Shown piece after piece: positions 1 through 64,000 of a DNA stretch of 64,000 nucleotides. A program made the translations under genes and the position numbers. The first letter of the stretch is position 1. Each line of letters begins with the position of its first letter. Source of the DNA: Olsenella profusa DSM 13989 (GTDB taxonomy: Bacteria; Actinomycetota; Coriobacteriia; Coriobacteriales; Atopobiaceae); the NCBI RefSeq assembly GCF_030811115.1, contig NZ_JAUSQK010000001.1, forward strand, positions 1,240,001-1,304,000, read 5' to 3'. The notes below the pieces were generated by a model, which saw nothing but the letters and a program-made list of their open reading frames with translations, had not been told where the DNA came from and did no database searches.

Positions 1-806
1 ATGCGCTCGCAGAACGCCACGGTGACGGCCGTGCGTTGATCGTTCGTGAGATCGCTCACGCGCGAGTCGTTGGTCGACTCCGGTTCCAGGTCGAAGGCGA
101 CGGGATAGGTGAGCTGGCGGCCGCCGATGTGGTCGATGACGTAGTCGGCCTCCTCGATGGCCTCGTCCTCGGTGGTTGCCTGGGAGAAGAAGTACACGCC
201 CAGGCTCATGCCCGCGTCGAGCACGCCGTCCATGTTCTGCTCGGCGCGTGAGTCTGCCACGATGTCAGGCGTGGTCGAGCCGCGGTAGCCCACACGCACG
301 TAGGCAAAGTCGACCCCCATGTCATGGACGGTCGGCCAGTCTATGGCCCCCTGGAACTCCGAGACGTCCACGCCCACGCGGGAGGCGACGGTGCCATTCA
401 CGCGGTACTCGTGGAAGTAGCCGGGATGCGAGAGCCTGCTCCAGTCATAGGGGTTTGCGAGCACGTCGTCGGGGGAGACGGCCATGGAGATGGGCGCTGG
501 GGCGGGCGTGAGCTCCTCCTCGATGAACGTCGTGACGGGGTCGGTCGTGGCCTTGAACACGGTGAGGCGCAGCGCGAGCGCGGCTATGAGCGTCAGGGCC
601 AGTATGATGAGCGGCCGCTTGCGCAGGCGCGGGCCCCTGCGGTGCGCACGGGCGCGCGCCTGGCGCCGCTGGCCTGTCTGAGGGGGCGCCATTGGGACGC
701 GACGGGCGCCGCGCCTGCCGCTGCGCTTCGTGCCCGTTCGCGCGGTGGGGTGAGCCGCGCGCCGGGCGCGTGCGCCGCCGCCTCTTGCCGTCCTACGGGA
801 GCCCAT
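1..806 (-). CDS. GH25 family lysozyme, C-terminus beyond window edge
   Basis: Peptidoglycan hydrolase (1,4-beta-N-acetylmuramidase) of glycoside hydrolase family 25, probably membrane-anchored or exported. The reverse strand reads a long Arg/Lys-rich cytoplasmic N-terminus, one hydrophobic segment (PLIILALTLIAALALRL), a linker, then the GH25 domain. The domain opens with VGVDVSEFQGAIDW, which holds the first catalytic Asp, continues with FAYVRVGYRG, and reaches AFDLEP, the second acidic pair, near the window edge. About 268 codons are present and the C-terminal end is missing. The start is uncertain. ATG at 806 keeps the basic leader, ATG at 692 (reading MAPPQTGQRR) would be shorter, and neither has a strong ribosome site. 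Family assignment is firm; exact substrate is inference. Confidence 0.8.
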   Translation of the reverse strand, partial: MGSRRTARGGGARARRAAHPTARTGTKRSGRRGARRVPMAPPQTGQRRQARARAHRRGPRLRKRPLIILALTLIAALALRLTVFKATTDPVTTFIEEELTPAPAPISMAVSPDDVLANPYDWSRLSHPGYFHEYRVNGTVASRVGVDVSEFQGAIDWPTVHDMGVDFAYVRVGYRGSTTPDIVADSRAEQNMDGVLDAGMSLGVYFFSQATTEDEAIEEADYVIDHIGGRQLTYPVAFDLEPESTNDSRVSDLTNDQRTAVTVAFCER

Positions 807-1008
807 CTTGGAGCTGCTGCGCCTTGCCGCCACGCTACCTGCCCGTGCGTTCGGTAACGATACGATCCATCATGCCGGCTGCGCCATGGACACATGCTTG
901 GAGCATCTGGCAGCTGACCCGCACCAGGCGGCGGTCGCCGTCGGGCATGTCCCGCAGGCGGGACGTTGGGCCATGTCCGTGGCTGTCATGCAGGGGGGCG
1001 TCTGCCAC

Positions 1009-2412
1009 CTAGACCATCTCCTCGGGCTTGAACGCCTCGTCAAATTGCTCCCCCGTAAGATACCCTAGGGAGGTGCAGGCCGTGCGGAGGCTCGTGCCCT
1101 CGCAGTGGGCCTTCTGTGCCACCTCGGCCGTGCGCTCGTAGCCGATATGGGGGCTGAGGGCCGTCACGTTCATGAGCGAGCGATGCAGGTTGTCGTGCAT
1201 GCGCTCGCGATTGGCCTGGATGCCCTGGACGCAGTTGACGTCGAAGCTGCGGATGGCGTCCGCCAGGAGGCGGCAGCTCTGCAGGAAGTCGTAGGCGATG
1301 ACGGGCATGAACACGTTGAGCTCGAAGTTGCCTTGGCTGGCGGCGAAGCCGATGGCGGCATCGTTGCCCATCACCTGCACGGCCACCATGGTGAGGGCCT
1401 CGCACTGGGTGGGGTTCACCTTGCCGGGCATGATGGAGCTGCCCGGCTCGTTGGCGGGGATGGTGATCTCGCCCAAGCCGTTGCGCGGGCCACAGGCCAG
1501 CCAGCGCACGTCATTGGCGACCTTCATCAGGTTGGCGGCAAGCGCCTTCACCGCGCCATGGGCGAAGACGAGGGCATCCTTGCTGGTGAGGGCATGGAAC
1601 TTGTTGGGGTCGGTGCGGAAGGGCAGATCCGTGAGGTCGGCGATCCTGCGTGCCACGAGCTTGTCGAAGCCTGCGGGGGCGTTGAGCCCCGTGCCCACGG
1701 CCGTGCCGCCAAGCGCCAGGCGGTAGAGGAAGGGCAGGACGTGGACCATCTGATCGAGGGGCGTGGCCACCAGGCCGCGCCAGCCATGGATCTCCTGGCT
1801 GAAGGCGATGGGCACGGCGTCCTGCAGGTGCGTGCGCCCGCTCTTGACGACGCCCTCGTTCTCCACCTCGAGGCGCTTGAGAGTGTCCATGAGGTGTTGC
1901 GCGGGTGGGACGAGCTCGTGGGCGAGGGAGAGAGCCGCTGCCATGTTGAGGGCCGTGGGGAAGGTGTCGTTGGAGCTCTGGCTGCAGTTGACGTGGTCGT
2001 TGGGATGCACGGGGCGGGGCAGCTCGATGCCCCGCTTGCGGGCGAGGCTGTTCGCCAGGTGGGCGAGGACCTCGTTCATGTTCATGTTGGACTGCGTGCC
2101 CGACCCCGTCTGCCATACCCTGAGGGGGAAGGCGTCGGGGCACTGTCCGACAAGCACCAGGTCCGCTGCCTGCTCGATGAGGGCGCCATAGGGTTCCTCG
2201 AGTGCGCCCAGCTCGACGTTTGCCTGGGCGGCGGCCTTCTTGACGAGGGCGAGGGCATGGATGATGCCGCGGGGCATGGCCTCGGTGCCGATGTGGAAGT
2301 TCTCGAGCGAGCGCTGGGTCTGCGCACCCCAGAGGGCATCGGTGGGGACCCTCACCTCGCCCAGGGAGTCATGCTCGATGCGCCAGGCCTCATCTGCCCG
2401 TTGTTGATCCAT
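1009..2412 (-). CDS. fumC: Fumarate hydratase, class II
   Basis: Interconverts fumarate and L-malate without an iron-sulfur cluster; cytosolic homotetramer. The 467-residue length is normal for FumC. The superfamily signature [11 protein letters not shown] lies near residues 318-328. The substrate-site segments [11 protein letters not shown] and [12 protein letters not shown] are present. The ending, with [19 protein letters not shown] and a GYL...PEEMV tail, follows FumC rather than aspartase or argininosuccinate lyase. The start is supported by GAGGAGGG just upstream of the ATG. It stands alone, transcribed leftward, with a family 1 repeat upstream. In an anaerobe it probably serves reductive malate-to-fumarate flux or amino-acid catabolism (inference). 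Confidence 0.93.
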
Positions 2413-2550
2413 GCGCCCTCCTCAGTTGTCTGCGCGGCAACATTCTAGTGGAGTGACGAACGCGACGCAGACGGCGGGTTGAGCGGTTCCCTGAGCTATC
2501 TCGGGCCGCCCTGTCACGCCATGGCCGCCTCGTGCGAGCCGTCCCACCCC

Positions 2551-2690
2551 CGTGGGTGCCCTTTGCTGGCTGTGGGTGCCTCTCTTCCGGATGAGGCTCA
2601 CAAAACGGCAGGTCGCAAGCCATCAACGCAGGAGAGGCGCACCCACATGCAGCGATTGGCACCAACATACGAGGGGCACCGCACCCACGG
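2551..2690. repeat. Family 1 palindromic repeat, copy A
   Basis: Two GTGGGTGCC units 20 bp apart (from 2552) face inverted GCACCCAC units at 2639 and 2681, with a degenerate unit between. The core carries TCTTCCGGATG, the loop motif ACAAAACGGCAGG and the closing GGAGAGG. It fills most of the 341-base gap between fumC and the MarR gene. No ORF here is credible. Confidence 0.75.
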
Positions 2691-2753
2691 GCTATGTTCT
2701 GTCTGCCGTGGCCCTGACGCATCCAGCCTGCCCCGCTATGCGAACGCCCTGCG

Positions 2754-3230
2754 TCAGTCCTCGTCCGTCCCATGCGCGAGCATGTTGTGCGTGACCTTTT
2801 TCAGGATCCTGCGCAGGTCGTCCGCCTCCTCGTGCGTGAGGCCAAAGCACTGTCCCATGGCACGGGGCACGGAGCGTGCCTGCTCGCGCAGCTCCATGCC
2901 CCGGTCGGTGGCACGCACATACACCTTGCGTGCGTCCTGGCAGGAGCGCTCGCGCGAGATAATGCCTCGCCCCTCCAGCTTGCGCAGGAGGGGGGTGAGG
3001 GTTCCGGAATCCAAGAGGAGGCGCTTCCCGAGGTCATGCATCGTGATGGCCCCCTGCTCCCAGACGACCATGAGTGCGATGTACTGCGTGTAGGTGAGCC
3101 CGAGCGGCTCGAGCAGGGGAGCATAGCGGCGCACGACCTCCTTGGAGCATGCGTAGAGCGGAAAGCAGAGCTGCCTGTCCAGCAGGAGTAGGTCGTCGTC
3201 CGTGGTCGATCGTGCGGCCTTGTGTGCCAT
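2754..3230 (-). CDS. ohrR: MarR-family peroxide sensor, OhrR type
   Basis: Winged-helix repressor of 158 residues. The N-terminal segment LLLDRQLCFPLY places a cysteine at residue 22, where OhrR proteins carry the peroxide-reactive cysteine. The following Y...LGLTYTQYIALMVVWE and LLLDSGTLTPLLRKLE segments are the helix and recognition helix typical of the OhrR group. The start at 3230 is set by a GGGGGGAGG ribosome site; a longer upstream reading is not needed. It lies 34 bp downstream of the glutathione-peroxidase-like gene on the same strand, so the two are likely one operon. The OhrR-like palindrome upstream of that gene would be its operator (inference). Function as an organic-hydroperoxide sensor is inferred from the cysteine and the neighbour. 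Confidence 0.85.
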   Translation of the reverse strand: MAHKAARSTTDDDLLLLDRQLCFPLYACSKEVVRRYAPLLEPLGLTYTQYIALMVVWEQGAITMHDLGKRLLLDSGTLTPLLRKLEGRGIISRERSCQDARKVYVRATDRGMELREQARSVPRAMGQCFGLTHEEADDLRRILKKVTHNMLAHGTDED

Positions 3231-3264
3231 GGGTGGGTACCTCCCCCCAGCTGGTGCCTGTGGC

Positions 3265-3807
3265 CTAGAGGGCCGCCTCGATGGCGCTGCGCACGTCCGC
3301 CATGTCCGTCGTGGGCTCGAAGCGCGCGATGAGCCGGCCGTCGCGACCGATGAGGAACTTGGTGAAGTTCCACATGATGTAGGCCTTGTCACCGAACCTC
3401 TTGTTGTTGGCAGCGGCAAACTTCTTGAGGCCCGCGGCCTTGAGGCCCTTGCCGAAGCCCTCGAAGGGCCTCTCGGTGGCAAGTGCCGCAAACAGGGGGT
3501 CGGCGGTCTCGCCATTGACGTCGATCTTCTTGAACTGTGGGAACTCGGTGCCGAACTTCATGGTGCAGAACTGGTGGATCTCGTCGTCGGACTCGGGCGC
3601 CTGGCCGGCAAACTGGTTGCAGGGGAAGTCGAGGATCTCGAAGCCGCGGTCCCTGAAGTCGGCGTAGATCCTCTCGAGGTCCTCGTACTGTGGGGTGAAG
3701 CCGCAGCCCGTGGCGGTGTTGACGATGAGCAGCACCTTGCCCTGGTATTTGGTGAGGCTGGTGGTGGAGCCGTCGCGCTCGGTCACGGTGTAGTCAAAGT
3801 AGCTCAT
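3265..3807 (-). CDS. Glutathione-peroxidase-family thiol peroxidase
   Basis: Reduces hydroperoxides. The 180-residue protein is a compact bacterial Gpx/BsaA-type enzyme. The peroxidatic cysteine is Cys35 in NTATGCGFTPQYEDLE. The catalytic Gln sits in FPCNQFAGQ and the Trp in IMWNFTKF. A further Cys in IHQFCTMKFG aligns with the resolving cysteine of thioredoxin-dependent members, so thioredoxin rather than glutathione is the likelier reductant (inference). The start at 3807 follows GGAAGGGA; an in-frame extension upstream lacks support. It is the first gene of a probable two-gene operon with the OhrR-type regulator. Confidence 0.9.
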   Translation of the reverse strand: MSYFDYTVTERDGSTTSLTKYQGKVLLIVNTATGCGFTPQYEDLERIYADFRDRGFEILDFPCNQFAGQAPESDDEIHQFCTMKFGTEFPQFKKIDVNGETADPLFAALATERPFEGFGKGLKAAGLKKFAAANNKRFGDKAYIMWNFTKFLIGRDGRLIARFEPTTDMADVRSAIEAAL

Positions 3808-3886
3808 GGGAGTCCCTTCCGTAAGGTCATGCGAACGATGCCAGTATGCCCCGCCTCCGTGCGCGAGGCAGTAAGAAAATTGCGCG

Positions 3887-3905
3887 CAATTAATTGTACA
3901 CAATT
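3887..3905. promoter_or_regulatory. Candidate OhrR operator
   Basis: Two overlapping palindromes precede the peroxidase gene: CAATTAATTG (3887-3896, perfect) and AATTGT-AC-ACAATT (3892-3905, perfect arms). They stand out in an otherwise GC-rich region. They resemble the TACAATT/AATTGTA boxes described for OhrR, and the downstream operon encodes an OhrR-type protein. Binding is inferred. Confidence 0.6.
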
Positions 3906-3933
3906 GAGAAAGCTATCGACCCCGTATGGGACG

Positions 3934-4130
3934 ACCGTGGCCCTCCCTCGTATGGGCGCCCTTCACCACTCCCATGGGTGTCAATCGATCCATGTGGGCG
4001 TCCCTCTCCCAGATGGGCCACCGGCGATCTGCCGCCGTATGGGCCGCCCGCGGGAGAAGGGCGCCCATACGCCGCAATTGGCGGCACACACATGCGGCGC
4101 GGCCGCACCCACACGGATGGGGCCCATGGC
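3934..4130. repeat. Family 1 palindromic repeat, copy B (diverged)
   Basis: Units read TATGGGCGCCC, CATGGGTGTCAATCG and CATGTGGGCGTCC on the left and GGGCGCCCATAC and GCACCCACACGG on the right. Between them is a core with CTCTCCCAGATG and GGGAGAAGGG. It lies between divergent genes and is the most diverged copy. The rest of the 405-base gap holds the OhrR-like operator and a promoter at 4171. Confidence 0.6.
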
Positions 4131-4170
4131 AGTGAAATAGCATCTTGCCGAGATAATCCCGCGCCATCCG

Positions 4171-4179
4171 TGGTATGAT
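4171..4179 (+). promoter_or_regulatory. Extended -10 promoter for 4213 gene
   Basis: TGGTATGAT is an extended -10 element 33 bases before the ATG at 4213. I see no good -35 at normal spacing, which fits an extended -10 promoter. Confidence 0.4.
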
Positions 4180-4212
4180 TAGCAAAGTTGTGTTCGCATC
4201 GAAAGGGGAGTC

Positions 4213-4584
4213 ATGAACGAAACGTGGAAGACCAATGTGGGCATGTCCATCCTGGGCGCGGTCGTGGGCATAGTCGTCAATCAGCTGCTCACCAACATGG
4301 GAATGGCCGGTAGCGTCATCAACGCCATCCTGATGGTGCTCTTCATCGTGTATGCCCTGGTCTGGTATCCATCCTACTTCACAGACGGTCCCAAGCTCAC
4401 GAACGCAGGGACCATCTCGTTCCTCAACCTGTTTGCGGGTGGCATCATCTTCGGCTGCCTGTGGAACTACAACCTGACGAGGCACACCAAGGGCGTCTCC
4501 AACGTCGTCTTCGTCGTGTTCGCCGTCATCTCCATCCTGGCGTTCTTCTTCGTGCTGCCATACGTCACCCTCACGTTAGGCTAG
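4213..4584 (+). CDS. Small integral membrane protein, unknown function
   Basis: I do not recognise this 123-residue protein. It is strongly hydrophobic, with about four membrane segments (around residues 8-30, 34-54, 66-84 and 92-120) joined by short loops, one of which contains YFTDGPKLTNAG. The start is supported by GAAAGGGGAG seven bases before the ATG and by the extended -10 upstream. It is monocistronic: a strong terminator follows at 4612. No catalytic motif is visible. A DUF-type membrane protein is the fairest label. Confidence 0.8.
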   Translation: MNETWKTNVGMSILGAVVGIVVNQLLTNMGMAGSVINAILMVLFIVYALVWYPSYFTDGPKLTNAGTISFLNLFAGGIIFGCLWNYNLTRHTKGVSNVVFVVFAVISILAFFFVLPYVTLTLG

Positions 4585-4611
4585 GTCAAGGGCCCACAGA
4601 CTGAGGTGCCT

Positions 4612-4646
4612 GGGCGGCCGGCTTCGTGCCGGCCGCCCTCTTCTCT
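4612..4646 (+). terminator. Rho-independent terminator
   Basis: A perfect 11-bp stem, GGGCGGCCGGC with loop TTCGT and GCCGGCCGCCC, is followed by TCTTCTCT. It ends transcription of the small membrane-protein gene. Confidence 0.85.
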
Positions 4647-4804
4647 GGCTGCCGTCACCATCCCCATGCCCGCGCGCGTACGTCTGCAGGCGCCTGCATG
4701 CGTCTTGCCCAATTCTGTCCCGTGGGGCAGGGCGTGCGCCCTACCATGCCAGTGAGCATCTGCACGCCGCCTTGGGGGAGGCGCATCACGGAGGGGAGCA
4801 TCCC

Positions 4805-6805
4805 ATGCCCAAGAGTCTCCATGCGAAGCTGTTCGAACCCATCACGGTGCGTAAGACCACGTTCAAGAACCGTATCGCCTTCGCCCCGCTCGGCATGGTG
4901 ATGATGAGCGACAGCCGTGGCGGCTTCTCGCAGCGTGCCCAGGACTACTACGTCGAGCGTGCCAAGGGCGGCACCGGTCTGGTCATGAGCGGCGTCACCC
5001 TGGGAAGCTACGACGAGATGTGCGCGTTTGCCACACCGTGCGCAGCCTACGACCCCGTCTGGTTCGCCAAGACCACCTGGAGCATGAACGAGCGCATCCA
5101 TGCCTTCAACTCCACGATGTTCCTGCAGGTCTCCGGGGGCTTTGGCCGTGCGATGATGCCGCCGATGGGCACCACGTTCTGGGCGCCGTCCACGATCGAG
5201 AACCGCTGGGATCCCTCCATCGAGCATCGCGCGATGACCACGGCAGAGATAGACCGCTGGATCAAGGGCATGATAGCCGCTGCCGCAAGCGCCCGACACG
5301 CGCAGTTCGACGGCGTGGAGATCCATGCCGTGCACGAGGGCTACCTGCTCGACCAGTTTGCCACGGCGCTCTACAACCACCGCACGGACGAGTGGGGAGG
5401 CTGCCTCGAGAACGGCCTCAAGCCGGCCATCAAGGTGGTGCAGGGCATCAAGGAGATCTGTGGGGATGACTTTCCGGTGAGCCTGCGCTTCTCGCTCAAG
5501 GGCTTCGTGAAGGCCATCCGCCAGGGAGCGCTGCCAGGCGAGGAGTTCGAGGAGGCCGCGCGTGACTACGACGAGGGCCTGCGCGCCGCGCATCTGTTGA
5601 AGGATGCCGGCTACGACCTGTTCAACGTGGACGCTGGCACCTATGACTCCTGGTACTGGAACCACCCGCCCATGTACTTCAACCAGAAGGGCATCTATCG
5701 CACGTTTGGTCATCGGATGAAGGAGGACGGCATCAAGACCCCCATCATCCTGGCAGGGCGCATGGATGATCCCGACATGAGCGTGGGGTCCCTCGGTCCC
5801 GACTGTGACATGATCGCCCTCGGGCGCCCGTTGTTGGCTGACGCCGCCTGGCCCAACAAGGTCAAACGCGGCCAGATCGAGGAGATTCGCCCGTGTCTGA
5901 GCTGCCATGCCGGTTGCATGGCACGCCTGGAACAGGGTCAGCAGATCTCCTGTGCCGTCAACCCCGCCTGTGGGCGCGAGCGCACGTTCCGCCTCGTCCC
6001 CACGACCGAGCCGAAGAAGGTCCTCGTCGTCGGCGGTGGCGTGGGTGGCATGGAGGCTGCGCGCGTGGCGGCCCTCCGTGGTCATGCCGTGACGCTCTGG
6101 GAGAGGACCGACCGTCTCGGTGGTGAGCTGCGCCTCTCGGGCGCGCCGGACTTCAAGCAGGATGACCTCAAGTTGTTGGCCTGGTACGAGCGCCAGCTCA
6201 GGAGGCTCCCCATCACGGTGGAGCTGAACCACGAGGCCACGGCGGCCGAGGTGGACGCGAGTGACTTCGACGTGGTCGTCGTGGGCACGGGAGCCAAGCC
6301 CATCAGCGTCGACCTTGGTGGGCCGGCTGGCAAGACCGTCCTTGCGGACGAGATCATCGCCGGTACGGTGGAGCCTGGGGAGCGTGTCGCCGTCATCGGC
6401 GGCGGCCTGGTGGGCTGCGAGACGGCACTCTCGCTCGCACAGCACGGCCATAAGGTGACGGTCGTCGAGATGCTGCCCAAGATCCTGCGGGGCGGGGAGG
6501 GCATGTGCTTCGCCAACTACGACATGCTCAAGGACCTGCTGGCCCTCAACAAGGTGGAGGTGCTGGAGTCCACGTCGGCCGACCATGTGGAAGAGGCGGG
6601 GCTGGTCGTGAGGAAGAAGGATGGCTCGCTTGCGACCGTCGAGGCGGATACCGTGATGGAGTCGTTGGGCTACCGCGCCGACAGCGCGCTCTATGACGAG
6701 CTGCAAGACAGCGACAAGCTGGTGTACAACATTGGTGACTCCAACGGGGTGGGACTCATCATGGATGCCATCTGGGACGCCTATCAGCTCTGCATGGAGA
6801 TCTAG
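4805..6805 (+). CDS. Old-yellow-enzyme / 2,4-dienoyl-CoA reductase-type oxidoreductase
   Basis: FMN/[4Fe-4S]/FAD reductase of the FadH-BaiCD-enoate reductase family; 666 residues. Residues 1-340 form the FMN TIM barrel (KNRIAFAPLGM near the start; EIHAVHEGYLLDQF in the middle). Next comes a cluster motif of four cysteines in CLSCHAGCM and CAVNPACGRE. The C-terminal half has two dinucleotide-binding loops, VVGGGVGGMEAARVA and AVIGGGLVGCETALSL. The start at 4805 follows GGAGGGGAGC. Members reduce C=C bonds of enoates, dienoyl-CoAs, bile-acid intermediates or plant/steroid compounds. The substrate cannot be read from sequence. It stands alone, followed after 73 bases by an RpiB-like gene that may be co-transcribed. 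Confidence 0.9.
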   Translation: MPKSLHAKLFEPITVRKTTFKNRIAFAPLGMVMMSDSRGGFSQRAQDYYVERAKGGTGLVMSGVTLGSYDEMCAFATPCAAYDPVWFAKTTWSMNERIHAFNSTMFLQVSGGFGRAMMPPMGTTFWAPSTIENRWDPSIEHRAMTTAEIDRWIKGMIAAAASARHAQFDGVEIHAVHEGYLLDQFATALYNHRTDEWGGCLENGLKPAIKVVQGIKEICGDDFPVSLRFSLKGFVKAIRQGALPGEEFEEAARDYDEGLRAAHLLKDAGYDLFNVDAGTYDSWYWNHPPMYFNQKGIYRTFGHRMKEDGIKTPIILAGRMDDPDMSVGSLGPDCDMIALGRPLLADAAWPNKVKRGQIEEIRPCLSCHAGCMARLEQGQQISCAVNPACGRERTFRLVPTTEPKKVLVVGGGVGGMEAARVAALRGHAVTLWERTDRLGGELRLSGAPDFKQDDLKLLAWYERQLRRLPITVELNHEATAAEVDASDFDVVVVGTGAKPISVDLGGPAGKTVLADEIIAGTVEPGERVAVIGGGLVGCETALSLAQHGHKVTVVEMLPKILRGGEGMCFANYDMLKDLLALNKVEVLESTSADHVEEAGLVVRKKDGSLATVEADTVMESLGYRADSALYDELQDSDKLVYNIGDSNGVGLIMDAIWDAYQLCMEI

Positions 6806-6878
6806 ACGACAGGGACGGGCGGCCCGGCCCCCTGTGGTCCGAGCCATGCCCACCACAGGGAAGGAAGGGTGGTTTGTC

Positions 6879-7340
6879 ATGATCATCGCCATGGCCAACG
6901 ATCACGCGGGGTACGACCTCAAAGTGCAGATAAGGGAATGGCTCGAGTCCCAGGGCCACGAGGTGCGCGACTTTGGCACGCACGACAGTGGCTCGTGCGA
7001 CCTCTCCGACTTCATCGTGCCGGCAGCGCAGGTGGTGGCAATGGGTGTGTGCGACCGAGGGATCTTCGTCGATGGCGTGGGCTATGGCTCCGCGATGATC
7101 GCCAACAAGTTCCGTGGCATCTTTGCCTGCGTCTGCCAGGATCCGGTCTGTGCGGAACTGGCGCGCCAGCACAACGACGCCAACGTGCTGTGCCTAGGAG
7201 GCAAGCTCATCGGGCCGGTGCTGGCCATGGCCACCGTCGAGGCTTGGATGTCCGCCGAGCCGCTCACGGCCGAGAAGTATCAGCGTCGCCGTGACAAGGT
7301 GGCCGCCATCGACAGGGAGCGCACCGTCGCGCTGTCGTGA
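6879..7340 (+). CDS. RpiB/LacA/LacB-family protein lacking the usual catalytic Cys
   Basis: Sugar-phosphate isomerase fold of 153 residues. The opening MIIAMANDHAGYDLK is the phosphate-site signature of the RpiB/LacAB family, and the protein ends with the usual helical tail. In ribose-5-phosphate isomerase B the active-site loop reads ICGTGxG with a catalytic cysteine. Here it reads FVDGVGYGSAMIANK, so Asp stands in place of Cys. The protein therefore may act on another substrate or by a different base; some actinobacterial RpiB proteins also lack this Cys. The start at 6879 follows GGAAGGG. An upstream in-frame extension overlaps the preceding gene and is rejected. Function beyond the family is not assigned. 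Confidence 0.85.
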   Translation: MIIAMANDHAGYDLKVQIREWLESQGHEVRDFGTHDSGSCDLSDFIVPAAQVVAMGVCDRGIFVDGVGYGSAMIANKFRGIFACVCQDPVCAELARQHNDANVLCLGGKLIGPVLAMATVEAWMSAEPLTAEKYQRRRDKVAAIDRERTVALS

Positions 7341-7359
7341 CGCCGGGCTGTCAGGCGGG

Positions 7360-7540
7360 GTGGGTGCTGCCTGCCGCATGTGGGTGCCGATCCCTACCCC
7401 TGTGGGTGCTGTCTGTCGCATGTGGGTGCCAATTCCTGCATGTGGGTGCTTTTCTCCTGTTCTGGCTTCTCGCGACCTGCGGCTCTGTCAGCCCCTCTCG
7501 GGAGAAAGACACCCACACGAAGCAATCGGCACCCACACGA
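7360..7540. repeat. Family 1 palindromic repeat, copy C (core inverted)
   Basis: Five GTGGGTGC units start at 7360 and recur at steps of 20, 22, 20 and 20 bp, the longest arm seen. Two inverted units follow near 7528. The central core is in the opposite orientation to most copies: GCGACCTGCGGC here is the complement of the GCAGGTCGC of the others. It occupies the 315-base gap before the P-type ATPase. Confidence 0.75.
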
Positions 7541-7655
7541 CCGGATGCCGCTGGCGCTGCCGGGCATCCACGGATGCCCGGCCCTCCGGCTCTCCAGGGC
7601 CACGCCGCCGTAGCCGCTCATGGACCGCTTGGGGTTTCTCGGTACAATGTCCCCT

Positions 7656-10028
7656 ATGAGCATCGACGCCACATACCATCCCGCGCATGGCCTCACCGCC
7701 CCCGAGGTGCGCGCACGCCAGCAAGCTGGCCAGGTCAACGGCAACGCGGACGTCAAGACCAAGTCGGTCGGCCGCATTCTCAAAGAGCATGTCTGCACGC
7801 TGTTCAATGCCGTCAACCTGTTCCTTGCCCTGCTCGTTGTCTCTACCGGCCAGTGGCGCAACATGCTCTTCATGCTTGTCGTCCTCTGCAACCTGGCCAT
7901 CGGGACCCTTCAGGAGGTGCGTGCCAAGCGCATGGTGGATCGGCTGACCATCCTCACGCGGCAGCGCGTGCGCTGTCGGCGCGATGGCCGCACCATCGAG
8001 CTTCCGCCGTCCGACCTGGTGCTCGACGACGTCATCCTGCTCGCCCATGGGGACCAGGTCCCGGCGGACGCGCGCGTGCTCTCGGGAGAGGCGCACGTGG
8101 ACGAGTCGCTCCTGACGGGCGAGTCGAAGCCCCTGCCCAAGGTTGCGGGGGACGAGCTGCTCAGCGGCAGCTTTCTCGAGTCGGGCAGCGTCGTCGCGCG
8201 CATCGTGCGCATCGGTCGGGAGGGCTATGCCGCCCGCATCAGCGCCGAGGCCAAGCGTGACAAGCGGGTACGCTCGCAGATGCTCGACGCCATCCACCAC
8301 ATCATTCGCCTGGGGACATTTGCGCTCTTTCCCTTGGGCATCGGCCTCTTTCTGCGCATGTGGCTCTCGGGGCGCTTTGCGCTCGATGACGCCATCCTCT
8401 CGACCGTCGCCGCCGTCGTCGGCATGATCCCACAGGGCCTCGTGCTGCTGGTCTCCAGCGTCCTGGCCATCGCCACCACCCGCCTGGCCCTTCGCAGCGT
8501 GCTCGTGCAGCAGTCCTATTGCGTGGAGACACTCGCGCGCGTGGACACGCTGTGCCTGGACAAGACCGGCACCATCACGACGGGCGACATGGAGGTCGCG
8601 CGCGTCGTGGCGGCGCCCGGACACGACGAGGGGGAGGTGATGCGCGCGCTGGCGGCCGTCGCGCGCGCGACGGCCGAGGATGCCAATGCGACGGGCAAGG
8701 CCCTTCTCGCCTATGCCGCCGAACGGGACGTCCCCGAGGGCGCAGCACCGCTGCGCGCGGTGCCGTTCAGCTCGCGTCGCAAGTTCTCCGGCTGTGTGAC
8801 GCCAACGGGGGAGGCACTGTCCCTGGGTGCGGCGGGGTTCCTGCTCGCCGGCGGCCAGCGCGCCCAGGCGGACGAGCTGCTTGCCGTCGTGTCGCCTGAC
8901 CCCTGCGAGCGCGTCCTGGTGGTCTGTCGGCACGCGGGCTTCACGGCAGACGGCATGCCCACTGGCGTGGTGGAGCTTCTGGGCATGGTGACCCTGCGCG
9001 ACCAGCTGCGCCCCACGGCGCCGGCAACCATACGCTACTTTCGCGTGCAGGGCGTCGACCTGCGGGTCATCTCTGGCGACGACCCGCAAACCGCGGCGGC
9101 CATCGCCCAGCGCGCCGGCATTCCCCATGCGGAGGACACCATCGATGTCCAGACGCTCTCCACGGAGCGGCAGCTGCGGCAGGCGGCGCGGCGCTGCCAC
9201 GTGTTCGGTCGCGTCACGCCGGAGCAGAAGCGCCTGCTCGTGCAGGCGCTTCAGGCTGATGGCCATGTGGTTGCCATGACGGGCGACGGCGTCAACGACA
9301 TCCTTGCCCTCCGCGAGGCGGACTGCTCCATCTCGGTCGCCTCGGGTTCGGCCGCGGCGCGCAACGTATCCGAGATCGTCCTGGCGGATGACGACTTCTC
9401 CCATCTGCCCGAGGTGGTGGCGGAGGGAAGGCGCTCCATCAACAATCTGCAGCGCTCCGCCTCGCTCTTCTTGGTGAAGACGGCCTACACGGCCGTGCTG
9501 GCCCTCATGTGCATCCTCTGGCCGCCGTACCCCTTCCTGCCCATCCAGATGTCGCTGCTGTCCCTTGCCATCATCGGTGTCCCGTCGTTCGTCCTGGCGC
9601 TTGAGCCCAACCACGACCTCGTGCGGGGGGAGTTCCTCCGGCATGTGCTGGCGCGGTCGCTTCCGGCGTCCGTGTCCATCCTGGTGGCGCTGGGCGCAGC
9701 GCTCGTGCTGCGGGGCGCATGGGGGCTCTCGTCCGCGGAGATGTCCACCCTCTGTCTGGTGTTGACGGCCGCCGTGGGAACGTGTCTCATCTGGCGCATC
9801 TCGCAGCCGCTCACGCCCGTGCGTACGACTCTCCTGGTGGTGGTGGCAGCCATCGTCACGCTGGGCTGCACCGTGTTCGCCCCCGTCTTCCGCGTGGCGC
9901 TGCTCGAACCTCATACGGGCTTGTTCGCGCTGCTTGTTGGTCTGGCGACCTGCACGCTGTTCCTGAGGCTGTACGACCTCTCGCTCAGGCGCCTTGATGG
10001 TGAGGATGAGGGGACGGAACTGCGGTAG
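7656..10028 (+). CDS. P-type cation-transporting ATPase, CtpE-like
   Basis: Pumps a cation across the plasma membrane using ATP. About 790 residues: N-terminal cytoplasmic segment, paired helices, the actuator loop with LTGESKP, the phosphorylation motif DKTGTIT (the Asp is phosphorylated), nucleotide domain, hinge MTGDGVND, and six C-terminal helices. There is no N-terminal metal-binding Cys domain, which argues against Cu/Zn pumps. Overall layout and length match mycobacterial CtpE, reported to take up calcium; ion specificity here is inference. The start is unsure. TACAAT at 7643-7648 would place transcription initiation at or near the ATG at 7656, giving a leaderless message; ATG 7647 is an in-frame alternative. 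Confidence 0.88.
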   Translation: MSIDATYHPAHGLTAPEVRARQQAGQVNGNADVKTKSVGRILKEHVCTLFNAVNLFLALLVVSTGQWRNMLFMLVVLCNLAIGTLQEVRAKRMVDRLTILTRQRVRCRRDGRTIELPPSDLVLDDVILLAHGDQVPADARVLSGEAHVDESLLTGESKPLPKVAGDELLSGSFLESGSVVARIVRIGREGYAARISAEAKRDKRVRSQMLDAIHHIIRLGTFALFPLGIGLFLRMWLSGRFALDDAILSTVAAVVGMIPQGLVLLVSSVLAIATTRLALRSVLVQQSYCVETLARVDTLCLDKTGTITTGDMEVARVVAAPGHDEGEVMRALAAVARATAEDANATGKALLAYAAERDVPEGAAPLRAVPFSSRRKFSGCVTPTGEALSLGAAGFLLAGGQRAQADELLAVVSPDPCERVLVVCRHAGFTADGMPTGVVELLGMVTLRDQLRPTAPATIRYFRVQGVDLRVISGDDPQTAAAIAQRAGIPHAEDTIDVQTLSTERQLRQAARRCHVFGRVTPEQKRLLVQALQADGHVVAMTGDGVNDILALREADCSISVASGSAAARNVSEIVLADDDFSHLPEVVAEGRRSINNLQRSASLFLVKTAYTAVLALMCILWPPYPFLPIQMSLLSLAIIGVPSFVLALEPNHDLVRGEFLRHVLARSLPASVSILVALGAALVLRGAWGLSSAEMSTLCLVLTAAVGTCLIWRISQPLTPVRTTLLVVVAAIVTLGCTVFAPVFRVALLEPHTGLFALLVGLATCTLFLRLYDLSLRRLDGEDEGTELR

Positions 10029-10058
10029 CGTCGTCGGACGAAGGTGCGCGACATGGCG

Positions 10059-10080
10059 TATACTTACGAACAGGTGTACG
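10059..10080 (+). promoter_or_regulatory. sngA-like promoter with LexA/SOS-type box
   Basis: TATACT at 10059-10064 is followed at 10067 by CGAAC-AGGT-GTACG, one mismatch in the core from the Gram-positive LexA box GAAC-N4-GTTC. The same arrangement occurs before the SngC-like gene at 30267. The -10 lies downstream of the in-frame ATG at 10053, which argues for translation from GTG 10101. Confidence 0.6.
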
Positions 10081-10100
10081 CATGTGGTACGGAGGGGCGT

Positions 10101-11882
10101 GTGACACGGGCCGATGACATACTCCAGCAGATCCTTGCGGATCTTGCGCCGCACGAGCGCGAGCGCGTACGGCAGGGCGGGCTGTATGCCGATGAGCCTC
10201 TCCTGCGCACGGGGCGCGACCTGCTGAACGACCGACGCTGGGGGAAGGACGCCCAGCGGGTGCGATCGCCCCATCCAGCTCGGCCCTCGGCTCGCGCACA
10301 TTCCCCGACGCAGGGTCGCCCCCGGCCGCTGCCGCCGTCTCCACATGAGCCTGAGGTGGAGCGCACCGCCCCGATCGAGGCCATGCGTGCCCTGGCACGG
10401 CAGCGGCGGACGGAAGGCCATGGCCCGGCTGGTGGCAAGCTCTTTGTGGAGCAGGCGCACCTTATGGCAGACTACACGGACGACCTGCCGTTTTTGGGCA
10501 ACTTCTCCAGCTACTACCCCACGTACGAGGACATGCCCGACCGTGTGCTGCGGGGCTACTTCACCTGGCGTACGCACTTTCGCAGGGGCGAGGTGCTCGG
10601 CTGTCCGCCCGCCTTCGTGTTCGTGCATGCCTATGAGGTGCTTGCCGACGTGGGCGTCGAACCCGGACAGGGTGGGCTGCGCGAGCTGATCGGCCTCCAT
10701 GAGGGTTATGGTGCCGATGGGCGAGGCCGTGCCCTCGATCGCTACCTGCCCCTGTGGATACGCGACTATGCGCTCGTCCACGATCTCGACCTCTCGCAAC
10801 CGGCACTCGCGCCCTATGTGCAGGGTAGGGGGGATGCCGTGGTGCGGGCCGTCAGGGAGCTGCGGACGGCCCAGGATGCGCTGCTGGCGCACGCTGCCGG
10901 GGATGGGGGGCGCACATCCGGGACACGGCGGCACCTGCGCTGGGATGCGGATGTCCCGGGCCTGCCGGGACGCGATGTCCTCGTGCGGGCGCTGAACGGG
11001 GCGTCCACCTACCACATCCTCGCGTCCAAGGTGATGCGGACGCATGCGGACGATGTCGGGGGCATCCTGCCGCAGGTGTTCGCGCGCCTGGTGGAGCACT
11101 GCGAGCGCCGCCGCAAGGCGAGCTTCCTGGACGGGCTCTTTGGCGCGGCATGCACCTATCATCACATGATGTACTCCACGGCCGTGTGCGCAGGGGAGCC
11201 GCCTCACGAGGATGTGACCATCGCGCTGCCCAGTGGGGAGGTCGTGTCGTGCCGTGCGGGCGCGTGGTGGCTGACCGAGCCGTGCGAGGTGCGCTCGGCC
11301 AGCAGCGAGCTCGGCCTCGTCCTGCATACGGTCGACCGCATCCTGCGCGAGCGGGTGGGGGACGTGCCCCCGCTCAAGGAACGCCACGCACCCAAGTACC
11401 TCACGGCGCTCGTGGGGGAGGAGGTCTCCGCCTGGCTGGGGCAGAGGGCTGCGGCGCGTGCCGCAGAGGTGCACATCGACCGCTCCCAGCTGGGACACAT
11501 CCGCGTGGCGGCGGGTCGTACGCGCGAGGCGCTGCTGGTGGACGAGGAATGCGAGTGGGAGCCGGTGCGGCAGGCTGCAAAGGGGATGCCAGCGGCAGCG
11601 GTTGCATCCTCCACACGACCCACGCCTGATCCCGTGGGCGCACCGTCGGGCGCCTCGTCGCTCACCTCCGCGCAACGCGCCATCCTTCAGGCACTGCTTG
11701 CAGGGGATGTCGCCGCAGCGAGGGCCGCCGCAGCGGAGGGCGGCTCCCTGCTGTCGCTTGCGGTGGATACCATAAACGAGCTGCTCTTCGACCTGGTGGG
11801 CGATACCGTCATCGCGTTCGATGGGGACGAGCCGTACCTGGTGGAGGACTATGCCGAGGACGTGAGGGAGGCCCTTTCGTGA
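10101..11882 (+). CDS. sngA: TerB-N/TerB-C domain protein, SngA-like (Shango defence)
   Basis: Predicted component of the Shango anti-phage system. About 593 residues. A variable N-terminus leads into a TerB_N domain with DMPDRVLRGYFTWRTHFRRG and a following HAYEVLADVG helix. The last 70 residues are a TerB_C-type domain, with AVDTINELLFDLVGDTVIAFD and EDYAEDVREAL. The gene overlaps the next ATPase gene by four bases (GTGA), so they are translationally coupled. The start is taken as GTG 10101, with GGAGGGG just before it and the promoter only upstream of that. ATG 10053 is the alternative. How TerB domains act is not known from sequence. The Shango label rests on the TerB plus BrxD-like pair and the helicase at 30314. 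Confidence 0.75.
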   Translation: MTRADDILQQILADLAPHERERVRQGGLYADEPLLRTGRDLLNDRRWGKDAQRVRSPHPARPSARAHSPTQGRPRPLPPSPHEPEVERTAPIEAMRALARQRRTEGHGPAGGKLFVEQAHLMADYTDDLPFLGNFSSYYPTYEDMPDRVLRGYFTWRTHFRRGEVLGCPPAFVFVHAYEVLADVGVEPGQGGLRELIGLHEGYGADGRGRALDRYLPLWIRDYALVHDLDLSQPALAPYVQGRGDAVVRAVRELRTAQDALLAHAAGDGGRTSGTRRHLRWDADVPGLPGRDVLVRALNGASTYHILASKVMRTHADDVGGILPQVFARLVEHCERRRKASFLDGLFGAACTYHHMMYSTAVCAGEPPHEDVTIALPSGEVVSCRAGAWWLTEPCEVRSASSELGLVLHTVDRILRERVGDVPPLKERHAPKYLTALVGEEVSAWLGQRAAARAAEVHIDRSQLGHIRVAAGRTREALLVDEECEWEPVRQAAKGMPAAAVASSTRPTPDPVGAPSGASSLTSAQRAILQALLAGDVAAARAAAAEGGSLLSLAVDTINELLFDLVGDTVIAFDGDEPYLVEDYAEDVREALS

Positions 11883-13234
11883 CCATGCAGGACGAGACGG
11901 CGCAGGTGCGGCGTCCGCGCGTGCCCAAGCGCATCGCGACGGTCATCATCAACTCGCTCAAGGGTGGCGTGGTGCCGCGCATCGGGCTGCCCTACATCAC
12001 CGTGGGGCGTGAGGCGGAGATCGCCGCCCTCCTGCGCGACCTCGACATCGTGTCCGATGGCGGTGCCTCCTTCCGCTTCGTGGTGGGCCGCTATGGCAGC
12101 GGCAAGAGCTTCCTGTTGCAGACCATTCGCACCCATGCCATGGGCAAGGGCTTTGTGGTGGCGGATGCGGACCTCTCGCCCGAGCGGCGTCTTTCGGGTT
12201 CGAAGGGACAGGGGCTGGCGACGTACCGCGAGCTCATCGGCAACCTCTCCACCAAGACGCGGCCCGAGGGCGGGGCGCTCACGCTCATCCTCGATCGCTG
12301 GATCTCAGGCGTGCAGAGCCAGGTGGTGGCCTTGGGTGTGGCGCCGGACGATTCCGCCTTCGCTGACGAGGTGGAGCGGCGCATCTTTGCCGTCATCAGC
12401 GACCTGCAGGAGCTGGTGCATGGGTTCGACTTCGCCAGGATCCTCTCGGCGTACTTTCGCGCGCACCTCGCGGGGGATGATGACGTCAAGGCCAGCGTGG
12501 TCAAGTGGTTCCGCGGCGAGTACCGCACCAAGGCGGAGGCCCGCTTTGAGCTGGGCGTGAACGTGATCATCTCGGATGACGACTGGTATGACTACATCAA
12601 GCTGTTCGCGCGCTTCCTGCGCGGGGCCGGCTACGAGGGGCTCGTGGTGCTCGTGGACGAGCTCGTGAACCTCTACAAGATCCCCAACGCCATCAGCCGT
12701 CAGTACAACTACGAGAAGATCCTGACCATGTACAACGACACCCTGCAGGGCAAGGCATCGTACCTGGGCATCATCATGAGTGGCACGCCCCAGTGCGTGG
12801 AGGACCGCCGGCGCGGCCTGTACTCCTACGAGGCGCTGCGCAGCCGCCTCACGCAGGGGCGTCTTGGGCGCGAGGGGCACGTGGACCTGCTGGCGCCGGT
12901 CATACGCCTCACGCCGCTCACCCCAGAGGAGCTGCTCGTGCTCGTGGAGAAGCTCGCGGACATCCATGCGGGGCTCTTTGGCTACGGGCGGCGCCTCACG
13001 GAGGACGACCTGGCACGCTTCCTGGAGATAGAGCTCGCGCGCGTCGGGGCGGACACCCACGTGACCCCGCGCGAGGTGATCCGCGACTTCATCGAGATGT
13101 TGGACATCATGGTGCAGGATCCGCACGCGACGGTGGAGGGGCTTTTGGGGTCCGATGACTTCCGGCATGCGGCAGCCGATGCCGGGGCCGATGGCGGTGA
13201 CGATGCCGCCTTTGCCGAGTTCACGATCGAGTGA
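11879..13234 (+). CDS. sngB: BrxD-like ATPase (DUF2791), SngB-like
   Basis: P-loop ATPase of 451 residues related to BrxD of BREX systems and to SngB of Shango. Walker A is GRYGSGKS at residues 70-77. Walker B is LVVLVDE near residues 254-260. A conserved N-terminal segment, RIATVIINSLKGGVVPRIGL, resembles DUF2791 proteins. The protein is intracellular, with no membrane segments. GTG 11879 is chosen because AGGGAGG lies seven bases before it and it overlaps the sngA stop codon; ATG 11885 is possible. It forms an operon with the preceding TerB gene. The usual helicase partner is not adjacent; it appears 17 kb away at 30314. Confidence 0.82.
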   Translation: MTMQDETAQVRRPRVPKRIATVIINSLKGGVVPRIGLPYITVGREAEIAALLRDLDIVSDGGASFRFVVGRYGSGKSFLLQTIRTHAMGKGFVVADADLSPERRLSGSKGQGLATYRELIGNLSTKTRPEGGALTLILDRWISGVQSQVVALGVAPDDSAFADEVERRIFAVISDLQELVHGFDFARILSAYFRAHLAGDDDVKASVVKWFRGEYRTKAEARFELGVNVIISDDDWYDYIKLFARFLRGAGYEGLVVLVDELVNLYKIPNAISRQYNYEKILTMYNDTLQGKASYLGIIMSGTPQCVEDRRRGLYSYEALRSRLTQGRLGREGHVDLLAPVIRLTPLTPEELLVLVEKLADIHAGLFGYGRRLTEDDLARFLEIELARVGADTHVTPREVIRDFIEMLDIMVQDPHATVEGLLGSDDFRHAAADAGADGGDDAAFAEFTIE

Positions 13235-13305
13235 CCCGGTGCCTTCCTCGAGCCGTTCGTCGGGTTGCTCGTCGAGTCGTTCGCACTTCTCGCCCGTCCC
13301 TGTGG

Positions 13306-13443
13306 GAGTCGTATGCAATTGCATGCGGGTGCCGTACCGTATCGGGGCAGGTACACCGATTGCTGTGTTTGTGACATCTGGTGCGAGCGGACAGGGAAAT
13401 GCGAACGACCCCGAGGGACCGGCCGGGAGGTTGCATACGACTC
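13306..13443. mobile_element. Family 2 MITE-like element, copy 1
   Basis: 138 bp bounded by perfect 13-bp inverted ends, GAGTCGTATGCAA (13306-13318) and TTGCATACGACTC (13431-13443). Inside are GCAGGTACACCGATTG and AATGCGAACGACCC, which recur in the other two copies. It lies in the 336-base gap after sngB and encodes nothing credible. Non-autonomous transposition is inferred from the ends; no flanking target duplication was seen. Confidence 0.6.
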
Positions 13444-13570
13444 ACCTCCCCATGCCTGGGCGTTCGCGTGTGGAGGCTGCAGGGTATTGGGTAAAAGCAT
13501 AGCCGTCGTGCGGTCTGGCCGTGGGGCGTCCCCTAGGATAGGGGCAGTCGGCGAGGGGGAGGTGCTCTGC

Positions 13571-14893
13571 GTGTCTTTGGTGGACGATGACTATTATCAG
13601 CGCAATCGCAAGCTGATTGCCGACTACCTGCGCAGTGGCTCGAAAGGGCCCAAGGACGGGGCACATGGCATGCTCGGCTTCGAGCTGGAGCACGTGGTCC
13701 TGCGTGCGCTGCCCGACGGCAGCTCCGCACCGGCGGAGTACGAAGGGCCGCATGGGGTGGTCGAGCTGCTGCGTCGGTTGCGACCGCACTATGACGCCCC
13801 CCTTCTTGAGGGTGACAGGCTCGTGGGACTTGCGTGCCCCGGCGAGACGGTCACCACCGAGCCCTCCCTGCAGACCGAGGTAAGTGCCGGCCCCCATGGT
13901 AGCGTCACCGAGCTCGCAGGTGAGTACCGACGCTGGCGCTCATGGGTCGATCCCATCGTGGACGAGCTGGGGCTCTCCCTTCCAGAGCTGGGCTACAATC
14001 CCACGGCCCCCACTGCCGAGCTGCCGCTCAGCCCCAAGTTCCGCTACGCCTGCATGGATCGCTATCTGCGGACCATCGGCGGCTATGGCCCGCAGATGAT
14101 GCGCGGCAGCGCGTCCCTGCAGATCTCCATCGACTTCTCCGACGAGCGCGATGCCGCGCGCAAGCTGCGCATTGCCAATGCCATCGGCCCCGTCATGGCG
14201 CTCATGCTGGACAACGCGCCCATCCATGAGGGCAGGCCACGTCGCTACAACCTGGTGCGCACGCGCATCTGGCAGGACGTGGATCCCGCCCGCTGTGGGG
14301 TGGTTCCCGGCTCGCTGGGCCAGGGCTTCTCGTTCGAACGCTACGCCGACTGGGTGCTTGGCGTGCCTGCCATCCTGGTGCCGGACGAGTCGTCCCCGGA
14401 GGGCTGGCGTTACGTGGGTGCGCAGACCTTTGCCGCGGTGTACCGCGACCGCGAGATGACGCGCGCCGAGGTCGAGCACGCCCTGTCCATGGAGTGGCCG
14501 GACGTGCGTGTGAAGACGTACCTCGAGATCCGACAGGCAGACGCCGTGCCCGCACCGTATGCCTTTGCCTATGCGGCGCTCGTCAAGGGGCTCTTCTACG
14601 GCGAGGCATCCCTGTCGGTGCTCGAGGGCGAGCTGTCGCAGGCGGGTTCCGAGGGCGGCTTCGTGAGCGCGTGGGACATGACGGCGGCCAAGGATGCGCT
14701 CATCCTGGATGAGGAGGGTGGTTATGGTGCGCGCGTGTACGGCCGTCCTGTGGGCGCGTGGGCCGACCTGCTGCTCAGGCTCGCCCACCAGGAGCTGGAC
14801 ACAGACGAGGAGCGGTACCTCGACCCCCTCGATGAGCTGGTGTCCAGTCGCGAGACGCTCGCGCAGCGATGGTTGCGTGTGCACGATCTGTAG
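13571..14893 (+). CDS. Glutamate-cysteine ligase, GCS2 family
   Basis: Predicted to join L-glutamate and L-cysteine into gamma-glutamylcysteine using ATP. The 440-residue protein matches the GCS2/plant-type architecture: GFELEHVVLR near the start, ETVTTEPSLQTEVS (the metal- and glutamate-binding strand), then GSASLQISIDFSDE and a long helical C-terminal half. The start is GTG 13571 with GGGGGAGG eight bases upstream; longer in-frame readings run into the repeat. No glutathione synthetase gene is adjacent, so the product may be gamma-glutamylcysteine itself or another gamma-glutamyl compound. The enzyme could supply thiol for the peroxidase seen at 3265, but that link is speculative. Confidence 0.82.
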   Translation: MSLVDDDYYQRNRKLIADYLRSGSKGPKDGAHGMLGFELEHVVLRALPDGSSAPAEYEGPHGVVELLRRLRPHYDAPLLEGDRLVGLACPGETVTTEPSLQTEVSAGPHGSVTELAGEYRRWRSWVDPIVDELGLSLPELGYNPTAPTAELPLSPKFRYACMDRYLRTIGGYGPQMMRGSASLQISIDFSDERDAARKLRIANAIGPVMALMLDNAPIHEGRPRRYNLVRTRIWQDVDPARCGVVPGSLGQGFSFERYADWVLGVPAILVPDESSPEGWRYVGAQTFAAVYRDREMTRAEVEHALSMEWPDVRVKTYLEIRQADAVPAPYAFAYAALVKGLFYGEASLSVLEGELSQAGSEGGFVSAWDMTAAKDALILDEEGGYGARVYGRPVGAWADLLLRLAHQELDTDEERYLDPLDELVSSRETLAQRWLRVHDL

Positions 14894-14933
14894 CCCTCCC
14901 GTGTCATGCTGTCTGCTGGATCGCTCCTCGGGT

Positions 14934-14954
14934 ATATCCCTCCTGCGGGGATAT
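14934..14954. promoter_or_regulatory. Palindrome upstream of nitroreductase gene
   Basis: ATATCCC (14934-14940) and GGGATAT (14948-14954) form perfect arms around a 7-base spacer, 21 bases before the ATG of the nitroreductase. It could be an operator or an RNA hairpin in the leader. Confidence 0.4.
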
Positions 14955-14975
14955 GTGCGATGAGGGAGGCGTCAC

Positions 14976-15500
14976 ATGAACGAGGTCATCAAGGCGATCG
15001 AGGAGCGTCGCAGCACGCGCAGCTACAAGCCCGACGCCGTGCCCAAGGAGCTCATCGAGCAGGTCATGGAGGCCGGCACGTGGGCGGCCAGCGGCATGGG
15101 GCGGCAGTCGCCCATCATCGTCGCCGTCACCGACCGGGCACTGCGTGACCGCCTGTCCGATGCCAACCGCAGGATCATGGGCGGCACGGAGGGCACGGAT
15201 CCCTTCTATGGCGCGTCCGTCGTGCTCGTGGTGCTTGCCTCCAAGGACGTGCCCACCCATGTGTACGATGGCTCACTCGTGCTGGGGACCATGATGCTGG
15301 CGGCGGAGTCGCTGGGCCTGGGCAGCTGCTGGATTCACCGCGCTCGGGAGGAGTTCGAGCAGCCCGAGTTCAGGCAGGTACTTGCCGACCTGGACGTGAG
15401 CGGCGCATACGAGGGTATCGGGCATCTCGCCCTGGGATATGTGGACAGGCCGACGCCTGCCAAGCCACGCAACGACGGTCGCATCCTCTGGGCAGAGTAG
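14976..15500 (+). CDS. Nitroreductase-family FMN protein
   Basis: FMN-dependent NAD(P)H oxidoreductase fold; 174 residues, the short form of the family. The N-terminal IEERRSTRSYKPDAVP carries the FMN phosphate-binding Arg residues. AGTWAASGMGRQSP is the second flavin-contact segment and LAAESLGLGSCWIHRA the C-terminal dimer and flavin motif. It is cytosolic with no signal peptide. GAGGGAGG precedes the ATG. It is monocistronic, with a palindrome upstream and a family 2 element downstream. The substrate (nitro-compound, quinone or flavin) cannot be read from sequence. Confidence 0.9.
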   Translation: MNEVIKAIEERRSTRSYKPDAVPKELIEQVMEAGTWAASGMGRQSPIIVAVTDRALRDRLSDANRRIMGGTEGTDPFYGASVVLVVLASKDVPTHVYDGSLVLGTMMLAAESLGLGSCWIHRAREEFEQPEFRQVLADLDVSGAYEGIGHLALGYVDRPTPAKPRNDGRILWAE

Positions 15501-15523
15501 GGCCTTGTGGGTGCCGTCCCTGA

Positions 15524-15694
15524 GGAGTCGTACGCATCTTTCGTAGGGGACATTCGGGGTCGTATGCAAACGCACACGACCCCGAATTTGTGAAGATGCA
15601 GGTACATGAGTCGTTGACTCTGTCGCGATACCTGCAGTACCCCATTAATTTGCGAACGACTCAACCTGATGTCCTGGCAAATTGCATACGACTC
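15524..15694. mobile_element. Family 2 MITE-like element, copy 2
   Basis: 171 bp running from GAGTCGTACGCAT to TTGCATACGACTC. It contains a perfect 12-bp hairpin, ATTCGGGGTCGT (15552-15563) with ACGACCCCGAAT (15576-15587), then GATGCAGGTAC and TTTGCGAACGACTC as in the other copies. It separates the convergent nitroreductase and glycyl-radical genes, so the hairpin may also help termination. Confidence 0.6.
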
Positions 15695-15726
15695 AAACGA
15701 GGCGAGGTGGGGGACGGGGATAACTG

Positions 15727-18141
15727 CTACAGCGTCTGTTCCGTGCGGCCGATGATGTCGTTCTGCGTCGCCCGCGAGAGCGTGTTGAAGAAGGCGGAGT
15801 AGCCGGCCACGCGCACGATGAGGTCCTTGTGCGCCTCGGGATGCCGCTGCGCATCGATGAGCGTCGCTCTGTCAACGATGTTGTACTGCACGTGGTAGCC
15901 GTGCAGGCGGTTGAAGAACGTGGAGATGAGCAGCTCGAGCTTCTGCCGGTTCTCGCTCGTGGAGAGCATCTGCGGGGTCATCTTCTGGTTGAGCAGCACG
16001 CCGCCAGTGATCTTCTCGGTGGGCAGCTTGGCGACCGACTTGAAGACGGCCGTGGGTCCCTGGCGGTCGCAGCCGTGCGCGGGGCTACAGCCCTCGGCCA
16101 AGGGCTCGTGCGCGCGGCGACCGTCCGGCGTGGCCATGGTGCCCATGCCCTGGCCCACGTTGACCGAGATGGAGCTCGTACCGCCGTAGCGGATGCCGCC
16201 GATGGGCCCGCGGCCGTGGCGCGTGTTGGGATACCTCTCGATCTCGTCGAGGTAGGGCTCGTAGGCATCGACCACCAGCTGGTCCACGAAGTCGTCGTCG
16301 TTGCCGTACTTGGGGGCGTCGTCCACGAGCATCCGCTGCACGCGTTGGCCCTCGGGGGAGGAGAAGTCGTCCAGGATGGCGTCCCACAGCTGCCGAGGCG
16401 TGAGTCTCCCCTCGTCGAACACGAGCCTCTTGATGGCGGCCAGGCTGTCGGCCATGTTGGCGATGCCCACCTGCAGGCCGCTGATGAAGTCGTAGTGCGC
16501 GCCTCCCTCCTTGATCGTCTTGCCGCGGGCGATGCAGTCGTCCACGAGGGCGGAGCAGAGCACGTCGGGCACCTCGCGCTCGGAGGCCTTGTCGATGGCG
16601 TTCTCCACGATCACGGAGGAGCGGGCCATCTCACGAATCGTCCCGTCCCAGGCAGAGAACAGCTCGTCGTAGCTGTTCATGTCCACGAAGTGGCCGAAGT
16701 CGCCGGCGAAGCGCCGACCGGTCGTGAGGTCCACGCCACCGTTCATCGCCACGAGCAGGATGCGCGGGAAGTTGAGGTAGCTCATGCCGGTGCAGCGGTA
16801 GCCCCACTTGCCCGGCACGGCGCACTCCACGCAGCCGATGGCGGAGTAGTCGTAGGCGTCCTCGGGTGCCACGCCCCATGCGACGAACGAGGGGATGATG
16901 ACCTCGTCGTCGTTGAGGGCGGGCATGCCAAAGCCCAGACGCATGACCTCGATGCACTTGTCGTAGAAGTGCCTATCGAGGTTCCTGTGGTAGCGCACGG
17001 TGAGGTTGGGCTGGGTGAGGCGGGTCTGGGCCACGGACTGCAGCACGAGGAAGGAGAGGTCGTTCACGGCGTCGCGGCCGTCCGTGGTCTGGCCGCCGAT
17101 GGTCACGTTCTGGTACATGGGCATGCCGGCCGAGCCGTTGGTGTGGACCTGGCTGCGCACCTTGTTCACGGTGAGGGTCTTGATCCAGAGGTTGGTGAGG
17201 AGCTCCAGCGCCTCCTCGCGCGTGAGCTTGCCGCTGTCGAGGTCGGCCCGGTAGTAGGGGTAGAGGTACTGGTCGAAGCGGCCGAAGGAGAGCGAGTGGC
17301 CGTTGGACTCGATCTGCAGGATCACCTGCATGAACCACACGGTCTGGATGGCCTCGCGGAAGGAGGCGGCCGGCTCCCAGGGGGAGCGCTCGCACACCTG
17401 GGCCATGAGTTCGAGCTCCCTCGCGCGGGCGGGATCGTCGCACGCTGCGGCCTGCTTGCGGGCGAGCGTGGCGTAGCGCCGGGCGAACGCGCGGACGGCA
17501 TCGCACACGATGAGCACGGCGCGGTAGAACACGTTCTTATCGATGGCGTTGGGATCGGTGAGGTCGAGGGCGGCCTGGGCCGCGCGGGCACGCTCGGCAT
17601 AGCCCCTGAGACCCTCGCGCAGGAGCCGCTCGTGGTTGATGGCCAGGTGGGCGTCACCAGCGTTGAGCTTGCCCTCCATGCCGAACACGCCCGTCTCCAT
17701 GAAGACGGACACCTCGTCGGGCAGGAGCGCCTCGCCCTTCTCGCGCAGGGTGTTGCCCCGCCAGAACGGGGCTATGGAGCGCAACTGCTCCTTTGTCTCG
17801 TCCGTGACGTGGAACACGTCGCCGTCACGCAGCTCGAAGGCGTCGAGCTCGTCGATGACGAATCCCATGGTGTACTCGGGGAAGATCGGCGCGTTGCGGT
17901 TCTTGGTGGCCTGGTTTCCGGCGATGAGCGTCTGGTCCTCGATGTAGATGGTCATGTCGGCGAGGATCCGCTCGAGCATGCGTGCCCGCTTGAGCACGGG
18001 AGGCTGTGCGCTGTTCCCCTGGTAGGCCTGGGTGCAGAGCAGGGCACGCTCGGCGTCGATGTAGGGCCTCTCGTTCAGGACCTCCTCGCGGAACGCGCTC
18101 ATGCGCGGGGTGAGGCTCCCAAAGTGCGCGACGTTCTCCAT
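15727..18141 (-). CDS. Glycyl-radical enzyme, YbiW/PflD-like
   Basis: 804-residue member of the pyruvate formate-lyase/glycerol dehydratase superfamily. The active-site loop GCVEC places the thiyl cysteine at Cys437 and a Glu at 439. The glycyl radical residue is Gly780 in RVAGYSAFF. True pyruvate formate-lyase has adjacent Cys-Cys, absent here, so this is a dehydratase/lyase-type member. The context of activase, FSA-type aldolase and DeoR regulator matches E. coli YbiW/FsaA. I recall those enzymes being reported to process 1,5-anhydroglucitol-6-phosphate to 1-deoxyfructose-6-phosphate, which the aldolase then cleaves. That substrate is inference. The ATG at 18141 follows GAAAGGGATG. Confidence 0.88.
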   Translation of the reverse strand: MENVAHFGSLTPRMSAFREEVLNERPYIDAERALLCTQAYQGNSAQPPVLKRARMLERILADMTIYIEDQTLIAGNQATKNRNAPIFPEYTMGFVIDELDAFELRDGDVFHVTDETKEQLRSIAPFWRGNTLREKGEALLPDEVSVFMETGVFGMEGKLNAGDAHLAINHERLLREGLRGYAERARAAQAALDLTDPNAIDKNVFYRAVLIVCDAVRAFARRYATLARKQAAACDDPARARELELMAQVCERSPWEPAASFREAIQTVWFMQVILQIESNGHSLSFGRFDQYLYPYYRADLDSGKLTREEALELLTNLWIKTLTVNKVRSQVHTNGSAGMPMYQNVTIGGQTTDGRDAVNDLSFLVLQSVAQTRLTQPNLTVRYHRNLDRHFYDKCIEVMRLGFGMPALNDDEVIIPSFVAWGVAPEDAYDYSAIGCVECAVPGKWGYRCTGMSYLNFPRILLVAMNGGVDLTTGRRFAGDFGHFVDMNSYDELFSAWDGTIREMARSSVIVENAIDKASEREVPDVLCSALVDDCIARGKTIKEGGAHYDFISGLQVGIANMADSLAAIKRLVFDEGRLTPRQLWDAILDDFSSPEGQRVQRMLVDDAPKYGNDDDFVDQLVVDAYEPYLDEIERYPNTRHGRGPIGGIRYGGTSSISVNVGQGMGTMATPDGRRAHEPLAEGCSPAHGCDRQGPTAVFKSVAKLPTEKITGGVLLNQKMTPQMLSTSENRQKLELLISTFFNRLHGYHVQYNIVDRATLIDAQRHPEAHKDLIVRVAGYSAFFNTLSRATQNDIIGRTEQTL

Positions 18142-18172
18142 GGGACATCCCTTTCAAAAGTAAGTTATAAAG

Positions 18173-18188
18173 CTTACGAACGTAATAA
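18173..18188. promoter_or_regulatory. Candidate DeoR operator, glycyl-radical gene
   Basis: CTTACGAACGTAATAA contains the dyad TTACG-AA-CGTAA and sits in the promoter gap between the glycyl-radical gene and the DeoR gene. A close match, CTTACGAATGAAATAA, occurs at 20100 before the activase and aldolase genes. The shared motif in both divergent promoter gaps of the module suggests one regulator. Confidence 0.6.
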
Positions 18189-18328
18189 CTGCACTATAGA
18201 AGTGGGAAGCCCGCACGTCAAGGGAAAGGGACGCCCCACAGCGATTGTCACGATATCTGCATGGTTGCGAACGAGAGTCGCTATGATTTCCCCTGTGCAG
18301 ACAGAGGGTCTGTGTGTGAGGAGATCGC

Positions 18329-19087
18329 ATGGGTCGTAGGGATACGCAGATTCTTTCCGCCCTGAGCGAGCGGGGGCGGATGGACGTCGCCACGCTTGCC
18401 GAGGAGCTGGGCGTCTCGCAGGTGACGATGCGCAAGGACCTCGATGGCCTGGCCGGGCGCCGCCTCGTGCGGCGCGAGCATGGCTTCGCGGAACTGGGCA
18501 GCACGAACGATGTGGCCGGACGCCTTGCCTACCACTACGCGCAGAAGGTCTCCATCGCACGCCGTGCGGCCGAGCTGGTGAGCGATGGCGAGACGGTCAT
18601 GGTCGAGAGCGGCAGCTGCTGTGCCCTCACGGCGCGTGCGCTCCTCGAGTGCCGCTGCGACGTGACGGTGATCACCAACAGCGCCTTCATCGCCGCCTAC
18701 GTGCGCGACCTCCCCCATGCCAGCGTGATCCTGCTGGCGGGCAACTACCAGATGGACGCCCAGGTGACGGTGGGACCCCTCGTGCGCGCCTCCGTCGCGT
18801 CGCTCTCGGTGGACAAGCTCTTCGTGGGGACGGACGGCTACAGTGCGAGCTCCGGCTTCACCAACGCCGATGCCCTGCGCGCCCAGGCCGTGCACGACAT
18901 GGCCGAGCGCGCCGCGAACGTCTACGTGGTGACGGAGTCGGAGAAGTTCTCGCAGCGGGGCGTGGTCTCGCTTGACCTGTCCGGCCGTCCCGTGCATGTG
19001 ATCACGGACATGGGCATCGATGACAGCGTGCGCGCGCAGCTGGCGGCACGGGGCATCGGGCTGCTGTGTGCGGGTGAGGGTGCGTAG
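18329..19087 (+). CDS. DeoR-family transcriptional regulator
   Basis: Sugar-phosphate-responsive regulator of 252 residues. The N-terminal helix-turn-helix reads RMDVATLAEELGVSQVTMRKDL. The C-terminal DeoR sensor domain has VMVESGSCC, VITNSAFIAAYV and the DKLFVGTDGYS segment that surrounds the phosphosugar site. GAGGAG lies just before ATG 18329. It is divergent from the glycyl-radical gene and convergent with its activase, so it is the obvious candidate regulator of the module, acting through the TTACGAA motifs at 18173 and 20100 (inference). Confidence 0.9.
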   Translation: MGRRDTQILSALSERGRMDVATLAEELGVSQVTMRKDLDGLAGRRLVRREHGFAELGSTNDVAGRLAYHYAQKVSIARRAAELVSDGETVMVESGSCCALTARALLECRCDVTVITNSAFIAAYVRDLPHASVILLAGNYQMDAQVTVGPLVRASVASLSVDKLFVGTDGYSASSGFTNADALRAQAVHDMAERAANVYVVTESEKFSQRGVVSLDLSGRPVHVITDMGIDDSVRAQLAARGIGLLCAGEGA

Positions 19088-19095
19088 GCGAGAGC

Positions 19096-20040
19096 CTATG
19101 TGAACGCCTCGATGCCGTGGTCCGCAAAGGCTGCGATGAGGCCCGCAAGGTCCTCCGGATGCAGGGCTGGCGCATCGGATAGCGCGTAGTCGCGCTCCAG
19201 GAGGGCGTACTTGCCCACACCGAGGTTGTGGTAGGGGAGCAGCTGCACGCGCGTGGCCCCCACCTCGTGCAGGCGCCCCGAGAAGCCTTCGGCGCTCGTG
19301 GTGGGGTCTGTAGGATCGAAGTTGAAGCCGGGGATGACGGGGATGCGCACAAGGACGTCCGCACCACGCCCAATGGCCCGGGCGATGTTGCGCACGATGG
19401 GCGCGAGCGGTGCGCCGACCACCTCCTGGTGGCGTGCGTCGTCCCAGTGCTTGAGGTCGCACAGCAGGAGGTCCATGCGCTTGGTGACGCGCCGGAAGGT
19501 GTCCCAGCTGGCATACGAGGTGGTCTCGATGCAGGTGGAGATGCCGCGCCCATGGAGGCGGTCGGCCAGGGCGCAGACGAAGCCGGGCCACAGGAGCGCC
19601 TCTCCACCGGAGAAGGTGACGCCGCCACCCGACTCCGCGTAGAAGGGGACGTCCTGCAGACAGACTGCGAGGACGTCCTCGAGCGAGCGCCTCTCGCCCG
19701 AGACGGAAAGGGCGCCGGCGGGACACTCGCGCACGGCTTGGGCCGCGAGGGCACTCGTCGCGTCCACGCTTGCCACGTCCACGTGGCGCTTGCCGTCCCG
19801 CACCGAGGCCCGGGCACCATGGGGCGCGAGGAGCCCCAGGCAGTGCCCGCAGCCCGTGCAGGCCGTTGCGTTCCACTCCATCTGGGGCTCGCGCGCCTGG
19901 CTCTCGGGGTTCGAGCACCAGGGGCACAGGAGGGGACAGCCCTTGAGGAACACGGTGGTGCGAATGCCCGGTCCGTCGTTGACGCTGAACTTCTGGATGT
20001 CGAGCACGGTTGCCGTGATGTCGGTGCCGTCGTGTGCCAT
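19096..20040 (-). CDS. Glycyl-radical enzyme activating protein
   Basis: Radical SAM enzyme of 314 residues that installs the glycyl radical on its partner. The SAM cluster motif is CPLLCPWC (C-x3-C-x2-C). An inserted ferredoxin-like segment with CTGCGHC and a later Cys before PAGALSV is typical of the longer activases of dehydratase-type enzymes. YAESGGGVTFSGGEALL is the SAM-binding glycine motif. It lies 954 bases from the enzyme gene, with the DeoR gene between them on the opposite strand. Its ATG at 20040 shares a promoter gap with the aldolase gene. Confidence 0.9.
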   Translation of the reverse strand: MAHDGTDITATVLDIQKFSVNDGPGIRTTVFLKGCPLLCPWCSNPESQAREPQMEWNATACTGCGHCLGLLAPHGARASVRDGKRHVDVASVDATSALAAQAVRECPAGALSVSGERRSLEDVLAVCLQDVPFYAESGGGVTFSGGEALLWPGFVCALADRLHGRGISTCIETTSYASWDTFRRVTKRMDLLLCDLKHWDDARHQEVVGAPLAPIVRNIARAIGRGADVLVRIPVIPGFNFDPTDPTTSAEGFSGRLHEVGATRVQLLPYHNLGVGKYALLERDYALSDAPALHPEDLAGLIAAFADHGIEAFT

Positions 20041-20099
20041 GGACGCCTCCTCGTTTCCGTTGCCATGATACGACTCGCTTCGCTCTCTGGGGTACAGAA

Positions 20100-20135
20100 C
20101 TTACGAATGAAATAAAAAATATTTTCGTACAAAGT
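20100..20135. promoter_or_regulatory. Candidate DeoR operator, activase/aldolase
   Basis: CTTACGAATGAAATAA (20100-20115) repeats the motif at 18173. A partly inverted copy, TTTTCGTACAAAGT, follows at about 20122-20135, making an AT-rich dyad between divergent activase and aldolase genes. Confidence 0.55.
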
Positions 20136-20192
20136 AATGGCAAAGCGGTATAGTGCGCATAGACGGAACGATCACAGAGGAAGGGACCTCCC

Positions 20193-20855
20193 ATGGAACT
20201 GATTCTTGACACCGCGGATGCGCAGGCCGTGCATGAGCTCTCGGAGATGCTCACGATTTCGGGTGTGACCACCAACCCCACCATCATCACGCGGTCGGGC
20301 AAGACCCCCGAGCAGGTGTGTGCTGAGATGGACGAGGTCCTCGCCCCCGAGCAGAAGCTCTTCGTGCAGACCGTCTCCACCGACTACGAGGGCATCCTTG
20401 CCGAGGGGCGTCAGATCTGCGCGCTGCGCACGAACGTGTACGCGAAGGTTCCCGTGACGCATGACGGCCTGCGTGCCATCAAGCAGCTCAAGCGTGAGGG
20501 ACTCGGCGTGCTGGCAACGGCCATCTATTCCGCTGACCAGGCGTTCTTTGCGGCCATGAACGGTGCGGACTACCTGGCGCCCTACGTGAACCGCATGTGC
20601 GACTACGGCGATGGCATCCAGGCGGTGCGCGAGCTGCAGGAGATGCTCGAACTCAATCAGCTGCCCGCCAAGGTCTGCGCCGCATCGTTCAAGAACGGCA
20701 GCCAGGTGCACGAGCTGATCCGTGCGGGCGTGGGCGCCGTCACGGTGCCACCTGACGTGCTGTATGCCATGCTCGACCACCCGGGCACCAAGGTCGCCGT
20801 GGACGAGTTCAGCGCGGCATGGAGCGCCGCCTTCGGGCGCGACACGTTTGCGTAG
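20193..20855 (+). CDS. Fructose-6-phosphate aldolase / transaldolase family (FSA type)
   Basis: Class I aldolase of 220 residues with the Schiff-base Lys85 in NVYAKVPVTH, the same position as in E. coli FsaA. GVTTNPTII near residues 24-32 and ADYLAPYVNRM are further family segments. The short length matches FSA/TalC rather than full transaldolase. GGAAGGGACC precedes ATG 20193. In this locus it probably cleaves the product of the glycyl-radical enzyme to glyceraldehyde-3-phosphate and a ketone such as hydroxyacetone (inference from YbiW-FsaA). The divergent activase and shared operator support joint regulation. Confidence 0.9.
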   Translation: MELILDTADAQAVHELSEMLTISGVTTNPTIITRSGKTPEQVCAEMDEVLAPEQKLFVQTVSTDYEGILAEGRQICALRTNVYAKVPVTHDGLRAIKQLKREGLGVLATAIYSADQAFFAAMNGADYLAPYVNRMCDYGDGIQAVRELQEMLELNQLPAKVCAASFKNGSQVHELIRAGVGAVTVPPDVLYAMLDHPGTKVAVDEFSAAWSAAFGRDTFA

Positions 20856-20895
20856 GCGACCTCGGCGGACGTCGCTGGCTTCGTCTGCGTCTGTC

Positions 20896-21012
20896 GGAGT
20901 CGTATGCAAATGCATACGACTCCGTTTTCGGATACGAGCAGGTATACGGGTTGTTGTCTCTGAAATAACTGCCGCAAGGCTCCACTGACCGGCAAAAATT
21001 TGCGAATGACTC
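20896..21012. mobile_element. Family 2 MITE-like element, copy 3
   Basis: A perfect 13-bp hairpin, GGAGTCGTATGCA (20896-20908) and TGCATACGACTCC (20911-20923), is followed by GTTTTCGG, so it can double as a terminator for the aldolase gene. The tail keeps GAGCAGGTATAC, GGTTGTTGTCTCTG and TTTGCGAATGACTC of the family. The far inverted end seen in copies 1 and 2 is missing. Confidence 0.6.
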
Positions 21013-21025
21013 AAAGCAGCCGTAC

Positions 21026-22000
21026 CTATCCGTTGACGACGACGGCCTTGCCGAAGCCATGCGACCCCTCGAGCCAGCGATGCGCCTCGGGCAGCTGGGC
21101 CAGCGTGAAGACGCGCTCCGGCGTGGCGTCGATGTCGTGCGTCTCCACGAAGGCGAGCAGCCCGTCGAGCGCCGCCCCGCTCACGTGGCCCGAATAGAAG
21201 CTCGTGAGGTAGCCGTCCTCCGGCAGGTCCATGATGGGGTCGAAGCCATCCATGTACCATTGGCCACCCAATTGCCCCGTGCTGCACACGATGCCACCCG
21301 CCCTCATATGGCGACAGGTGTCCTTGAGGGTGGCCGGGCCCACGAGCTCGAGCGCACGGTCGAAGCGTTCGTTCGTCTGCAACCTGCCGTCCGTGTCCAG
21401 CACGCAGGCATCGAAACCGTTGTCGAGCAGCAGCTGGGCACGGGCGTCGGTGCGGGTGGTGCCCACCAGGTGCAGGTGCGGCTCGGCGACCCGGGCGAGC
21501 CGCGCGAACGCCAGCCCCACGCCACTGGTCGCCCCGCGCACGAGCACCGTCTGGCCAGCCTCAAGGCGCAGGTTCTTCAGGGAGCCGAACGCCGTATGGT
21601 ACGTCTCGGGAACGGCTGCCAGCACGTCCCAGGGGAGGGAGGTCCTCACGGGGTGGATCTGCTCGTTGGGCAGCAGCACGTACTCGGCGTAGCTGCCATC
21701 GAAGGCACGACCCATCTCCCCCATGATGGAGACGACCCGCTGTCCCTCGGGCAGCCGGTGCGGGTCGGTCGTGACGGCCATCTCGCCCACGCACTCGATG
21801 CCCAGGATGCGGGGGAAGCGCACGGAGGGGGAGAGCCCCTGGCGCGTGAACACCTCGGAGTGGTTGAGGCCAAACGCCAGCACGCGCACGAGCGACCAGC
21901 CCGGCCTCACGGCTGGGACGGCCACCTCGGCGGGGCGCAGCACCTCGGGGCCACCGGCCTCGCTCACCACGACGGCACGCATCGTCTCGGGAACCCCCAT
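21026..22000 (-). CDS. Zinc-type alcohol dehydrogenase superfamily (MDR) oxidoreductase
   Basis: NAD(P)-dependent medium-chain reductase, about 324 residues, of the quinone-reductase-like branch. MRAVVVSEAGGPEVL opens the GroES-like domain, and TVLVRGATSGVGLAFA is the Rossmann loop with the AxxGxG pattern. The structural-zinc cysteines are absent. The start at 22000 follows GGGGAGG. Only one base separates it from the stop of the OpuC ATPase gene, so it is the last gene of that operon. Substrate unknown. A link to osmoprotectant metabolism is suggested only by position. Confidence 0.85.
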   Translation of the reverse strand: MGVPETMRAVVVSEAGGPEVLRPAEVAVPAVRPGWSLVRVLAFGLNHSEVFTRQGLSPSVRFPRILGIECVGEMAVTTDPHRLPEGQRVVSIMGEMGRAFDGSYAEYVLLPNEQIHPVRTSLPWDVLAAVPETYHTAFGSLKNLRLEAGQTVLVRGATSGVGLAFARLARVAEPHLHLVGTTRTDARAQLLLDNGFDACVLDTDGRLQTNERFDRALELVGPATLKDTCRHMRAGGIVCSTGQLGGQWYMDGFDPIMDLPEDGYLTSFYSGHVSGAALDGLLAFVETHDIDATPERVFTLAQLPEAHRWLEGSHGFGKAVVVNG

Positions 22001-22001
22001 G

Positions 22002-22784
22002 CTACCTCCCCGCCACGAGCCGTCGGACGAAGTCCGTGGCGGGTGCCTCCACCAGCTCGTCGGGCGCTGCGTACTGCTGGATGCGTCCGCCGTCCACGAC
22101 GGACACGCGCGTTGCCAGGTGCAGCGCCTCGCGGATGTCATGCGTCACGAACATGATGGTGATGCCCGTCTCGTCAAAGATGCGACGCAGCTCGTGCTGG
22201 AGCTGCTCGCGGGTGATCTCGTCCACGGCACCGAAGGGCTCGTCCATGAGCAGGATGTCCGGCGAGGCCGCCAGCGCCCGCGCGATGCCCACGCGCTGCT
22301 GCTGGCCACCCGACAGCTCCGCGGGATAGCGCCCCAGCAGGTCGTTCTCGAGACCCACGATGCCCATCCACTTATGCACGGCCGCGTGTGTGCGGGCATG
22401 GTCGCTGCCGTTCCAGAGGTTGGGCACATAGGCGATGTTCTGCTCCACCGTCATGTGCGGAAAGAGGACGCTGCCCTGGATGGCATAGCCGATGTTGCGG
22501 CGCAGCTGCACGAGATCGACGTCGCGCACGTTCCTGCCCTCCACCAGCACGTCGCCCGACGTGGGCTTGATGAGGCCGTTCACCATCTTGAGCAGCGTGG
22601 TCTTGCCGCCGCCCGAAGAGCCGATCACGCACACGAACTCGCCGCGCGCAATGGAGAGGGACACGTCGTCGAGCACGAGCTTTGTGGCGCCGGTTGCCGC
22701 GTCATCGTACTCCTTGCTCACGTGGCGGAATTCGATGGCGGGGGTGTCGGCGTCCGTGCGGGGTGTGTTCTCGTTGTCGCTCAT
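22002..22784 (-). CDS. Osmoprotectant ABC transporter ATPase, OpuCA/ProV-like
   Basis: ATP-hydrolysing subunit of a glycine betaine/carnitine/choline-type importer; 260 residues. Walker A is GSSGGGKTT, the signature is LSGGQQQR and Walker B is ILLMDEP. The Q-loop reads YAIQGSVLFPHMT. There is no C-terminal CBS pair, so it is shorter than many OpuCA proteins. The ATG overlaps the stop of the permease/binding-protein gene by four bases (ATGA), and the MDR gene follows after one base. Confidence 0.9.
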   Translation of the reverse strand: MSDNENTPRTDADTPAIEFRHVSKEYDDAATGATKLVLDDVSLSIARGEFVCVIGSSGGGKTTLLKMVNGLIKPTSGDVLVEGRNVRDVDLVQLRRNIGYAIQGSVLFPHMTVEQNIAYVPNLWNGSDHARTHAAVHKWMGIVGLENDLLGRYPAELSGGQQQRVGIARALAASPDILLMDEPFGAVDEITREQLQHELRRIFDETGITIMFVTHDIREALHLATRVSVVDGGRIQQYAAPDELVEAPATDFVRRLVAGR

Positions 22785-24325
22785 GACAGCAGTCCCTTCT
22801 GCTGGAGGTATTCGTGCGCCACGTCCTCGGGCGAGCGCCCCTCGCTCTCCACCTCGTAGTTCATCTGGGCCATGTCCGCATCGGTGATGGTGTCGTTGAG
22901 CTTCTCGAGCACGCCGCGCAGCTCCGGGTGCTCGTCAAGTACCTGCTGGCGCACCACGTTGCCGCAGCGGTACGAGGGGAAGAAGCCCCCATCATCCGTG
23001 AGGACCACCGCGTCTGCCGTGCTCAGCTGCCCGTCGGTGGTGAAGACGGTCATGACGTCCACCTGCCCCTCGGCAAGCGCCTGGTACTTGAGGCCGATGT
23101 CCAAGTCCATCGTGTTGCCGAAGTGCAGACCGTAGGTGTCACAGAATGCCTGGTAGCCATCCGCTCGCTCATAGAAGTCGTACTCCGCGCCAAACGTGAG
23201 CGTGTCGGCCACGCGGGCGAGGTCGCTGTAGGTATGGAGGTCGTACTGGTCGGCAACCTCCTTGCGCACCGCGATGCCATACGTGTCGTTGAAGCCGTAC
23301 ATGCCCACCCACGTGAGGCCGAGCTGGCTCCCATACGCATCGTTGAGCTCGTCGAACCTGCCCTCGTCATAGGCATCGGTACGGTTGAGGACCTCGTTCC
23401 AGCCCGTGCCCGTGTACTCCGGATAGAGGTCGTAGGCACCGGATTCCATGGCGGGCTCGATGTTGGCCGTGCCGCCGCCCACGCCGGTCGTGAGGTCCAC
23501 CTTGAGGTCGGTGTCCTGCTCGATGAGGTCCTTGAGCATGTTGCCCATGATGTACTGCTCGGTCATGGGCTTGGTGGCGATGTGGATGGTCGCGGGCGTC
23601 GGCATGAGCGCATGCGCGATGAGAACGACGGCGGCAACGGCCGCCGTCGCCACCGTGCCCAGGACCAGCCGCCGGTTGGTGCGCTTGTCCTTGGCGCTGC
23701 TCTTCTGCATGCGATGCTCCACGAAGCCGAGGACGCCGTCCACGAGGAGCGCCAGGATGGCGCAGAGCAGCGAGCCGTCTATGGTCATGGCGGCGTTGTT
23801 GGTGGTGATGCCACGATAGATGGCCACGCCCAGGCCACCCGCCCCGATGAACGAGGCGATGCCGGCAAGGGCGACGGTCATGGTCGCCATGGAGCGGATG
23901 CCGCTCATGATGACGGGCATGGCCAGCGGCAGCTTAATCCTGCGCAGGATCTGCCCGTCGGTGGAGCCCATGCCCTGCGCCGCCTCGATGACGGCGGGGT
24001 CCACGTTCGTCAGGCCCGTGTACGTGTTGCGCACCATGGGCAGGAGGGCATAGATGACCAGTGCGATGACCGCCGTGGTGTTGCCCACCCCCGAGAGGGG
24101 GATGAGAAAGCCCAGCATCGAGATGGAGGGGATGGTGTAGAGGAAGTTGATGACGGCGAGCGTCGGTTTGGCGGCACGGGCCCTCTCGCTGATGAGCAGG
24201 CCAAAGAGGCCACCGACCACGATGGCTATCACGATGGCGATGGCGGATAGGGCCAGATGCTCGAGGACCAGCCCGCCAAACCAGCCTGCACGCTCGGTGA
24301 GTGGACTCAGCGTCTCCTGGGGCAT
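22781..24325 (-). CDS. Fused osmoprotectant permease and substrate-binding protein (OpuCB-OpuCC type)
   Basis: Single chain of 514 residues. The first 215 form the permease with about five to six helices and the coupling segment EAAQGMGSTDGQILRRIKLP. A linker helix near 225-245 leads into a glycine-betaine-type binding domain (TKPMTEQYIMGNML, YPEYTGTGW, LTDDGGFFPSY). Fusion of the two parts tethers the receptor to the outer membrane face. ATG 24325 with GGAAGGGG is chosen over a TTG 30 bases upstream. It is the first gene of a three-gene operon. Ligand (betaine, choline, carnitine) not resolved. Confidence 0.92.
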   Translation of the reverse strand: MPQETLSPLTERAGWFGGLVLEHLALSAIAIVIAIVVGGLFGLLISERARAAKPTLAVINFLYTIPSISMLGFLIPLSGVGNTTAVIALVIYALLPMVRNTYTGLTNVDPAVIEAAQGMGSTDGQILRRIKLPLAMPVIMSGIRSMATMTVALAGIASFIGAGGLGVAIYRGITTNNAAMTIDGSLLCAILALLVDGVLGFVEHRMQKSSAKDKRTNRRLVLGTVATAAVAAVVLIAHALMPTPATIHIATKPMTEQYIMGNMLKDLIEQDTDLKVDLTTGVGGGTANIEPAMESGAYDLYPEYTGTGWNEVLNRTDAYDEGRFDELNDAYGSQLGLTWVGMYGFNDTYGIAVRKEVADQYDLHTYSDLARVADTLTFGAEYDFYERADGYQAFCDTYGLHFGNTMDLDIGLKYQALAEGQVDVMTVFTTDGQLSTADAVVLTDDGGFFPSYRCGNVVRQQVLDEHPELRGVLEKLNDTITDADMAQMNYEVESEGRSPEDVAHEYLQQKGLLS

Positions 24326-24476
24326 AGGGTCCCCTTCCAGTAGGTGACGAGGCAATATGACCTATGGTGCCCCGAAGCCGTCCGAGCTATGCGGACGCGT
24401 GATGTACGGGCCGATACCTGTGTGCACATCTCCACATCCATGGGCGCAACATGATTGCTGCCGCTGCCCCTCTTCG

Positions 24477-24640
24477 TGTGGGTGCCGATTGCCTGGCATG
24501 TGGGTGCCTTTTGCTGCATGTGGGTGCCAATCGCCATGGGGCTGTCTATAAATGCGCAGGTCAGCGGAGGCCGTTACGGGAGAAAGGCACCCACATGAAG
24601 AGAATCGCACCCACACGGATGGAGAATCGCACCCACGGGG
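24477..24640. repeat. Family 1 palindromic repeat, copy D
   Basis: GTGGGTGCC units at steps of 22 and 20 bp start at 24477; inverted GCACCCAC units lie at about 24587, 24607 and 24629. The core, GCTGTCTATAAATGCGCAGGT, is nearly identical to that of copy F but differs from the ACAAAAC cores. Together with the promoter for the next ABC gene it fills the 426-base divergent gap. Confidence 0.75.
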
Positions 24641-24751
24641 AGTGACAGTAGAGAGCGAGACGTCAGCCTCCCCAAGATGTAAACTTAGACTAACCATAAG
24701 AAACGGATGGGCGTGGGTGGTACTCCCTGCACCACCCGGAAGGGGCGCGAC

Positions 24752-25462
24752 GTGTTTCAGGATGCCTTTCTCCACATAGACGACCTCAGCAAGGGCTACG
24801 GGACGGGCGATGCGCGCGTGACGGTGCTCACGGACGTCTCCACGCAGCTTGACAGGGGAGAGATCTGCGTGCTCTTTGGCCCCTCCGGCTCGGGAAAGTC
24901 CACGTTCCTCAACCTCGTGGGTGGCCTGGAGCCAGCGGATGGCGGCTCCATTCGCGTGGGGGACACCACCATCACCGACCTCAGGGATCGGGAGCTCGTG
25001 GAGTACCGCCGTCGCGAGCTGGGCTTCATCTTCCAGTTCTACAACCTGGTGCCCGACCTCACGGTGCGCGAGAACATCGAGGTGGCAGGCCATCTCTCCA
25101 AGCGTCCGCTCCCGGTGGACGACCTTCTTAACTCGCTGGGACTGTGGGATCACCGCAAGAAGTTCCCCAACCAGATCTCGGGAGGCCAGCAGCAGCGCTG
25201 CGCCATCGGACGCGCCCTGGCCAAGAACCCGTCGCTGCTGCTGTGCGACGAGCCTACGGGCGCCCTGGACTACAGGACGTCCAAGGAGATCCTCGAGCTG
25301 CTCGAGAGCGTCAACAGGACCTATGGCTCCACGATGGTCATCGTCACGCACAACGATGCCATCCGCCACATGTCTCACCACATCCTGCGTCTCCGCGATG
25401 GCGCCCTCGTGGAGGACAGGATGAACGAGCGGCTCCTGCCTGCCTCGGCGCTCGAGTGGTAG
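24752..25462 (+). CDS. ABC transporter ATPase, MacB/LolD type
   Basis: 236-residue ATPase that pairs with an FtsX-type permease. Walker A is GPSGSGKST, the Q-loop [13 protein letters not shown] is typical of the MacB/LolD branch, the signature is ISGGQQQR and Walker B is LLLCDEP. GTG 24752 is chosen because GGAAGGGG lies ahead of it; an upstream start would add an unconserved tail. It is followed after 10 bases by its permease gene. Such pairs move peptides, lipids or antibiotics or act mechanically. Cargo unknown. Confidence 0.9.
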
Positions 25463-25472
25463 GGGGGTCGCC

Positions 25473-27932
25473 ATGTCTCCCCTCACCAAGCGCCTTCCTC
25501 GCGAGCTTGCCCACAACCTCAGCAAGTACCTGGGCATCTTCTTTCTCATTGGCTTTACGATAGCCATGATCTCGGGCTACCTTGCGGCGGCCCGCTCCAT
25601 CCAGCGCATCGTCGCCGATGCGCGCGCCGCATCCAACCCGCAGGACTTCTCGTTTACGACGCAGTTCAGGGCATCGGACGAGGCGCTGCGTGACGTGCGC
25701 GACTCCCAGGAAGGCACCGAGGTCGCCGAGGACTTCTACGCGGATGTGCCCCTCACGTTTGCGGGCAAGGCCGATGGCACGAACGTGACCGTGCGCCTCT
25801 ACAAGAACCGCACGGACATCGACACGGCCTCCTACGTTGCCGGACGTGCGCCCGACACTGACGACGAGATAGCCCTCGACCGCATCTTCATGACGAACAA
25901 CGGTCTCTCGCTGGGGGACACGGTCACCGTAAGCGGCCATGACCTCACGATTGTGGGGCAGTGCGTGCTGCCGGACTATGAGGCACTCGTCCGCAAGAAC
26001 TCCGACCTGATGTTTGACGTGCTCGACTTCTCGGTGGCACAGGTGACACCAGGCGGCTATGACCTGCTTGCCGGAGACGCCACCACCTATCACTACAGCG
26101 CGCGCTTCGCCGACCGTACCCTTGGTCTTGCGAGCCGCACGACGCGCGAGGAGGACGTCTCAAGGCTCCTGACGGATGACGGGCAGATCGTCACGGAACT
26201 GCTGGATCGCGAGTCCACCAGCTCCATCACGTTTGCCGACGAGGACCTCGCACACGACCAAGTGGGCTATCAGGTCATGCTCTTCCTGCTCATCATGATC
26301 TCCGGCTTCATCTTCGTGGTGCTCACCGATGCCACGATCGAGCAGGAGTCGGCTATCATCGGGACGCTCCTCGCCACGGGCTATCGCACGCGCGAGCTCG
26401 TGCGACACTACCTCATCCTGCCTACGGTCATTGGCGTGCTCGCCGCCATCGTGGGCAACGCCGTCGGCTATGGCGTGTGCGTCAGCTACATGGCGGGTCT
26501 CTATTATCGCAGCTACAGCTTCCCGACGTTCCACGCCTACTTTGACGTGCCCACCTTCGTCGAGACCACGGTCGTCCCCGTCGCGCTCCTCATCCTCGTC
26601 ACCTGGCTGGGCATCAGGCGCAAGTTGGGTGCCACGCCCCTCGCGTTCCTGCGTCACGAGGTGAGCCACACGTCGCGCCGCTCGAACGCTGTCCTGCCGG
26701 ATCGCTGGCCCTTCGTGCGCCGGTTCAGGTGTCGCGTGTTCCTGCGCAACGCCTCGCACTTTGCCGTCCTGTTCCTGGGCATCATGCTCTCGTCCGTGCT
26801 GTTGCTCATGGGGCTCTGCATGCTGCCCATCGTGCGCAATGCCGCCAGCCAGATGGCCCAGACGGTCCGTGCCAATCACATCTACTTCCTCAAGGCACCG
26901 CTTGAGATCGACGAGACGGCCGAGCAGCGCGACGGGGCTGCCGCGCTCAAGGAGCTGTCGTCCGTGGAGGACCCGCAGGCGTCGTTCTCGCAGGAGCGCC
27001 TCATGGACCTGCTCGCGCGTGCCTCCACCGTGCAGGATGCGGCGCACCCCTACAACGACCAGGAGAACGACGAGGGTGCCCTAGGTGGCGCCGAGAAGTT
27101 CGAGACCACGACCCTCGAGGTCAGGCGTCGCTACAGCGACGAGATGGAGTCGGTCACGATCTATGGCATAGATGTGGGCAGCCGCCACTGGGATGACGTG
27201 GACGTCTCTGGCGGAAAGATCGTGGTGGGCCGGGGGCTTGCGGACAAGTGCGACCTGGCCATCGGGCGCCAGGCCACGTTCCGCGACAAGTACACCGACA
27301 CCACCTACACGCTTGCCCCCAGCGTCATTGCGGGCAATGCGACCGACACCAACGTCTACATGAGCCGTACGACCTTCAACGAGCTCTTTGGCAGCGTCAC
27401 GGGGGGTGATCCCGACTACTTCAACGGCTATGCGTCGGATGCGGCGCTCAACCTGGATGGTCGCTACGTGGCCAGTGAGATCACCCCCCACGACATGGAG
27501 GTCGTGGGGGATCAGATGGACTCCTCGATGGGCCAGATCATGGGCATGATGCTCTGGATTGCCATCCCCATCTCGATCGTGCTCATCTACCTGCTCACCA
27601 AGACGGTCATCGACCGTTCGGCGTGCTACATCTCCTACATGAAGGTGTTTGGCTATCGCAACGGGGAGATTCAGCATCTGTACCTGCGGTCGGTCACCTG
27701 GACGGTCATTGGGTCGTACGTGATCTCGCTGCCGCTCGTCATATGGATGGTCAACGGCCTGGTTGCCTACATGATGGCAGGCTACTCGGGCAACATCGAG
27801 ATCGTCTATCCGCCCGCCACACTGATGGGGGTGCTGGCCATTGGCATTGCCACCTACCTGGTGGTCGCCCTCATCCACATGGTGCGCATCAGGCACGTCC
27901 CGCTTGCGGAGGCCCTCAAGGTGCAGGAGTAG
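25473..27932 (+). CDS. FtsX-family ABC permease
   Basis: 819 residues with an N-terminal helix (residues 18-40), a large extracellular domain, three helices from about 265 to 385, a second helix and extracellular domain from about 425 to 680, and three closing helices. This is the duplicated FtsX arrangement typical of Gram-positive MacB-like exporters. The ATG follows AGGGGGGTCG. It forms an operon with the preceding ATPase. No regulator or peptide gene adjoins, so the substrate is not inferable. Confidence 0.88.
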   Translation: MSPLTKRLPRELAHNLSKYLGIFFLIGFTIAMISGYLAAARSIQRIVADARAASNPQDFSFTTQFRASDEALRDVRDSQEGTEVAEDFYADVPLTFAGKADGTNVTVRLYKNRTDIDTASYVAGRAPDTDDEIALDRIFMTNNGLSLGDTVTVSGHDLTIVGQCVLPDYEALVRKNSDLMFDVLDFSVAQVTPGGYDLLAGDATTYHYSARFADRTLGLASRTTREEDVSRLLTDDGQIVTELLDRESTSSITFADEDLAHDQVGYQVMLFLLIMISGFIFVVLTDATIEQESAIIGTLLATGYRTRELVRHYLILPTVIGVLAAIVGNAVGYGVCVSYMAGLYYRSYSFPTFHAYFDVPTFVETTVVPVALLILVTWLGIRRKLGATPLAFLRHEVSHTSRRSNAVLPDRWPFVRRFRCRVFLRNASHFAVLFLGIMLSSVLLLMGLCMLPIVRNAASQMAQTVRANHIYFLKAPLEIDETAEQRDGAAALKELSSVEDPQASFSQERLMDLLARASTVQDAAHPYNDQENDEGALGGAEKFETTTLEVRRRYSDEMESVTIYGIDVGSRHWDDVDVSGGKIVVGRGLADKCDLAIGRQATFRDKYTDTTYTLAPSVIAGNATDTNVYMSRTTFNELFGSVTGGDPDYFNGYASDAALNLDGRYVASEITPHDMEVVGDQMDSSMGQIMGMMLWIAIPISIVLIYLLTKTVIDRSACYISYMKVFGYRNGEIQHLYLRSVTWTVIGSYVISLPLVIWMVNGLVAYMMAGYSGNIEIVYPPATLMGVLAIGIATYLVVALIHMVRIRHVPLAEALKVQE

Positions 27933-27978
27933 CTGTGCGACCGGGCTGTCTGGCGGACTGTTGGCTGCCGCCTGCCAC

Positions 27979-28136
27979 GTGTGGGTACGCTTCATGTGGG
28001 TGCTTTTCTCCATCCCTGCGGGTGCCAATCGATTCATGTGGGTGCCTTTCTCCCGGATGCGGCTGACAAAACACCAGGTCAGCGGAAGCTGCGGGATGCG
28101 AAAAGCACCCACATGCAGCAAAGACACCCACACGGA
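27979..28136. repeat. Family 1 palindromic repeat, copy E
   Basis: Left units at 27979 onward are GTGGGTACG, GTGGGTGCTTTT, GCGGGTGCCAATCG and GTGGGTGCC. Right units are AGCACCCACATG and ACACCCACACGG. The core stem is GCTGAC-N10-GTCAGC, where copy H has GCGACC-N12-GGTCGC, so the stem sequence changes while pairing is kept. It lies between convergent genes. Confidence 0.75.
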
Positions 28137-28208
28137 AGTGGATGGACCTCGCACTGGGTGACGAGTGTTCGTGTGGCGGTGGAGCATCATATGGAAGGAG
28201 GGACGGAG

Positions 28209-29612
28209 CTAGTCTCCGGCCGACCCCGCGGAAAGCTCATGGCCATGCAGCACCTCGATGACGCAGGCATGCTCGGACACGCGTCTGAGGATGTCGGCAT
28301 GCTTGCGCTGGAGGGTCGTGTCGAGGTTCGCGTTCCATTCGTCGAGCAGCAGCAGCCTGACCTTTCCCGCTGCGACCTCGCGCTCGGCCGCCTGGAGCGA
28401 AGCGTCCTTCGCCTGCCCGGTCGAGGACTCCCGCCCGTCCAGCCCCCCGATGTCAAGGACACTGTCTGCCGGAAGCAGGAACGCCTCGTCTCCCCGTTCC
28501 CGCTTGAGCAGGGCGAGCAGGCTGCTCTTGCCTGCGCCATTTGGCCCCCGCACGGTCCAGCGTCCGCTTCCAAGGCCGTGCGTGATTTCCATCACGTCCT
28601 CGAGCGAGCGGAGCGCATGGGCGTCGGTGGGATCCCCGGCCGGTGAGAGGCTGATGAGATTCCACCGTATGGTTCCCCGCGAACGAAGCTCGCGAGGTGT
28701 CAGCAGGAGTCTCTCGGCCACGAGCCTGGTGCGCGAGCGCTTCTCTTGGAACTGGATGATGTAGGCCACGAGCACGCTCACGTCCTGGAGGATGTTGACC
28801 TGCCGCGAGAGCGTCGCCACCAGCGTCGCCAGCATCGCTGCGTTCGTCAGGTTGTCCCTGACGAACCAGACGAGCGCCACCCCAAAGGGAAGGCAGTACA
28901 GCACGATCGTGAGGGAGGTCAGCAGGTCCCGGAACAGCACCAGGTGCACCTGGCTCGAGCGCGAACCCGACAGCGCCGCCTCGAAGTGCCCGCGCCAGGT
29001 GTCGAACGCCAGGCGATTCCCCAGCCAGATGTTTGGCACAGCGGTGCGAACCCGCTGGAAGAGGGCGGCTTGCCGCTCCTGGGAGGAGACTGTGCACGCG
29101 GCGACGGTTGGCCTCGAGAGGAGCATGACCACCAGCGCGATGAGGAAGCCCAGGCCATATGCCGCGGCGAACCGCGCATCGAGTGCCTGGGCGATGACGG
29201 TGCCGTTGAAGAGGACGCCGAGCAGCAGCTCGAGGGCATCGACGCCATAGCCAAGGTCATCCTGGATGGTGGACCACAGCTCATTGACGAGGTAGGGTTC
29301 CCTCTTGTCGCGGACGGCACGGCTGAAGTAGGCTCCCGGTGCATTGTAGTTTGCGATGCCGACATGATGGAGTGCGGCATCATAGAGGTCATAGGTGGCC
29401 TGCTCGAGCTGGACATGAATTCCCACGCTGGGAAAATAGGCACCGGCGAGCAGCACGACGAAGAGCAGGACGCCTCCCACGATGTCGTGCCCCTCCATGA
29501 GCGCCTCGCTGATGAGCGTCACCTGCCATGTGGAGAGGGCGACCATGAGCTGCTCGAGCACGATGAAGAGGAGGCAGAACCACAGGTGCTTGTTCGGTGT
29601 GATTATGTGCAT
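28209..29612 (-). CDS. ABC exporter-like protein with degenerate ATPase domain
   Basis: 467 residues: about six membrane helices in the first 280, then a nucleotide-binding domain. Walker A is GPNGAGKSS and Walker B VRLLLLDEW, but no LSGGQ signature is visible and the domain is short. It therefore resembles the reduced exporters found beside peptide-maturase genes. It starts ten bases inside the end of the preceding SPASM-type ORF and has no ribosome site of its own, so it would rely on translational coupling. Since that upstream gene is broken, the exporter may be a relic. Substrate unknown; a small peptide is the best guess. Confidence 0.7.
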   Translation of the reverse strand: MHIITPNKHLWFCLLFIVLEQLMVALSTWQVTLISEALMEGHDIVGGVLLFVVLLAGAYFPSVGIHVQLEQATYDLYDAALHHVGIANYNAPGAYFSRAVRDKREPYLVNELWSTIQDDLGYGVDALELLLGVLFNGTVIAQALDARFAAAYGLGFLIALVVMLLSRPTVAACTVSSQERQAALFQRVRTAVPNIWLGNRLAFDTWRGHFEAALSGSRSSQVHLVLFRDLLTSLTIVLYCLPFGVALVWFVRDNLTNAAMLATLVATLSRQVNILQDVSVLVAYIIQFQEKRSRTRLVAERLLLTPRELRSRGTIRWNLISLSPAGDPTDAHALRSLEDVMEITHGLGSGRWTVRGPNGAGKSSLLALLKRERGDEAFLLPADSVLDIGGLDGRESSTGQAKDASLQAAEREVAAGKVRLLLLDEWNANLDTTLQRKHADILRRVSEHACVIEVLHGHELSAGSAGD

Positions 29613-29950
29613 GGCGAATGATGCTCTGATAGCAGCTGACGTACCCGAGGCACGAGTATCCTGTCCACAAAGAGACGAAAATTTTCCTTCTCATACTTGC
29701 ATATAGCTGGAATACCTTTGGTCGACCGTTCAATGACGCATCCCCCACCACAGTAACCTTCAATCTCACAGTGCATGCATGCTGGGGACAATCGTTCTTT
29801 CTTTACCCAATCGGGGATGTAGCCGAAGAAGTCAGTCTTTTCTTTGAGACTTCCGAAGGAGTATGCCTTGTTGCCTACCCCGTCTCGGTAGCTCTCGTAG
29901 ACCGCGAGCCGCACGTGGCCGTTCTTCTGGGGTATCTGCTTGAGGTACAT
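29603..29950 (-). pseudogene. Chimeric ORF: transposase N-terminus joined to SPASM C-terminus
   Basis: A 115-codon ORF in two unrelated parts. The first 25-30 residues, beginning MYLKQIPQKNGHVRL and YRDG, look like the N-terminus of an IS1634/IS4-type transposase, complete with its GGAAGGGCGGG ribosome site. From about residue 35 on, it reads as the end of a radical SAM peptide maturase: CMHCEIEGYCGGGC gives the SPASM cluster spacing C-x2-C-x5-C-x3-C, followed by AICKYEKENFRLF. The radical SAM core is gone. Most likely an insertion and deletion fused the IS start to the 3' end of the maturase gene. The ORF is still open and could be expressed. Confidence 0.6.
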
Positions 29951-29980
29951 GTGGTGCCCGCCCTTCCTCGAACTACCCCA

Positions 29981-29992
29981 TGTTGTACAACA
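29981..29992. promoter_or_regulatory. Perfect palindrome before the chimeric ORF
   Basis: TGTTGTACAACA is a perfect 12-bp palindrome 31 bases upstream of the ORF start, followed by the related ACTGTACAAATAC. It may be a transposase operator or part of the IS end. Confidence 0.35.
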
Positions 29993-30110
29993 TACCACGC
30001 ACTATCACACTGTACAAATACGTGAAATTTGACAAGAAGATAGCCCTCAGAGGGCTGGTCGTTGAGGGAGTCTGCTCGAGAAGTCAAGTCATGCTACTGC
30101 GGAAGAGTGG

Positions 30111-30234
30111 TGTGGGTGCCAATCGCCATGGGGCTGTCTACAAATGCGCAGGTCAGCGGAAGCGGTGGGATGCGAAAAACACCCACACGACAGCGAATCG
30201 CACCCACACGGATCGTGTCATACCCGTGTGGGAC
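30111..30234. repeat. Family 1 palindromic repeat, copy F (short)
   Basis: One left unit, GTGTGGGTGCCAATCGCC, the core GGGCTGTCTACAAATGCGCAGG shared with copy D apart from one base, and two right units, ACACCCACACG and GCACCCACACGG. A further ACCCGTGTGGG follows. It occupies most of the 363-base gap before the helicase gene. Confidence 0.7.
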
Positions 30235-30266
30235 ATCTGATGCTCCCTAGAGGGCATCGTCGTCGC

Positions 30267-30289
30267 TATACTAGGAACAGGTGTTCCTA
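30267..30289 (+). promoter_or_regulatory. sngC-like promoter with LexA/SOS-type box
   Basis: TATACT (30267-30272) runs into TAGGAACA-GG-TGTTCCTA (30272-30289), an 18-bp dyad whose core GAAC-AGGT-GTTC is an exact Gram-positive LexA box. The sngA-like gene has the same -10 and a near-identical box at 10059. Confidence 0.7.
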
Positions 30290-30313
30290 TCGTGGACGTG
30301 ACAGGGGGCGAGC

Positions 30314-32710
30314 ATGGCAGACACGGGCGTGTTCGATCGGCTGGCGCCCTTCGTGCAGGACTTCATCTATGAGCACGACTGGGAGTCCCTGCGGGCCATC
30401 CAGGTTGCCGCCGCAGACGCCATCCTCACCACCGAGGACAACGTGCTGCTCACCTCGTTCACGGCCTCGGGCAAGACGGAGGCGGCCTTCTTTCCCATCC
30501 TCACGCAGCTGTGGGAGGATCCGCCCGCAACGGTGGGCTGCATCTACGTGGGCCCGCTCAAGGCCCTCATCAACGACCAGTTCTATCGCCTCACGGACCT
30601 CTGCGAGGAGGGCGACATCCCCGTATGGCACTGGCATGGGGACGTCTCGGCCTCGCACAAGGCGCGCCTCATGAAGCACCCCTCGGGCATCCTGCAGATC
30701 ACGCCCGAGTCGCTTGAAGCCATGCTGCTGCACCGCCATGCCGCCATCCCCAAGCTGTTCGGGGACCTCCGCTTCGTGGTCATAGACGAGGTCCACTCGC
30801 TCCTGCGGGGCGATCGCGGCGCGCAGACGCTCTGCCTCATCGAGCGGCTCTCGCGCCTGGCGCAGGTGCGCCCGCGGCGCATCGGCCTCTCGGCCACCAT
30901 CGGGGACCCCGAGGCGACGGCACGCATCCTGGGTGCCGGTTCCGGGCGCGACACCGTCATCCCACGCGTGCGGGAGAAGGGCCAGACCTGGCGCATCTCC
31001 ATGGAGCACTTCTATGGCCATGGCCCCCAGTCTGCCGAGCGGGCCACAGGCGGGGAGCTTGCGCGTGCGGGTGGCACCACGGGGGGCTCGCTGCCTGTGG
31101 ATGCCATGGTCGAACGGGTGGACGAGGGCCCAGCGCGGCTGTCGGAGCGTGCAGGGGAGGGCCGGACGCCACTCGCCACCGCCACGCCGGACGTCGCCGC
31201 CCTCGAGGCGGACGTCTCGGACACGGCGCCCAAGGAGGCCGACCCTGGTCTGGCCTACGTGTTCGAATACACCCGCGGCCGCACGTGCCTGGTGTTCTCC
31301 AACTCGCGCGAGGAGTGCGAGGAGGTCACGTCCACGCTGCGCACGTACTGCGAGAGGAGGGGCGAGCCCAACCGCTTCCTCATCCATCACGGCAACCTCT
31401 CCTCCAGCTTCCGCGAGTCGGCGGAGGAGCTCATGCGCGACCCCGAGAGCACCCTCACCACGTGCACCACGGCAACGCTCGAGCTGGGCATAGACATCGG
31501 TCGGCTCGAGCGCGCCTTCCAGATGGACGCCCCCTTCACGGTCTCGGCGTTCCTGCAGCGCATGGGCCGCACGGGCAGGCGCGGCCAGCCGCCCGAGATG
31601 TGGTTCGTCATGCGCGAGGACCCGCCCGAGCCCCGTGCGCTCCTGCCCGAGACCATCCCCTGGAAGCTCCTGCAGGGCATCGCGCTGGTCCAGCTCTACC
31701 TCGAGGAACGCTGGGTGGAACCGCCGCGCGAAGGCAGAAGGCACTACAGTCTGCTCTACCACCAGACCATGGCCACCCTCGCCTCGTCGGGGGAGCTCAC
31801 GCCGGCCGCCCTGGCGGCGCGCGTGCTCTCGCTCTCGCCGTTCGCGAACGTCTCGCAGGACGACTACCGCACGCTCCTGCGCCACCTCATCGATACCGAG
31901 CAGATCGAGCGGACGGAGACGGGTGGACTCATCGTGGGGCTGGCCGGGGAGCGTGTGACCAACGACTTCCGCTTCTACGGCGTGTTCGTGGAGAGCGAGG
32001 AGTACACCGTGCGGGCGGACAGTCAGGAGCTGGGCACCGTGGTGCAGCCGCCTCCACCGGGGGAGAAGCTCGCCATCGCGGGGAGCGTGTGGATCGTGGA
32101 GGAGGTGGACCACCGCAAGCGCCTCGTCTACGTGACGGAGGTCAAGGGGAGGGTGCCCGCCTACTTTGGCGAGTGCCCCGGCGACATCAACACGCGCATC
32201 CTGGAGCGCATGCGTCAGGTGCTGGCCGAGCAGCGAGACTATCCCTACCTGCGTGACAACGCACGGGCACGACTGGCCGCCGCGCGCCACGAGGCGGCTG
32301 CTGCGGGCATCACCGAGGGGGCCAGGAGGTCCGGCGGCGGGCAGTCGCAGATGTCCCTGGTCAACCTGGGAGGGGACACCTGGGCGCTCTTCCCCTGGCT
32401 GGGCACGTACGCCTTCCTGGCGCTCGAGCGCGTCATCAAGCTGCGCATGCCGACGAGCCTGGGCATCAAGGGCGTGGACGTGAGCCGACCCTACTACATC
32501 CAGTTCCGCATGGCCGTCTCGGCTGAGGAGTTCCTGGATGCCCTGAGCGAGGCCCTTGCCGCAGAGATTGACCCCCTGAGCCTGCTCTATCCCAAGGAGC
32601 TGCCCATCTTTGACAAGTACGACGAGTTCCTGCCCCCCGAGCTGGTGCGCAAGGGCTTTGCCGAGGGCGTGCTGGACGTCGCGGGCGCCCGTGCCCGCGT
32701 GCTCGGGTGA
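30314..32710 (+). CDS. sngC: Lhr-like DEAD/DEAH helicase, SngC-like
   Basis: Superfamily 2 helicase of 798 residues. Motif I is SFTASGKTEA near residue 50, motif Ia YVGPLKALINDQF, motif II DEVH near 157-160, motif III LSATIG, motif V TTATLELGIDIG and motif VI QRMGRTGRRGQ. A long C-terminal half with winged-helix and WH-adjacent segments follows, as in Lhr/BrxHI proteins. AGGGGGCGAGC precedes ATG 30314. Shango systems and BREX type 2 pair such a helicase with a BrxD-like ATPase. Here the nearest such ATPase and a TerB protein are at 10101-13234, and the matching SOS-type boxes tie them together (inference). A standalone repair helicase is the alternative. Confidence 0.8.
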   Translation: MADTGVFDRLAPFVQDFIYEHDWESLRAIQVAAADAILTTEDNVLLTSFTASGKTEAAFFPILTQLWEDPPATVGCIYVGPLKALINDQFYRLTDLCEEGDIPVWHWHGDVSASHKARLMKHPSGILQITPESLEAMLLHRHAAIPKLFGDLRFVVIDEVHSLLRGDRGAQTLCLIERLSRLAQVRPRRIGLSATIGDPEATARILGAGSGRDTVIPRVREKGQTWRISMEHFYGHGPQSAERATGGELARAGGTTGGSLPVDAMVERVDEGPARLSERAGEGRTPLATATPDVAALEADVSDTAPKEADPGLAYVFEYTRGRTCLVFSNSREECEEVTSTLRTYCERRGEPNRFLIHHGNLSSSFRESAEELMRDPESTLTTCTTATLELGIDIGRLERAFQMDAPFTVSAFLQRMGRTGRRGQPPEMWFVMREDPPEPRALLPETIPWKLLQGIALVQLYLEERWVEPPREGRRHYSLLYHQTMATLASSGELTPAALAARVLSLSPFANVSQDDYRTLLRHLIDTEQIERTETGGLIVGLAGERVTNDFRFYGVFVESEEYTVRADSQELGTVVQPPPPGEKLAIAGSVWIVEEVDHRKRLVYVTEVKGRVPAYFGECPGDINTRILERMRQVLAEQRDYPYLRDNARARLAAARHEAAAAGITEGARRSGGGQSQMSLVNLGGDTWALFPWLGTYAFLALERVIKLRMPTSLGIKGVDVSRPYYIQFRMAVSAEEFLDALSEALAAEIDPLSLLYPKELPIFDKYDEFLPPELVRKGFAEGVLDVAGARARVLG

Positions 32711-32794
32711 CGGCGCGTTCACAGGATACACACAAATCGGGCCTCTCGGCCCAAGGGGCTTGCAAAAAGTAAGGCATAGGTTATTATAGGCTCT

Positions 32795-32930
32795 GCAAGT
32801 AAGACAAGGGTTACTTACTTGTGTGCGTGTTTTACCCTACCTGATGCAGGCGAACCCTCTCCTCGCACTGCAGACAGGTCCCAGGCGCCACCGGCATTCC
32901 CCCTTTCCTGTGCCGGTGGCGCGTATTGTG
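32795..32930 (+). ncRNA. Candidate structured small RNA
   Basis: TTGCAA (32760-32765) and TATTAT (32782-32787) make a plausible promoter with no gene behind it. The predicted transcript has the dyad CAAGTAAG/CTTACTTG, then ACCTG..GCAG pairing with CTGC..CAGGT, and ends in a perfect 12-bp hairpin, GCGCCACCGGCA (32885-32896) with TGCCGGTGGCGC (32911-32922), followed by GTATTGTG. The T-run is weak. No known RNA family was recognised, and a lost gene's leader is possible. Confidence 0.3.
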
Positions 32931-32953
32931 TGGAATGCTGCTCTCATGTGTCC

Positions 32954-33113
32954 CGTGGGTGCCAATCGATTCATGTGGGTGCCATTCTCACGAACGCGGG
33001 CCACAAAGCAGCAGGTCGCCAAAGACGCATCCGGGAGAAAAGCACCCACACGCAGCATATGGCACCCATAGAGGTGGGAAAGGACACCCACACGCAGCGG
33101 AAGGCGCCCACAC
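32954..33113. repeat. Family 1 palindromic repeat, copy G
   Basis: Left units GTGGGTGCCAATCGATTC and GTGGGTGCC; core CCACAAAGCAGCAGGTCGCC with closing ATCCGGGAGAAAAG; right units AGCACCCACACG, GGCACCCATAG, ACACCCACACG and GCGCCCACAC at about 20-bp steps. Confidence 0.75.
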
Positions 33114-33146
33114 AACCGCGTGGCTTGCGCGGACGGCACGTGCCGA

Positions 33147-33462
33147 TCAGCGCCTGAGCGCCCGCGGCGCCCTGCGCGCCCGCCTCCCGCCGCGGACCTC
33201 GTAGGCAGGGGTGCGATGCCTTTCGAGCGGGCAGCGGAGATGCTCCCTGTCCCTTTCGCCAAGCCTGGGGAGCGCTATGGGCACCGCGGGGGTGATGCGG
33301 GCCCGCGGGGTGCGTAGGCGCACGCTTGTCGTCGTATCGAACAGCCTCGGCCGCCCGCCCAGGAGCAAGGGGGCGTGCCCCCGCCCCAGACGGCTCCCGT
33401 CACGTCGCCCAGCTCGTGGCGGCCGTCGATTCGTGTGAACTCCCGATACGAGTCAAGAGCTC
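33147..33462 (-). pseudogene. Truncated remnant of the membrane paralogue family at 41427-43706
   Basis: The reverse strand reads LLLGGRPRLF, ARITPAVPIALPRL and RRARRAPRALRR, matching the C-terminal third of the three tandem genes at 41.4-43.7 kb (LLLGGRSRLF, RARVIPAVPIGLAQ, RRALRALK). DNA identity is obvious over about 300 bases, including GGGCACCGCGGGGGTGATGC. The N-terminal two thirds, with the membrane helices, are lost and the sequence abuts an IS21 fragment at 33462. Confidence 0.7.
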
Positions 33463-33715
33463 ACTGCATGCCCGATTGCCAAGGCCTTTTCCCTGCTCTT
33501 CCATCGGCCAGTGGCTCGTATCCCACCCTGCAGGCCTGCTTGGCGATGCGGCAGGCAAGGTAGCTCTTGCCCGTGCTGGCGCAGCCCCCGATCACGACGT
33601 TGGCGGCCCCGTCCATGAGCTGGCGGGCCATCGTCTCGCGGGTCAGCACGCCGTCGATGCCGCGGCCGTCGTAGATCATCTCGCCGGGCTCGGCGTCGCG
33701 GAGGCGGATCGGGGT
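33461..33715 (-). pseudogene. IS21 helper ATPase (IstB) fragment
   Basis: Reads GRGIDGVLTRETMARQLMDG, then NVVIGGCASTGKSYLACRIA, which is the IstB Walker A region, then KQACRVGYEPL, and stops at the junction with the paralogue remnant. Only the region around the P-loop survives of a protein normally near 250 residues. Confidence 0.6.
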
Positions 33716-33887
33716 GGAGGAGGCGGTAGGCCTCCTCGTCGGAGCTGTCTGCGCCGCCTGCCCATGCGATGTGCCGCTCATCGGCTATCGGACACACCTC
33801 GCGGGACGACCCCATCGACACGTGGCGCGTCTTGGCCACCCGTCTCCTCGACATGCCCCGCTCGCGGGGCCGCATCGCCAGCTTCGC
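33707..33887 (-). pseudogene. IS21 transposase (IstA) N-terminal fragment
   Basis: About 60 codons: KLAMRPRERGMSRRRVAKTR, HVSMGSSREV, then DSSDEEAYRLLHPD. This resembles the N-terminal helix-turn-helix and following segment of IS21-type IstA proteins. The integrase core is missing and a different frame takes over with the IstB fragment. Confidence 0.5.
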
Positions 33888-34689
33888 CCGTATCCTCCTC
33901 GCCGTGTCGACCGCCCCTCCCGACTGGACGACATAGCGCGTCCAGCCCACGGGGCGACACGGATGCGGCGGAACGGCCAGGCGCGGAGGTGATGAGGAAA
34001 GCGCGAAAGAGGCGTTATGGGAAGCGCGCAATACTCAACCCGGGCGCCACCTGCGCCGTCAGCGGCGCCTCTGCCATGCCCCCATTGCGACCAGCGCCTT
34101 TTCCCAGAAACTGACTCATCGCGATCTCGGATTCTAAGGCGATGGCCGCTTCGCTTGCCAGCGGGACTTGCCTGCTTGGGCACTTGCGCCAACACTGATT
34201 AATAGCAATGCGATTGTCGTGGTCGCTTTGATGGCCGACTGTCAATCGCAAAGGACAGGCCTGCGGCAGTGCATCGACCCACACGCCAACCGTCATCTTG
34301 GAGGCTGACCTGGAAATGGCCTGTCTCGCGCTGTCGGCGGCGCCCCGAAAGTCGGCCATGGCCTCATGGGAGCATGGACGTTACTGGACCCAGGCAGTCC
34401 GATTGCACCGCCCCGGCAGCGTTATGTCCGGCTTGCCTCCGGGACGCCGAACCTCCGGAGGGAGCTGCCGTGGGTAACGGCGCCGGGCTCGCCTCCCACC
34501 TGCAGGGGCTTGGCTTCAACGCTGCCGAGGCTCTCCAGCTCACACGAGACAAGCGTCGCAGGGGGACAGGCAGGAGCGATGCCGCCGACGCCGAGCTCGC
34601 GGCACGACGTGCCGCCGCCGGATGTGGAACGTCGACACCCGAGCCCAGGGATGGCTGGGCCGAGGCCGCTCATGCGTGCCGGGGAGACC
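33888..34689. other. Non-coding or decayed DNA
   Basis: Only short overlapping ORFs in several frames, none with a recognisable motif or supported start. A 114-codon reverse ORF at 34015-34359 shows no family signature. Composition is less regular than neighbouring genes, consistent with decay. Confidence 0.4.
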
Positions 34690-35208
34690 TCAGCCGCCAC
34701 TTCGATGAAGGCCACGAACGCGGTAAGGCCCCTGTTCAGCACGGATCCCGAGGCGATAAGGTCGAAACACTCCCGTATGCCGACCCCGTCGATGATGGTG
34801 ACGCTCTCGCATAAGGGGAAGAACTGCGGCGGCATCGTCTGCGATTCGCCCATGGCCTGCCTGCGGGCGCCGGCCAAGACGCGGAGAGAGCAGACGGCCC
34901 GGATCCGCGAGCCTGAGGAGCGCGTCGCCTCCCCGGTCAGGGAGAGCGCCCCCGCCCTGCTCGATATCGGCGGCTGCGGGCCCCTGGCCGCCACGGAGCC
35001 CGCCGTCGCGGCCGGTGACAATCCGACCCGCATGACATTGGCCACCGCACACATGACATGTTTCAAGGTATTGCCAGGTATCAAGCACATGCATGTCCCA
35101 CTTGCCAGAAGGCGACAAACCTCCGCTTGAACCGTGGGGCGCATGGCATTGCGTGCAGCGTGATACTACGGGGAAGGGATTTCTTCTATGTGGGGAGAAC
35201 ACCGCCAC
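34690..35208 (-). pseudogene. Decayed c-type cytochrome/reductase-like gene
   Basis: The reverse strand encodes a heme-attachment motif CTQCH (35143-35157), then HGSSGGLSPSGKWDMHVLDT and YLETCHVCG. These resemble multiheme cytochrome domains fused to or paired with fumarate-reductase-like flavoproteins of Coriobacteriia. The frame then dissolves into low-complexity Arg/Gly text, while another frame stays open from 35144 to 34422 without a clear motif. I see no intact start and no complete heme series. The identification is tentative. Confidence 0.35.
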
Positions 35209-35533
35209 AGTGCCGGGGCGCTCCTTTGTGAGGGCCCAGAGAGCGAGTCTCGCGAGACGTCCTACCTCGCGTTCGGGGGAGCCGTTAGCCCATCTTGGCG
35301 CAGCTTAGGCTCCTGAGGTGGCTAGCGCCTGGAGAAGCGGCCCTCTCGACTCAGGGCTCCGAGGCTTGTCGCCGCCGTTGCGTTCGTCGTTGCCTTGCTG
35401 GCCGAGGGCGCCCTCGTGTGGCGTGTGATCGTGCGGTACAACGGCTCGATTCTCGGCTGAGGCGCTGCACGTTACCTTCATCGATACGGGGAGCGAAGAC
35501 AAGGGTCCTGCCATGGCATGGCCTTGTCAGCAC
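35209..35533. other. Intergenic, possible gene remnant
   Basis: No intact gene. On the plus strand a roughly 40-codon stretch ending in a stop near 35459 reads like a membrane helix plus tail (VAAVAFVVALLAEGALVW), without a start codon; probably a remnant. Confidence 0.3.
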
Positions 35534-36208
35534 TCATGCAATCACACCATCGACAAGCGTGACCACCCGGTCACACTTGGATGCCACACGCTCGTCATGG
35601 GTTGCGATGACGGCCCCCGCACCGTTGCGACAGGAGCTTCTCAGCAGTCCCATGACGACATCGATCAGCTGGCCATCGAGGGCGGCCGTGGGCTCATCGG
35701 CGAGAATCAACCTTGGGTTGTTGACGAAGGCGCGAGCGATGGCGACACGCTGCTGCTGCCCGCCGGACAGTCTCGATGCGCGGCGGAAGGAGGTGGCCTC
35801 GTCAAGACCCACCTTCCCCAATGACTGACGGGCTAGGTCGTGCCTTCGTTGCCGTGGTTGGCGTGGCAGGGCATACTCCAAGGGAATCTCCACGTTGGCG
35901 ATTCCGCTGATGTCGTCAACCACAACGTACTTCTGGTGGATGGTTCCCAAGAGGGAATTGCGCAAGCGTGCGCGGTCCCGCTCGTCATCGGGGACGGCCC
36001 TGCCCACGAGGCGGACGGTACCCGTCGTGGGGCGCAGCATGAGTCCCGCAATGGACAGGGCCGTGGACTTCCCTGACCCTGACGGGCCTACGAGCGCCAC
36101 CATCTCTGACTCATGGACCTCTAAGGTGATTCCGCGCAGCGCCTCCACTGGCTCTGGGTTGCTTCGGAAGGTCTTGGTGACGTCCTCGAGCCTTAGAAGG
36201 CAGTTCAT
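35534..36208 (-). CDS. ABC transporter ATPase of the bacteriocin locus
   Basis: 224-residue ATPase. Walker A is GPSGSGKST, the signature is LSGGQQQR and Walker B is LILADEPTAALD. LolD/MacB-like features fit its FtsX-type partners upstream. The start at 36208 has AAAGGAG nine bases before it; an in-frame extension would overlap the permease gene. It is the last gene of a likely operon with the two membrane proteins at 36214 and 37275 and the lactococcin-972-like gene at 38274. Proposed role: export of, or immunity to, that bacteriocin. Confidence 0.88.
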   Translation of the reverse strand: MNCLLRLEDVTKTFRSNPEPVEALRGITLEVHESEMVALVGPSGSGKSTALSIAGLMLRPTTGTVRLVGRAVPDDERDRARLRNSLLGTIHQKYVVVDDISGIANVEIPLEYALPRQPRQRRHDLARQSLGKVGLDEATSFRRASRLSGGQQQRVAIARAFVNNPRLILADEPTAALDGQLIDVVMGLLRSSCRNGAGAVIATHDERVASKCDRVVTLVDGVIA

Positions 36209-36213
36209 CCTGA

Positions 36214-37278
36214 TCACTCCTTTCCCGGGGACACCCTGCGCAAGAAGGTGAGGAGGAGCACCGCATAGGTTGGCGGCAGGCTGACCAGTGCGGCGAGGGC
36301 TCCCGCGCTCGCCGGCCCACCAACAAGCATCAGGACAAGGCACATCGGCACAGGGAGCGCCAGCACGATCATCGCGAGAAACGACGCCAGGCGGACGGTG
36401 AGTGCCAGTCTCGTGGCTCCGCACATGCGTCTGATGGTGAACCCCCTTCTCTCCCGCTCTAGGATCTCCCGTGTGGTGGCCCCAAACGAGAGAAGCTCGA
36501 GGAGGAGAAATGCCGCCATCGAGATGACATACAGGCTCGCGCGCACCATCAACGAGGCAAACCTCTGAGGCTGTTCGATGGCAATGCGCTGTGGCACGAG
36601 GTAGAGTCCGCCCTTTGCCGCCTCCGCGATGTACTCTGCGATGAAGTCGTCTGACGCATCGAGAAACACTGCACGCAGCACGAGCTCCTCTTTGGCGTAT
36701 ACGTCAAGTTCCGAGAACTCCTCGGGCGTCACCTGCAGAACCTGATGGTCATCGAGCTCGATGCCGGCTGCGGACGGATCGAACCACACCGCGCCGCGGC
36801 GCAGCTTGCCCACGATGGGGATCTGCTTGCTCCCCAACCTCACCGATGAGGTCGGCGTGACGTCGGCCCCAACAAAGGCACCAGGGGCAGTGGGAGCCAG
36901 GCCGAGGTCCGGAAAGAGGCCGCCTACTCTCCCCCCGGCAACCAGGATGGTCGGTGCGACGAAGTCCTCGGGACTGTCCAGCCCCAGATTATAGAGTACC
37001 GAGGAGTACGCCTTGCCCTTCTCTATCTTCTCGGACAGCATGCCGAGGAGGCGTGGGCTCGTCATGCTCACCGATTCTATGGGGTAGAAGGGGGCGAAGG
37101 CGACGGCCCTCTCCCTCCTGATGGCCTCCCCGCCCCGGAGCACTTCCACCTGGGTGATGACATCCCCCAAGACAAGGGACATCGCGAGGCAGACGAGTGA
37201 GAATATCAGGGTTGTTCCTACCAGCTCGCGCCAGCGGCGCAATGCCAGGGATACCCCGCCTATGACTTCGCCAATCAT
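36214..37278 (-). CDS. FtsX-like ABC permease subunit
   Basis: 354 residues: an N-terminal helix (about 16-36), a roughly 230-residue external domain, and three C-terminal helices (about 253-275, 295-320, 325-350). This is the single-unit FtsX arrangement. ATG 37278 overlaps the preceding stop by four bases. Five bases separate it from the ATPase gene. It probably forms one half of a heterodimeric permease with the product of 37275-38264. Confidence 0.82.
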   Translation of the reverse strand: MIGEVIGGVSLALRRWRELVGTTLIFSLVCLAMSLVLGDVITQVEVLRGGEAIRRERAVAFAPFYPIESVSMTSPRLLGMLSEKIEKGKAYSSVLYNLGLDSPEDFVAPTILVAGGRVGGLFPDLGLAPTAPGAFVGADVTPTSSVRLGSKQIPIVGKLRRGAVWFDPSAAGIELDDHQVLQVTPEEFSELDVYAKEELVLRAVFLDASDDFIAEYIAEAAKGGLYLVPQRIAIEQPQRFASLMVRASLYVISMAAFLLLELLSFGATTREILERERRGFTIRRMCGATRLALTVRLASFLAMIVLALPVPMCLVLMLVGGPASAGALAALVSLPPTYAVLLLTFLRRVSPGKE

Positions 37279-38264
37279 GTGCGGTCCCCGAGCGCGTTTG
37301 CTATCGACGAGCGCAAGGCCAGCCAGTTGAGGAACAACAGGGCCGCGGCCGAGAGGCCTGTCGTGAGGCAAAGCCATCCAACGGACCCCTCGGGAGGTGG
37401 TGACTGGCTCACCAGTTGCGTGAGCATGCCCGACGCCACCGCCCCCAGCAAGATGCCGACAAGGACGTGTGCGACGCAGCCCGCAAACTCCCTTCTGACC
37501 ATGGCATGCACGGAACCGCCCACCATATGGACAAGCCTGAAGTCATCGCTCCGATTGCCCAGAGAAGTCCTCCAGTAGACACCGACGGTCAACAGGCCAA
37601 AGGCAAGAAGCAGAGAGGCAATCACAAACATCGGGCTGCTTATCAGCTCGAGCCATACTGGACTTGCACGTAAGGAGGCAATCTCCAGGCCAGAGGAGCG
37701 CAGGAAGGGGCGCAGCTCCTCGATGAGCCCCTCGGGCATGGACGAGAACGCATACGTGCCGGGGTCGAGGTGGTCTGCTGCCGCCGGCACGCAAACGGCC
37801 TGGAGGATTCCATTGCCACACGAGGAGTCAACGGTCCCGACGATGCGGGAGCCGTTTGGGAGGAGCGTGAGCGACGAGCCATCCTCCCACCTGTCCTCCG
37901 AGTAGCTGCCCTCGAACAGGATGGCCTTCGGCCTGTCTTCCGGCACCAGCATTCCTCGATATTGTGACAGCCAGGGGACGATGCCGCTGGGGTCCAGCAC
38001 CTCCAAGATGGGGTGACCGTCACCGTTGCCATCGATGATGACGGCCACCCCATAGCGCGAGAGTATGTCCGCAAACTGCCCTGCAACGTTGTCGGACGCC
38101 GAATCCTCGTCCACTTCAGAGCTCCTCACACCCATCATGACAGGGTTGTCGCCAATTCCATGAGCCCTTGCGCTCCTGTCCTGGAGTGTCCATATGACGG
38201 ACCAGGCCACGAACGAAGCAAGGACGCTCACAAGGAGGCTGGGAATCAGCGTGTTGCGGTGCAT
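37275..38264 (-). CDS. Bacteriocin-associated membrane protein, second permease subunit
   Basis: 329 residues with an N-terminal helix (8-27), an external domain and three C-terminal helices (from about 215). It resembles the membrane proteins that accompany lactococcin-972 genes and keeps FtsX-like topology. The stop overlaps the next ATG. The bacteriocin-like gene ends ten bases upstream. Together with 36214-37278 and the ATPase it should form the transporter. Sequence conservation is too low for a sharper name. Confidence 0.75.
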   Translation of the reverse strand: MHRNTLIPSLLVSVLASFVAWSVIWTLQDRSARAHGIGDNPVMMGVRSSEVDEDSASDNVAGQFADILSRYGVAVIIDGNGDGHPILEVLDPSGIVPWLSQYRGMLVPEDRPKAILFEGSYSEDRWEDGSSLTLLPNGSRIVGTVDSSCGNGILQAVCVPAAADHLDPGTYAFSSMPEGLIEELRPFLRSSGLEIASLRASPVWLELISSPMFVIASLLLAFGLLTVGVYWRTSLGNRSDDFRLVHMVGGSVHAMVRREFAGCVAHVLVGILLGAVASGMLTQLVSQSPPPEGSVGWLCLTTGLSAAALLFLNWLALRSSIANALGDRT

Positions 38265-38273
38265 GGCTTCCTC

Positions 38274-38633
38274 TTACCAATAATAGAAGCCATAGTGATA
38301 CTTCGTAGTGTATTGATCTCCCCAAAGGGGCGAATCCCAGACGCTGTCCGTACGGCTACGAACTTGCGAGTCATAACGTGAGGATGCCTGAGACGTGTGC
38401 ATCCTTCCCGTATCGAGAGAAGGTCCAGCTTTCCTGGTGAAACGATGGTAGCCTTGCTTTGCATGTCGTCCACCGTCATTATATGAGGCCTGTATCTGAA
38501 CATACCCGTTCCAGCGGGCTCCAGCAAGGTCTTCCCAGCATTTAGCATAGTTTTGGCCTCCTGCAAGGGCGGGCGCTGATACCATGACGATAGAGAGAGC
38601 CAATCCCGCAAGAATGGCGATAATTTTCCTCAT
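38274..38633 (-). CDS. Lactococcin-972-family bacteriocin-like precursor
   Basis: 119 residues. A clear signal peptide, MRKIIAILAGLALSIVM...APALA, with AxA cleavage before GG, gives a mature part of about 95 residues. The mature part has A-RWNGYVQIQASYNDGG, GRHAKQGYH and a C-terminal YHYGFYYW. These follow the lactococcin 972 pattern (aromatic W-x-G segment, SxYxxxxHxSK-type centre, FYYNFW end), an inhibitor of septum formation in lactococci. The ABC locus directly downstream is the known company of this family. Activity is inferred. Confidence 0.7.
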   Translation of the reverse strand: MRKIIAILAGLALSIVMVSAPALAGGQNYAKCWEDLAGARWNGYVQIQASYNDGGRHAKQGYHRFTRKAGPSLDTGRMHTSQASSRYDSQVRSRTDSVWDSPLWGDQYTTKYHYGFYYW

Positions 38634-38763
38634 CGCTCCTCCTTAACATAGAACATTCGCTGATCGTGTCATCTGCCCTTGTCTTGCTCCTTACATGAAG
38701 CCCTGAAGACGTTTGATCATGCTAAGCCGGAGCCATACGCCCATTGTACCCTCCCTTCTTGAA

Positions 38764-39255
38764 TTACCAGCTATACATGGCAATATTCGAACAGAGGACT
38801 GTGGCACCATCTTGTGATTTTGAAAAGTAGTACGAATAGTATCCCGGACCAACATTTGTCCAGACGGTCTCGCTATAGCCATTTCTGCGCACCGAAGAAG
38901 AGCCCACAAACGAACTATTCCGGTAGAGACTAATTGTAAATGTTCCATTTATAGGACAACTTGCGGTTAGCTTGATGCCGATGTTGTAACCATCAAAGTA
39001 CCTTGCGCTGAGCCTATAGCTAATTGCAAAAGAAATTGATGTCCCGTCCCAAGATTGTGTAACGAAGGAAGGAGGACTATCCGCAGAACTCAAATGGATG
39101 GCGGTTTCGATCGCGCTTTCGTTTTCCATAGCAGAGTCAGCTGTCGATTCCATTGCGCCTACCCTTTGTGAAGTGAGAAGCTCAAATGCGAGGACGGACA
39201 TAAGTAGTAGGACGAACAGCAGTGGTTTGTTGTGGCTTAGCCTACGAGTTGCCAT
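38764..39255 (-). CDS. Secreted protein of unknown function in the bacteriocin locus
   Basis: 163 residues with an N-terminal signal or anchor (PLLFVLLLMSVLAFELL, residues 11-27), an acidic Ser/Ala-rich linker, and a beta-rich domain with SISFAISYRLSARYFDGYNI, TFTISLYRNSSFVGSSS and a GYYSYYF...IAMYSW end. Two cysteines (in ASCPING and VLCSN) could form a disulfide. I do not recognise the family. The tail ending in aromatic residues and Trp recalls the neighbouring bacteriocin-like protein, so it may be a second effector or an exported immunity factor (inference). Confidence 0.7.
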   Translation of the reverse strand: MATRRLSHNKPLLFVLLLMSVLAFELLTSQRVGAMESTADSAMENESAIETAIHLSSADSPPSFVTQSWDGTSISFAISYRLSARYFDGYNIGIKLTASCPINGTFTISLYRNSSFVGSSSVRRNGYSETVWTNVGPGYYSYYFSKSQDGATVLCSNIAMYSW

Positions 39256-39349
39256 ATGCTTGCCCTCTTCGATGTGAGGAGTGCTTTCGTAGAGGACAAT
39301 AACAAGGTGAGGTCTTGAAGTCTGTCATCCCAAGGGATGCAATCTGCGT

Positions 39350-41305
39350 CTAGCCTGTCAAGCCGGCATCATGTTGGAGCAGCTCCCTCAGTTCCCGGAC
39401 GTTGTGCACGCCAAGCATCTGATAAGTGCGCAACCTATAGGATTTGACCGTTGCCGTCGTCGTCTGACAGGTGGAGCAGATTTCTCGCGTGCTCTGACCT
39501 AGGGCGATGCCCAAAGCAACGTTTGCCTGGAGTTCTCCGAGCCCGCGCCCCTCCAGGTATTTCAGGGCTCTTTCGATTTGTCCGTGCGGTGGATGTCTGG
39601 GGACACGGGCGGCAAAGACTAGTTCAATGGTGCAGACCAGGCTGATGACGATGGAAGCCAGGCAACCGCATAGGGGGATGTCCGATGGAGGCATGTTGCC
39701 TATCTGTACGGAGAAAATGAAACCGAGCCCAACTAGCAGTACCCCATCGACGCCTCTGACAAGAAACGCGTCCATGCCCGCGCACAAGACTTTGGCAGCA
39801 TGCGTGGTGAGGGGCGAATCCCTCGCCGGCCGCACGACCTCCATCCCAAGGGCAGTGAGACACAGACATGGGCAAGGTATCGTCCAGAACAGATACTCTG
39901 GCGACTGAATCCATGACAGATAGACGGTGATTGGAAGCGAAAGTGCACAGAGGGGGAGGACCGCAGAGGCAAACGGCAGACTAGCATCATGTGGCGGGTT
40001 CGCATCTCTTTGGGGCCTGGTGCCGAGAGTGCATCCTGAGACAAGTCTCACGACGGATATCACGACCAAGACGAGTCCTGCCATCCATGCTAGATAACGA
40101 GGCATGTCGATGACCGTCGTTCCCCAGATTTCAAGATCGACGGGGGGCCTTAGAAGAATGACCGACAGGAGAGCGAGAACCCATATGATCCTTCGAAGAG
40201 TGCTGGTAGGGAAGTCCTCCCTCGACGCCTCATCGGTTTTCTCGGCTGGAGACGGGTGTCTTTCCCCCTGTGCGCCCGCGAGCGATTGGAATTCCCGTTT
40301 CCCATCCACGCCAAGCTTTTCATAGCCACGCTTACGGAATGTCGCGACGGTTGATGTAGCGATACCCAGGCGTCCGGCAATCATCCGCGCGGGTTCGTCT
40401 GTCAGCGTGTGTGCGAGAACCTCGAACTCCCGATTCGTCAGGGCACCATCGTTATCGATGGTGCGAAGGGTTGCCCTGGCCTTGTCGAAATCATCCGTAG
40501 TTGCGCTGCCCATCTCCAGCTCCCCTTTCCGTCTGGCGCGGAATGCAAGATAGGGCAGAGCAGCCAGAACGAGCAAGGAGAGCGGGAGAAGCCATTCAGC
40601 AGAGGGTATATAGCTGCAAAAACAGTAGTAGACATCACCTAGGACAAATGACTTGAGCGCAAGAAACGTCAGTTGGCCACAGAGGAGAAGCATGGCCTGA
40701 GGGGGGGAGGGCCGCCAGTCTGACGCTGCCCACTGCGAGGTAAGAGCCGCAACCATGCCAAATGTGCCGCACAGGATAAGCGACTCTAGAGCTGAGAAGA
40801 CACCCATCACTTTCGAAAGCAGGACAGATGCCGCTGGCCACCCCATGCCTATGCAGAACAGCAGTGGTCTGGACGAGCTTGGCGCTCCGCTGTCCTTCGC
40901 AGGGGAGGAAAGTGCCCACCCAACAGTAGCGAGGATGAAGCACGAGAACTCAACGAGTGAGAGCGAAGAATTCGCCTTGATGGCAAAGGTCGATTCCAAC
41001 GGCCCTCTTCCGCGAACGATTGCAATCGTCTCCGCTGCTGCGAGGACGAACATGACGTAGAAGCCCAAAAGAACAACGATACGTCTTGCCCTCTTTAGTC
41101 GTGCGGTTCCTTTGGCTGTTGAATGGGCCTCGCATCTGTCCCATAGCACAACACATGCAGCCACGATGCAAAGGGCGAAGACATTGCACTGGCCAGGAAT
41201 AGCGGGAGCTGAAATGTTTTGTGCGATATAGGGCATGCCGGCCAGTCCCGCAAGCCAGAGGTGCCACTTCCGCTGCGATAGCGCGTGTCTGTCTCTCTGT
41301 GACAT
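39350..41305 (-). CDS. Membrane regulator with two LuxR-type helix-turn-helix domains
   Basis: 651 residues. About seven helices, then a LuxR HTH near residues 285-340 (ALTNREFEVLAHTLTDEP, GIATSTVATFRKRGYEKLGV). A second set of about seven helices follows, then a C-terminal LuxR-like HTH (GQSTREICSTCQTTTATVKS, RTYQMLGVHNV). It reads as a head-to-tail duplication of the membrane-LuxR proteins common in Coriobacteriia. ATG 41305 is preferred to 41332 for its GGGGGGTTGGAG site. It lies upstream of the bacteriocin genes on the same strand, so control of that locus is plausible. Confidence 0.8.
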   Translation of the reverse strand: MSQRDRHALSQRKWHLWLAGLAGMPYIAQNISAPAIPGQCNVFALCIVAACVVLWDRCEAHSTAKGTARLKRARRIVVLLGFYVMFVLAAAETIAIVRGRGPLESTFAIKANSSLSLVEFSCFILATVGWALSSPAKDSGAPSSSRPLLFCIGMGWPAASVLLSKVMGVFSALESLILCGTFGMVAALTSQWAASDWRPSPPQAMLLLCGQLTFLALKSFVLGDVYYCFCSYIPSAEWLLPLSLLVLAALPYLAFRARRKGELEMGSATTDDFDKARATLRTIDNDGALTNREFEVLAHTLTDEPARMIAGRLGIATSTVATFRKRGYEKLGVDGKREFQSLAGAQGERHPSPAEKTDEASREDFPTSTLRRIIWVLALLSVILLRPPVDLEIWGTTVIDMPRYLAWMAGLVLVVISVVRLVSGCTLGTRPQRDANPPHDASLPFASAVLPLCALSLPITVYLSWIQSPEYLFWTIPCPCLCLTALGMEVVRPARDSPLTTHAAKVLCAGMDAFLVRGVDGVLLVGLGFIFSVQIGNMPPSDIPLCGCLASIVISLVCTIELVFAARVPRHPPHGQIERALKYLEGRGLGELQANVALGIALGQSTREICSTCQTTTATVKSYRLRTYQMLGVHNVRELRELLQHDAGLTG

Positions 41306-41426
41306 TGTGGCTCCAACCCCCCCGTGCTCCATTCTCGATTTTCACCGTCGACGCCGATTTTGGTTGACGGGATGCTCATGAACCGACGGGAAAGAGAGGG
41401 GCCCTGCAAACCGCCAGACTTGTCCA

Positions 41427-42185
41427 TTAGCGCGACCTTTCTCTTCTGCGCACCTTGAGTGCTCGCAGCGCCCTCCGGGCCCACCCCTCGTCGTGGACCT
41501 CGCGGATCGGGATGCCGCGCCTCTCGAGAGCCCGGCGCAGGCGCCTCCTGTCCACCTCCTCTATCTGCGCTAGTCCTATAGGCACCGCAGGGATCACGCG
41601 GGCCCGGGCGACGGGCAGGCGCACGCTCGCCACCGTCCTGAATAGCCTTGAGCGCCCGCCCAGGAGCAGGAGGGCGTACGTCTCCCCCCAGATGGCCGCC
41701 GTCACGTCGCCCAGCTCGTGGCGGCCGTCGATCGGGGTGAGCTTCCGGTACGAGGCGAGGGAGGCGCTGACGCCCCATTGAGGAGACTGCTTGGGCCCTC
41801 CATCGGCTGGGGGCCCGTACCCCATGAGCGTGACGTCGGCGTGGCCGCCGTGGACGGACAGGTGTAGCGTGGGGTCGCCCCCGTGCCACTCGCCGTCGAG
41901 GAGATGAATCCAGGACCTCTGGAGACGTACCGCCCCGAGCCAAGTATTATGACTTCCTAACAGTTCGAGCAGCAGAATGATCTCTGCGGGTATGAGCAAG
42001 ATCACCCAGAAGGAGACAAGCGGGTCCTCTGCGACCAGCACGGGCTCCGCGAGCTTAAGGGCCACCCACGGCACGGAGAGCAAGGCTGACATCCCCATGG
42101 GGACCTTCGAGATGGTGAACCGGGCGTAGAACCGCCGGAAGCCCTCGTCGAGGGCGAAGTCGGCCGTGATGGGCTCGCCGCGCAT
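41427..42185 (-). CDS. Membrane paralogue 1 of 3, candidate immunity protein
   Basis: 252 residues. The N-terminal DEGFRRFYARFTISK is followed by two membrane helices (around 30-50 and 60-85). The cytoplasmic domain contains YRKLTPIDGRHELGDVTAAIWGE and LLLLGGRSRLF and ends in the basic tail EVHDEGWARRALRALK. The layout resembles YcxB-type proteins. The last of three tandem copies behind an LXG toxin gene, it abuts its neighbour directly. The position suggests protection against the toxin; no experiment or family name confirms this. Confidence 0.75.
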   Translation of the reverse strand: MRGEPITADFALDEGFRRFYARFTISKVPMGMSALLSVPWVALKLAEPVLVAEDPLVSFWVILLIPAEIILLLELLGSHNTWLGAVRLQRSWIHLLDGEWHGGDPTLHLSVHGGHADVTLMGYGPPADGGPKQSPQWGVSASLASYRKLTPIDGRHELGDVTAAIWGETYALLLLGGRSRLFRTVASVRLPVARARVIPAVPIGLAQIEEVDRRRLRRALERRGIPIREVHDEGWARRALRALKVRRRERSR

Positions 42186-42923
42186 CTAGGTCCCCCTCCC
42201 CAGCCTCGACCTGAGCGCCCGCAGCGCCCTGCGCGCCCATCCCTCGTCGTGGACCTCGCGGATTGGGATGCCGCGCTTCTCGAGCATGCGCCGTAGGCGC
42301 TTCCTGTCCGTCTCCTCCATCCGTGCGAACCCTATGGGCACCGCGGGGGTGATGCGGGCGCGTAGCCACGTTCGGTCAGTTGTTGCGAACAACCCTGATC
42401 GCCCACCCAGGAGTAGTAGCGCGCGTGTTTCTCCCCAGATGGAACCCGTGACCTCGACAAGCTCGTGACGACCGTCGACTGGCGTGAATTTCCGGTATGA
42501 GACAAGGGCCCAGGAGATGATTGATTTCCGGGGCCTCTTGCCGATTGGTGGCCCATACTTGACGAGAGAGACGTCGATGTTGTCATCGCTGACCGACACA
42601 TCAAGTATGGGATTACTCCCGTGCCACTCCCCGTCGAGGAGGTGGAGCCAAAGCCTCTGAAGGCGTACGGCACCAAGCCAGGTGCAAAAGCTTGCCAGCA
42701 GCTCAAACAACAGAATAATCTCTGCGGGTATGAGCAGGACCACCCAGAAGGAGACGAGCGGGTCCTCTGCGACCAGCACGGGCTCCGCGAGCTTGAGGGC
42801 CACCCACGGCGCGGAGAGCAGCGCGGACACCTCCATGGGGCGCTTAGAGATGGTGAACCTGGCGTAGAACCGCCGGAAGCCCTCGTCGAGGGCGAAGCCG
42901 GCCGTGATGGGCTCGCCGCGCAT
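42186..42923 (-). CDS. Membrane paralogue 2 of 3, candidate immunity protein
   Basis: 245 residues, very close to paralogue 1 in its first 95 and last 60 residues (MRGEPITAGFALDEGF; ITPAVPIGFARMEETDRKRL; RRALRALRSRLGRGT). The middle, external or substrate-facing part differs: VSVSDDNIDVSLVKYGPP here against LSVHGGHADVTLMGYGPP. Conserved ends with a variable centre suggest recent duplication with diversification or recombination. It abuts the genes on both sides without a gap. Confidence 0.75.
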   Translation of the reverse strand: MRGEPITAGFALDEGFRRFYARFTISKRPMEVSALLSAPWVALKLAEPVLVAEDPLVSFWVVLLIPAEIILLFELLASFCTWLGAVRLQRLWLHLLDGEWHGSNPILDVSVSDDNIDVSLVKYGPPIGKRPRKSIISWALVSYRKFTPVDGRHELVEVTGSIWGETRALLLLGGRSGLFATTDRTWLRARITPAVPIGFARMEETDRKRLRRMLEKRGIPIREVHDEGWARRALRALRSRLGRGT

Positions 42924-43685
42924 CTAGGTCCCCCTCCCCAGCCTCGACCTGAGCGCCCGCAGCGCCCTGCGCGCCCATCCCTCGTCGTGGACCTCGCGGA
43001 TTGGGATGCCACGCTTCTCAAGCGTGAGCCGCAGGCGTTTCCTGTCCGCCTCCTGCATCTGCGCAAGTCCAATGGGTAGCGCGGGGGTCACGCGGATCCT
43101 TCGGGCATAGCCACCACGGCCCCAGGTAATGGGACATCTTGACCAGCCACCCATAAGAATGAGAGCCATGTCCTTTCCCCAGACGGCTTCCGTCATCTCG
43201 TCCAATGGGTATGTGTTTGCCAAGGGGGGATAGTCTTGAAAATAGTATTTCATTGCCTTGATACGCTTTTTATCTATCACACGAGACGTTTGCAAATTTG
43301 TAGCATCTCGAAAATGATCTACCACAACCGTTGCATGATTGCCCTCTATGGTCACTTTCACAAATGGGTCACCCAAATAGAGCTCGTCTCCTGACAAACG
43401 CATCCATATTTGCTGGCGCGATCTTAGACTCAGCCAGGGGAGAAGCACCATTAGCAACTCGAAAGCAAAATATAACGTGAATAAAATTGAAAGGGGAAAA
43501 AGGCATGAGAGCGATATCGCTTCTTCAGACAGATGAAGGAGTTCATAGACGATCAAAAGAACCCCGCATGAAAGGCATGTCCCCAGAACGATCATGACCT
43601 TCTTTGAGATACTAAATCTCGTATAGAATTGTTGGAAGCTGCTATCGAAAGCAAATTGGGATCTAATGAGGGTATGCATATGCAT
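42924..43685 (-). CDS. Membrane paralogue 3 of 3, candidate immunity protein
   Basis: About 253 residues. The N-terminal two thirds are diverged (FDSSFQQFYTRFSISKKVMI; DEMTEAVWGKDMALILMGG) and lower in GC. The last 60 residues, from PALPIGLAQMQEADRKRL to RRALRALRSRLGRGT, are nearly identical to paralogue 2, down to the DNA. This points to gene conversion of the 3' end. The start is uncertain: ATG 43706, 43685 or 43679 all overlap the end of the toxin gene, and AAAAGGGCGG favours the two internal ones. Directly downstream of the toxin, it is the likeliest cognate immunity gene. Confidence 0.7.
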   Translation of the reverse strand: MHMHTLIRSQFAFDSSFQQFYTRFSISKKVMIVLGTCLSCGVLLIVYELLHLSEEAISLSCLFPLSILFTLYFAFELLMVLLPWLSLRSRQQIWMRLSGDELYLGDPFVKVTIEGNHATVVVDHFRDATNLQTSRVIDKKRIKAMKYYFQDYPPLANTYPLDEMTEAVWGKDMALILMGGWSRCPITWGRGGYARRIRVTPALPIGLAQMQEADRKRLRLTLEKRGIPIREVHDEGWARRALRALRSRLGRGT

Positions 43686-45147
43686 GCCGCCCTTTTGGCT
43701 GATCATATTTGCCCGTCACCCAATCCCTCACAGGACTGCTTGTTACTTTATGTACAGCGTTGCTCCCTCCGAGCGACATTGCAGTACCATAAATGAGGCC
43801 AGCACTGGCACCGATAAGGGTTCCTATCCCCGGTGCGAGACAAGTTCCAGCAATTCCAAGTCCAATTGCAAGACCGACACTCGTCCCATCGACCCCAACC
43901 CTCTCGAGGCCCTCTGTTGTGGCCTCTATCCTACGCGAGCGCTCATCCAGCCAGAAGTCATCCTCATACTCGTCTGTAGCGGCGAGAAAGGTGTCACCCG
44001 CGACAAAGATGGCTGATATTGCGTACCCTGCTTTTTCAAACCCCTTACCAAGTCCTTTTGAGCATAGCTCGGGTGCCTTATCTGCAAGGTATTCCAATAC
44101 CCCCTGCTCCCCTCCTACATATGCGCCTGCTGCGGTGAACGCGTTAGACGCATCGCTTCCCTCGTCGTTCTCGTCGTATCCCGCAGCCGACAACAGAGCG
44201 TTCCAGCTCACCCCCGTGCCATCCAGAATCTCTCCCAGCTCATCGCTGCACTGGGGCGTAAGGTAGCCGTCCTCGTCCCTCGAGCCGGTCACGAGTCCAG
44301 ACTGCGCGAGCGCGGCAAGGGCGGCCTTCTGCGCGTCCGGGTCCATCGCCATGATCTCCTCGAGCGCGGCCTCGAGCATCTTCTTTGCGTCCCGGTACTG
44401 CTGGGAGTCCTCGGGAAAGGAGCGCATGATGCACATGTCGCGCTGCACCGACTGGGTGTTGACGGTGCCATCCGCGTTCATGGGCTCGCTTGGCCGGGTG
44501 TTCTCGGCGGCATGGTTGAGCTCGTCCGTCCACCCATCATCCCAGTCGTGCCAGGAGCTTGTGGCGGGATCGAAGGTGCTTCCCGTCAGCGCGGAGACTC
44601 CATGGGTGATGGCATTCCGGTAGCCAGAGAGTTCGTCCCCCTCGTAGACGTGGTTGGTCTCCTCGCAGTACGAGTAGATCTTCGAGAGCATGGCGCCGGC
44701 CTTGTCAAGCTTCCCCAGGTTCGTGCCCATGCGCTCGCTGGCATCCTGGAGCTTGGCGGACTGATCGGTGGATGGGTGTTCCGGATCGTAGGCGTCGTTG
44801 AAGTCTTCCTCTGCGGCGTCATAGAGCGCTTGGGCCTCACTCTGCATCTGCAGCCACTCCTCCTCGTTGGCTGCCTCGAGGCTGCCGAACCGAGAGTTGA
44901 GCGCATTGAATACCGTGCTGTCCCCCATGCTGATGAGCCCGTAGGCATAGATGATTGCCGAGAACAGCTTGTCGTAGGCGCCTACGCGCTCCTTGGCCGC
45001 TCCCCAGCCCGAGCCCTGGAGCGATGCGTCCTTGACAAAGTTGCGCGCGGCTTCCTGCAGGCGCTCGCACTCTTCGCTGAGGGACTTCATGCTGCTTGTC
45101 TTGTCGTTGATCTGCTTCTGAACGGCTGCTGGTCGTATCTGAATCAT
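43663..45147 (-). CDS. LXG-type toxin, putative type VII secretion substrate
   Basis: 494 residues. The first 220 are helical and coiled (MIQIRPAAVQKQINDKTSSM, then ECERLQEAARNFVKD) like LXG N-domains. The middle is acidic. The C-terminal 150 residues contain SVGLAIGLGIAGTCL and GIGTLIGASAGLIYGTAMS, glycine-zipper membrane-inserting stretches. A membrane-disrupting toxin is therefore proposed, in keeping with membrane-located partner proteins. ATG 45147 with GGGGAGG is chosen. It is preceded by a small helical gene that fits the LXG-associated Lap1 group. No type VII secretion machinery is in the window. Confidence 0.75.
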   Translation of the reverse strand: MIQIRPAAVQKQINDKTSSMKSLSEECERLQEAARNFVKDASLQGSGWGAAKERVGAYDKLFSAIIYAYGLISMGDSTVFNALNSRFGSLEAANEEEWLQMQSEAQALYDAAEEDFNDAYDPEHPSTDQSAKLQDASERMGTNLGKLDKAGAMLSKIYSYCEETNHVYEGDELSGYRNAITHGVSALTGSTFDPATSSWHDWDDGWTDELNHAAENTRPSEPMNADGTVNTQSVQRDMCIMRSFPEDSQQYRDAKKMLEAALEEIMAMDPDAQKAALAALAQSGLVTGSRDEDGYLTPQCSDELGEILDGTGVSWNALLSAAGYDENDEGSDASNAFTAAGAYVGGEQGVLEYLADKAPELCSKGLGKGFEKAGYAISAIFVAGDTFLAATDEYEDDFWLDERSRRIEATTEGLERVGVDGTSVGLAIGLGIAGTCLAPGIGTLIGASAGLIYGTAMSLGGSNAVHKVTSSPVRDWVTGKYDQPKGRHAYAYPH

Positions 45148-45182
45148 ACAGGCCTCCCCTGTATCCCCAACCATGCGATTGG

Positions 45183-45437
45183 CTAGTACGAGCCCGCCTG
45201 GCTCTCGTCCCACGAGTCGAAGGTGGCGGCAGCCGAGCGAATCGCCTCGGCATCCGCGTTCGCCGCCTCGACGAGCGACCTCATGGCATCTATGAGGTCC
45301 CAGGCGGTGGCGTACACACCACTCTCGGCCAGGGTGTTGTCATCATCGACCCCGGCGAGGTCACTGATCTCAAGCTGCGACTCGAGCGCGCTTGCGTATG
45401 ACTCGGCAGTGTCGGAGTTGGACGTGGTCGTACCCAT
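45183..45437 (-). CDS. Small LXG-associated protein, Lap1/TIGR04197-like
   Basis: 84 residues, all helical: TTTSNSDTAESYASALESQL, then AWDLIDAMRSLVEAANADAE and a SWDESQAGSY tail. Size, composition and place directly before an LXG gene match the DUF3130/SACOL2603-type partners, which dimerise and help load LXG toxins into the type VII machine. TGAGGTG precedes ATG 45437. It should be the first gene of the toxin operon, 35 bases ahead of the toxin. Confidence 0.7.
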   Translation of the reverse strand: MGTTTSNSDTAESYASALESQLEISDLAGVDDDNTLAESGVYATAWDLIDAMRSLVEAANADAEAIRSAAATFDSWDESQAGSY

Positions 45438-45517
45438 GGGACACCTCATGCATTCTCTGGCAGGCACACACGAGGAGGGCGGCAGGGCAACCTTCCCAGC
45501 AGCGCCGCCCCCATTGC

Positions 45518-45763
45518 GTGATGCGGTGGGTGGACCTTTGCCCTATCCTACTACTGAGATACGCAGGTGCTTATGTCTTTTCTCGAACGGGTGCAGCTCT
45601 CTCCGTGTGGGTGTCATCTGCTGCGTGTGGGTGTCAATCGATTCATGTGGGTGCGATTCTCCCGGATGCGACCCACAAAACAGCAGGTCGCCGGAGGCTC
45701 ATCCGGGAGAAAAGCACCCACACGCGGCAAAAGACACCCACACGCAGCGAATCGCACCCACAT
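45518..45763. repeat. Family 1 palindromic repeat, copy H (long form)
   Basis: A leader of about 85 bp, from GTGATGCGGTGGGTGG to TTATGTCTTTTCTCGAACGG, is shared with copy I. Then come three GTGGGTG units at exact 20-bp steps, the stem TTCTCCCGGATG...CATCCGGGAGAA, the inner stem GCGACC/GGTCGC around CACAAAACAGCA, and three inverted units, again at 20-bp steps. This is the clearest copy and lies in the 635-base divergent gap between the toxin locus and the PTS regulator. Confidence 0.8.
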
Positions 45764-46072
45764 GCATCCACACGATAGAGGAGGGCGCGGGACGAGTCGC
45801 ACGAGGCCCATCCCCAGCTACCGCAGGCGGATCCTCTCCACGTGCTGCCAGCAGGCCCTGTGCGCAACCGCCTCCCCTGGGCCGATGGCACCTTTGCTGC
45901 CTGGCCTTGCCGGGTCTTATACGGTCAGGCTCATACCGGGGGTTGGGTGCTCGTTTGAGGAGCGGTTTGCCGGACGGACGGATCCTCGGAAGCCGCCTTC
46001 CGCTTCCTTTGGCAGTTTGCTGGATGGCTCCCCAAGGTCCTCCCTCCTAGAATGCAGGAGGGAGGACATTCC

Positions 46073-48067
46073 ATGGGAGATGGCGCGTGGAAAACGATGG
46101 CGTACCTTCTCGGCCACGATGGGGCGACGGCGCATGCCCTCGCGCAGGCCTTGGGTGTGAGCACGCGCACCGTTCGATCGTATGTGCGGCGTGCCAACGA
46201 GCTCTTCTCTCCCGTGGCGCGCATATCCTCCCCACACCATCAGGGGTACCGCGTGCAGGTGTATGACCAGGCTGCCTTTTTCGACCTCATCTCCCAGTAT
46301 CAGTCCCGGCAGGAGGGGGCATGCCCCAGCTCGCCGCGTGATCGCCAGCGTCTGATCGCCCTGCGTCTCGTGGCTGGTGACGACTGGGTCGCCATCGCGG
46401 AACTTGCGCAGGCGACGTGCGTCTCCGTGAGGACCCTATCGGCCGACCTGCATGTCGTGGAGTCCATCCTGCGCTCTTGCCGTCTCGCCCTGGACCGCTC
46501 GCATGGGACCGTCCGCGCCGTGGGTGGCGAGTTCGACCGGCGCCTCTGCCTGGCCGCCCTGGCGGAAAAGGGGACCCCTGAGGGCATGCTGGACGATGAC
46601 CCGCTGCGTAGGGTCTGTTGCGCCATGGGGAGCTCCCTGTCGCCTATCCGCCCCAGCGGCGATGCGACATCCTTTGCCACGGACACCCTGATCAAGCTCG
46701 TCTCCACAGAGCTGGCCAACGATGGCATCATGGCAAGCGCCCTTTCCCTTCGCGCCCTGGCCGTCCACGTGGGCATTGCGGTCCTGAGAGTGCGCGCGGG
46801 CCATGCCATCCCGCCCATGCTGAGCTTCCCTGAGCGAAGCTCTGCCATGAAGGAGTACGCCTGTGCAGGTCATATAGCTGCGGCGGTAGGGGAGCGCTAT
46901 GGCGTGAGGCTCGGTGAGGACGAGGTAGCCTACCTGACCATACACCTCGCATCCAAGGAGACCGTTCGCGAGCATGCCACCCAGGATGAGCCAGCCGGCG
47001 CGCTCGTCGTCTCCGACGAGGTCTGGCGGATGGTGGCCCGCATGCTCGAGGTGGTGTGGCACAACTATGCGATCGACCTGCGCCAGGACATCGAGCTGAG
47101 GATGAACCTTGCCCGCCATGTGGCGCCGCTCATCGTGCGCCTGCGGCACCACATGTCTGCCACGAATCCCCTGATCATCGACATCAAGGACCGCTTCCCG
47201 CTTGCCTACCTGATGGCCTTGGATGCCTCCTCGGTGCTGGGGGAGCAGGTGTCCCATGCCCTCACGGATGAGGAGGTGGGCTATCTCGCCCTCGCGTTCG
47301 CCCTGGCCCTCGAGCGACGAAAGGCTGGTCGGCCCCAAAAGAACATCCTGCTTGTCTCGGCCTCCGGTGCGACGGGCGCGAGCCTCCTGGAGCAGCAATG
47401 CCGCTCGGCCTTCTCCCCTTACCTGGGCGAGGTCACGAGCTGTGACCTGATGCAGCTCGGCGATATCGATCTGTCGGACGTCGACTACGTCTTCACGACG
47501 GTGCCCCTTGGCCGCAGGCTTCCCGTCCCCGTATGCCACGTAGGGGTGTCGCTCACGCAGGACGTCGTCGCGCGGGTGCGCGCCGACCTGGAGTCCGCAG
47601 GTGGAGGCAGGGATGCGCCAGACATCTATGCACCATCGATACTGGACGGAGGGCTCTTCCTCCCTCACCTGGGGGTGCACGACAAACGTGGGGCACTCGA
47701 TGCGCTCTGTGCCCACCTGCGGCATCACGAGGGACTGGATGAGCGTTTCGATTCCCTCGTCGAGAGGCGTGAGGAGGTCGCGCGCACCACCTTTGGCAGC
47801 GGCGTCGCCTTCCCCCATCCCATCACGCCCATAGGCAGCCGCACGGTTGTCTGCGTCGGGCTGCCCGATGAGCCGATCGACTGGAGTGGGGAGGAGGTGC
47901 GCGCCATCTTTCTGATCTCTCCGGCATCGACGCCGCCGGGCCCGGGGGACGATGGCGCCCGCAGGGCCCTCGTCCGCCTCATCTCGGACCGCCAGGCGAT
48001 GAACGAGCTGCTGCGTCATCGGGACTACGGGACCTTGGTGCGGCTGTTCGCAGAGCATATCGAGTAA
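46073..48067 (+). CDS. BglG/MtlR-type PRD transcriptional regulator
   Basis: 664 residues. Two helix-turn-helix domains (ALGVSTRTVRSYVRRANE near residue 25; CVSVRTLSADLHVVE near 115). PRD1 and PRD2 follow across about 190-410 (including RHVAPLIVRLRHHM and LTDEEVGYLALAFALALERR), then a IIB-like domain and a IIA-fructose-like domain with GSGVAFPHP carrying the phosphorylatable His. The IIB loop reads LLVSASGATG: the usual Cys is Ser, so that relay step is probably lost. ATG 46073 follows GGAGGGAGG. It heads the PTS operon and should activate it according to phosphorylation state. Confidence 0.9.
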   Translation: MGDGAWKTMAYLLGHDGATAHALAQALGVSTRTVRSYVRRANELFSPVARISSPHHQGYRVQVYDQAAFFDLISQYQSRQEGACPSSPRDRQRLIALRLVAGDDWVAIAELAQATCVSVRTLSADLHVVESILRSCRLALDRSHGTVRAVGGEFDRRLCLAALAEKGTPEGMLDDDPLRRVCCAMGSSLSPIRPSGDATSFATDTLIKLVSTELANDGIMASALSLRALAVHVGIAVLRVRAGHAIPPMLSFPERSSAMKEYACAGHIAAAVGERYGVRLGEDEVAYLTIHLASKETVREHATQDEPAGALVVSDEVWRMVARMLEVVWHNYAIDLRQDIELRMNLARHVAPLIVRLRHHMSATNPLIIDIKDRFPLAYLMALDASSVLGEQVSHALTDEEVGYLALAFALALERRKAGRPQKNILLVSASGATGASLLEQQCRSAFSPYLGEVTSCDLMQLGDIDLSDVDYVFTTVPLGRRLPVPVCHVGVSLTQDVVARVRADLESAGGGRDAPDIYAPSILDGGLFLPHLGVHDKRGALDALCAHLRHHEGLDERFDSLVERREEVARTTFGSGVAFPHPITPIGSRTVVCVGLPDEPIDWSGEEVRAIFLISPASTPPGPGDDGARRALVRLISDRQAMNELLRHRDYGTLVRLFAEHIE

Positions 48068-48122
48068 GGACGACGGCGAGGGCCGAACGAGGGGTCTCGC
48101 GCACGAGGAGAGGAGAGTGGCC

Positions 48123-48464
48123 ATGCAGGATGACGAGTCGGTGGCAATGGGGCTGATCGTGCATGGGGGCAATGCGCGCAGCGATGCGCTCCAGGCGATC
48201 TCCAAGGCACGGGCGGGGGACTTCGAGGCGGCCGACGCCTTGCTTGCCCATGGCGCACGGGAGCTTGCCGTGGCCCACGACATCCAGACCGACCAGCTCT
48301 CCGCCGAGGCGCGCGAGCCCGGAGCGACAGAGATGACACTCCTGATGGCCCATGCGCAGGACCACCTCATGAATGCCATGACGGTCCATGACCTGGCGAC
48401 CCAGATGGTGGAGCTGTGCCGCCAGCTGGTCGGCGGACAGACGCAAGGAAAGGGGAGACGATGA
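48123..48464 (+). CDS. PTS lactose/cellobiose-family EIIA
   Basis: 113-residue helical EIIA that passes phosphate from HPr to the EIIB next door. The active histidine is His77 in LLMAHAQDHLM, the standard lac-family motif. GAGGAGAGGAG precedes ATG 48123; a GTG six bases earlier is less likely. Its stop overlaps the EIIB ATG by four bases. Confidence 0.93.
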   Translation: MQDDESVAMGLIVHGGNARSDALQAISKARAGDFEAADALLAHGARELAVAHDIQTDQLSAEAREPGATEMTLLMAHAQDHLMNAMTVHDLATQMVELCRQLVGGQTQGKGRR

Positions 48465-48790
48465 GGAAGGTCTATCTGTTCTGTAGCGCGGGCATGTCCA
48501 CGAGCATGCTGGCCCAGAGGATGCAGGCGGTTGCCGACGAACACGAGATCCCCATCAGGGTCGACGCGTTCTCGGTCAAGCAGGTCGATGACATCTGTGC
48601 AAGCGATCACCCCGACGTCATGCTGATAGGGCCCCAGGCGCGCTTCATGTACGACTCCATCCACGAGCGCCACCCCGACATCCCCTGCGCCGCGATCGAC
48701 CAGGACGACTACGGGAGCCTCAACGGGGAGCGTGTCCTTAGGCAGGCGATCTATCTACTCAAGCATGAGGGACAGGGAAGAAAGGCATAG
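48461..48790 (+). CDS. PTS lactose/cellobiose-family EIIB
   Basis: 109 residues. The phosphocysteine is Cys8 in LFCSAGMSTSML, the P-loop of cellobiose-type EIIB. The remainder has the family's IGPQARFMYDSI segment. It lies between EIIA (4-base overlap) and EIIC (14 bases away) and transfers phosphate to the incoming sugar. Confidence 0.94.
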   Translation: MRKVYLFCSAGMSTSMLAQRMQAVADEHEIPIRVDAFSVKQVDDICASDHPDVMLIGPQARFMYDSIHERHPDIPCAAIDQDDYGSLNGERVLRQAIYLLKHEGQGRKA

Positions 48791-48804
48791 GAGGGAGCAT
48801 TCAC

Positions 48805-50277
48805 ATGAGTTCGCAGACGCACACGGCTTCCGCTGATCCAACGGGAGGATTCCTGGGGCGGATGGAAGGCCTGCTCATGCCCCTTGCGGAGTCCGTCGGC
48901 AAGAACAGGTACCTGCTGACCCTCAGGGACTCGTTCTCGATGATCATGCCGCTTCTGATCATCGGGTCCATGTTCACCCTGGTGGCGAGCTTTCCCATCA
49001 CGGCCTGGACGGACTTCCTGGCCGCCACGACCATCGGGGACTACACGCTCAAGACGCTCATCGCCATTCCCGCCAATGCGACCGTCTCCCTGATGTCCAT
49101 CTTCATCGCCTACAACATCGGCCTCAACTTCGCGGGCTATCTCGGCCTCAAGGATCGCCCGTCCGCAGGTATCGTCTCCCTGGCGAGCTGGCTCATCCTG
49201 ATGCCGCAGCTCACCAGCTTCACTCCCGAGGAAGGGGGCGAGACCTTCGAGGTGGCGAGCCTCAACCTCGAATGGCTGGGCGCCAAGGGCGTCTTCATCG
49301 GCATCATCGCGGGCTTCCTCTCGGTCGCGCTGTATGCCTGGTGCGTCCGGAAGGACTGGACCATCAAGATGCCCGCGGGCGTGCCACCCGTCGTGGCACG
49401 CTCGTTCTCCGCGCTGATACCCATGGCCGTCACCTTTGCCGTCGTGTGGGTCGTGCGCGTGGTGTTCGTCCTCACACCCTGGGGGGACGCGTTCACCTTC
49501 GTCTATGCGATCCTGCAGCTGCCCCTGCAGCACGTGGGAGGCACCGTCTGGTCGCAGGCGCTCGTGTACCTGTTCGCCCACTTCCTGTGGTTCTTCGGCA
49601 TCCATGGGACCAACATCACCGATGCCGTCTACAACCCCGTGCTGATCCCGCTCTCGCTCGAGAACGCGTCGGCCCTCCAGGCCGGGATGGCGCTTCCCAA
49701 CGTGATCAACCAGCAGTTCGAGCAGCTCTTCGCCACCTATGGCGGTGCTGGCTCGACGCTGTCTCTGCTGATCGCCGCCCTCATCATATGCCGCTCCAAG
49801 CGCATCCACTCCCTCGCGAAGATGTCGCTCCTGCCGGGCATCTTCGAGATCAACGAGCCGGTCATCTTCGGCCTGCCCATCGTCATGAATCCCGTCATGG
49901 CCATTCCGTTCCTGCTGGTGCCGATGGTCAACATCTTCGCGACCTACGCCGTGATGGCCGCGGGCCTCGTCCCCATCTGCAACGGGACGCTGCTGCCCTG
50001 GACGGTGCCGCCCATCGTCTCGGGCTTCCTCTGCAGCGGGTGGCAGGGGGCCCTCTGGCAGGCGCTGATGGTGGCCGTGGGGGTGCTCATCTACCTGCCC
50101 TTCATCGGTGCGCTGGACAGGATGTACCTGAAGGAGGAGGCCGAGGCCGCCAAGGTGGCGTCCCCGCCTGCGCAGGGTGTGGGTGGCTCGCCGGTGGAGG
50201 CACACGCCTCGCGCGAGGCCTCTGACATCGATATCGACTCGATCGACCTCGATGCCGCCGACCTCAAGGACCTGTAG
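48805..50277 (+). CDS. PTS lactose/cellobiose-family EIIC permease
   Basis: 490 residues with about ten membrane helices. Characteristic segments are the N-terminal LTLRDSFSMIMPLLIIGSMF, the HFLWFFGIHGTNI loop and EINEPVIFGLPIVMNP, the sugar-binding motif of lac-family EIIC. The acidic C-terminal tail is unusual in length. AGGAGGGAG precedes the ATG. With the MupG-family gene downstream, the transported sugar could be an N-acetylmuramyl disaccharide or another beta-linked amino-sugar dimer (inference). Confidence 0.93.
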   Translation: MSSQTHTASADPTGGFLGRMEGLLMPLAESVGKNRYLLTLRDSFSMIMPLLIIGSMFTLVASFPITAWTDFLAATTIGDYTLKTLIAIPANATVSLMSIFIAYNIGLNFAGYLGLKDRPSAGIVSLASWLILMPQLTSFTPEEGGETFEVASLNLEWLGAKGVFIGIIAGFLSVALYAWCVRKDWTIKMPAGVPPVVARSFSALIPMAVTFAVVWVVRVVFVLTPWGDAFTFVYAILQLPLQHVGGTVWSQALVYLFAHFLWFFGIHGTNITDAVYNPVLIPLSLENASALQAGMALPNVINQQFEQLFATYGGAGSTLSLLIAALIICRSKRIHSLAKMSLLPGIFEINEPVIFGLPIVMNPVMAIPFLLVPMVNIFATYAVMAAGLVPICNGTLLPWTVPPIVSGFLCSGWQGALWQALMVAVGVLIYLPFIGALDRMYLKEEAEAAKVASPPAQGVGGSPVEAHASREASDIDIDSIDLDAADLKDL

Positions 50278-50353
50278 GCAACCCGTTGGCGGGCACGAGC
50301 GAGGATGAGAGGCCCCGCCCGCACCCGCCTCATGCAGAGGAGGGAGAGGGCTC

Positions 50354-51451
50354 ATGCACCACTTGGGCATCTCCGTGTATCCCGACAAGTCGATCCCGGA
50401 GCGGGACGAGTCCTACCTTGCCGTGGCGGAGCGGCAGGGCTTCGACCGGCTCTTCACGAACCTCCTGGGGGTCGCCGAGTCCCCCCAGGAGACGGTTGAG
50501 ACCTTCACGGCGTTCATGCGCCAGGCCCATGGGCATGGCTTTCGGGTGGCCGTCGACACCAATCCCAGCGTGCTCGCTCAGCTCGGTGCGACGCCCGATG
50601 ACCTGTCCGTCTTCCATGAGATGGGCATTGATACGCTGCGGCTCGACTGGTCGCTGGGCCCCGAGGGGGACATAGCGGCCACGCGCAACCCCTACGGCAT
50701 CTCCATCCAGTTCAACGCGAGCTCCATGCTCGCCCTGGACAACCTGATCGCACGTGGCGCGGATCCGCTCAACATGGACGTGTGCCACAACTTCTTCCCA
50801 GAGCGCTACACGGGCCTCTCGGAGGAACGCTTCGGAGAGCTCTCGCGACGTTGGAGGAACATGGGCCTGCGTATCTCGGCATTCGTCTCGAGTGGGGAAC
50901 CTGACGCCTTCGGCCCCTGGGAGGTGTCCTGTGGGCTGCCGACCCTGGAGGATGACCGCGAGCGTCCCATAGACCTGCAGCTTCGGCATCTGCTGGCGAC
51001 TGGCTTGGTGGACGATGTGCTCGTAGGCAACTGCTACGCATCGGAAGGCGAGCTCGCTGCGATGGCAGGGGTCGACCGCACCCAGGTGACCCTGCGGGTG
51101 GACGTCGCGCCCGACGCGACTGCCGACGAGAGGGAGGTCATCTGGGGGTATAGGCACGAGACCCGCACGGACGCATCGGCCTACTTGCTTCGCTCCTCAC
51201 GCCAGCGGGAGCGCTACCGCGACCATCCCCTGCCTGCGCGTGCGGTGTCGGACGGCCTGTTCCACCGGGGGGATGTGCTCGTGGTGAACGACAACCTTGC
51301 GCACTACCGCGGGGAGCTTGAGGTGGCTCTGCGCGACATGCCCGACGACGGCACGCGCAACCTCGTGGGATGGGTGCCCCCGAGCGAGCGCTTCCTGCTC
51401 GACTACATACGTCCCGGCCATCCCTTCGCCTTTCTGCGGCTCCGGAGCTAG
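50354..51451 (+). CDS. MupG-family (DUF871) 6-phospho-glycosidase
   Basis: 365 residues: a TIM-barrel N-domain (LGISVYPDKSI at the start, DTLRLDWSLGPEG, IQFNASSM, MDVCHNFFPERYTGLS) and a C-terminal cyclophilin-like domain from about residue 245. The characterised member, MupG, splits MurNAc-6-phosphate-GlcNAc produced by PTS uptake. That role fits the preceding EIIABC genes. Last gene of the operon; AGGAGGGAGAGG precedes the ATG. Other phosphorylated disaccharides remain possible. Confidence 0.85.
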   Translation: MHHLGISVYPDKSIPERDESYLAVAERQGFDRLFTNLLGVAESPQETVETFTAFMRQAHGHGFRVAVDTNPSVLAQLGATPDDLSVFHEMGIDTLRLDWSLGPEGDIAATRNPYGISIQFNASSMLALDNLIARGADPLNMDVCHNFFPERYTGLSEERFGELSRRWRNMGLRISAFVSSGEPDAFGPWEVSCGLPTLEDDRERPIDLQLRHLLATGLVDDVLVGNCYASEGELAAMAGVDRTQVTLRVDVAPDATADEREVIWGYRHETRTDASAYLLRSSRQRERYRDHPLPARAVSDGLFHRGDVLVVNDNLAHYRGELEVALRDMPDDGTRNLVGWVPPSERFLLDYIRPGHPFAFLRLRS

Positions 51452-51528
51452 ACGGGCGACGGCGGCTAGACGGGCGACGGAGGCCCTGGACTCGGTGTGG
51501 CTCGGGGCCACTGTGCCGCTCCCATCAC

Positions 51529-51754
51529 GTGATGCGGTGGGTGGGCCTTCTCTTTTATCCTACCGCTAAGATACACAGATGCTTATGTCTTTTTGCGAAC
51601 GGATGCGACCTGGTCCGTGTGGGTGCGATTCGCTGCGTGTGGGTGTCAATCGATCCGTGTGGGTGCGATTCTCCCGTAGACGGCCCACAAAACGGCAGGT
51701 CGCCGGAGGCCCGTCCGGGAGAATCGCACCCACACGCGGCAAAAGACACCCATA
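51529..51754. repeat. Family 1 palindromic repeat, copy I (long form)
   Basis: Shares the 85-bp leader of copy H (GTGATGCGGTGGGTGGG to TTATGTCTTTTTGCGAACGG). Three GTGGGTG units at 20-bp steps, core CCCACAAAACGGCAGGTCGCC within TTCTCCCGTAGACG...CGTCCGGGAGAA, and right units GCACCCACACG and ACACCCATATG. It sits in the 419-base gap between convergent genes. Confidence 0.8.
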
Positions 51755-51811
51755 TGGGTGGGAAGGGCGTCCACAGGGGAGAAGAGGGGCAGTGCGTGGC
51801 AATCACCCGAG

Positions 51812-51847
51812 CCAAAAGAGAGGGGCGCCGCACCAGCGACGCCCCTC
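51812..51847 (-). terminator. Rho-independent terminator of gpmA
   Basis: On the reverse strand GAGGGGCG pairs with CGCCCCTC across a short GC loop and is followed by TCTTTTGG, 24 bases beyond the gpmA stop. Confidence 0.75.
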
Positions 51848-51870
51848 CGACTCGGCCTCTGTATGGTTAT

Positions 51871-52638
51871 CTACTTTTTGGCCTTGCCCTGGTTGGCGAC
51901 GGCCTCGATCTTCTTGGCGATGGTCTCAGGATCGCCGATGTAGTGCTTGTCGACGACGTTCCAGCCCTTGTCGAAGGTATAGGACAGGGGTACGCCGGTG
52001 GGGATGTTCACCTTGAGGATCTCGTCGGGCGTGAGGTGCTCGAACTGCATGTAGAGGGCGCGCAGGCTGTTGCCGTGTGCGGCGATGAGTACCCGCTTGC
52101 CCGCCTCGAGCTGGGGCTTGATCTCCTGCTCGAAGTACGGCCAGGCGCGCTTGATGGTGTCGTCGAGGCACTCGCAGTAGGGGAGGTCCTCCTGCGGCAC
52201 ATCGCGGAACATGGCCTGGACGTGCGGATCGCGCTCGTCGCCGGGCGTGAGCGCGGGCGGGCGGACGTCGAAGGAGCGGCGCCAGATGAGCACCTGGTCC
52301 TCACCATGCTCGGCGGCGGCATCGGCCTTGTTGAGGCCCTGGAGGGCACCATAGTGACGCTCGTTGAGGCGCCAGGTCTTGTGGACGGGGAGCCATGCGC
52401 GGTCGAGCTCGTCGAGTACGATGTTCAGCGTGTGAATGGCGCGCTTGAGCAGGGAGGTGTAGCACACGTCGAAGTCAAAGCCAGCCTCGCGCAGCGCCTT
52501 GCCGCCAGCTGTGGCTTCCTTGCGGCCCGTGTCGGTGAGGTCGACGTCGGTCCAACCGGTGAAGAGGTTCTTGAGGTTCCACTCGCTCTCGCCATGGCGC
52601 ACGATCACCAGGTGCATACGTCCGTCATTCTCAGCCAT
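51871..52638 (-). CDS. gpmA: 2,3-bisphosphoglycerate-dependent phosphoglycerate mutase
   Basis: Interconverts 3- and 2-phosphoglycerate in glycolysis. 255 residues, standard for dPGM. The phosphohistidine motif is LVIVRHGESEWN near residues 10-20; WRLNERHYGALQGLNK and the second catalytic His in LIAAHGNSLRAL are present. GAAAGGAGCC precedes the ATG at 52638. Monocistronic with its own terminator. Confidence 0.96.
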   Translation of the reverse strand: MAENDGRMHLVIVRHGESEWNLKNLFTGWTDVDLTDTGRKEATAGGKALREAGFDFDVCYTSLLKRAIHTLNIVLDELDRAWLPVHKTWRLNERHYGALQGLNKADAAAEHGEDQVLIWRRSFDVRPPALTPGDERDPHVQAMFRDVPQEDLPYCECLDDTIKRAWPYFEQEIKPQLEAGKRVLIAAHGNSLRALYMQFEHLTPDEILKVNIPTGVPLSYTFDKGWNVVDKHYIGDPETIAKKIEAVANQGKAKK

Positions 52639-52805
52639 TGTGGCTCCTTTCGTCGAGGACTGACTCCTTGGGTCCTGCGCTGTGCAAGGACACCATTGCC
52701 ATCTCTATTACAGCACCTTTTTCGTCGCCTGTGGGTGAGATACTGTAAACCAGTACCCCAGTACCGGGAGCGCCGGCCATGGGGGCTTGGGAGGAGGAAC
52801 GCACC

Positions 52806-53192
52806 ATGGGGGAGTCCCACCAACGTCTGACCTATCGCGACTATGCCCGCCTTGCCCGGCTTGACGGGCGCGCGCTGGCTGCCCAGTGCTCCGTGGAGAC
52901 CTTCCACGCCTCCGGCCCCGGCGGTCAGGGCGTCAATACGGCAGACTCCGCCGTGCGCATGCGGCACGTGCCTACGGGCATCGTGGTGGTGAGCCGCGAG
53001 CAGCGCTCCCAGCTGCAGAACCGCCAGTCGTGCCTGCGCAAGATCCACGCGGAGCTCAAGCGCCGCGCGCGGCCGCCCACGGTGCGCCGCACGACCAAGC
53101 CCACACGCGCGTCGGTACGCCGCCGCCTGGAGGGGAAGCATGCGCGTGCGAGTGTCAAGCGTCTGCGAAAAAGGCCGGGCATGGACGAATGA
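52806..53192 (+). CDS. RF-1-domain (GGQ) peptidyl-tRNA hydrolase-like protein
   Basis: 128 residues with the release-factor catalytic loop [18 protein letters not shown] and a Lys/Arg-rich C-terminal tail ([19 protein letters not shown]). It lacks the codon-recognition domains of RF1/RF2. The arrangement matches small ribosome-rescue factors such as ArfB/YaeJ and related orphan release factors. The basic tail would lie in the empty mRNA channel. ATG 52806 is chosen for the GAGGAGGAAC site; ATG 52779 is in frame upstream. Stalled-ribosome rescue is inferred. Confidence 0.85.
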
Positions 53193-53471
53193 GCGCATCG
53201 TCTACTGGGATCTACCTTCTGCGCCATGTTATCATCCTCAAGGGCTTCCTTGGGGGCTTGGTTCGAGTTCGCAGGGGGCATGGACGCCTGCGGGCTCCTT
53301 CGTGCCGGGCTCCCGACAGAGGGACACCTTCGACGTCCGCCGAGCTGCTGTCTAGGGGTGATGTGGGGTGAGCACGTTGTGTCGTTTTGCACAGGGTCGG
53401 GCGGCCCTACCCCAATGGGTCCCTGCCCAGTGGGCTATCCTTACGCACGCACGGGTCTAGTGGGGGGATTC
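53193..53471. other. Intergenic leader before dltA
   Basis: No gene seen. GGGCTATCCTTACG near 53440 offers a -10-like TATCCT 30 bases before the dltA start. No T-box or other riboswitch hallmark was found. Confidence 0.4.
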
Positions 53472-55109
53472 ATGGCGCAGCTACGAGATACGGGGTTAGC
53501 GGAAGAAGAGGCCTTGTCGGCAGACCCAGCAACGCATGCGAACGAGCTGCTCGCACGAGTCAGGGCCACGGCAGAGGCCACCCCGAATGCGACGGCCTAT
53601 CGTGCCGCGTGTCGCCCAGAGGTGACGTATGGCCAGCTGTGGGCAGACGCCTGCAAGGTTGCCCGTGCACTCCGGGAGCGTACGGATGGCCGTGCGCCCG
53701 TGATCGTGTACTGCGACAAGTCCGCCCTCGCGGTGGCCAGCTTCCTGGGCTGCCTGCTCTCGGGCCATGCCTTCGTGCCCGTCGACTGCGAGCTGCCCAC
53801 GATGCGCGTGCACGACATCGCCTCGCAGATCGAGCGGCCCACGCTCCTCGCATGCGTCGATGTTCCCTCCAAACTCTCCGCCGAGCTCTCTGGGAGCACC
53901 TTGATCGATGCCCGTGCGGCGGCCCATGCCCCCCGGGAGGCTCCCGTCCCGTCCGAGGGCAGGTGGGTGCGTGGCGAGGATACCAACTACATCATCTTTA
54001 CCTCTGGCTCGACGGGCCGCCCCAAGGGCATCGAGGTCTCTGCTGCCAATGTCCAGCACTTCATGCACTGGCTGCGCACGTTTCCGGTGGTGCGCGATGG
54101 CCACCGTATCTTTCTGGACCAGGCGCACTACTCCTTTGACCTCTCGGAGTACGAGCTGGTCGGAGCCCTTTCCACGGGTGGCTGCCTGCATGCCGTCTCC
54201 GACCACATGTCCGGCGACTACCGTGCCCTCTTTGCGGACCTTGCCGCCTCGGACGTGGAGGTGTGGGTGTCCACGCCCTCGTTCGCGGACTTCTGTCTGG
54301 TGGACAGGACCTTTGACGAACACCTTCTGCCCAAGCTCAGGCTCTTCCTCTTCTGTGGGGAGGAGCTCCGCCATGCGACGGCGGCCAAGCTGCGCCAGCG
54401 CTTTCCGCACGCCATTGTTGCCAACACCTACGGCCCCACGGAATCCACCGTGGCCGTCACCTATGCGGAGATCGATGATGTGGCGCTCATGGGTGCGGAA
54501 TCCCTTCCCGTGGGTCGTGCGCGCGAAGGCACGGAGCTGCGCATCCTCGACCAGGCGACCGGCGCGCCGCTTGCGCCCGGCGCGACCGGCGAGATCGTGA
54601 TCATTGGCGACACCGTGGCCAAGGGCTACTATGGCAACCCCGAAAAGACGGCGGAGGTGTTCTTCGATGCCAGGCGCGGGGACGGTACGCCCGTACGCGG
54701 CTACCACACGGGTGATGTGGGACACCTGGATGAGGATGGCACGCTCTTCTGCGAGGGGCGCATGGACTCGCTCGTGAAGCTCAATGGCTTCCGCATCGAG
54801 CTGGGGGAGATTGAGGGGTGCCTCGAGCAGATGGAGGGTGTGAGCCAGGCCGTGGTCGTTCCCACGCGCCGTTCGGGACGCGTGTATGGTCTGCGCGCCT
54901 ACGTGGTGCTGGACCAGGGACATCCGTGCCCGAGGGGGAAGGAGGCTGCCCCCATAGCCATCACCGACTTCGCGCGCGCCGTCAAGCGGTACCTGGGCCA
55001 GCACCTGCCAGGTTACATGGTTCCCCGTACCGTTCGTGTGCTCGACCAGCTGCCGCTCACTGCCAACGGCAAGGTGGATCGCGCGGCCCTTGCGGCACGC
55101 AAGGGGTAG
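53472..55109 (+). CDS. dltA: D-alanine--[acyl-carrier] ligase DltA
   Basis: Activates D-alanine as an adenylate and loads it on DltC. 545 residues. Adenylation-domain cores are visible: FTSGSTGRPKGIE (A3), NTYGPTESTVAVTY (A5), YHTGDVGHLDEDG (A7), GRMDSLVKLNGFRIELGEIE (A8) and the C-terminal LPLTANGKVDR with the catalytic Lys (A10). ATG 53472 follows GGGGGG; longer readings lack support. First gene of dltABCD. The product acts in the cytosol and the pathway adds D-Ala esters to teichoic or other wall polymers, lowering surface negative charge. Confidence 0.96.
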   Translation: MAQLRDTGLAEEEALSADPATHANELLARVRATAEATPNATAYRAACRPEVTYGQLWADACKVARALRERTDGRAPVIVYCDKSALAVASFLGCLLSGHAFVPVDCELPTMRVHDIASQIERPTLLACVDVPSKLSAELSGSTLIDARAAAHAPREAPVPSEGRWVRGEDTNYIIFTSGSTGRPKGIEVSAANVQHFMHWLRTFPVVRDGHRIFLDQAHYSFDLSEYELVGALSTGGCLHAVSDHMSGDYRALFADLAASDVEVWVSTPSFADFCLVDRTFDEHLLPKLRLFLFCGEELRHATAAKLRQRFPHAIVANTYGPTESTVAVTYAEIDDVALMGAESLPVGRAREGTELRILDQATGAPLAPGATGEIVIIGDTVAKGYYGNPEKTAEVFFDARRGDGTPVRGYHTGDVGHLDEDGTLFCEGRMDSLVKLNGFRIELGEIEGCLEQMEGVSQAVVVPTRRSGRVYGLRAYVVLDQGHPCPRGKEAAPIAITDFARAVKRYLGQHLPGYMVPRTVRVLDQLPLTANGKVDRAALAARKG

Positions 55110-55111
55110 CC

Positions 55112-56299
55112 ATGGTTCTCTTTGGTGTACCTAGCTTCTTCGCCATCCTGGTCGTCGTCGTGCTCGTCGCGGCGGTGTTGGGCCTCACGGGGCGTCCGCT
55201 CGCCCCTTGGGGCATGGCTTCCTCCCTTGTGCTGCTCGTCCTGCTGCTGTGGGGCCATCCCGACCAGGCAGTGGCGTTGGCCGTCTTTCTCATGCTCTCT
55301 CTTGGCATGACGCGCTGGCTCATGGCGCGTCCGCAGTCGCAGCCGCGCTTCTATGCGTCCGTGGCACTCGCCTGCGCCCCGCTCGTGACCTACAAGCTCA
55401 CGGTGTCCCTTACGCCCGCCGGGCTCATGGGCTTCGTGGGCATCAGCTATGCCACGTTCAAGTCGATCCAGATTCTCATGGAGACGCACGACGGCCTTGT
55501 CACGTCGGATGACCTCTCCCTTGCCGACCAGCTCTACTTCCTGCTCAACTTCTTCGAGCTTGATTCCGGCCCCATCGACCGCAGCCGTCGCTTCGTGGCC
55601 GATGCCCACCGACGCATTCCACGCGACGAGTATGCGGGCATGCTGGCTCGCGGCATCCTGCTCGTCCTGGGTGGCATCGCCTACAAGATGGTGATCGCCG
55701 CCTATGTGCACCGCGGCTATGCACTCGTGCCCTGGGGGACGGGCCCTGTATGGCAGGAGCTCTGGCAGCAGGTCGTCATCTGCTACCAGTACGGCCTCTA
55801 CCTCTTCTTCGACTTTGCAGGCTACACCATGATGGCCATGGGTGTGGGCTACTGCCTGGGCATACGCGTGCCACGCAACTTCCGTGCGCCCTTCCTCGCG
55901 AGCGACCCCATGGACTTCTGGAACCGCTGGCACATCACGCTCTCCACCTGGCTGCGCGACTTCGTGTTCATGCGTATCACGCGCGTGCTCATGAGGCATC
56001 GTGTGTTCAAGGGCACGAAGGGGCGCCTGCGTACGGCGCAGGTGGGACTCATCGTCAACATGTTGCTCATGGGGTTCTGGCATGGCGTCACGATCGACTA
56101 CATCGGCTACGGCCTCTACCATGGCGTGCTCATGGCCGTCACCGAGGCCTATCATAGGAGTGCGTTCTTCAAGGCGCATCGGGACGCCGTCTGGCTTACC
56201 ATGCTGTCATGGTTCGTGACCATGCAGCTGGTGTTCATGGGCTTTGCGCTGTTCTCGGGACAGGTTTCGTTTCTGGTGGGAGGGGCACTCAATGGTTGA
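55112..56299 (+). CDS. dltB: D-alanyl transfer protein DltB (MBOAT family)
   Basis: 395 residues with about eleven membrane helices. The MBOAT hallmark includes MDFWNRWHITLSTWLRDFVF and the catalytic His in LMGFWHGVTIDYIGYGLYHG. It moves D-alanine from DltC-phosphopantetheine across the membrane. It starts two bases after the dltA stop and overlaps dltC by eight bases. Confidence 0.95.
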   Translation: MVLFGVPSFFAILVVVVLVAAVLGLTGRPLAPWGMASSLVLLVLLLWGHPDQAVALAVFLMLSLGMTRWLMARPQSQPRFYASVALACAPLVTYKLTVSLTPAGLMGFVGISYATFKSIQILMETHDGLVTSDDLSLADQLYFLLNFFELDSGPIDRSRRFVADAHRRIPRDEYAGMLARGILLVLGGIAYKMVIAAYVHRGYALVPWGTGPVWQELWQQVVICYQYGLYLFFDFAGYTMMAMGVGYCLGIRVPRNFRAPFLASDPMDFWNRWHITLSTWLRDFVFMRITRVLMRHRVFKGTKGRLRTAQVGLIVNMLLMGFWHGVTIDYIGYGLYHGVLMAVTEAYHRSAFFKAHRDAVWLTMLSWFVTMQLVFMGFALFSGQVSFLVGGALNG

Positions 56300-56549
56300 G
56301 AGGATTTCCGCAGGTGAGCTTGAGGCTCGTATGCTCGACCTCATGGAGGAGGTCTGCGAAGACGCTGCCGTGCGCGACCATCGTGACGACGACCTCTTTG
56401 AGAGTGGCATGCTCGACTCCATGGCTGCCGTGGAGCTGCTTGTGGGCATCGAGGACGAGTTTGGCGTCTCCATCGCTCCCACGGAGCTCCCACGCGAGGA
56501 GATGAACACAGTCAACAAGATCATCGCCCAGGTAGCAAGCAGGTTGTAG
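56292..56549 (+). CDS. dltC: D-alanyl carrier protein DltC
   Basis: 85-residue acyl-carrier-like protein. The phosphopantetheine serine lies in LFESGMLDSMAAVELLV. Acidic helices and size match DltC. GGGAGGGGC precedes ATG 56292. It lies in order between dltB and dltD. Confidence 0.95.
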   Translation: MVERISAGELEARMLDLMEEVCEDAAVRDHRDDDLFESGMLDSMAAVELLVGIEDEFGVSIAPTELPREEMNTVNKIIAQVASRL

Positions 56550-56550
56550 C

Positions 56551-57825
56551 ATGCGAGGGCGTCTGCGCATGCAGCTGGGCGACATGGGCCCTGGCAAGCA
56601 CCTGCTTGTGGGCGTGTGCGGAGGACTTGTCGTTGCCGCCGTGGCGCTTGCCGTGATGATCGCGGCGCTGCCCGCCATGGGTCCCGCTCCGAGCTGGCGC
56701 TTCTATGACTATGTCTATGCCAGTGGCAAGTCCGAGAGCAGCTCGTTCGTCACGAGCAACATGGCCCCCGGCAGCCACCTCGTCTTCGGCTCCTCGGAGC
56801 TCTACATCTCCAAGGACACCGTGCCCACCTGCCCGCAGGCGGTGTTCGGGGAGGGTTGTGCAGACATGGGCATGACCTATGTGGGCGAGGCGTTCGACCA
56901 GAGCCTGTGGCAGGCCATCGCCGCCGGTGCCTATGCCAACAAGGTGCAGGACAAGAAGGTCATGATCATCGTCTCTCCCCAGTGGTTCTTCCGTGGGTCG
57001 GGACAGGAGGGCAAGTTCCCCTCTAAGTTCAGCTATTCGCTCTACCAGGAGTTCTGTGACAATCCCACCATCTCTGACGGAACGAAGGACTACGTGCGGC
57101 AGCGCGTGCTCGAGCTGGGTGTGGATGCAGGACAGGTGGCTGCCGCCAACAGGGACACGCCCGCCGATGCGCTCAATGGCCTCCTCTACTATCAGGCCGA
57201 CCAGCTCTCCTTGCGCGGCAAGCTCGCGAACGTCATCGGCCTGGGCACAGGCAAGAATGCGGACCAACTGGCGGGAAGGGACAACGGCGAGCCTGACTGG
57301 CCGACGCTCCTTGCCAAGGGAAGGTCAGAGGGTGCTCAGATGTCCACGACCAATGCGTATGGCATCAATGACTCGTTCTGGCGTCGCAACGCCAACTATG
57401 ATGCCGAATGGCACCAGACGTTTGACGAGGCGAGCGGCGAATACGACGATCTTGCCTGCTTCCTGCAGGTGTGCCATGAGAGCGGGCTCGATCCGCTCGT
57501 GTGCATCGTGCCGCTGCACGGAACGTGGTATGACCATGCGGGTGTGGGCAAGGATGTGCGCCAGTACTACTACCAGCGTATACGCGAGGTCTGCAACGAT
57601 GCGGGCGTCTCGTACGCGGACTTCTCCAGCTGCGAGTATGAGCCGTACTTCCTCTGTGACACCGTGCATCCCGGTTGGGTGGGCTGGGTACGCATCGAGG
57701 AGGCCTTCTATGACTTCATGAAGGGCCGGGACGACGCCTTCCTGGGCGGCGGTGACCGGGGCGTGCCGGCGGGGCTCTCCTCGCCCGACGCGACGCAGCC
57801 CGCAGGCGAGGGGACGTCCTCGTGA
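56551..57825 (+). CDS. dltD: D-alanyl esterase/transferase DltD
   Basis: 424 residues. One N-terminal membrane helix (about 17-45), then an extracellular SGNH-like domain. The nucleophile Ser is in VFGSSELYIS and the Asp/His pair in CDTVHPGWVGW near residue 370. It transfers D-alanine onto the wall polymer outside the membrane. The C-terminal tail of about 40 residues after FYDFMKGRD is low-complexity and looks lineage-specific. It starts one base after the dltC stop. Confidence 0.93.
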   Translation: MRGRLRMQLGDMGPGKHLLVGVCGGLVVAAVALAVMIAALPAMGPAPSWRFYDYVYASGKSESSSFVTSNMAPGSHLVFGSSELYISKDTVPTCPQAVFGEGCADMGMTYVGEAFDQSLWQAIAAGAYANKVQDKKVMIIVSPQWFFRGSGQEGKFPSKFSYSLYQEFCDNPTISDGTKDYVRQRVLELGVDAGQVAAANRDTPADALNGLLYYQADQLSLRGKLANVIGLGTGKNADQLAGRDNGEPDWPTLLAKGRSEGAQMSTTNAYGINDSFWRRNANYDAEWHQTFDEASGEYDDLACFLQVCHESGLDPLVCIVPLHGTWYDHAGVGKDVRQYYYQRIREVCNDAGVSYADFSSCEYEPYFLCDTVHPGWVGWVRIEEAFYDFMKGRDDAFLGGGDRGVPAGLSSPDATQPAGEGTSS

Positions 57826-58034
57826 GCGGGATCGCCGCGCCGCTGCGGCTCCTCCGAAAGCGGCATCCCCTGTCCGGTGGCAGGGAGCTGGCGCTGGCGT
57901 GGTCGGAACGCCACCCCCTGCAGCTGGCTGTGGCCGCTGGCGCACTCACTGTGGCCCTCGTGCTGATGATCGCATGGTTCCTGCTGTTCTCGGGGCTCAA
58001 CGGCCCGGTGCAGTTCGTCTACGCGGCGTTCTGA
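57822..58034 (+). CDS. dltX: DltX-like small membrane peptide at the operon end
   Basis: 70 residues with one helix (LAVAAGALTVALVLMIAWFLLF) and the C-terminus GPVQFVYAAF, which resembles the FIYNEF ending of DltX, the small peptide that joins D-Ala transfer outside the membrane. In Firmicutes dltX usually precedes dltA. Here it overlaps the end of dltD by four bases (GTGA), so it is translationally coupled. The N-terminal 35 residues are basic. The identification rests on the tail motif and operon position. Confidence 0.7.
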   Translation: MSGIAAPLRLLRKRHPLSGGRELALAWSERHPLQLAVAAGALTVALVLMIAWFLLFSGLNGPVQFVYAAF

Positions 58035-58186
58035 CGGGGCACGGGAGGCGGGTGCGGCCGTCTCGCCCCCCGTGACCGGTGCCTCCCCCATTTCCTCCCT
58101 CGCCATGCCCGCGGAGTTGGCCCATAATGAGGGGAGGGGAAATGACGCGGTGCCTGTTGGCCCGTGCAAGTGAGAGGACATGCGCC

Positions 58187-59809
58187 ATGCCTGGCACCAT
58201 GCGGGGGGTCTACACCAACCTTACGAAAATCCGTCGCGATGTGTTCCGCGAGGTATCGAAGGTCTGCTACCAGGCGGGCGAGGACTCGTCCATGACCAAT
58301 GCCGACATCGACGATGCCTTCGACGAGCTGCCCTTCAAGATCCTTCCTGGCGACGTCGCCACCTACCGCGAGAGCGTCTTCCTGGAGCGTGCCATCATCG
58401 GCGAGCGCATTCGCCTGGCCATGGGCCTGCCGCTGCAGGGCGTGGATCGGCCGCAGCGCATCTCGGACGGCTTCAACAACGCGCAGATCGACAACATGTC
58501 GTACTACGAGCCACCGCTCATCAACATCATCAAGTTCGCCTGCAATGCCTGCCAGGACAACGTGTACGAGGTCACCAACATGTGCCAGGGCTGTCTCGCG
58601 CACCCCTGCCGCGAGGTGTGTCCCAAGCAGGCCATCTCGTTTGTGGACAAACGGGCCCACATAGACCAGGACGCCTGCGTCCACTGTGGCATGTGCGAGC
58701 GCACCTGCCCGTATGAGGCCATCCACCATCACGTGCGGCCCTGTGCCGCGGCCTGTGGCATGGGCGCCATCGGCTCCGACGAGCATGGCCGTGCCGACAT
58801 CGACTACGAGAAGTGCGTGAGCTGTGGTATGTGCCTCGTGAACTGCCCGTTTGGCGCCATTGCCGACAAGAGCCAGATTGCGCAGGTCATCTGGTCCATC
58901 CAGCATGGCGAGGAGGTCATCGCCGCCGTGGCGCCGTCGTTCGTGGGGCAGTTTGGCGGCAAGGGCAACGTGGGCAAGTTGCGCGAGGCCTTCAAGCAGC
59001 TGGGCTTCTCCGGCGTGGAGGAGGTGGCCCTCGGCGCGGATCTCTGCACCGTGCAGGAGGCCGAGGACTTCCTGGATGAGGTGCCCGACAAGCTTCCCTT
59101 CATGGGAACGAGCTGCTGCCCGGCCTGGTCCGTCATGGCCAAGCGGGAGTTCCCCGAGTACGCGGACACCGTCTCCATGGCCCTCACGCCCATGACCCTC
59201 ACGGCGCGTATGATTCGCACGCAGCACCCCCATGCCAAGATCGTGTTCGTGGGACCCTGCTCGGCCAAGAAGCTCGAGGCCATGCGCAAGAGCGTGCGCT
59301 CCGAGGTGGACTTCGTGCTCACCTTCGAGGAGATGGCCGGCATGATGGATGCGCGGGAGATCGACTACCTCGCCCTCGAGGATGACAACAAGAGCGACTT
59401 TGACGTCGCGAGTCGTGATGGCCGCGACTTCGCCGTCGCTGGTGGCGTCGCCAACGCCGTGGTCAATGCCATTCACCGTCGCTACCCCGAGCGTGAGGTC
59501 AACATCGTCGGCGCGGAGGGGCTCGAGGACTGTCGCAAGATGATGAGGGCTGCGGTCAAGGGCAAGTATCCAGGCTATCTGATGGAGGGCATGGCGTGTC
59601 CTGGCGGCTGTGTGGCTGGTGCCGGCACGCTCGTGTCGGTTGCCAAGTCAACGGGCGCGGTGCACCGCTATGCCAAGCGCTCGCCACGCCAGAACTCGAC
59701 GGAGAACTCCTATCGCATGCTCATTCCCATGCTGGAGCAGGGCTTTACCAAGGACGACGAGGACACCGAGGTGTCCGAGAGCCGCGAGGCACAGGTGCCC
59801 AAGGCATAG
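58187..59809 (+). CDS. [FeFe]-hydrogenase-like protein, group B type
   Basis: 540 residues. An N-terminal helical part leads into several ferredoxin-type [4Fe-4S] motifs (CVHCGMCERTCP, CAAACGM, CVSCGMCLVNCP), then the H-cluster domain with its three signatures: TSCCPAW, GPCSAKKLE and MACPGGCVAGAG. The GPC rather than MPC form of the second motif suits the group B enzymes. It would oxidise or evolve H2 or act as a sensor with ferredoxin; direction is unknown. ATG 58187 is preferred, with GAGAGGA before it. No maturation genes (hydE/F/G) are in the window. Confidence 0.87.
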   Translation: MPGTMRGVYTNLTKIRRDVFREVSKVCYQAGEDSSMTNADIDDAFDELPFKILPGDVATYRESVFLERAIIGERIRLAMGLPLQGVDRPQRISDGFNNAQIDNMSYYEPPLINIIKFACNACQDNVYEVTNMCQGCLAHPCREVCPKQAISFVDKRAHIDQDACVHCGMCERTCPYEAIHHHVRPCAAACGMGAIGSDEHGRADIDYEKCVSCGMCLVNCPFGAIADKSQIAQVIWSIQHGEEVIAAVAPSFVGQFGGKGNVGKLREAFKQLGFSGVEEVALGADLCTVQEAEDFLDEVPDKLPFMGTSCCPAWSVMAKREFPEYADTVSMALTPMTLTARMIRTQHPHAKIVFVGPCSAKKLEAMRKSVRSEVDFVLTFEEMAGMMDAREIDYLALEDDNKSDFDVASRDGRDFAVAGGVANAVVNAIHRRYPEREVNIVGAEGLEDCRKMMRAAVKGKYPGYLMEGMACPGGCVAGAGTLVSVAKSTGAVHRYAKRSPRQNSTENSYRMLIPMLEQGFTKDDEDTEVSESREAQVPKA

Positions 59810-59887
59810 GGGACGCCCGTCGTGTGACATACGAACGGCGGGACGTCCGGGGGCGTCCCGCCTGCTCCACTACGTTGCGATTGGGCC

Positions 59888-60196
59888 CTATGACTCCTTG
59901 GCGCCCTTGATTGATTCGTAGAACCTTGCGTGGGAGAACACGTCCTTGATGGTCTGGCCATTCACGAAGGGCAACGCAAGGAACTCGTCTACGGTGTTGA
60001 CGAGGTCGCTGCAGTCCACGAAGTGGTTCTTGGAGTTGCGCAGGCTGGTGTCCTGTGCGCGCCATGCCTCGTAGTTGGCATCCGTGAGGTAGTAGACATC
60101 GCTGTCCACCTGCATGTACACGGAGTGATGGGCGTGCAGGTAGTCGGCCAGATCATCGTAATCGATGTCGAGTGCCTCAGCGGCTTTCTTTCCCAT
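59888..60196 (-). CDS. Hypothetical protein, 102 residues
   Basis: I do not recognise it. It is soluble and acidic, beginning MGKKAAEALDIDYDDLADYL, with a central VYMQVDSDVYYLTDANYEAW and a helical C-terminus ending SHARFYESIKG. There are no membrane segments, and only one Cys (VDCSD). GAGAAAGGAC precedes the ATG at 60196. It is isolated between the hydrogenase-like gene (convergent) and a HAD gene. Codon use and a good ribosome site support a real gene. Confidence 0.65.
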   Translation of the reverse strand: MGKKAAEALDIDYDDLADYLHAHHSVYMQVDSDVYYLTDANYEAWRAQDTSLRNSKNHFVDCSDLVNTVDEFLALPFVNGQTIKDVFSHARFYESIKGAKES

Positions 60197-60454
60197 AGCG
60201 TGTCCTTTCTCCCAAGGGACTACCTGGATAGATGTGAGGGGAGGAGCCTTTGTGGAGCGAACCCTCGCCTTGAGAGGATTCTACTCCTCCATCCTGCGCG
60301 TCCCAGGGCAGGGGAGCAATGGTCTGGCAAGCGTACCGGAGCTTCGGGCGGACGTCTTGCGGTTGACAGCGGTGGAGCATGGGGTAAGGGCAACGTGCGA
60401 ACCACAGGGGCCCTGCCCCACCGCCTGCTTGTATGCCAGCCCCCTGCCGTGCCG

Positions 60455-61108
60455 CTACATGAGGATGGCCTCGGCAAGCTCCTCCGTGGTGTCGGCAATG
60501 AGGGTGGCCCCGTGAGCAACCAGGAAGTCGCGGTCGCGGAAGCCCCACGAGACGGCGGCACACGCACATCCCACGTTGGCGGCCGTCTCGAGGTCGACCT
60601 CGGAGTCGCCCACATAGATCACGTCATTCACGCCTACGGAGAGCTTCCTCGTCACGGCCAGTACCGTATCCGGTGCCGGCTTGCGTCGGATGCCCGCGCG
60701 CTCGCCCACCACCACGTCGAACATGCGGGGAAAGTACCGCTCCACCAGATCCTGTACGGCAAAGTCACCCTTGTTGGAGACCACGCCGCGGCGCACGCCC
60801 TCGCCCGCGAGGATCTCGATGAGCTTCACGACCTGGGGGTAGGGGGCCGTGTGGTCGGCGCTGTGGACGGCATAGTGCTCCTTGAACTCGGCGAGCAGCC
60901 GTGCCTCCACCTCAGATGAGGTTCCCGCAGGCACGCTCAGGTGCATGAGGGTGCGCATGCCGTTGCCCAAGAACGCCCGCACGTCGTCCCTGCTGCGTTC
61001 GGGCATATCGTGCGCACGCAGCGTGTGGTTGACGGAGCCCCAGAGGTCCTCGAGGGTATCGAGTAGGGTACCGTCCAGATCGAAGATGGCTGCCTGGTAG
61101 GTCATCAT
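60455..61108 (-). CDS. HAD-family phosphatase, phosphoglycolate phosphatase-like
   Basis: 217 residues. Motif I is IFDLDGTLLDT with the nucleophilic Asp, motif II is GVVSNKG, the Lys is in RRKPAPDTV, and motif III is VIYVGDSEVDLETA. A helical cap lies between residues 20 and 80. This is the Gph/PGP-like branch; the true substrate is unknown. The ATG overlaps the LOG-gene stop by four bases, so the two are one operon. Confidence 0.92.
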   Translation of the reverse strand: MMTYQAAIFDLDGTLLDTLEDLWGSVNHTLRAHDMPERSRDDVRAFLGNGMRTLMHLSVPAGTSSEVEARLLAEFKEHYAVHSADHTAPYPQVVKLIEILAGEGVRRGVVSNKGDFAVQDLVERYFPRMFDVVVGERAGIRRKPAPDTVLAVTRKLSVGVNDVIYVGDSEVDLETAANVGCACAAVSWGFRDRDFLVAHGATLIADTTEELAEAILM

Positions 61109-61893
61109 GCCTCCTCTGTGCTGACGCGGGAGATCTGGCTCATGGCGACGCGTGCCGCCTCATCCGGGTCGTCCGTCACGTGAACGAGCTCGATGTCCGC
61201 CTGTGAGATGGTCCCGCGCGCGGCCATGGTGCCGTGCATCCACCCCAGGAGACCCCGCCAGTAGTCCCTGCCGAACAGCACGATGGGCATGGGTGCCGTC
61301 CTGTGCGTCTGCACGAGTGTAAGCAGCTCGAACGTCTCGTCCATGGTGCCAAAGCCACCGGGGAACACCACGGCGCCCTGCGAGTACTTGACGAACATGG
61401 TCTTGCGCACGAAGAAGTAGCGAAAGTTCATGCCCAGGTTGACCCAGCGGTTGACGGCCTCCTCGCAGGGCAGCTCGATGGCGAGTCCCACCGAGGTGCC
61501 GCCGCGTTCGGCGGCACCTCGGTTGGCCGCCTCCATGATGCCGGGACCGCCGCCTGTGATGACGGCGATGTCGTTGTCTGCAATGAGATTGGCGCAGCGG
61601 CGCGCGGCCCGATAGGTTGGGTCATCCGCCTGGGTCCGCGCCGACCCATAGATGGAGACGGCAGGTCCCAGCTGGGCCAGCGCATCGAATCCGTCCACAA
61701 ACTCCGACTGTATGCGCAGCACGCGCCATGGATCCTCATGGAGCCACCCCATGTCGTCCCCAGAGCGCAGGATGTTCTGGTGCCCGGCGCCCTCTGGAAT
61801 CATCTTTCCGCGCATGACCACGGAGCCGCTATGGAACGTTGGGCCTAGCGGCTGCTCGCTTGTGTTGCTGGCTTGCTCGTCCTCGTCACTCAT
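61105..61893 (-). CDS. LOG-family (TIGR00730) nucleotide phosphoribohydrolase-like protein
   Basis: 262 residues. The family signature PGGFGTMDETFELL lies near residue 170, and GGGPGIMEAANRGA earlier supplies the nucleotide-binding turn. LOG proteins release a base from a nucleoside 5'-monophosphate. The N-terminal 70 residues, acidic and Ser/Thr-rich, extend beyond the core. GGGAGGACG precedes ATG 61893. First gene of a two-gene operon with the HAD phosphatase, divergent from hcp. Confidence 0.9.
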   Translation of the reverse strand: MSDEDEQASNTSEQPLGPTFHSGSVVMRGKMIPEGAGHQNILRSGDDMGWLHEDPWRVLRIQSEFVDGFDALAQLGPAVSIYGSARTQADDPTYRAARRCANLIADNDIAVITGGGPGIMEAANRGAAERGGTSVGLAIELPCEEAVNRWVNLGMNFRYFFVRKTMFVKYSQGAVVFPGGFGTMDETFELLTLVQTHRTAPMPIVLFGRDYWRGLLGWMHGTMAARGTISQADIELVHVTDDPDEAARVAMSQISRVSTEEA

Positions 61894-61942
61894 TTCTCGT
61901 CCTCCCGTGTGCCGGTGCGGCTCATAGTCTAGAGCCCCTCCC

Positions 61943-62029
61943 AAAGTGCACACACAACGCATTGTTACACCATCGTGCATACATGCCAACAGGGCAAACG
62001 TGACGCGTGGCACATTGCGTGTGCACTTT
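61943..62029. promoter_or_regulatory. Inverted repeats between LOG gene and hcp
   Basis: AAAGTGCACAC (61943-61953) and GTGTGCACTTT (62019-62029) are perfect inverted copies 65 bp apart in the divergent promoter gap. They could be paired operators for one regulator, possibly with DNA looping. The regulator is not identified. Confidence 0.45.
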
Positions 62030-62155
62030 GTGCGGCGACCCCACATATGGGCTTCCCATTATGTTGCAAATGCGACGTATGGGAGGCCCACGCGCTGGCA
62101 TGATGGGCAGACCATACGGCGCAAGGGGATGTCGCGCCAGGAGAGGAGCATGATC

Positions 62156-63748
62156 ATGGACCAGAAGATGTTCTGCTACCAGTGTGAGCAGACCGCGCGG
62201 GGCGTTGCCTGCACGGGGAACGCCGGCGTCTGCGGCAAGCCCTTTGACGTGGCACTCGACCAGGACGAGCTGACGGGCGCCCTCGTTGGCCTGGCGCGCA
62301 CCTGCCTTGCCGCAGGCACGCGGAGTTCCCACGCGGACGAGCTCGTGATACGCGGGCTCTTCACCTGCATCACCAACGTCAACTTCTCGCGCGAGGCCGT
62401 GCGCGCCCTCACCGACGAGCTCCGTGCCGAGAAGGAACGCCTCGCCGCCCGGGCGGGCATCGACCCCGTCGAGGACCTGCTCCTTGGCCAGGTGTGGGCC
62501 GATGACGAGAACACGCGCTCACTCAAGTCGCTCGTCCTCTTTGGCCTGCGGGGCGCGGCGGCCTACGCCTACCACGCCCGCATGCTGGGCAGCGTGAGCG
62601 ACGAGGCGCAGCAGACCTTCGTGCGGGCCCTTGCGGCGCTCGCCACCGAGAGCGACGGTGCCGCCCTGCTCGACCTCGCCCTCGAGGTGGGCAAGCTCTC
62701 CCACGACGTGATGGGCCTGCTCGATGCCGCCAACACCGGGGCCTATGGCAACCCCGAGCCCACGGAGGTCTCGCTCAAGGTCGAGAGGGGCCCCTTCGTC
62801 GTCATCTCCGGCCACGACCTGCGCGACCTCAAGCTCCTGCTCGAGCAGACCGAGGGCACGGGCGTGAGCGTCTACACCCATGGCGAGATGCTCCCTGCCA
62901 ACGCCTACCCCGGGCTCAAGAGGTACCCTCAGCTCAAGGGCAACTTCGGCACCGCCTGGCAGAACCAGCAGAGGGAGTTTGCCAACGTTCCGGCGGCGTT
63001 CCTCTTCACCACCAACTGCCTCATGCCGCCCCGTCCCTCCTATGCGGACCGCGTCTTCACCACCGAGGTCGTCTCGTACCCCGAGCTGGTGCACGTCCCC
63101 CAGGCAGCCGACGGCACCAAGGACTTCACGCCGGTCATCGAGAAGGCCAGGGAGCTGGGTGGCTACGACCACGACGTACAGCTGACGGGCATCAATGGTG
63201 GCACCACCGTCACCACCGGCTTTGCGCATGGCACGGTGCTTTCCATCGCCGACAAGGTCATCGATGCCGTGAGGGCAGGCAAGATCAGGCACTTCTTCCT
63301 CGTGGGGGGCTGTGACGGCGCCAAGCCCGGTCGTACCTACTACACCGAGCTCGTGAAGCGGATTCCCGATGACTGCGTCGTGCTCACGCTCGCCTGTGGC
63401 AAGTACCGCTTCAACGACCTCGACCTGGGCGATATCGATGGCATCCCCCGCCTGCTCGACGTGGGTCAATGCAACGATGCCTATAGCGCCGTGGAGATCG
63501 CCCTCGCCCTGGCCAAGGCCTTTGACTGCAGCGTCAACGAGCTGCCGCTCTCGATCGTGCTCTCATGGTACGAGCAGAAGGCCGTGGCCGACCTGCTGGC
63601 CCTGCTGTACCTGGGCATCACGGACATCAAGCTGGGTCCCACGCTGCCTGCGTTCGTGAGTCCGGGCGTGCTTGGCACCCTGGTGGAGAAGTTCGGCCTG
63701 GCTCCCATTGCCACGCCGGAGGAGGACCTCGCCCAGATGCTCGCGTAG
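62156..63748 (+). CDS. hcp: Hydroxylamine reductase (hybrid-cluster protein)
   Basis: 530 residues. The N-terminal cubane motif reads MFCYQCEQT followed by ACTGNAGVCGK, with the Cys spacing of hybrid-cluster proteins. Cluster-ligand segments further on include SGHDLRDLKLLLEQ, LFTTNCLMPP, FFLVGGCDGAKPGRTYY and LTLACGKYRFN. The protein reduces hydroxylamine in vitro and is linked to NO detoxification and nitrosative stress in anaerobes. ATG 62156 is preferred to 62150 because GGAGAGGAG is then seven bases away. Divergent from the LOG gene with a palindromic pair in between. Confidence 0.95.
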   Translation: MDQKMFCYQCEQTARGVACTGNAGVCGKPFDVALDQDELTGALVGLARTCLAAGTRSSHADELVIRGLFTCITNVNFSREAVRALTDELRAEKERLAARAGIDPVEDLLLGQVWADDENTRSLKSLVLFGLRGAAAYAYHARMLGSVSDEAQQTFVRALAALATESDGAALLDLALEVGKLSHDVMGLLDAANTGAYGNPEPTEVSLKVERGPFVVISGHDLRDLKLLLEQTEGTGVSVYTHGEMLPANAYPGLKRYPQLKGNFGTAWQNQQREFANVPAAFLFTTNCLMPPRPSYADRVFTTEVVSYPELVHVPQAADGTKDFTPVIEKARELGGYDHDVQLTGINGGTTVTTGFAHGTVLSIADKVIDAVRAGKIRHFFLVGGCDGAKPGRTYYTELVKRIPDDCVVLTLACGKYRFNDLDLGDIDGIPRLLDVGQCNDAYSAVEIALALAKAFDCSVNELPLSIVLSWYEQKAVADLLALLYLGITDIKLGPTLPAFVSPGVLGTLVEKFGLAPIATPEEDLAQMLA

Positions 63749-63784
63749 CAATCGGGTCGAGTAGGCAGACAGGGACAGGCGCCC

Positions 63785-63825
63785 GGGAGGCGGCCCATTG
63801 CGCTCGCGAGGATGGGGCGCCTCCC
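63785..63825 (+). terminator. Hairpin downstream of hcp
   Basis: GGGAGGCGGCCCAT pairs with ATGGGGCGCCTCCC, 13 of 14 positions, around a 13-base loop, 36 bases after the stop. The T-run is poor, so termination efficiency is uncertain. Confidence 0.5.
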
Positions 63826-63877
63826 TCAAATGCGCGCACGCTGCCGTGTCACGAGGCGCGGGGCAGGTGGAGGAGCA

Positions 63878-64000
63878 TCACCGGCGGCAGGCGCCCTCCG
63901 GCACCCAGGCGGCGTCCGTTGCCACGATGACGTTGTTGTCCTCACAGGTGGGGCTATCGGGACTGCAGGGAATCACCCATACGTGGGCAAAGGCGGTCTC
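63878..64000 (-). CDS. Hypothetical protein, N-terminus beyond window edge
   Basis: The last 40 codons of a reverse-strand gene. They read ETAFAHVWVIPCSPDSPTCE and then DNNVIVATDAAWVPEGACRR before a TGA. Three Cys residues and an open frame to the window edge suggest a real, possibly exported or disulfide-containing, protein. No family can be named from this fragment. Confidence 0.5.
   Translation of the reverse strand, partial: ETAFAHVWVIPCSPDSPTCEDNNVIVATDAAWVPEGACRR

Follow-up and report, generated by a model that had tools for sequence, protein, structure and literature searches.

A 115-residue open reading frame (ORF) in Olsenella profusa DSM 13989 carries the start of an IS1634-family transposase fused to the SPASM end of a radical SAM peptide maturase, and we estimate at about 77% the probability that it is a decay product, formed by insertion of an insertion sequence (IS) and a subsequent deletion that joined the transposase to the maturase in a precursor-maturase-exporter operon. 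The ORF lies in a stretch of 64,000 nucleotides (the window) of a genome available as one 2.6-Mb contig, and the features around it are collected in Table 1. An intact relative of the operon is present in a genome of the same taxonomic order, G199, and the locus is absent from a genome of the same species, G234. An earlier note on this DNA had read the region mainly as a peptide (RiPP) locus being lost; this reading is the best supported, given the intact gene order in G199 and the lack of any match to the missing maturase part elsewhere in the DSM 13989 genome.

Table 1. Features at the hybrid locus (window positions)
Feature	Positions	Strand	Basis
Intact ORF, divergent ABC-type exporter, 467 aa	28209..29612	-	37% identity to the product encoded downstream of the maturase in G199; P-loop, STGQ and LLDEWNANLD kept
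Hybrid ORF, 115 aa	29603..29950	-	ATG at 29950
SPASM C terminus of a ryptide-like radical SAM maturase, stop codon included (stub)	29603..29878	-	NF040899, E = 1.9e-9; aligned to G199 maturase residues 391-481
Transposase codons 1-24, IS1634 family	29879..29950	-	96% identity to the N terminus of the L011 transposase
IS left-end remnant, ~230 of ~1957 bp	29879..30109	-	Similarity to L013 up to 30106; the CTTCCGCAG end motif suggests an outer end at ~30109
Terminator-like hairpin, IS left end, upstream of the hybrid ORF	30042..30056	-	Consensus scan only
Dispersed intergenic repeat copy abutting the IS end	30110..30212	.	One left TGTGGGTG box

Two origins of the hybrid ORF

Judged by similarity, the two origins of the ORF, an IS1634-family start and a maturase end, are confirmed, each half lying far above chance, in line with what the earlier note had claimed. 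Over residues 1 to 24, identity to the N terminus of a 580-aa transposase in an Eggerthellaceae contig (L011) is 96%, and from residue 25 on NF040899, a ryptide maturase model, comes closest (E = 1.9e-9, 36.7 bits, model positions 380 to 461 of 464). No gap separates the two: IS homology ends with codon 24 (29881 to 29879), and maturase homology begins with codon 25 (29878). The frame is still open and overlaps the start of the exporter-like gene, also as claimed, with 10 bases in common between the hybrid stop, which lies inside the exporter gene, and the exporter ATG at 29612. Neither a stop codon nor a frameshift was found in the stub, and this unbroken frame is consistent with recent decay but also with retention. 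Use of an alternative GTG upstream would move the start of the ORF to 29998.

The IS1634-family half

The L011 transposase matches the IS1634-family model NF033559 (E = 3.2e-108); the earlier note, with IS1634/IS4-like, had the family right. The IS-leader DNA is 85% identical to L011 over 117 bp (99/117), 82% identical to contig L012 over 175 bp (143/175), and 72% identical to an Atopobiaceae contig, L013, over 216 bp, where similarity extends to 30106. A TTCCGCAG end motif is common to the window and all three contigs, with the window copy at ~30109, and the end motifs give a complete element of ~1957 bp in L011 and L012. The likeness to this IS comprises the left end, the leader, and the first 24 transposase codons; the right end and the full transposase that a complete family member would have are not present, and matches to the rest of the L011 transposase in the window were at chance level.

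The remnant also differs from a five-copy element of the DSM 13989 genome. That element is represented by five 589-aa ORFs with a similar start (48% identity over 33 residues; 68% at the DNA level over 127 bp), and, because these ORFs belong to a different element, as does one weaker match, the parental IS was not found in this genome. The search for the parental IS that the earlier note advised thus gave no high-identity parent.

The probable outer end of the IS lies directly against a copy of an intergenic repeat that is dispersed in the genome; each of the 11 copies aligned has one to three left-hand TGTGGGTG boxes and one to three right-hand CACCCACA boxes. The repeat has 39 matches in the DSM 13989 genome at E ≤ 1e-5, some of them on both strands of one place, and many in G234; copies in the window lie at 24472-24636, 27988-28145, 30111-30212, 32957-33099, 45602-45764, and 51618-51752, among others. 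Among the window copies, the one at 30110 alone lacks the first part of the reference copy, its similarity beginning at position 50. Truncation of this copy by the IS was considered but is not shown: the copies at 569550 and 1061347 of the genome, without a known IS, have the same short form with a single left TGTGGGTG box. Since two other copies are equally short, the short form is no evidence of truncation.

The maturase half

The stub has cysteines at residues 58, 61, 67, 71, and 84 of the hybrid ORF, that is, C-x2-C-x5-C-x3-C-x12-C, so that both the C-x2-C-x5-C-x3-C cluster noted earlier and the downstream cysteine of a SPASM domain are present. When the stub was compared with the intact G199 maturase (tblastn), it aligned with residues 410 to 473 (E = 5.6e-14). 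The general models respond weakly: no Pfam model matched the hybrid ORF at its cutoff, and the SPASM model TIGR04085 gave 22.8 bits, under its curated cutoff of 27 bits. NF040899 is the best model for the stub as well as for the G199 maturase, at 36.7 and 158.2 bits, respectively, both below its curated cutoff of 600 bits. Ryptides are known from streptococci, whereas the relatives described here are in Coriobacteriia-type genomes.

Unlike a ryptide maturase, the stub has no radical SAM core; the CxxxCxxC motif is absent from the hybrid ORF, which agrees with the earlier reading. Counterparts of G199 maturase residues C366 and C387, which both precede the junction, are likewise missing from the hybrid. 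In SPASM proteins, the upstream cysteines are required for both auxiliary clusters, and from the structures of anaerobic sulfatase maturases we take it that the cysteines kept in the stub could hold one auxiliary cluster at most. The stub cannot act as a radical SAM maturase. No other part of the maturase was detected in the DSM 13989 genome at E ≤ 10 with the family model and the G199 protein as queries, and searches of the window for a second maturase piece or the G199 precursor gave only chance-level matches.

An intact arrangement in G199

In G199, a 45-aa ORF, a 482-aa maturase gene, and a 475-aa exporter ORF follow each other on one strand in this order, the latter two in overlapping frames. 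The G199 maturase spans positions 7 to 458 of the 464 in NF040899 (158.2 bits), matches Pfam Radical_SAM (E = 7.1e-13), and has the radical SAM cysteines C116, C120, and C123. Because its score is far below the 600-bit cutoff, we call it ryptide-like rather than a ryptide maturase. The 475-aa product is 37% identical to the window exporter. The 45-aa ORF, which matches no Pfam model, ends ...LIPIRY, i.e., in Arg-Tyr; since PMC13361665 describes ryptides as peptides carrying an arginine-tyrosine cross-link, this ORF is a fair candidate for the precursor.

A class-wide search with the SPASM half matched 16 of 396 genomes at E ≤ 0.01, the DSM 13989 genome included. The only strong matches were in that genome and in G199 (E = 1.6e-15 for the latter); the remaining fourteen, at E = 3.7e-4 or worse, were set aside as general SPASM similarity. 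Within the genus of G199, 4 of 43 genomes matched the maturase at E ≤ 1e-15, G199 alone at full length and the other three partially at 26 to 32% identity. Plasmid matches to the G199 maturase (the best 15 of 30 records) had 21.8 to 26.0% identity and were read as other maturases. The earlier suggestion that an intact maturase and precursor be sought in sister strains was answered in part: G199, a more distant relative, has an intact maturase with a candidate precursor ahead of it, and G234, of the same species, has no match to the stub.

The exporter

The window exporter reaches only 17.3 bits against Pfam ABC_tran, under the cutoff of 25 bits. Searched against the PDB, a six-member profile of its family nonetheless matched BmrA at E = 3.5e-13 and MsbA at E = 1.1e-11, the BmrA match including the membrane part, which likens the family to half ABC exporters of this type. 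Across the six homologues the invariant columns are G-x-N-G-x-G-K-S, S-x-G-Q, D-E-W, L-D, and H, so that Walker A, signature, Walker B, and H-loop follow the membrane part in one chain, as in a peptide-exporting ABC transporter. The usual ABC signature is LSGGQ; the window exporter differs from BmrA/MsbA-type proteins in having STGQ in its place and in scoring below the ABC_tran cutoff. Genes beside family members, such as the maturase in G199, suggest that the family may export a modified peptide.

In the class sample, the exporter was found in 2 of 396 genomes, DSM 13989 and G199, the same two that gave strong SPASM-half matches. With the G199 protein as query, the only match in a phylum sample was DSM 13989 (1/396), and three congeneric genomes had no match. 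Third-position GC (GC3) is 0.50 in the stub (29603-29878) versus 0.83 in the exporter (28209-29612), and the matching parts of G199 have values of 0.54 (maturase) and 0.52 (exporter); the gap in the window, which counts against a simple decay of one operon, could reflect either different gene histories or longer adaptation of the exporter.

The site in related genomes

Neither the SPASM half nor the exporter has a match in G234. At this site, G234 has the neighbors on both sides without the stretch that holds a permease gene, the exporter, and the stub: near-identity to the window stops at ~24450 and resumes at ~30260, and its matches to 14948-24636 (98.6%) and 30110-32963 (93.4%) meet within one repeat. 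The homology edges at 24636 and 30110 reflect repeat similarity and were rejected as an insertion point. Elsewhere, G234 has relatives of the 24.4- to 28.0-kb part of the window at 72 to 78% identity and a 71% match to the IS remnant. Since the stretch with the exporter and stub is missing at the G234 site and the exporter is unmatched in three congeners, the locus is accessory.

In the three congeneric genomes, the gene found here at ~11.9 to 13.2 kb and the helicase gene, whose start in the window is at 30314, are no more than ~160 bases apart. Window positions 13200-30310 are thus extra in DSM 13989 relative to these genomes and are partly common to G234.

Origin of the hybrid ORF

In the history that we favor, an operon for a precursor, a ryptide-like radical SAM/SPASM maturase, and an ABC exporter would have stood beside the helicase gene, and an IS1634-family element would have landed ahead of the operon, where the intergenic repeat ends, with its transposase in the direction of the operon. 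An illegitimate deletion of ~3 kb, as estimated from sizes in relatives, would then have run from transposase codon 24 to about maturase codon 390 and taken with it the bulk of the IS together with the precursor and the radical SAM core. The join keeps the reading frame, and the start codon and leader of the IS now stand on a SPASM stub of 115 aa; the stop of this stub overlaps the exporter start, and exporter translation may continue by coupling to it. One insertion and one deletion would explain the missing IS body, precursor, and radical SAM core alike. The usual IS-adjacent deletion starts at the IS end and would leave no transposase codons; an illegitimate event is therefore more likely. 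As no high-identity parental IS turned up, nor this very operon with its maturase complete, the deletion is inferred, like the order of events and the coupling; the two origins, the junction, the intact relative, and the absence from G234 are shown.

Other histories have to be weighed against this one. The IS tip and the maturase fragment may have been joined elsewhere and have come in as a single piece that included the exporter. At this locus, everything from ~24.45-24.64 kb to 30.11-30.26 kb is missing from G234, and with repeat copies at its two edges the block could have been mobile as a unit; the DSM 13989 genome also yielded no parental IS. However, no other copy of the joined piece was present in the genomes, plasmids, and genome contigs searched, and we regard this origin as unlikely. 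We hold it rather improbable that the hybrid was retained, with the IS start signals and stub kept to express an exporter that serves alone, for example in immunity to related peptides of neighbors. The frame kept over the join, the 10-base overlap, an open exporter with ATPase motifs and host-like GC3, and exporter relatives without an annotated maturase in a Psychrobacter plasmid and a viral contig (the latter judged by eye) are all consistent with retention, but there is a single example, an in-frame join has a one-in-three chance, and a consensus scan of 28100-30330 found no minus-strand promoter and a terminator-like hairpin upstream of the ORF (4 such sites in the region, against 1.0 expected in shuffles). 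A kept fusion, in which the IS start signals and the 24-residue tip express a stub translationally coupled to a solo exporter that protects from peptides no longer made, appears quite improbable; such a stub would possibly still bind one iron-sulfur cluster.

The earlier note had named a free-standing SPASM domain as its alternative and a full-length ORF conserved as one family across species as the observation that would overturn its main reading. In favor of this alternative, the frame is uninterrupted and five SPASM cysteines remain, but the first 24 residues match a transposase at 96% and the upstream maturase cysteines are gone from the one occurrence of the ORF. When the full-length hybrid was used as the query, 3 of 100 genomes matched, its own included; the other two begin at residue 1 and extend no further than residues 29 and 47, in frames of the size of a transposase, so that 0 of 99 other genomes match across both halves. 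There was no match in plasmids, three loci in genome contigs match from residue 1 to residues 24, 24, and 58 only, and one viral match covers residues 27 to 48. We consequently regard a conserved family with an IS-like N terminus as extremely improbable. An assembly or sequencing artefact could account for a junction seen in one genome only, yet the genome is in one contig and the frames are open on both sides of the junction, which makes an error very improbable.

On the favored history of insertion and deletion, the locus is a base-level example of an IS helping to dismantle a peptide-biosynthesis operon while the exporter is left open, and it illustrates that a small ORF resembling a domain may be left over from decay and need not represent a new family. 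The biology is ordinary gene decay, resolved fairly well, and it is the intact G199 locus that makes the decay readable. A literature search returned no paper joining insertion sequence, RiPP, radical SAM, and pseudogene.

Exporter relatives on plasmids and in a virus

A side result may prove more useful, namely, that exporter relatives occur beside varied candidate peptide-modifying enzymes, including DUF6875 proteins near Trp-ended ORFs. Relatives were found in 5 of 72,556 plasmid records, and the four examined, from Methylophaga, Moraxella, Acinetobacter, and Psychrobacter, have a DUF6875 gene alongside in two, a HEXXH protein in one, and no annotated peptide-modifying gene in one (Psychrobacter). 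A viral contig also encodes a relative (21% identity), with no maturase beside it in an ORF list judged by eye.

In the Methylophaga (L067:3822-6035) and Moraxella (L069:3160-5351) plasmids, the exporter directly follows the DUF6875 gene, and small ORFs with Trp-rich C termini lie further upstream, ending ...CGWGGGWSW and ...VTPWRW, respectively. According to PMC13307353, DUF6875 proteins are said to bind heme and to be able to oxidize tryptophan. The combination of a DUF6875 gene, Trp-ended small ORFs, and an exporter is thus a candidate class of Trp-modified peptides. In the Acinetobacter plasmid (L068:2819-5318), a 71-aa ORF is followed by a putative HEXXH peptide modification protein and then by an exporter of the same family.
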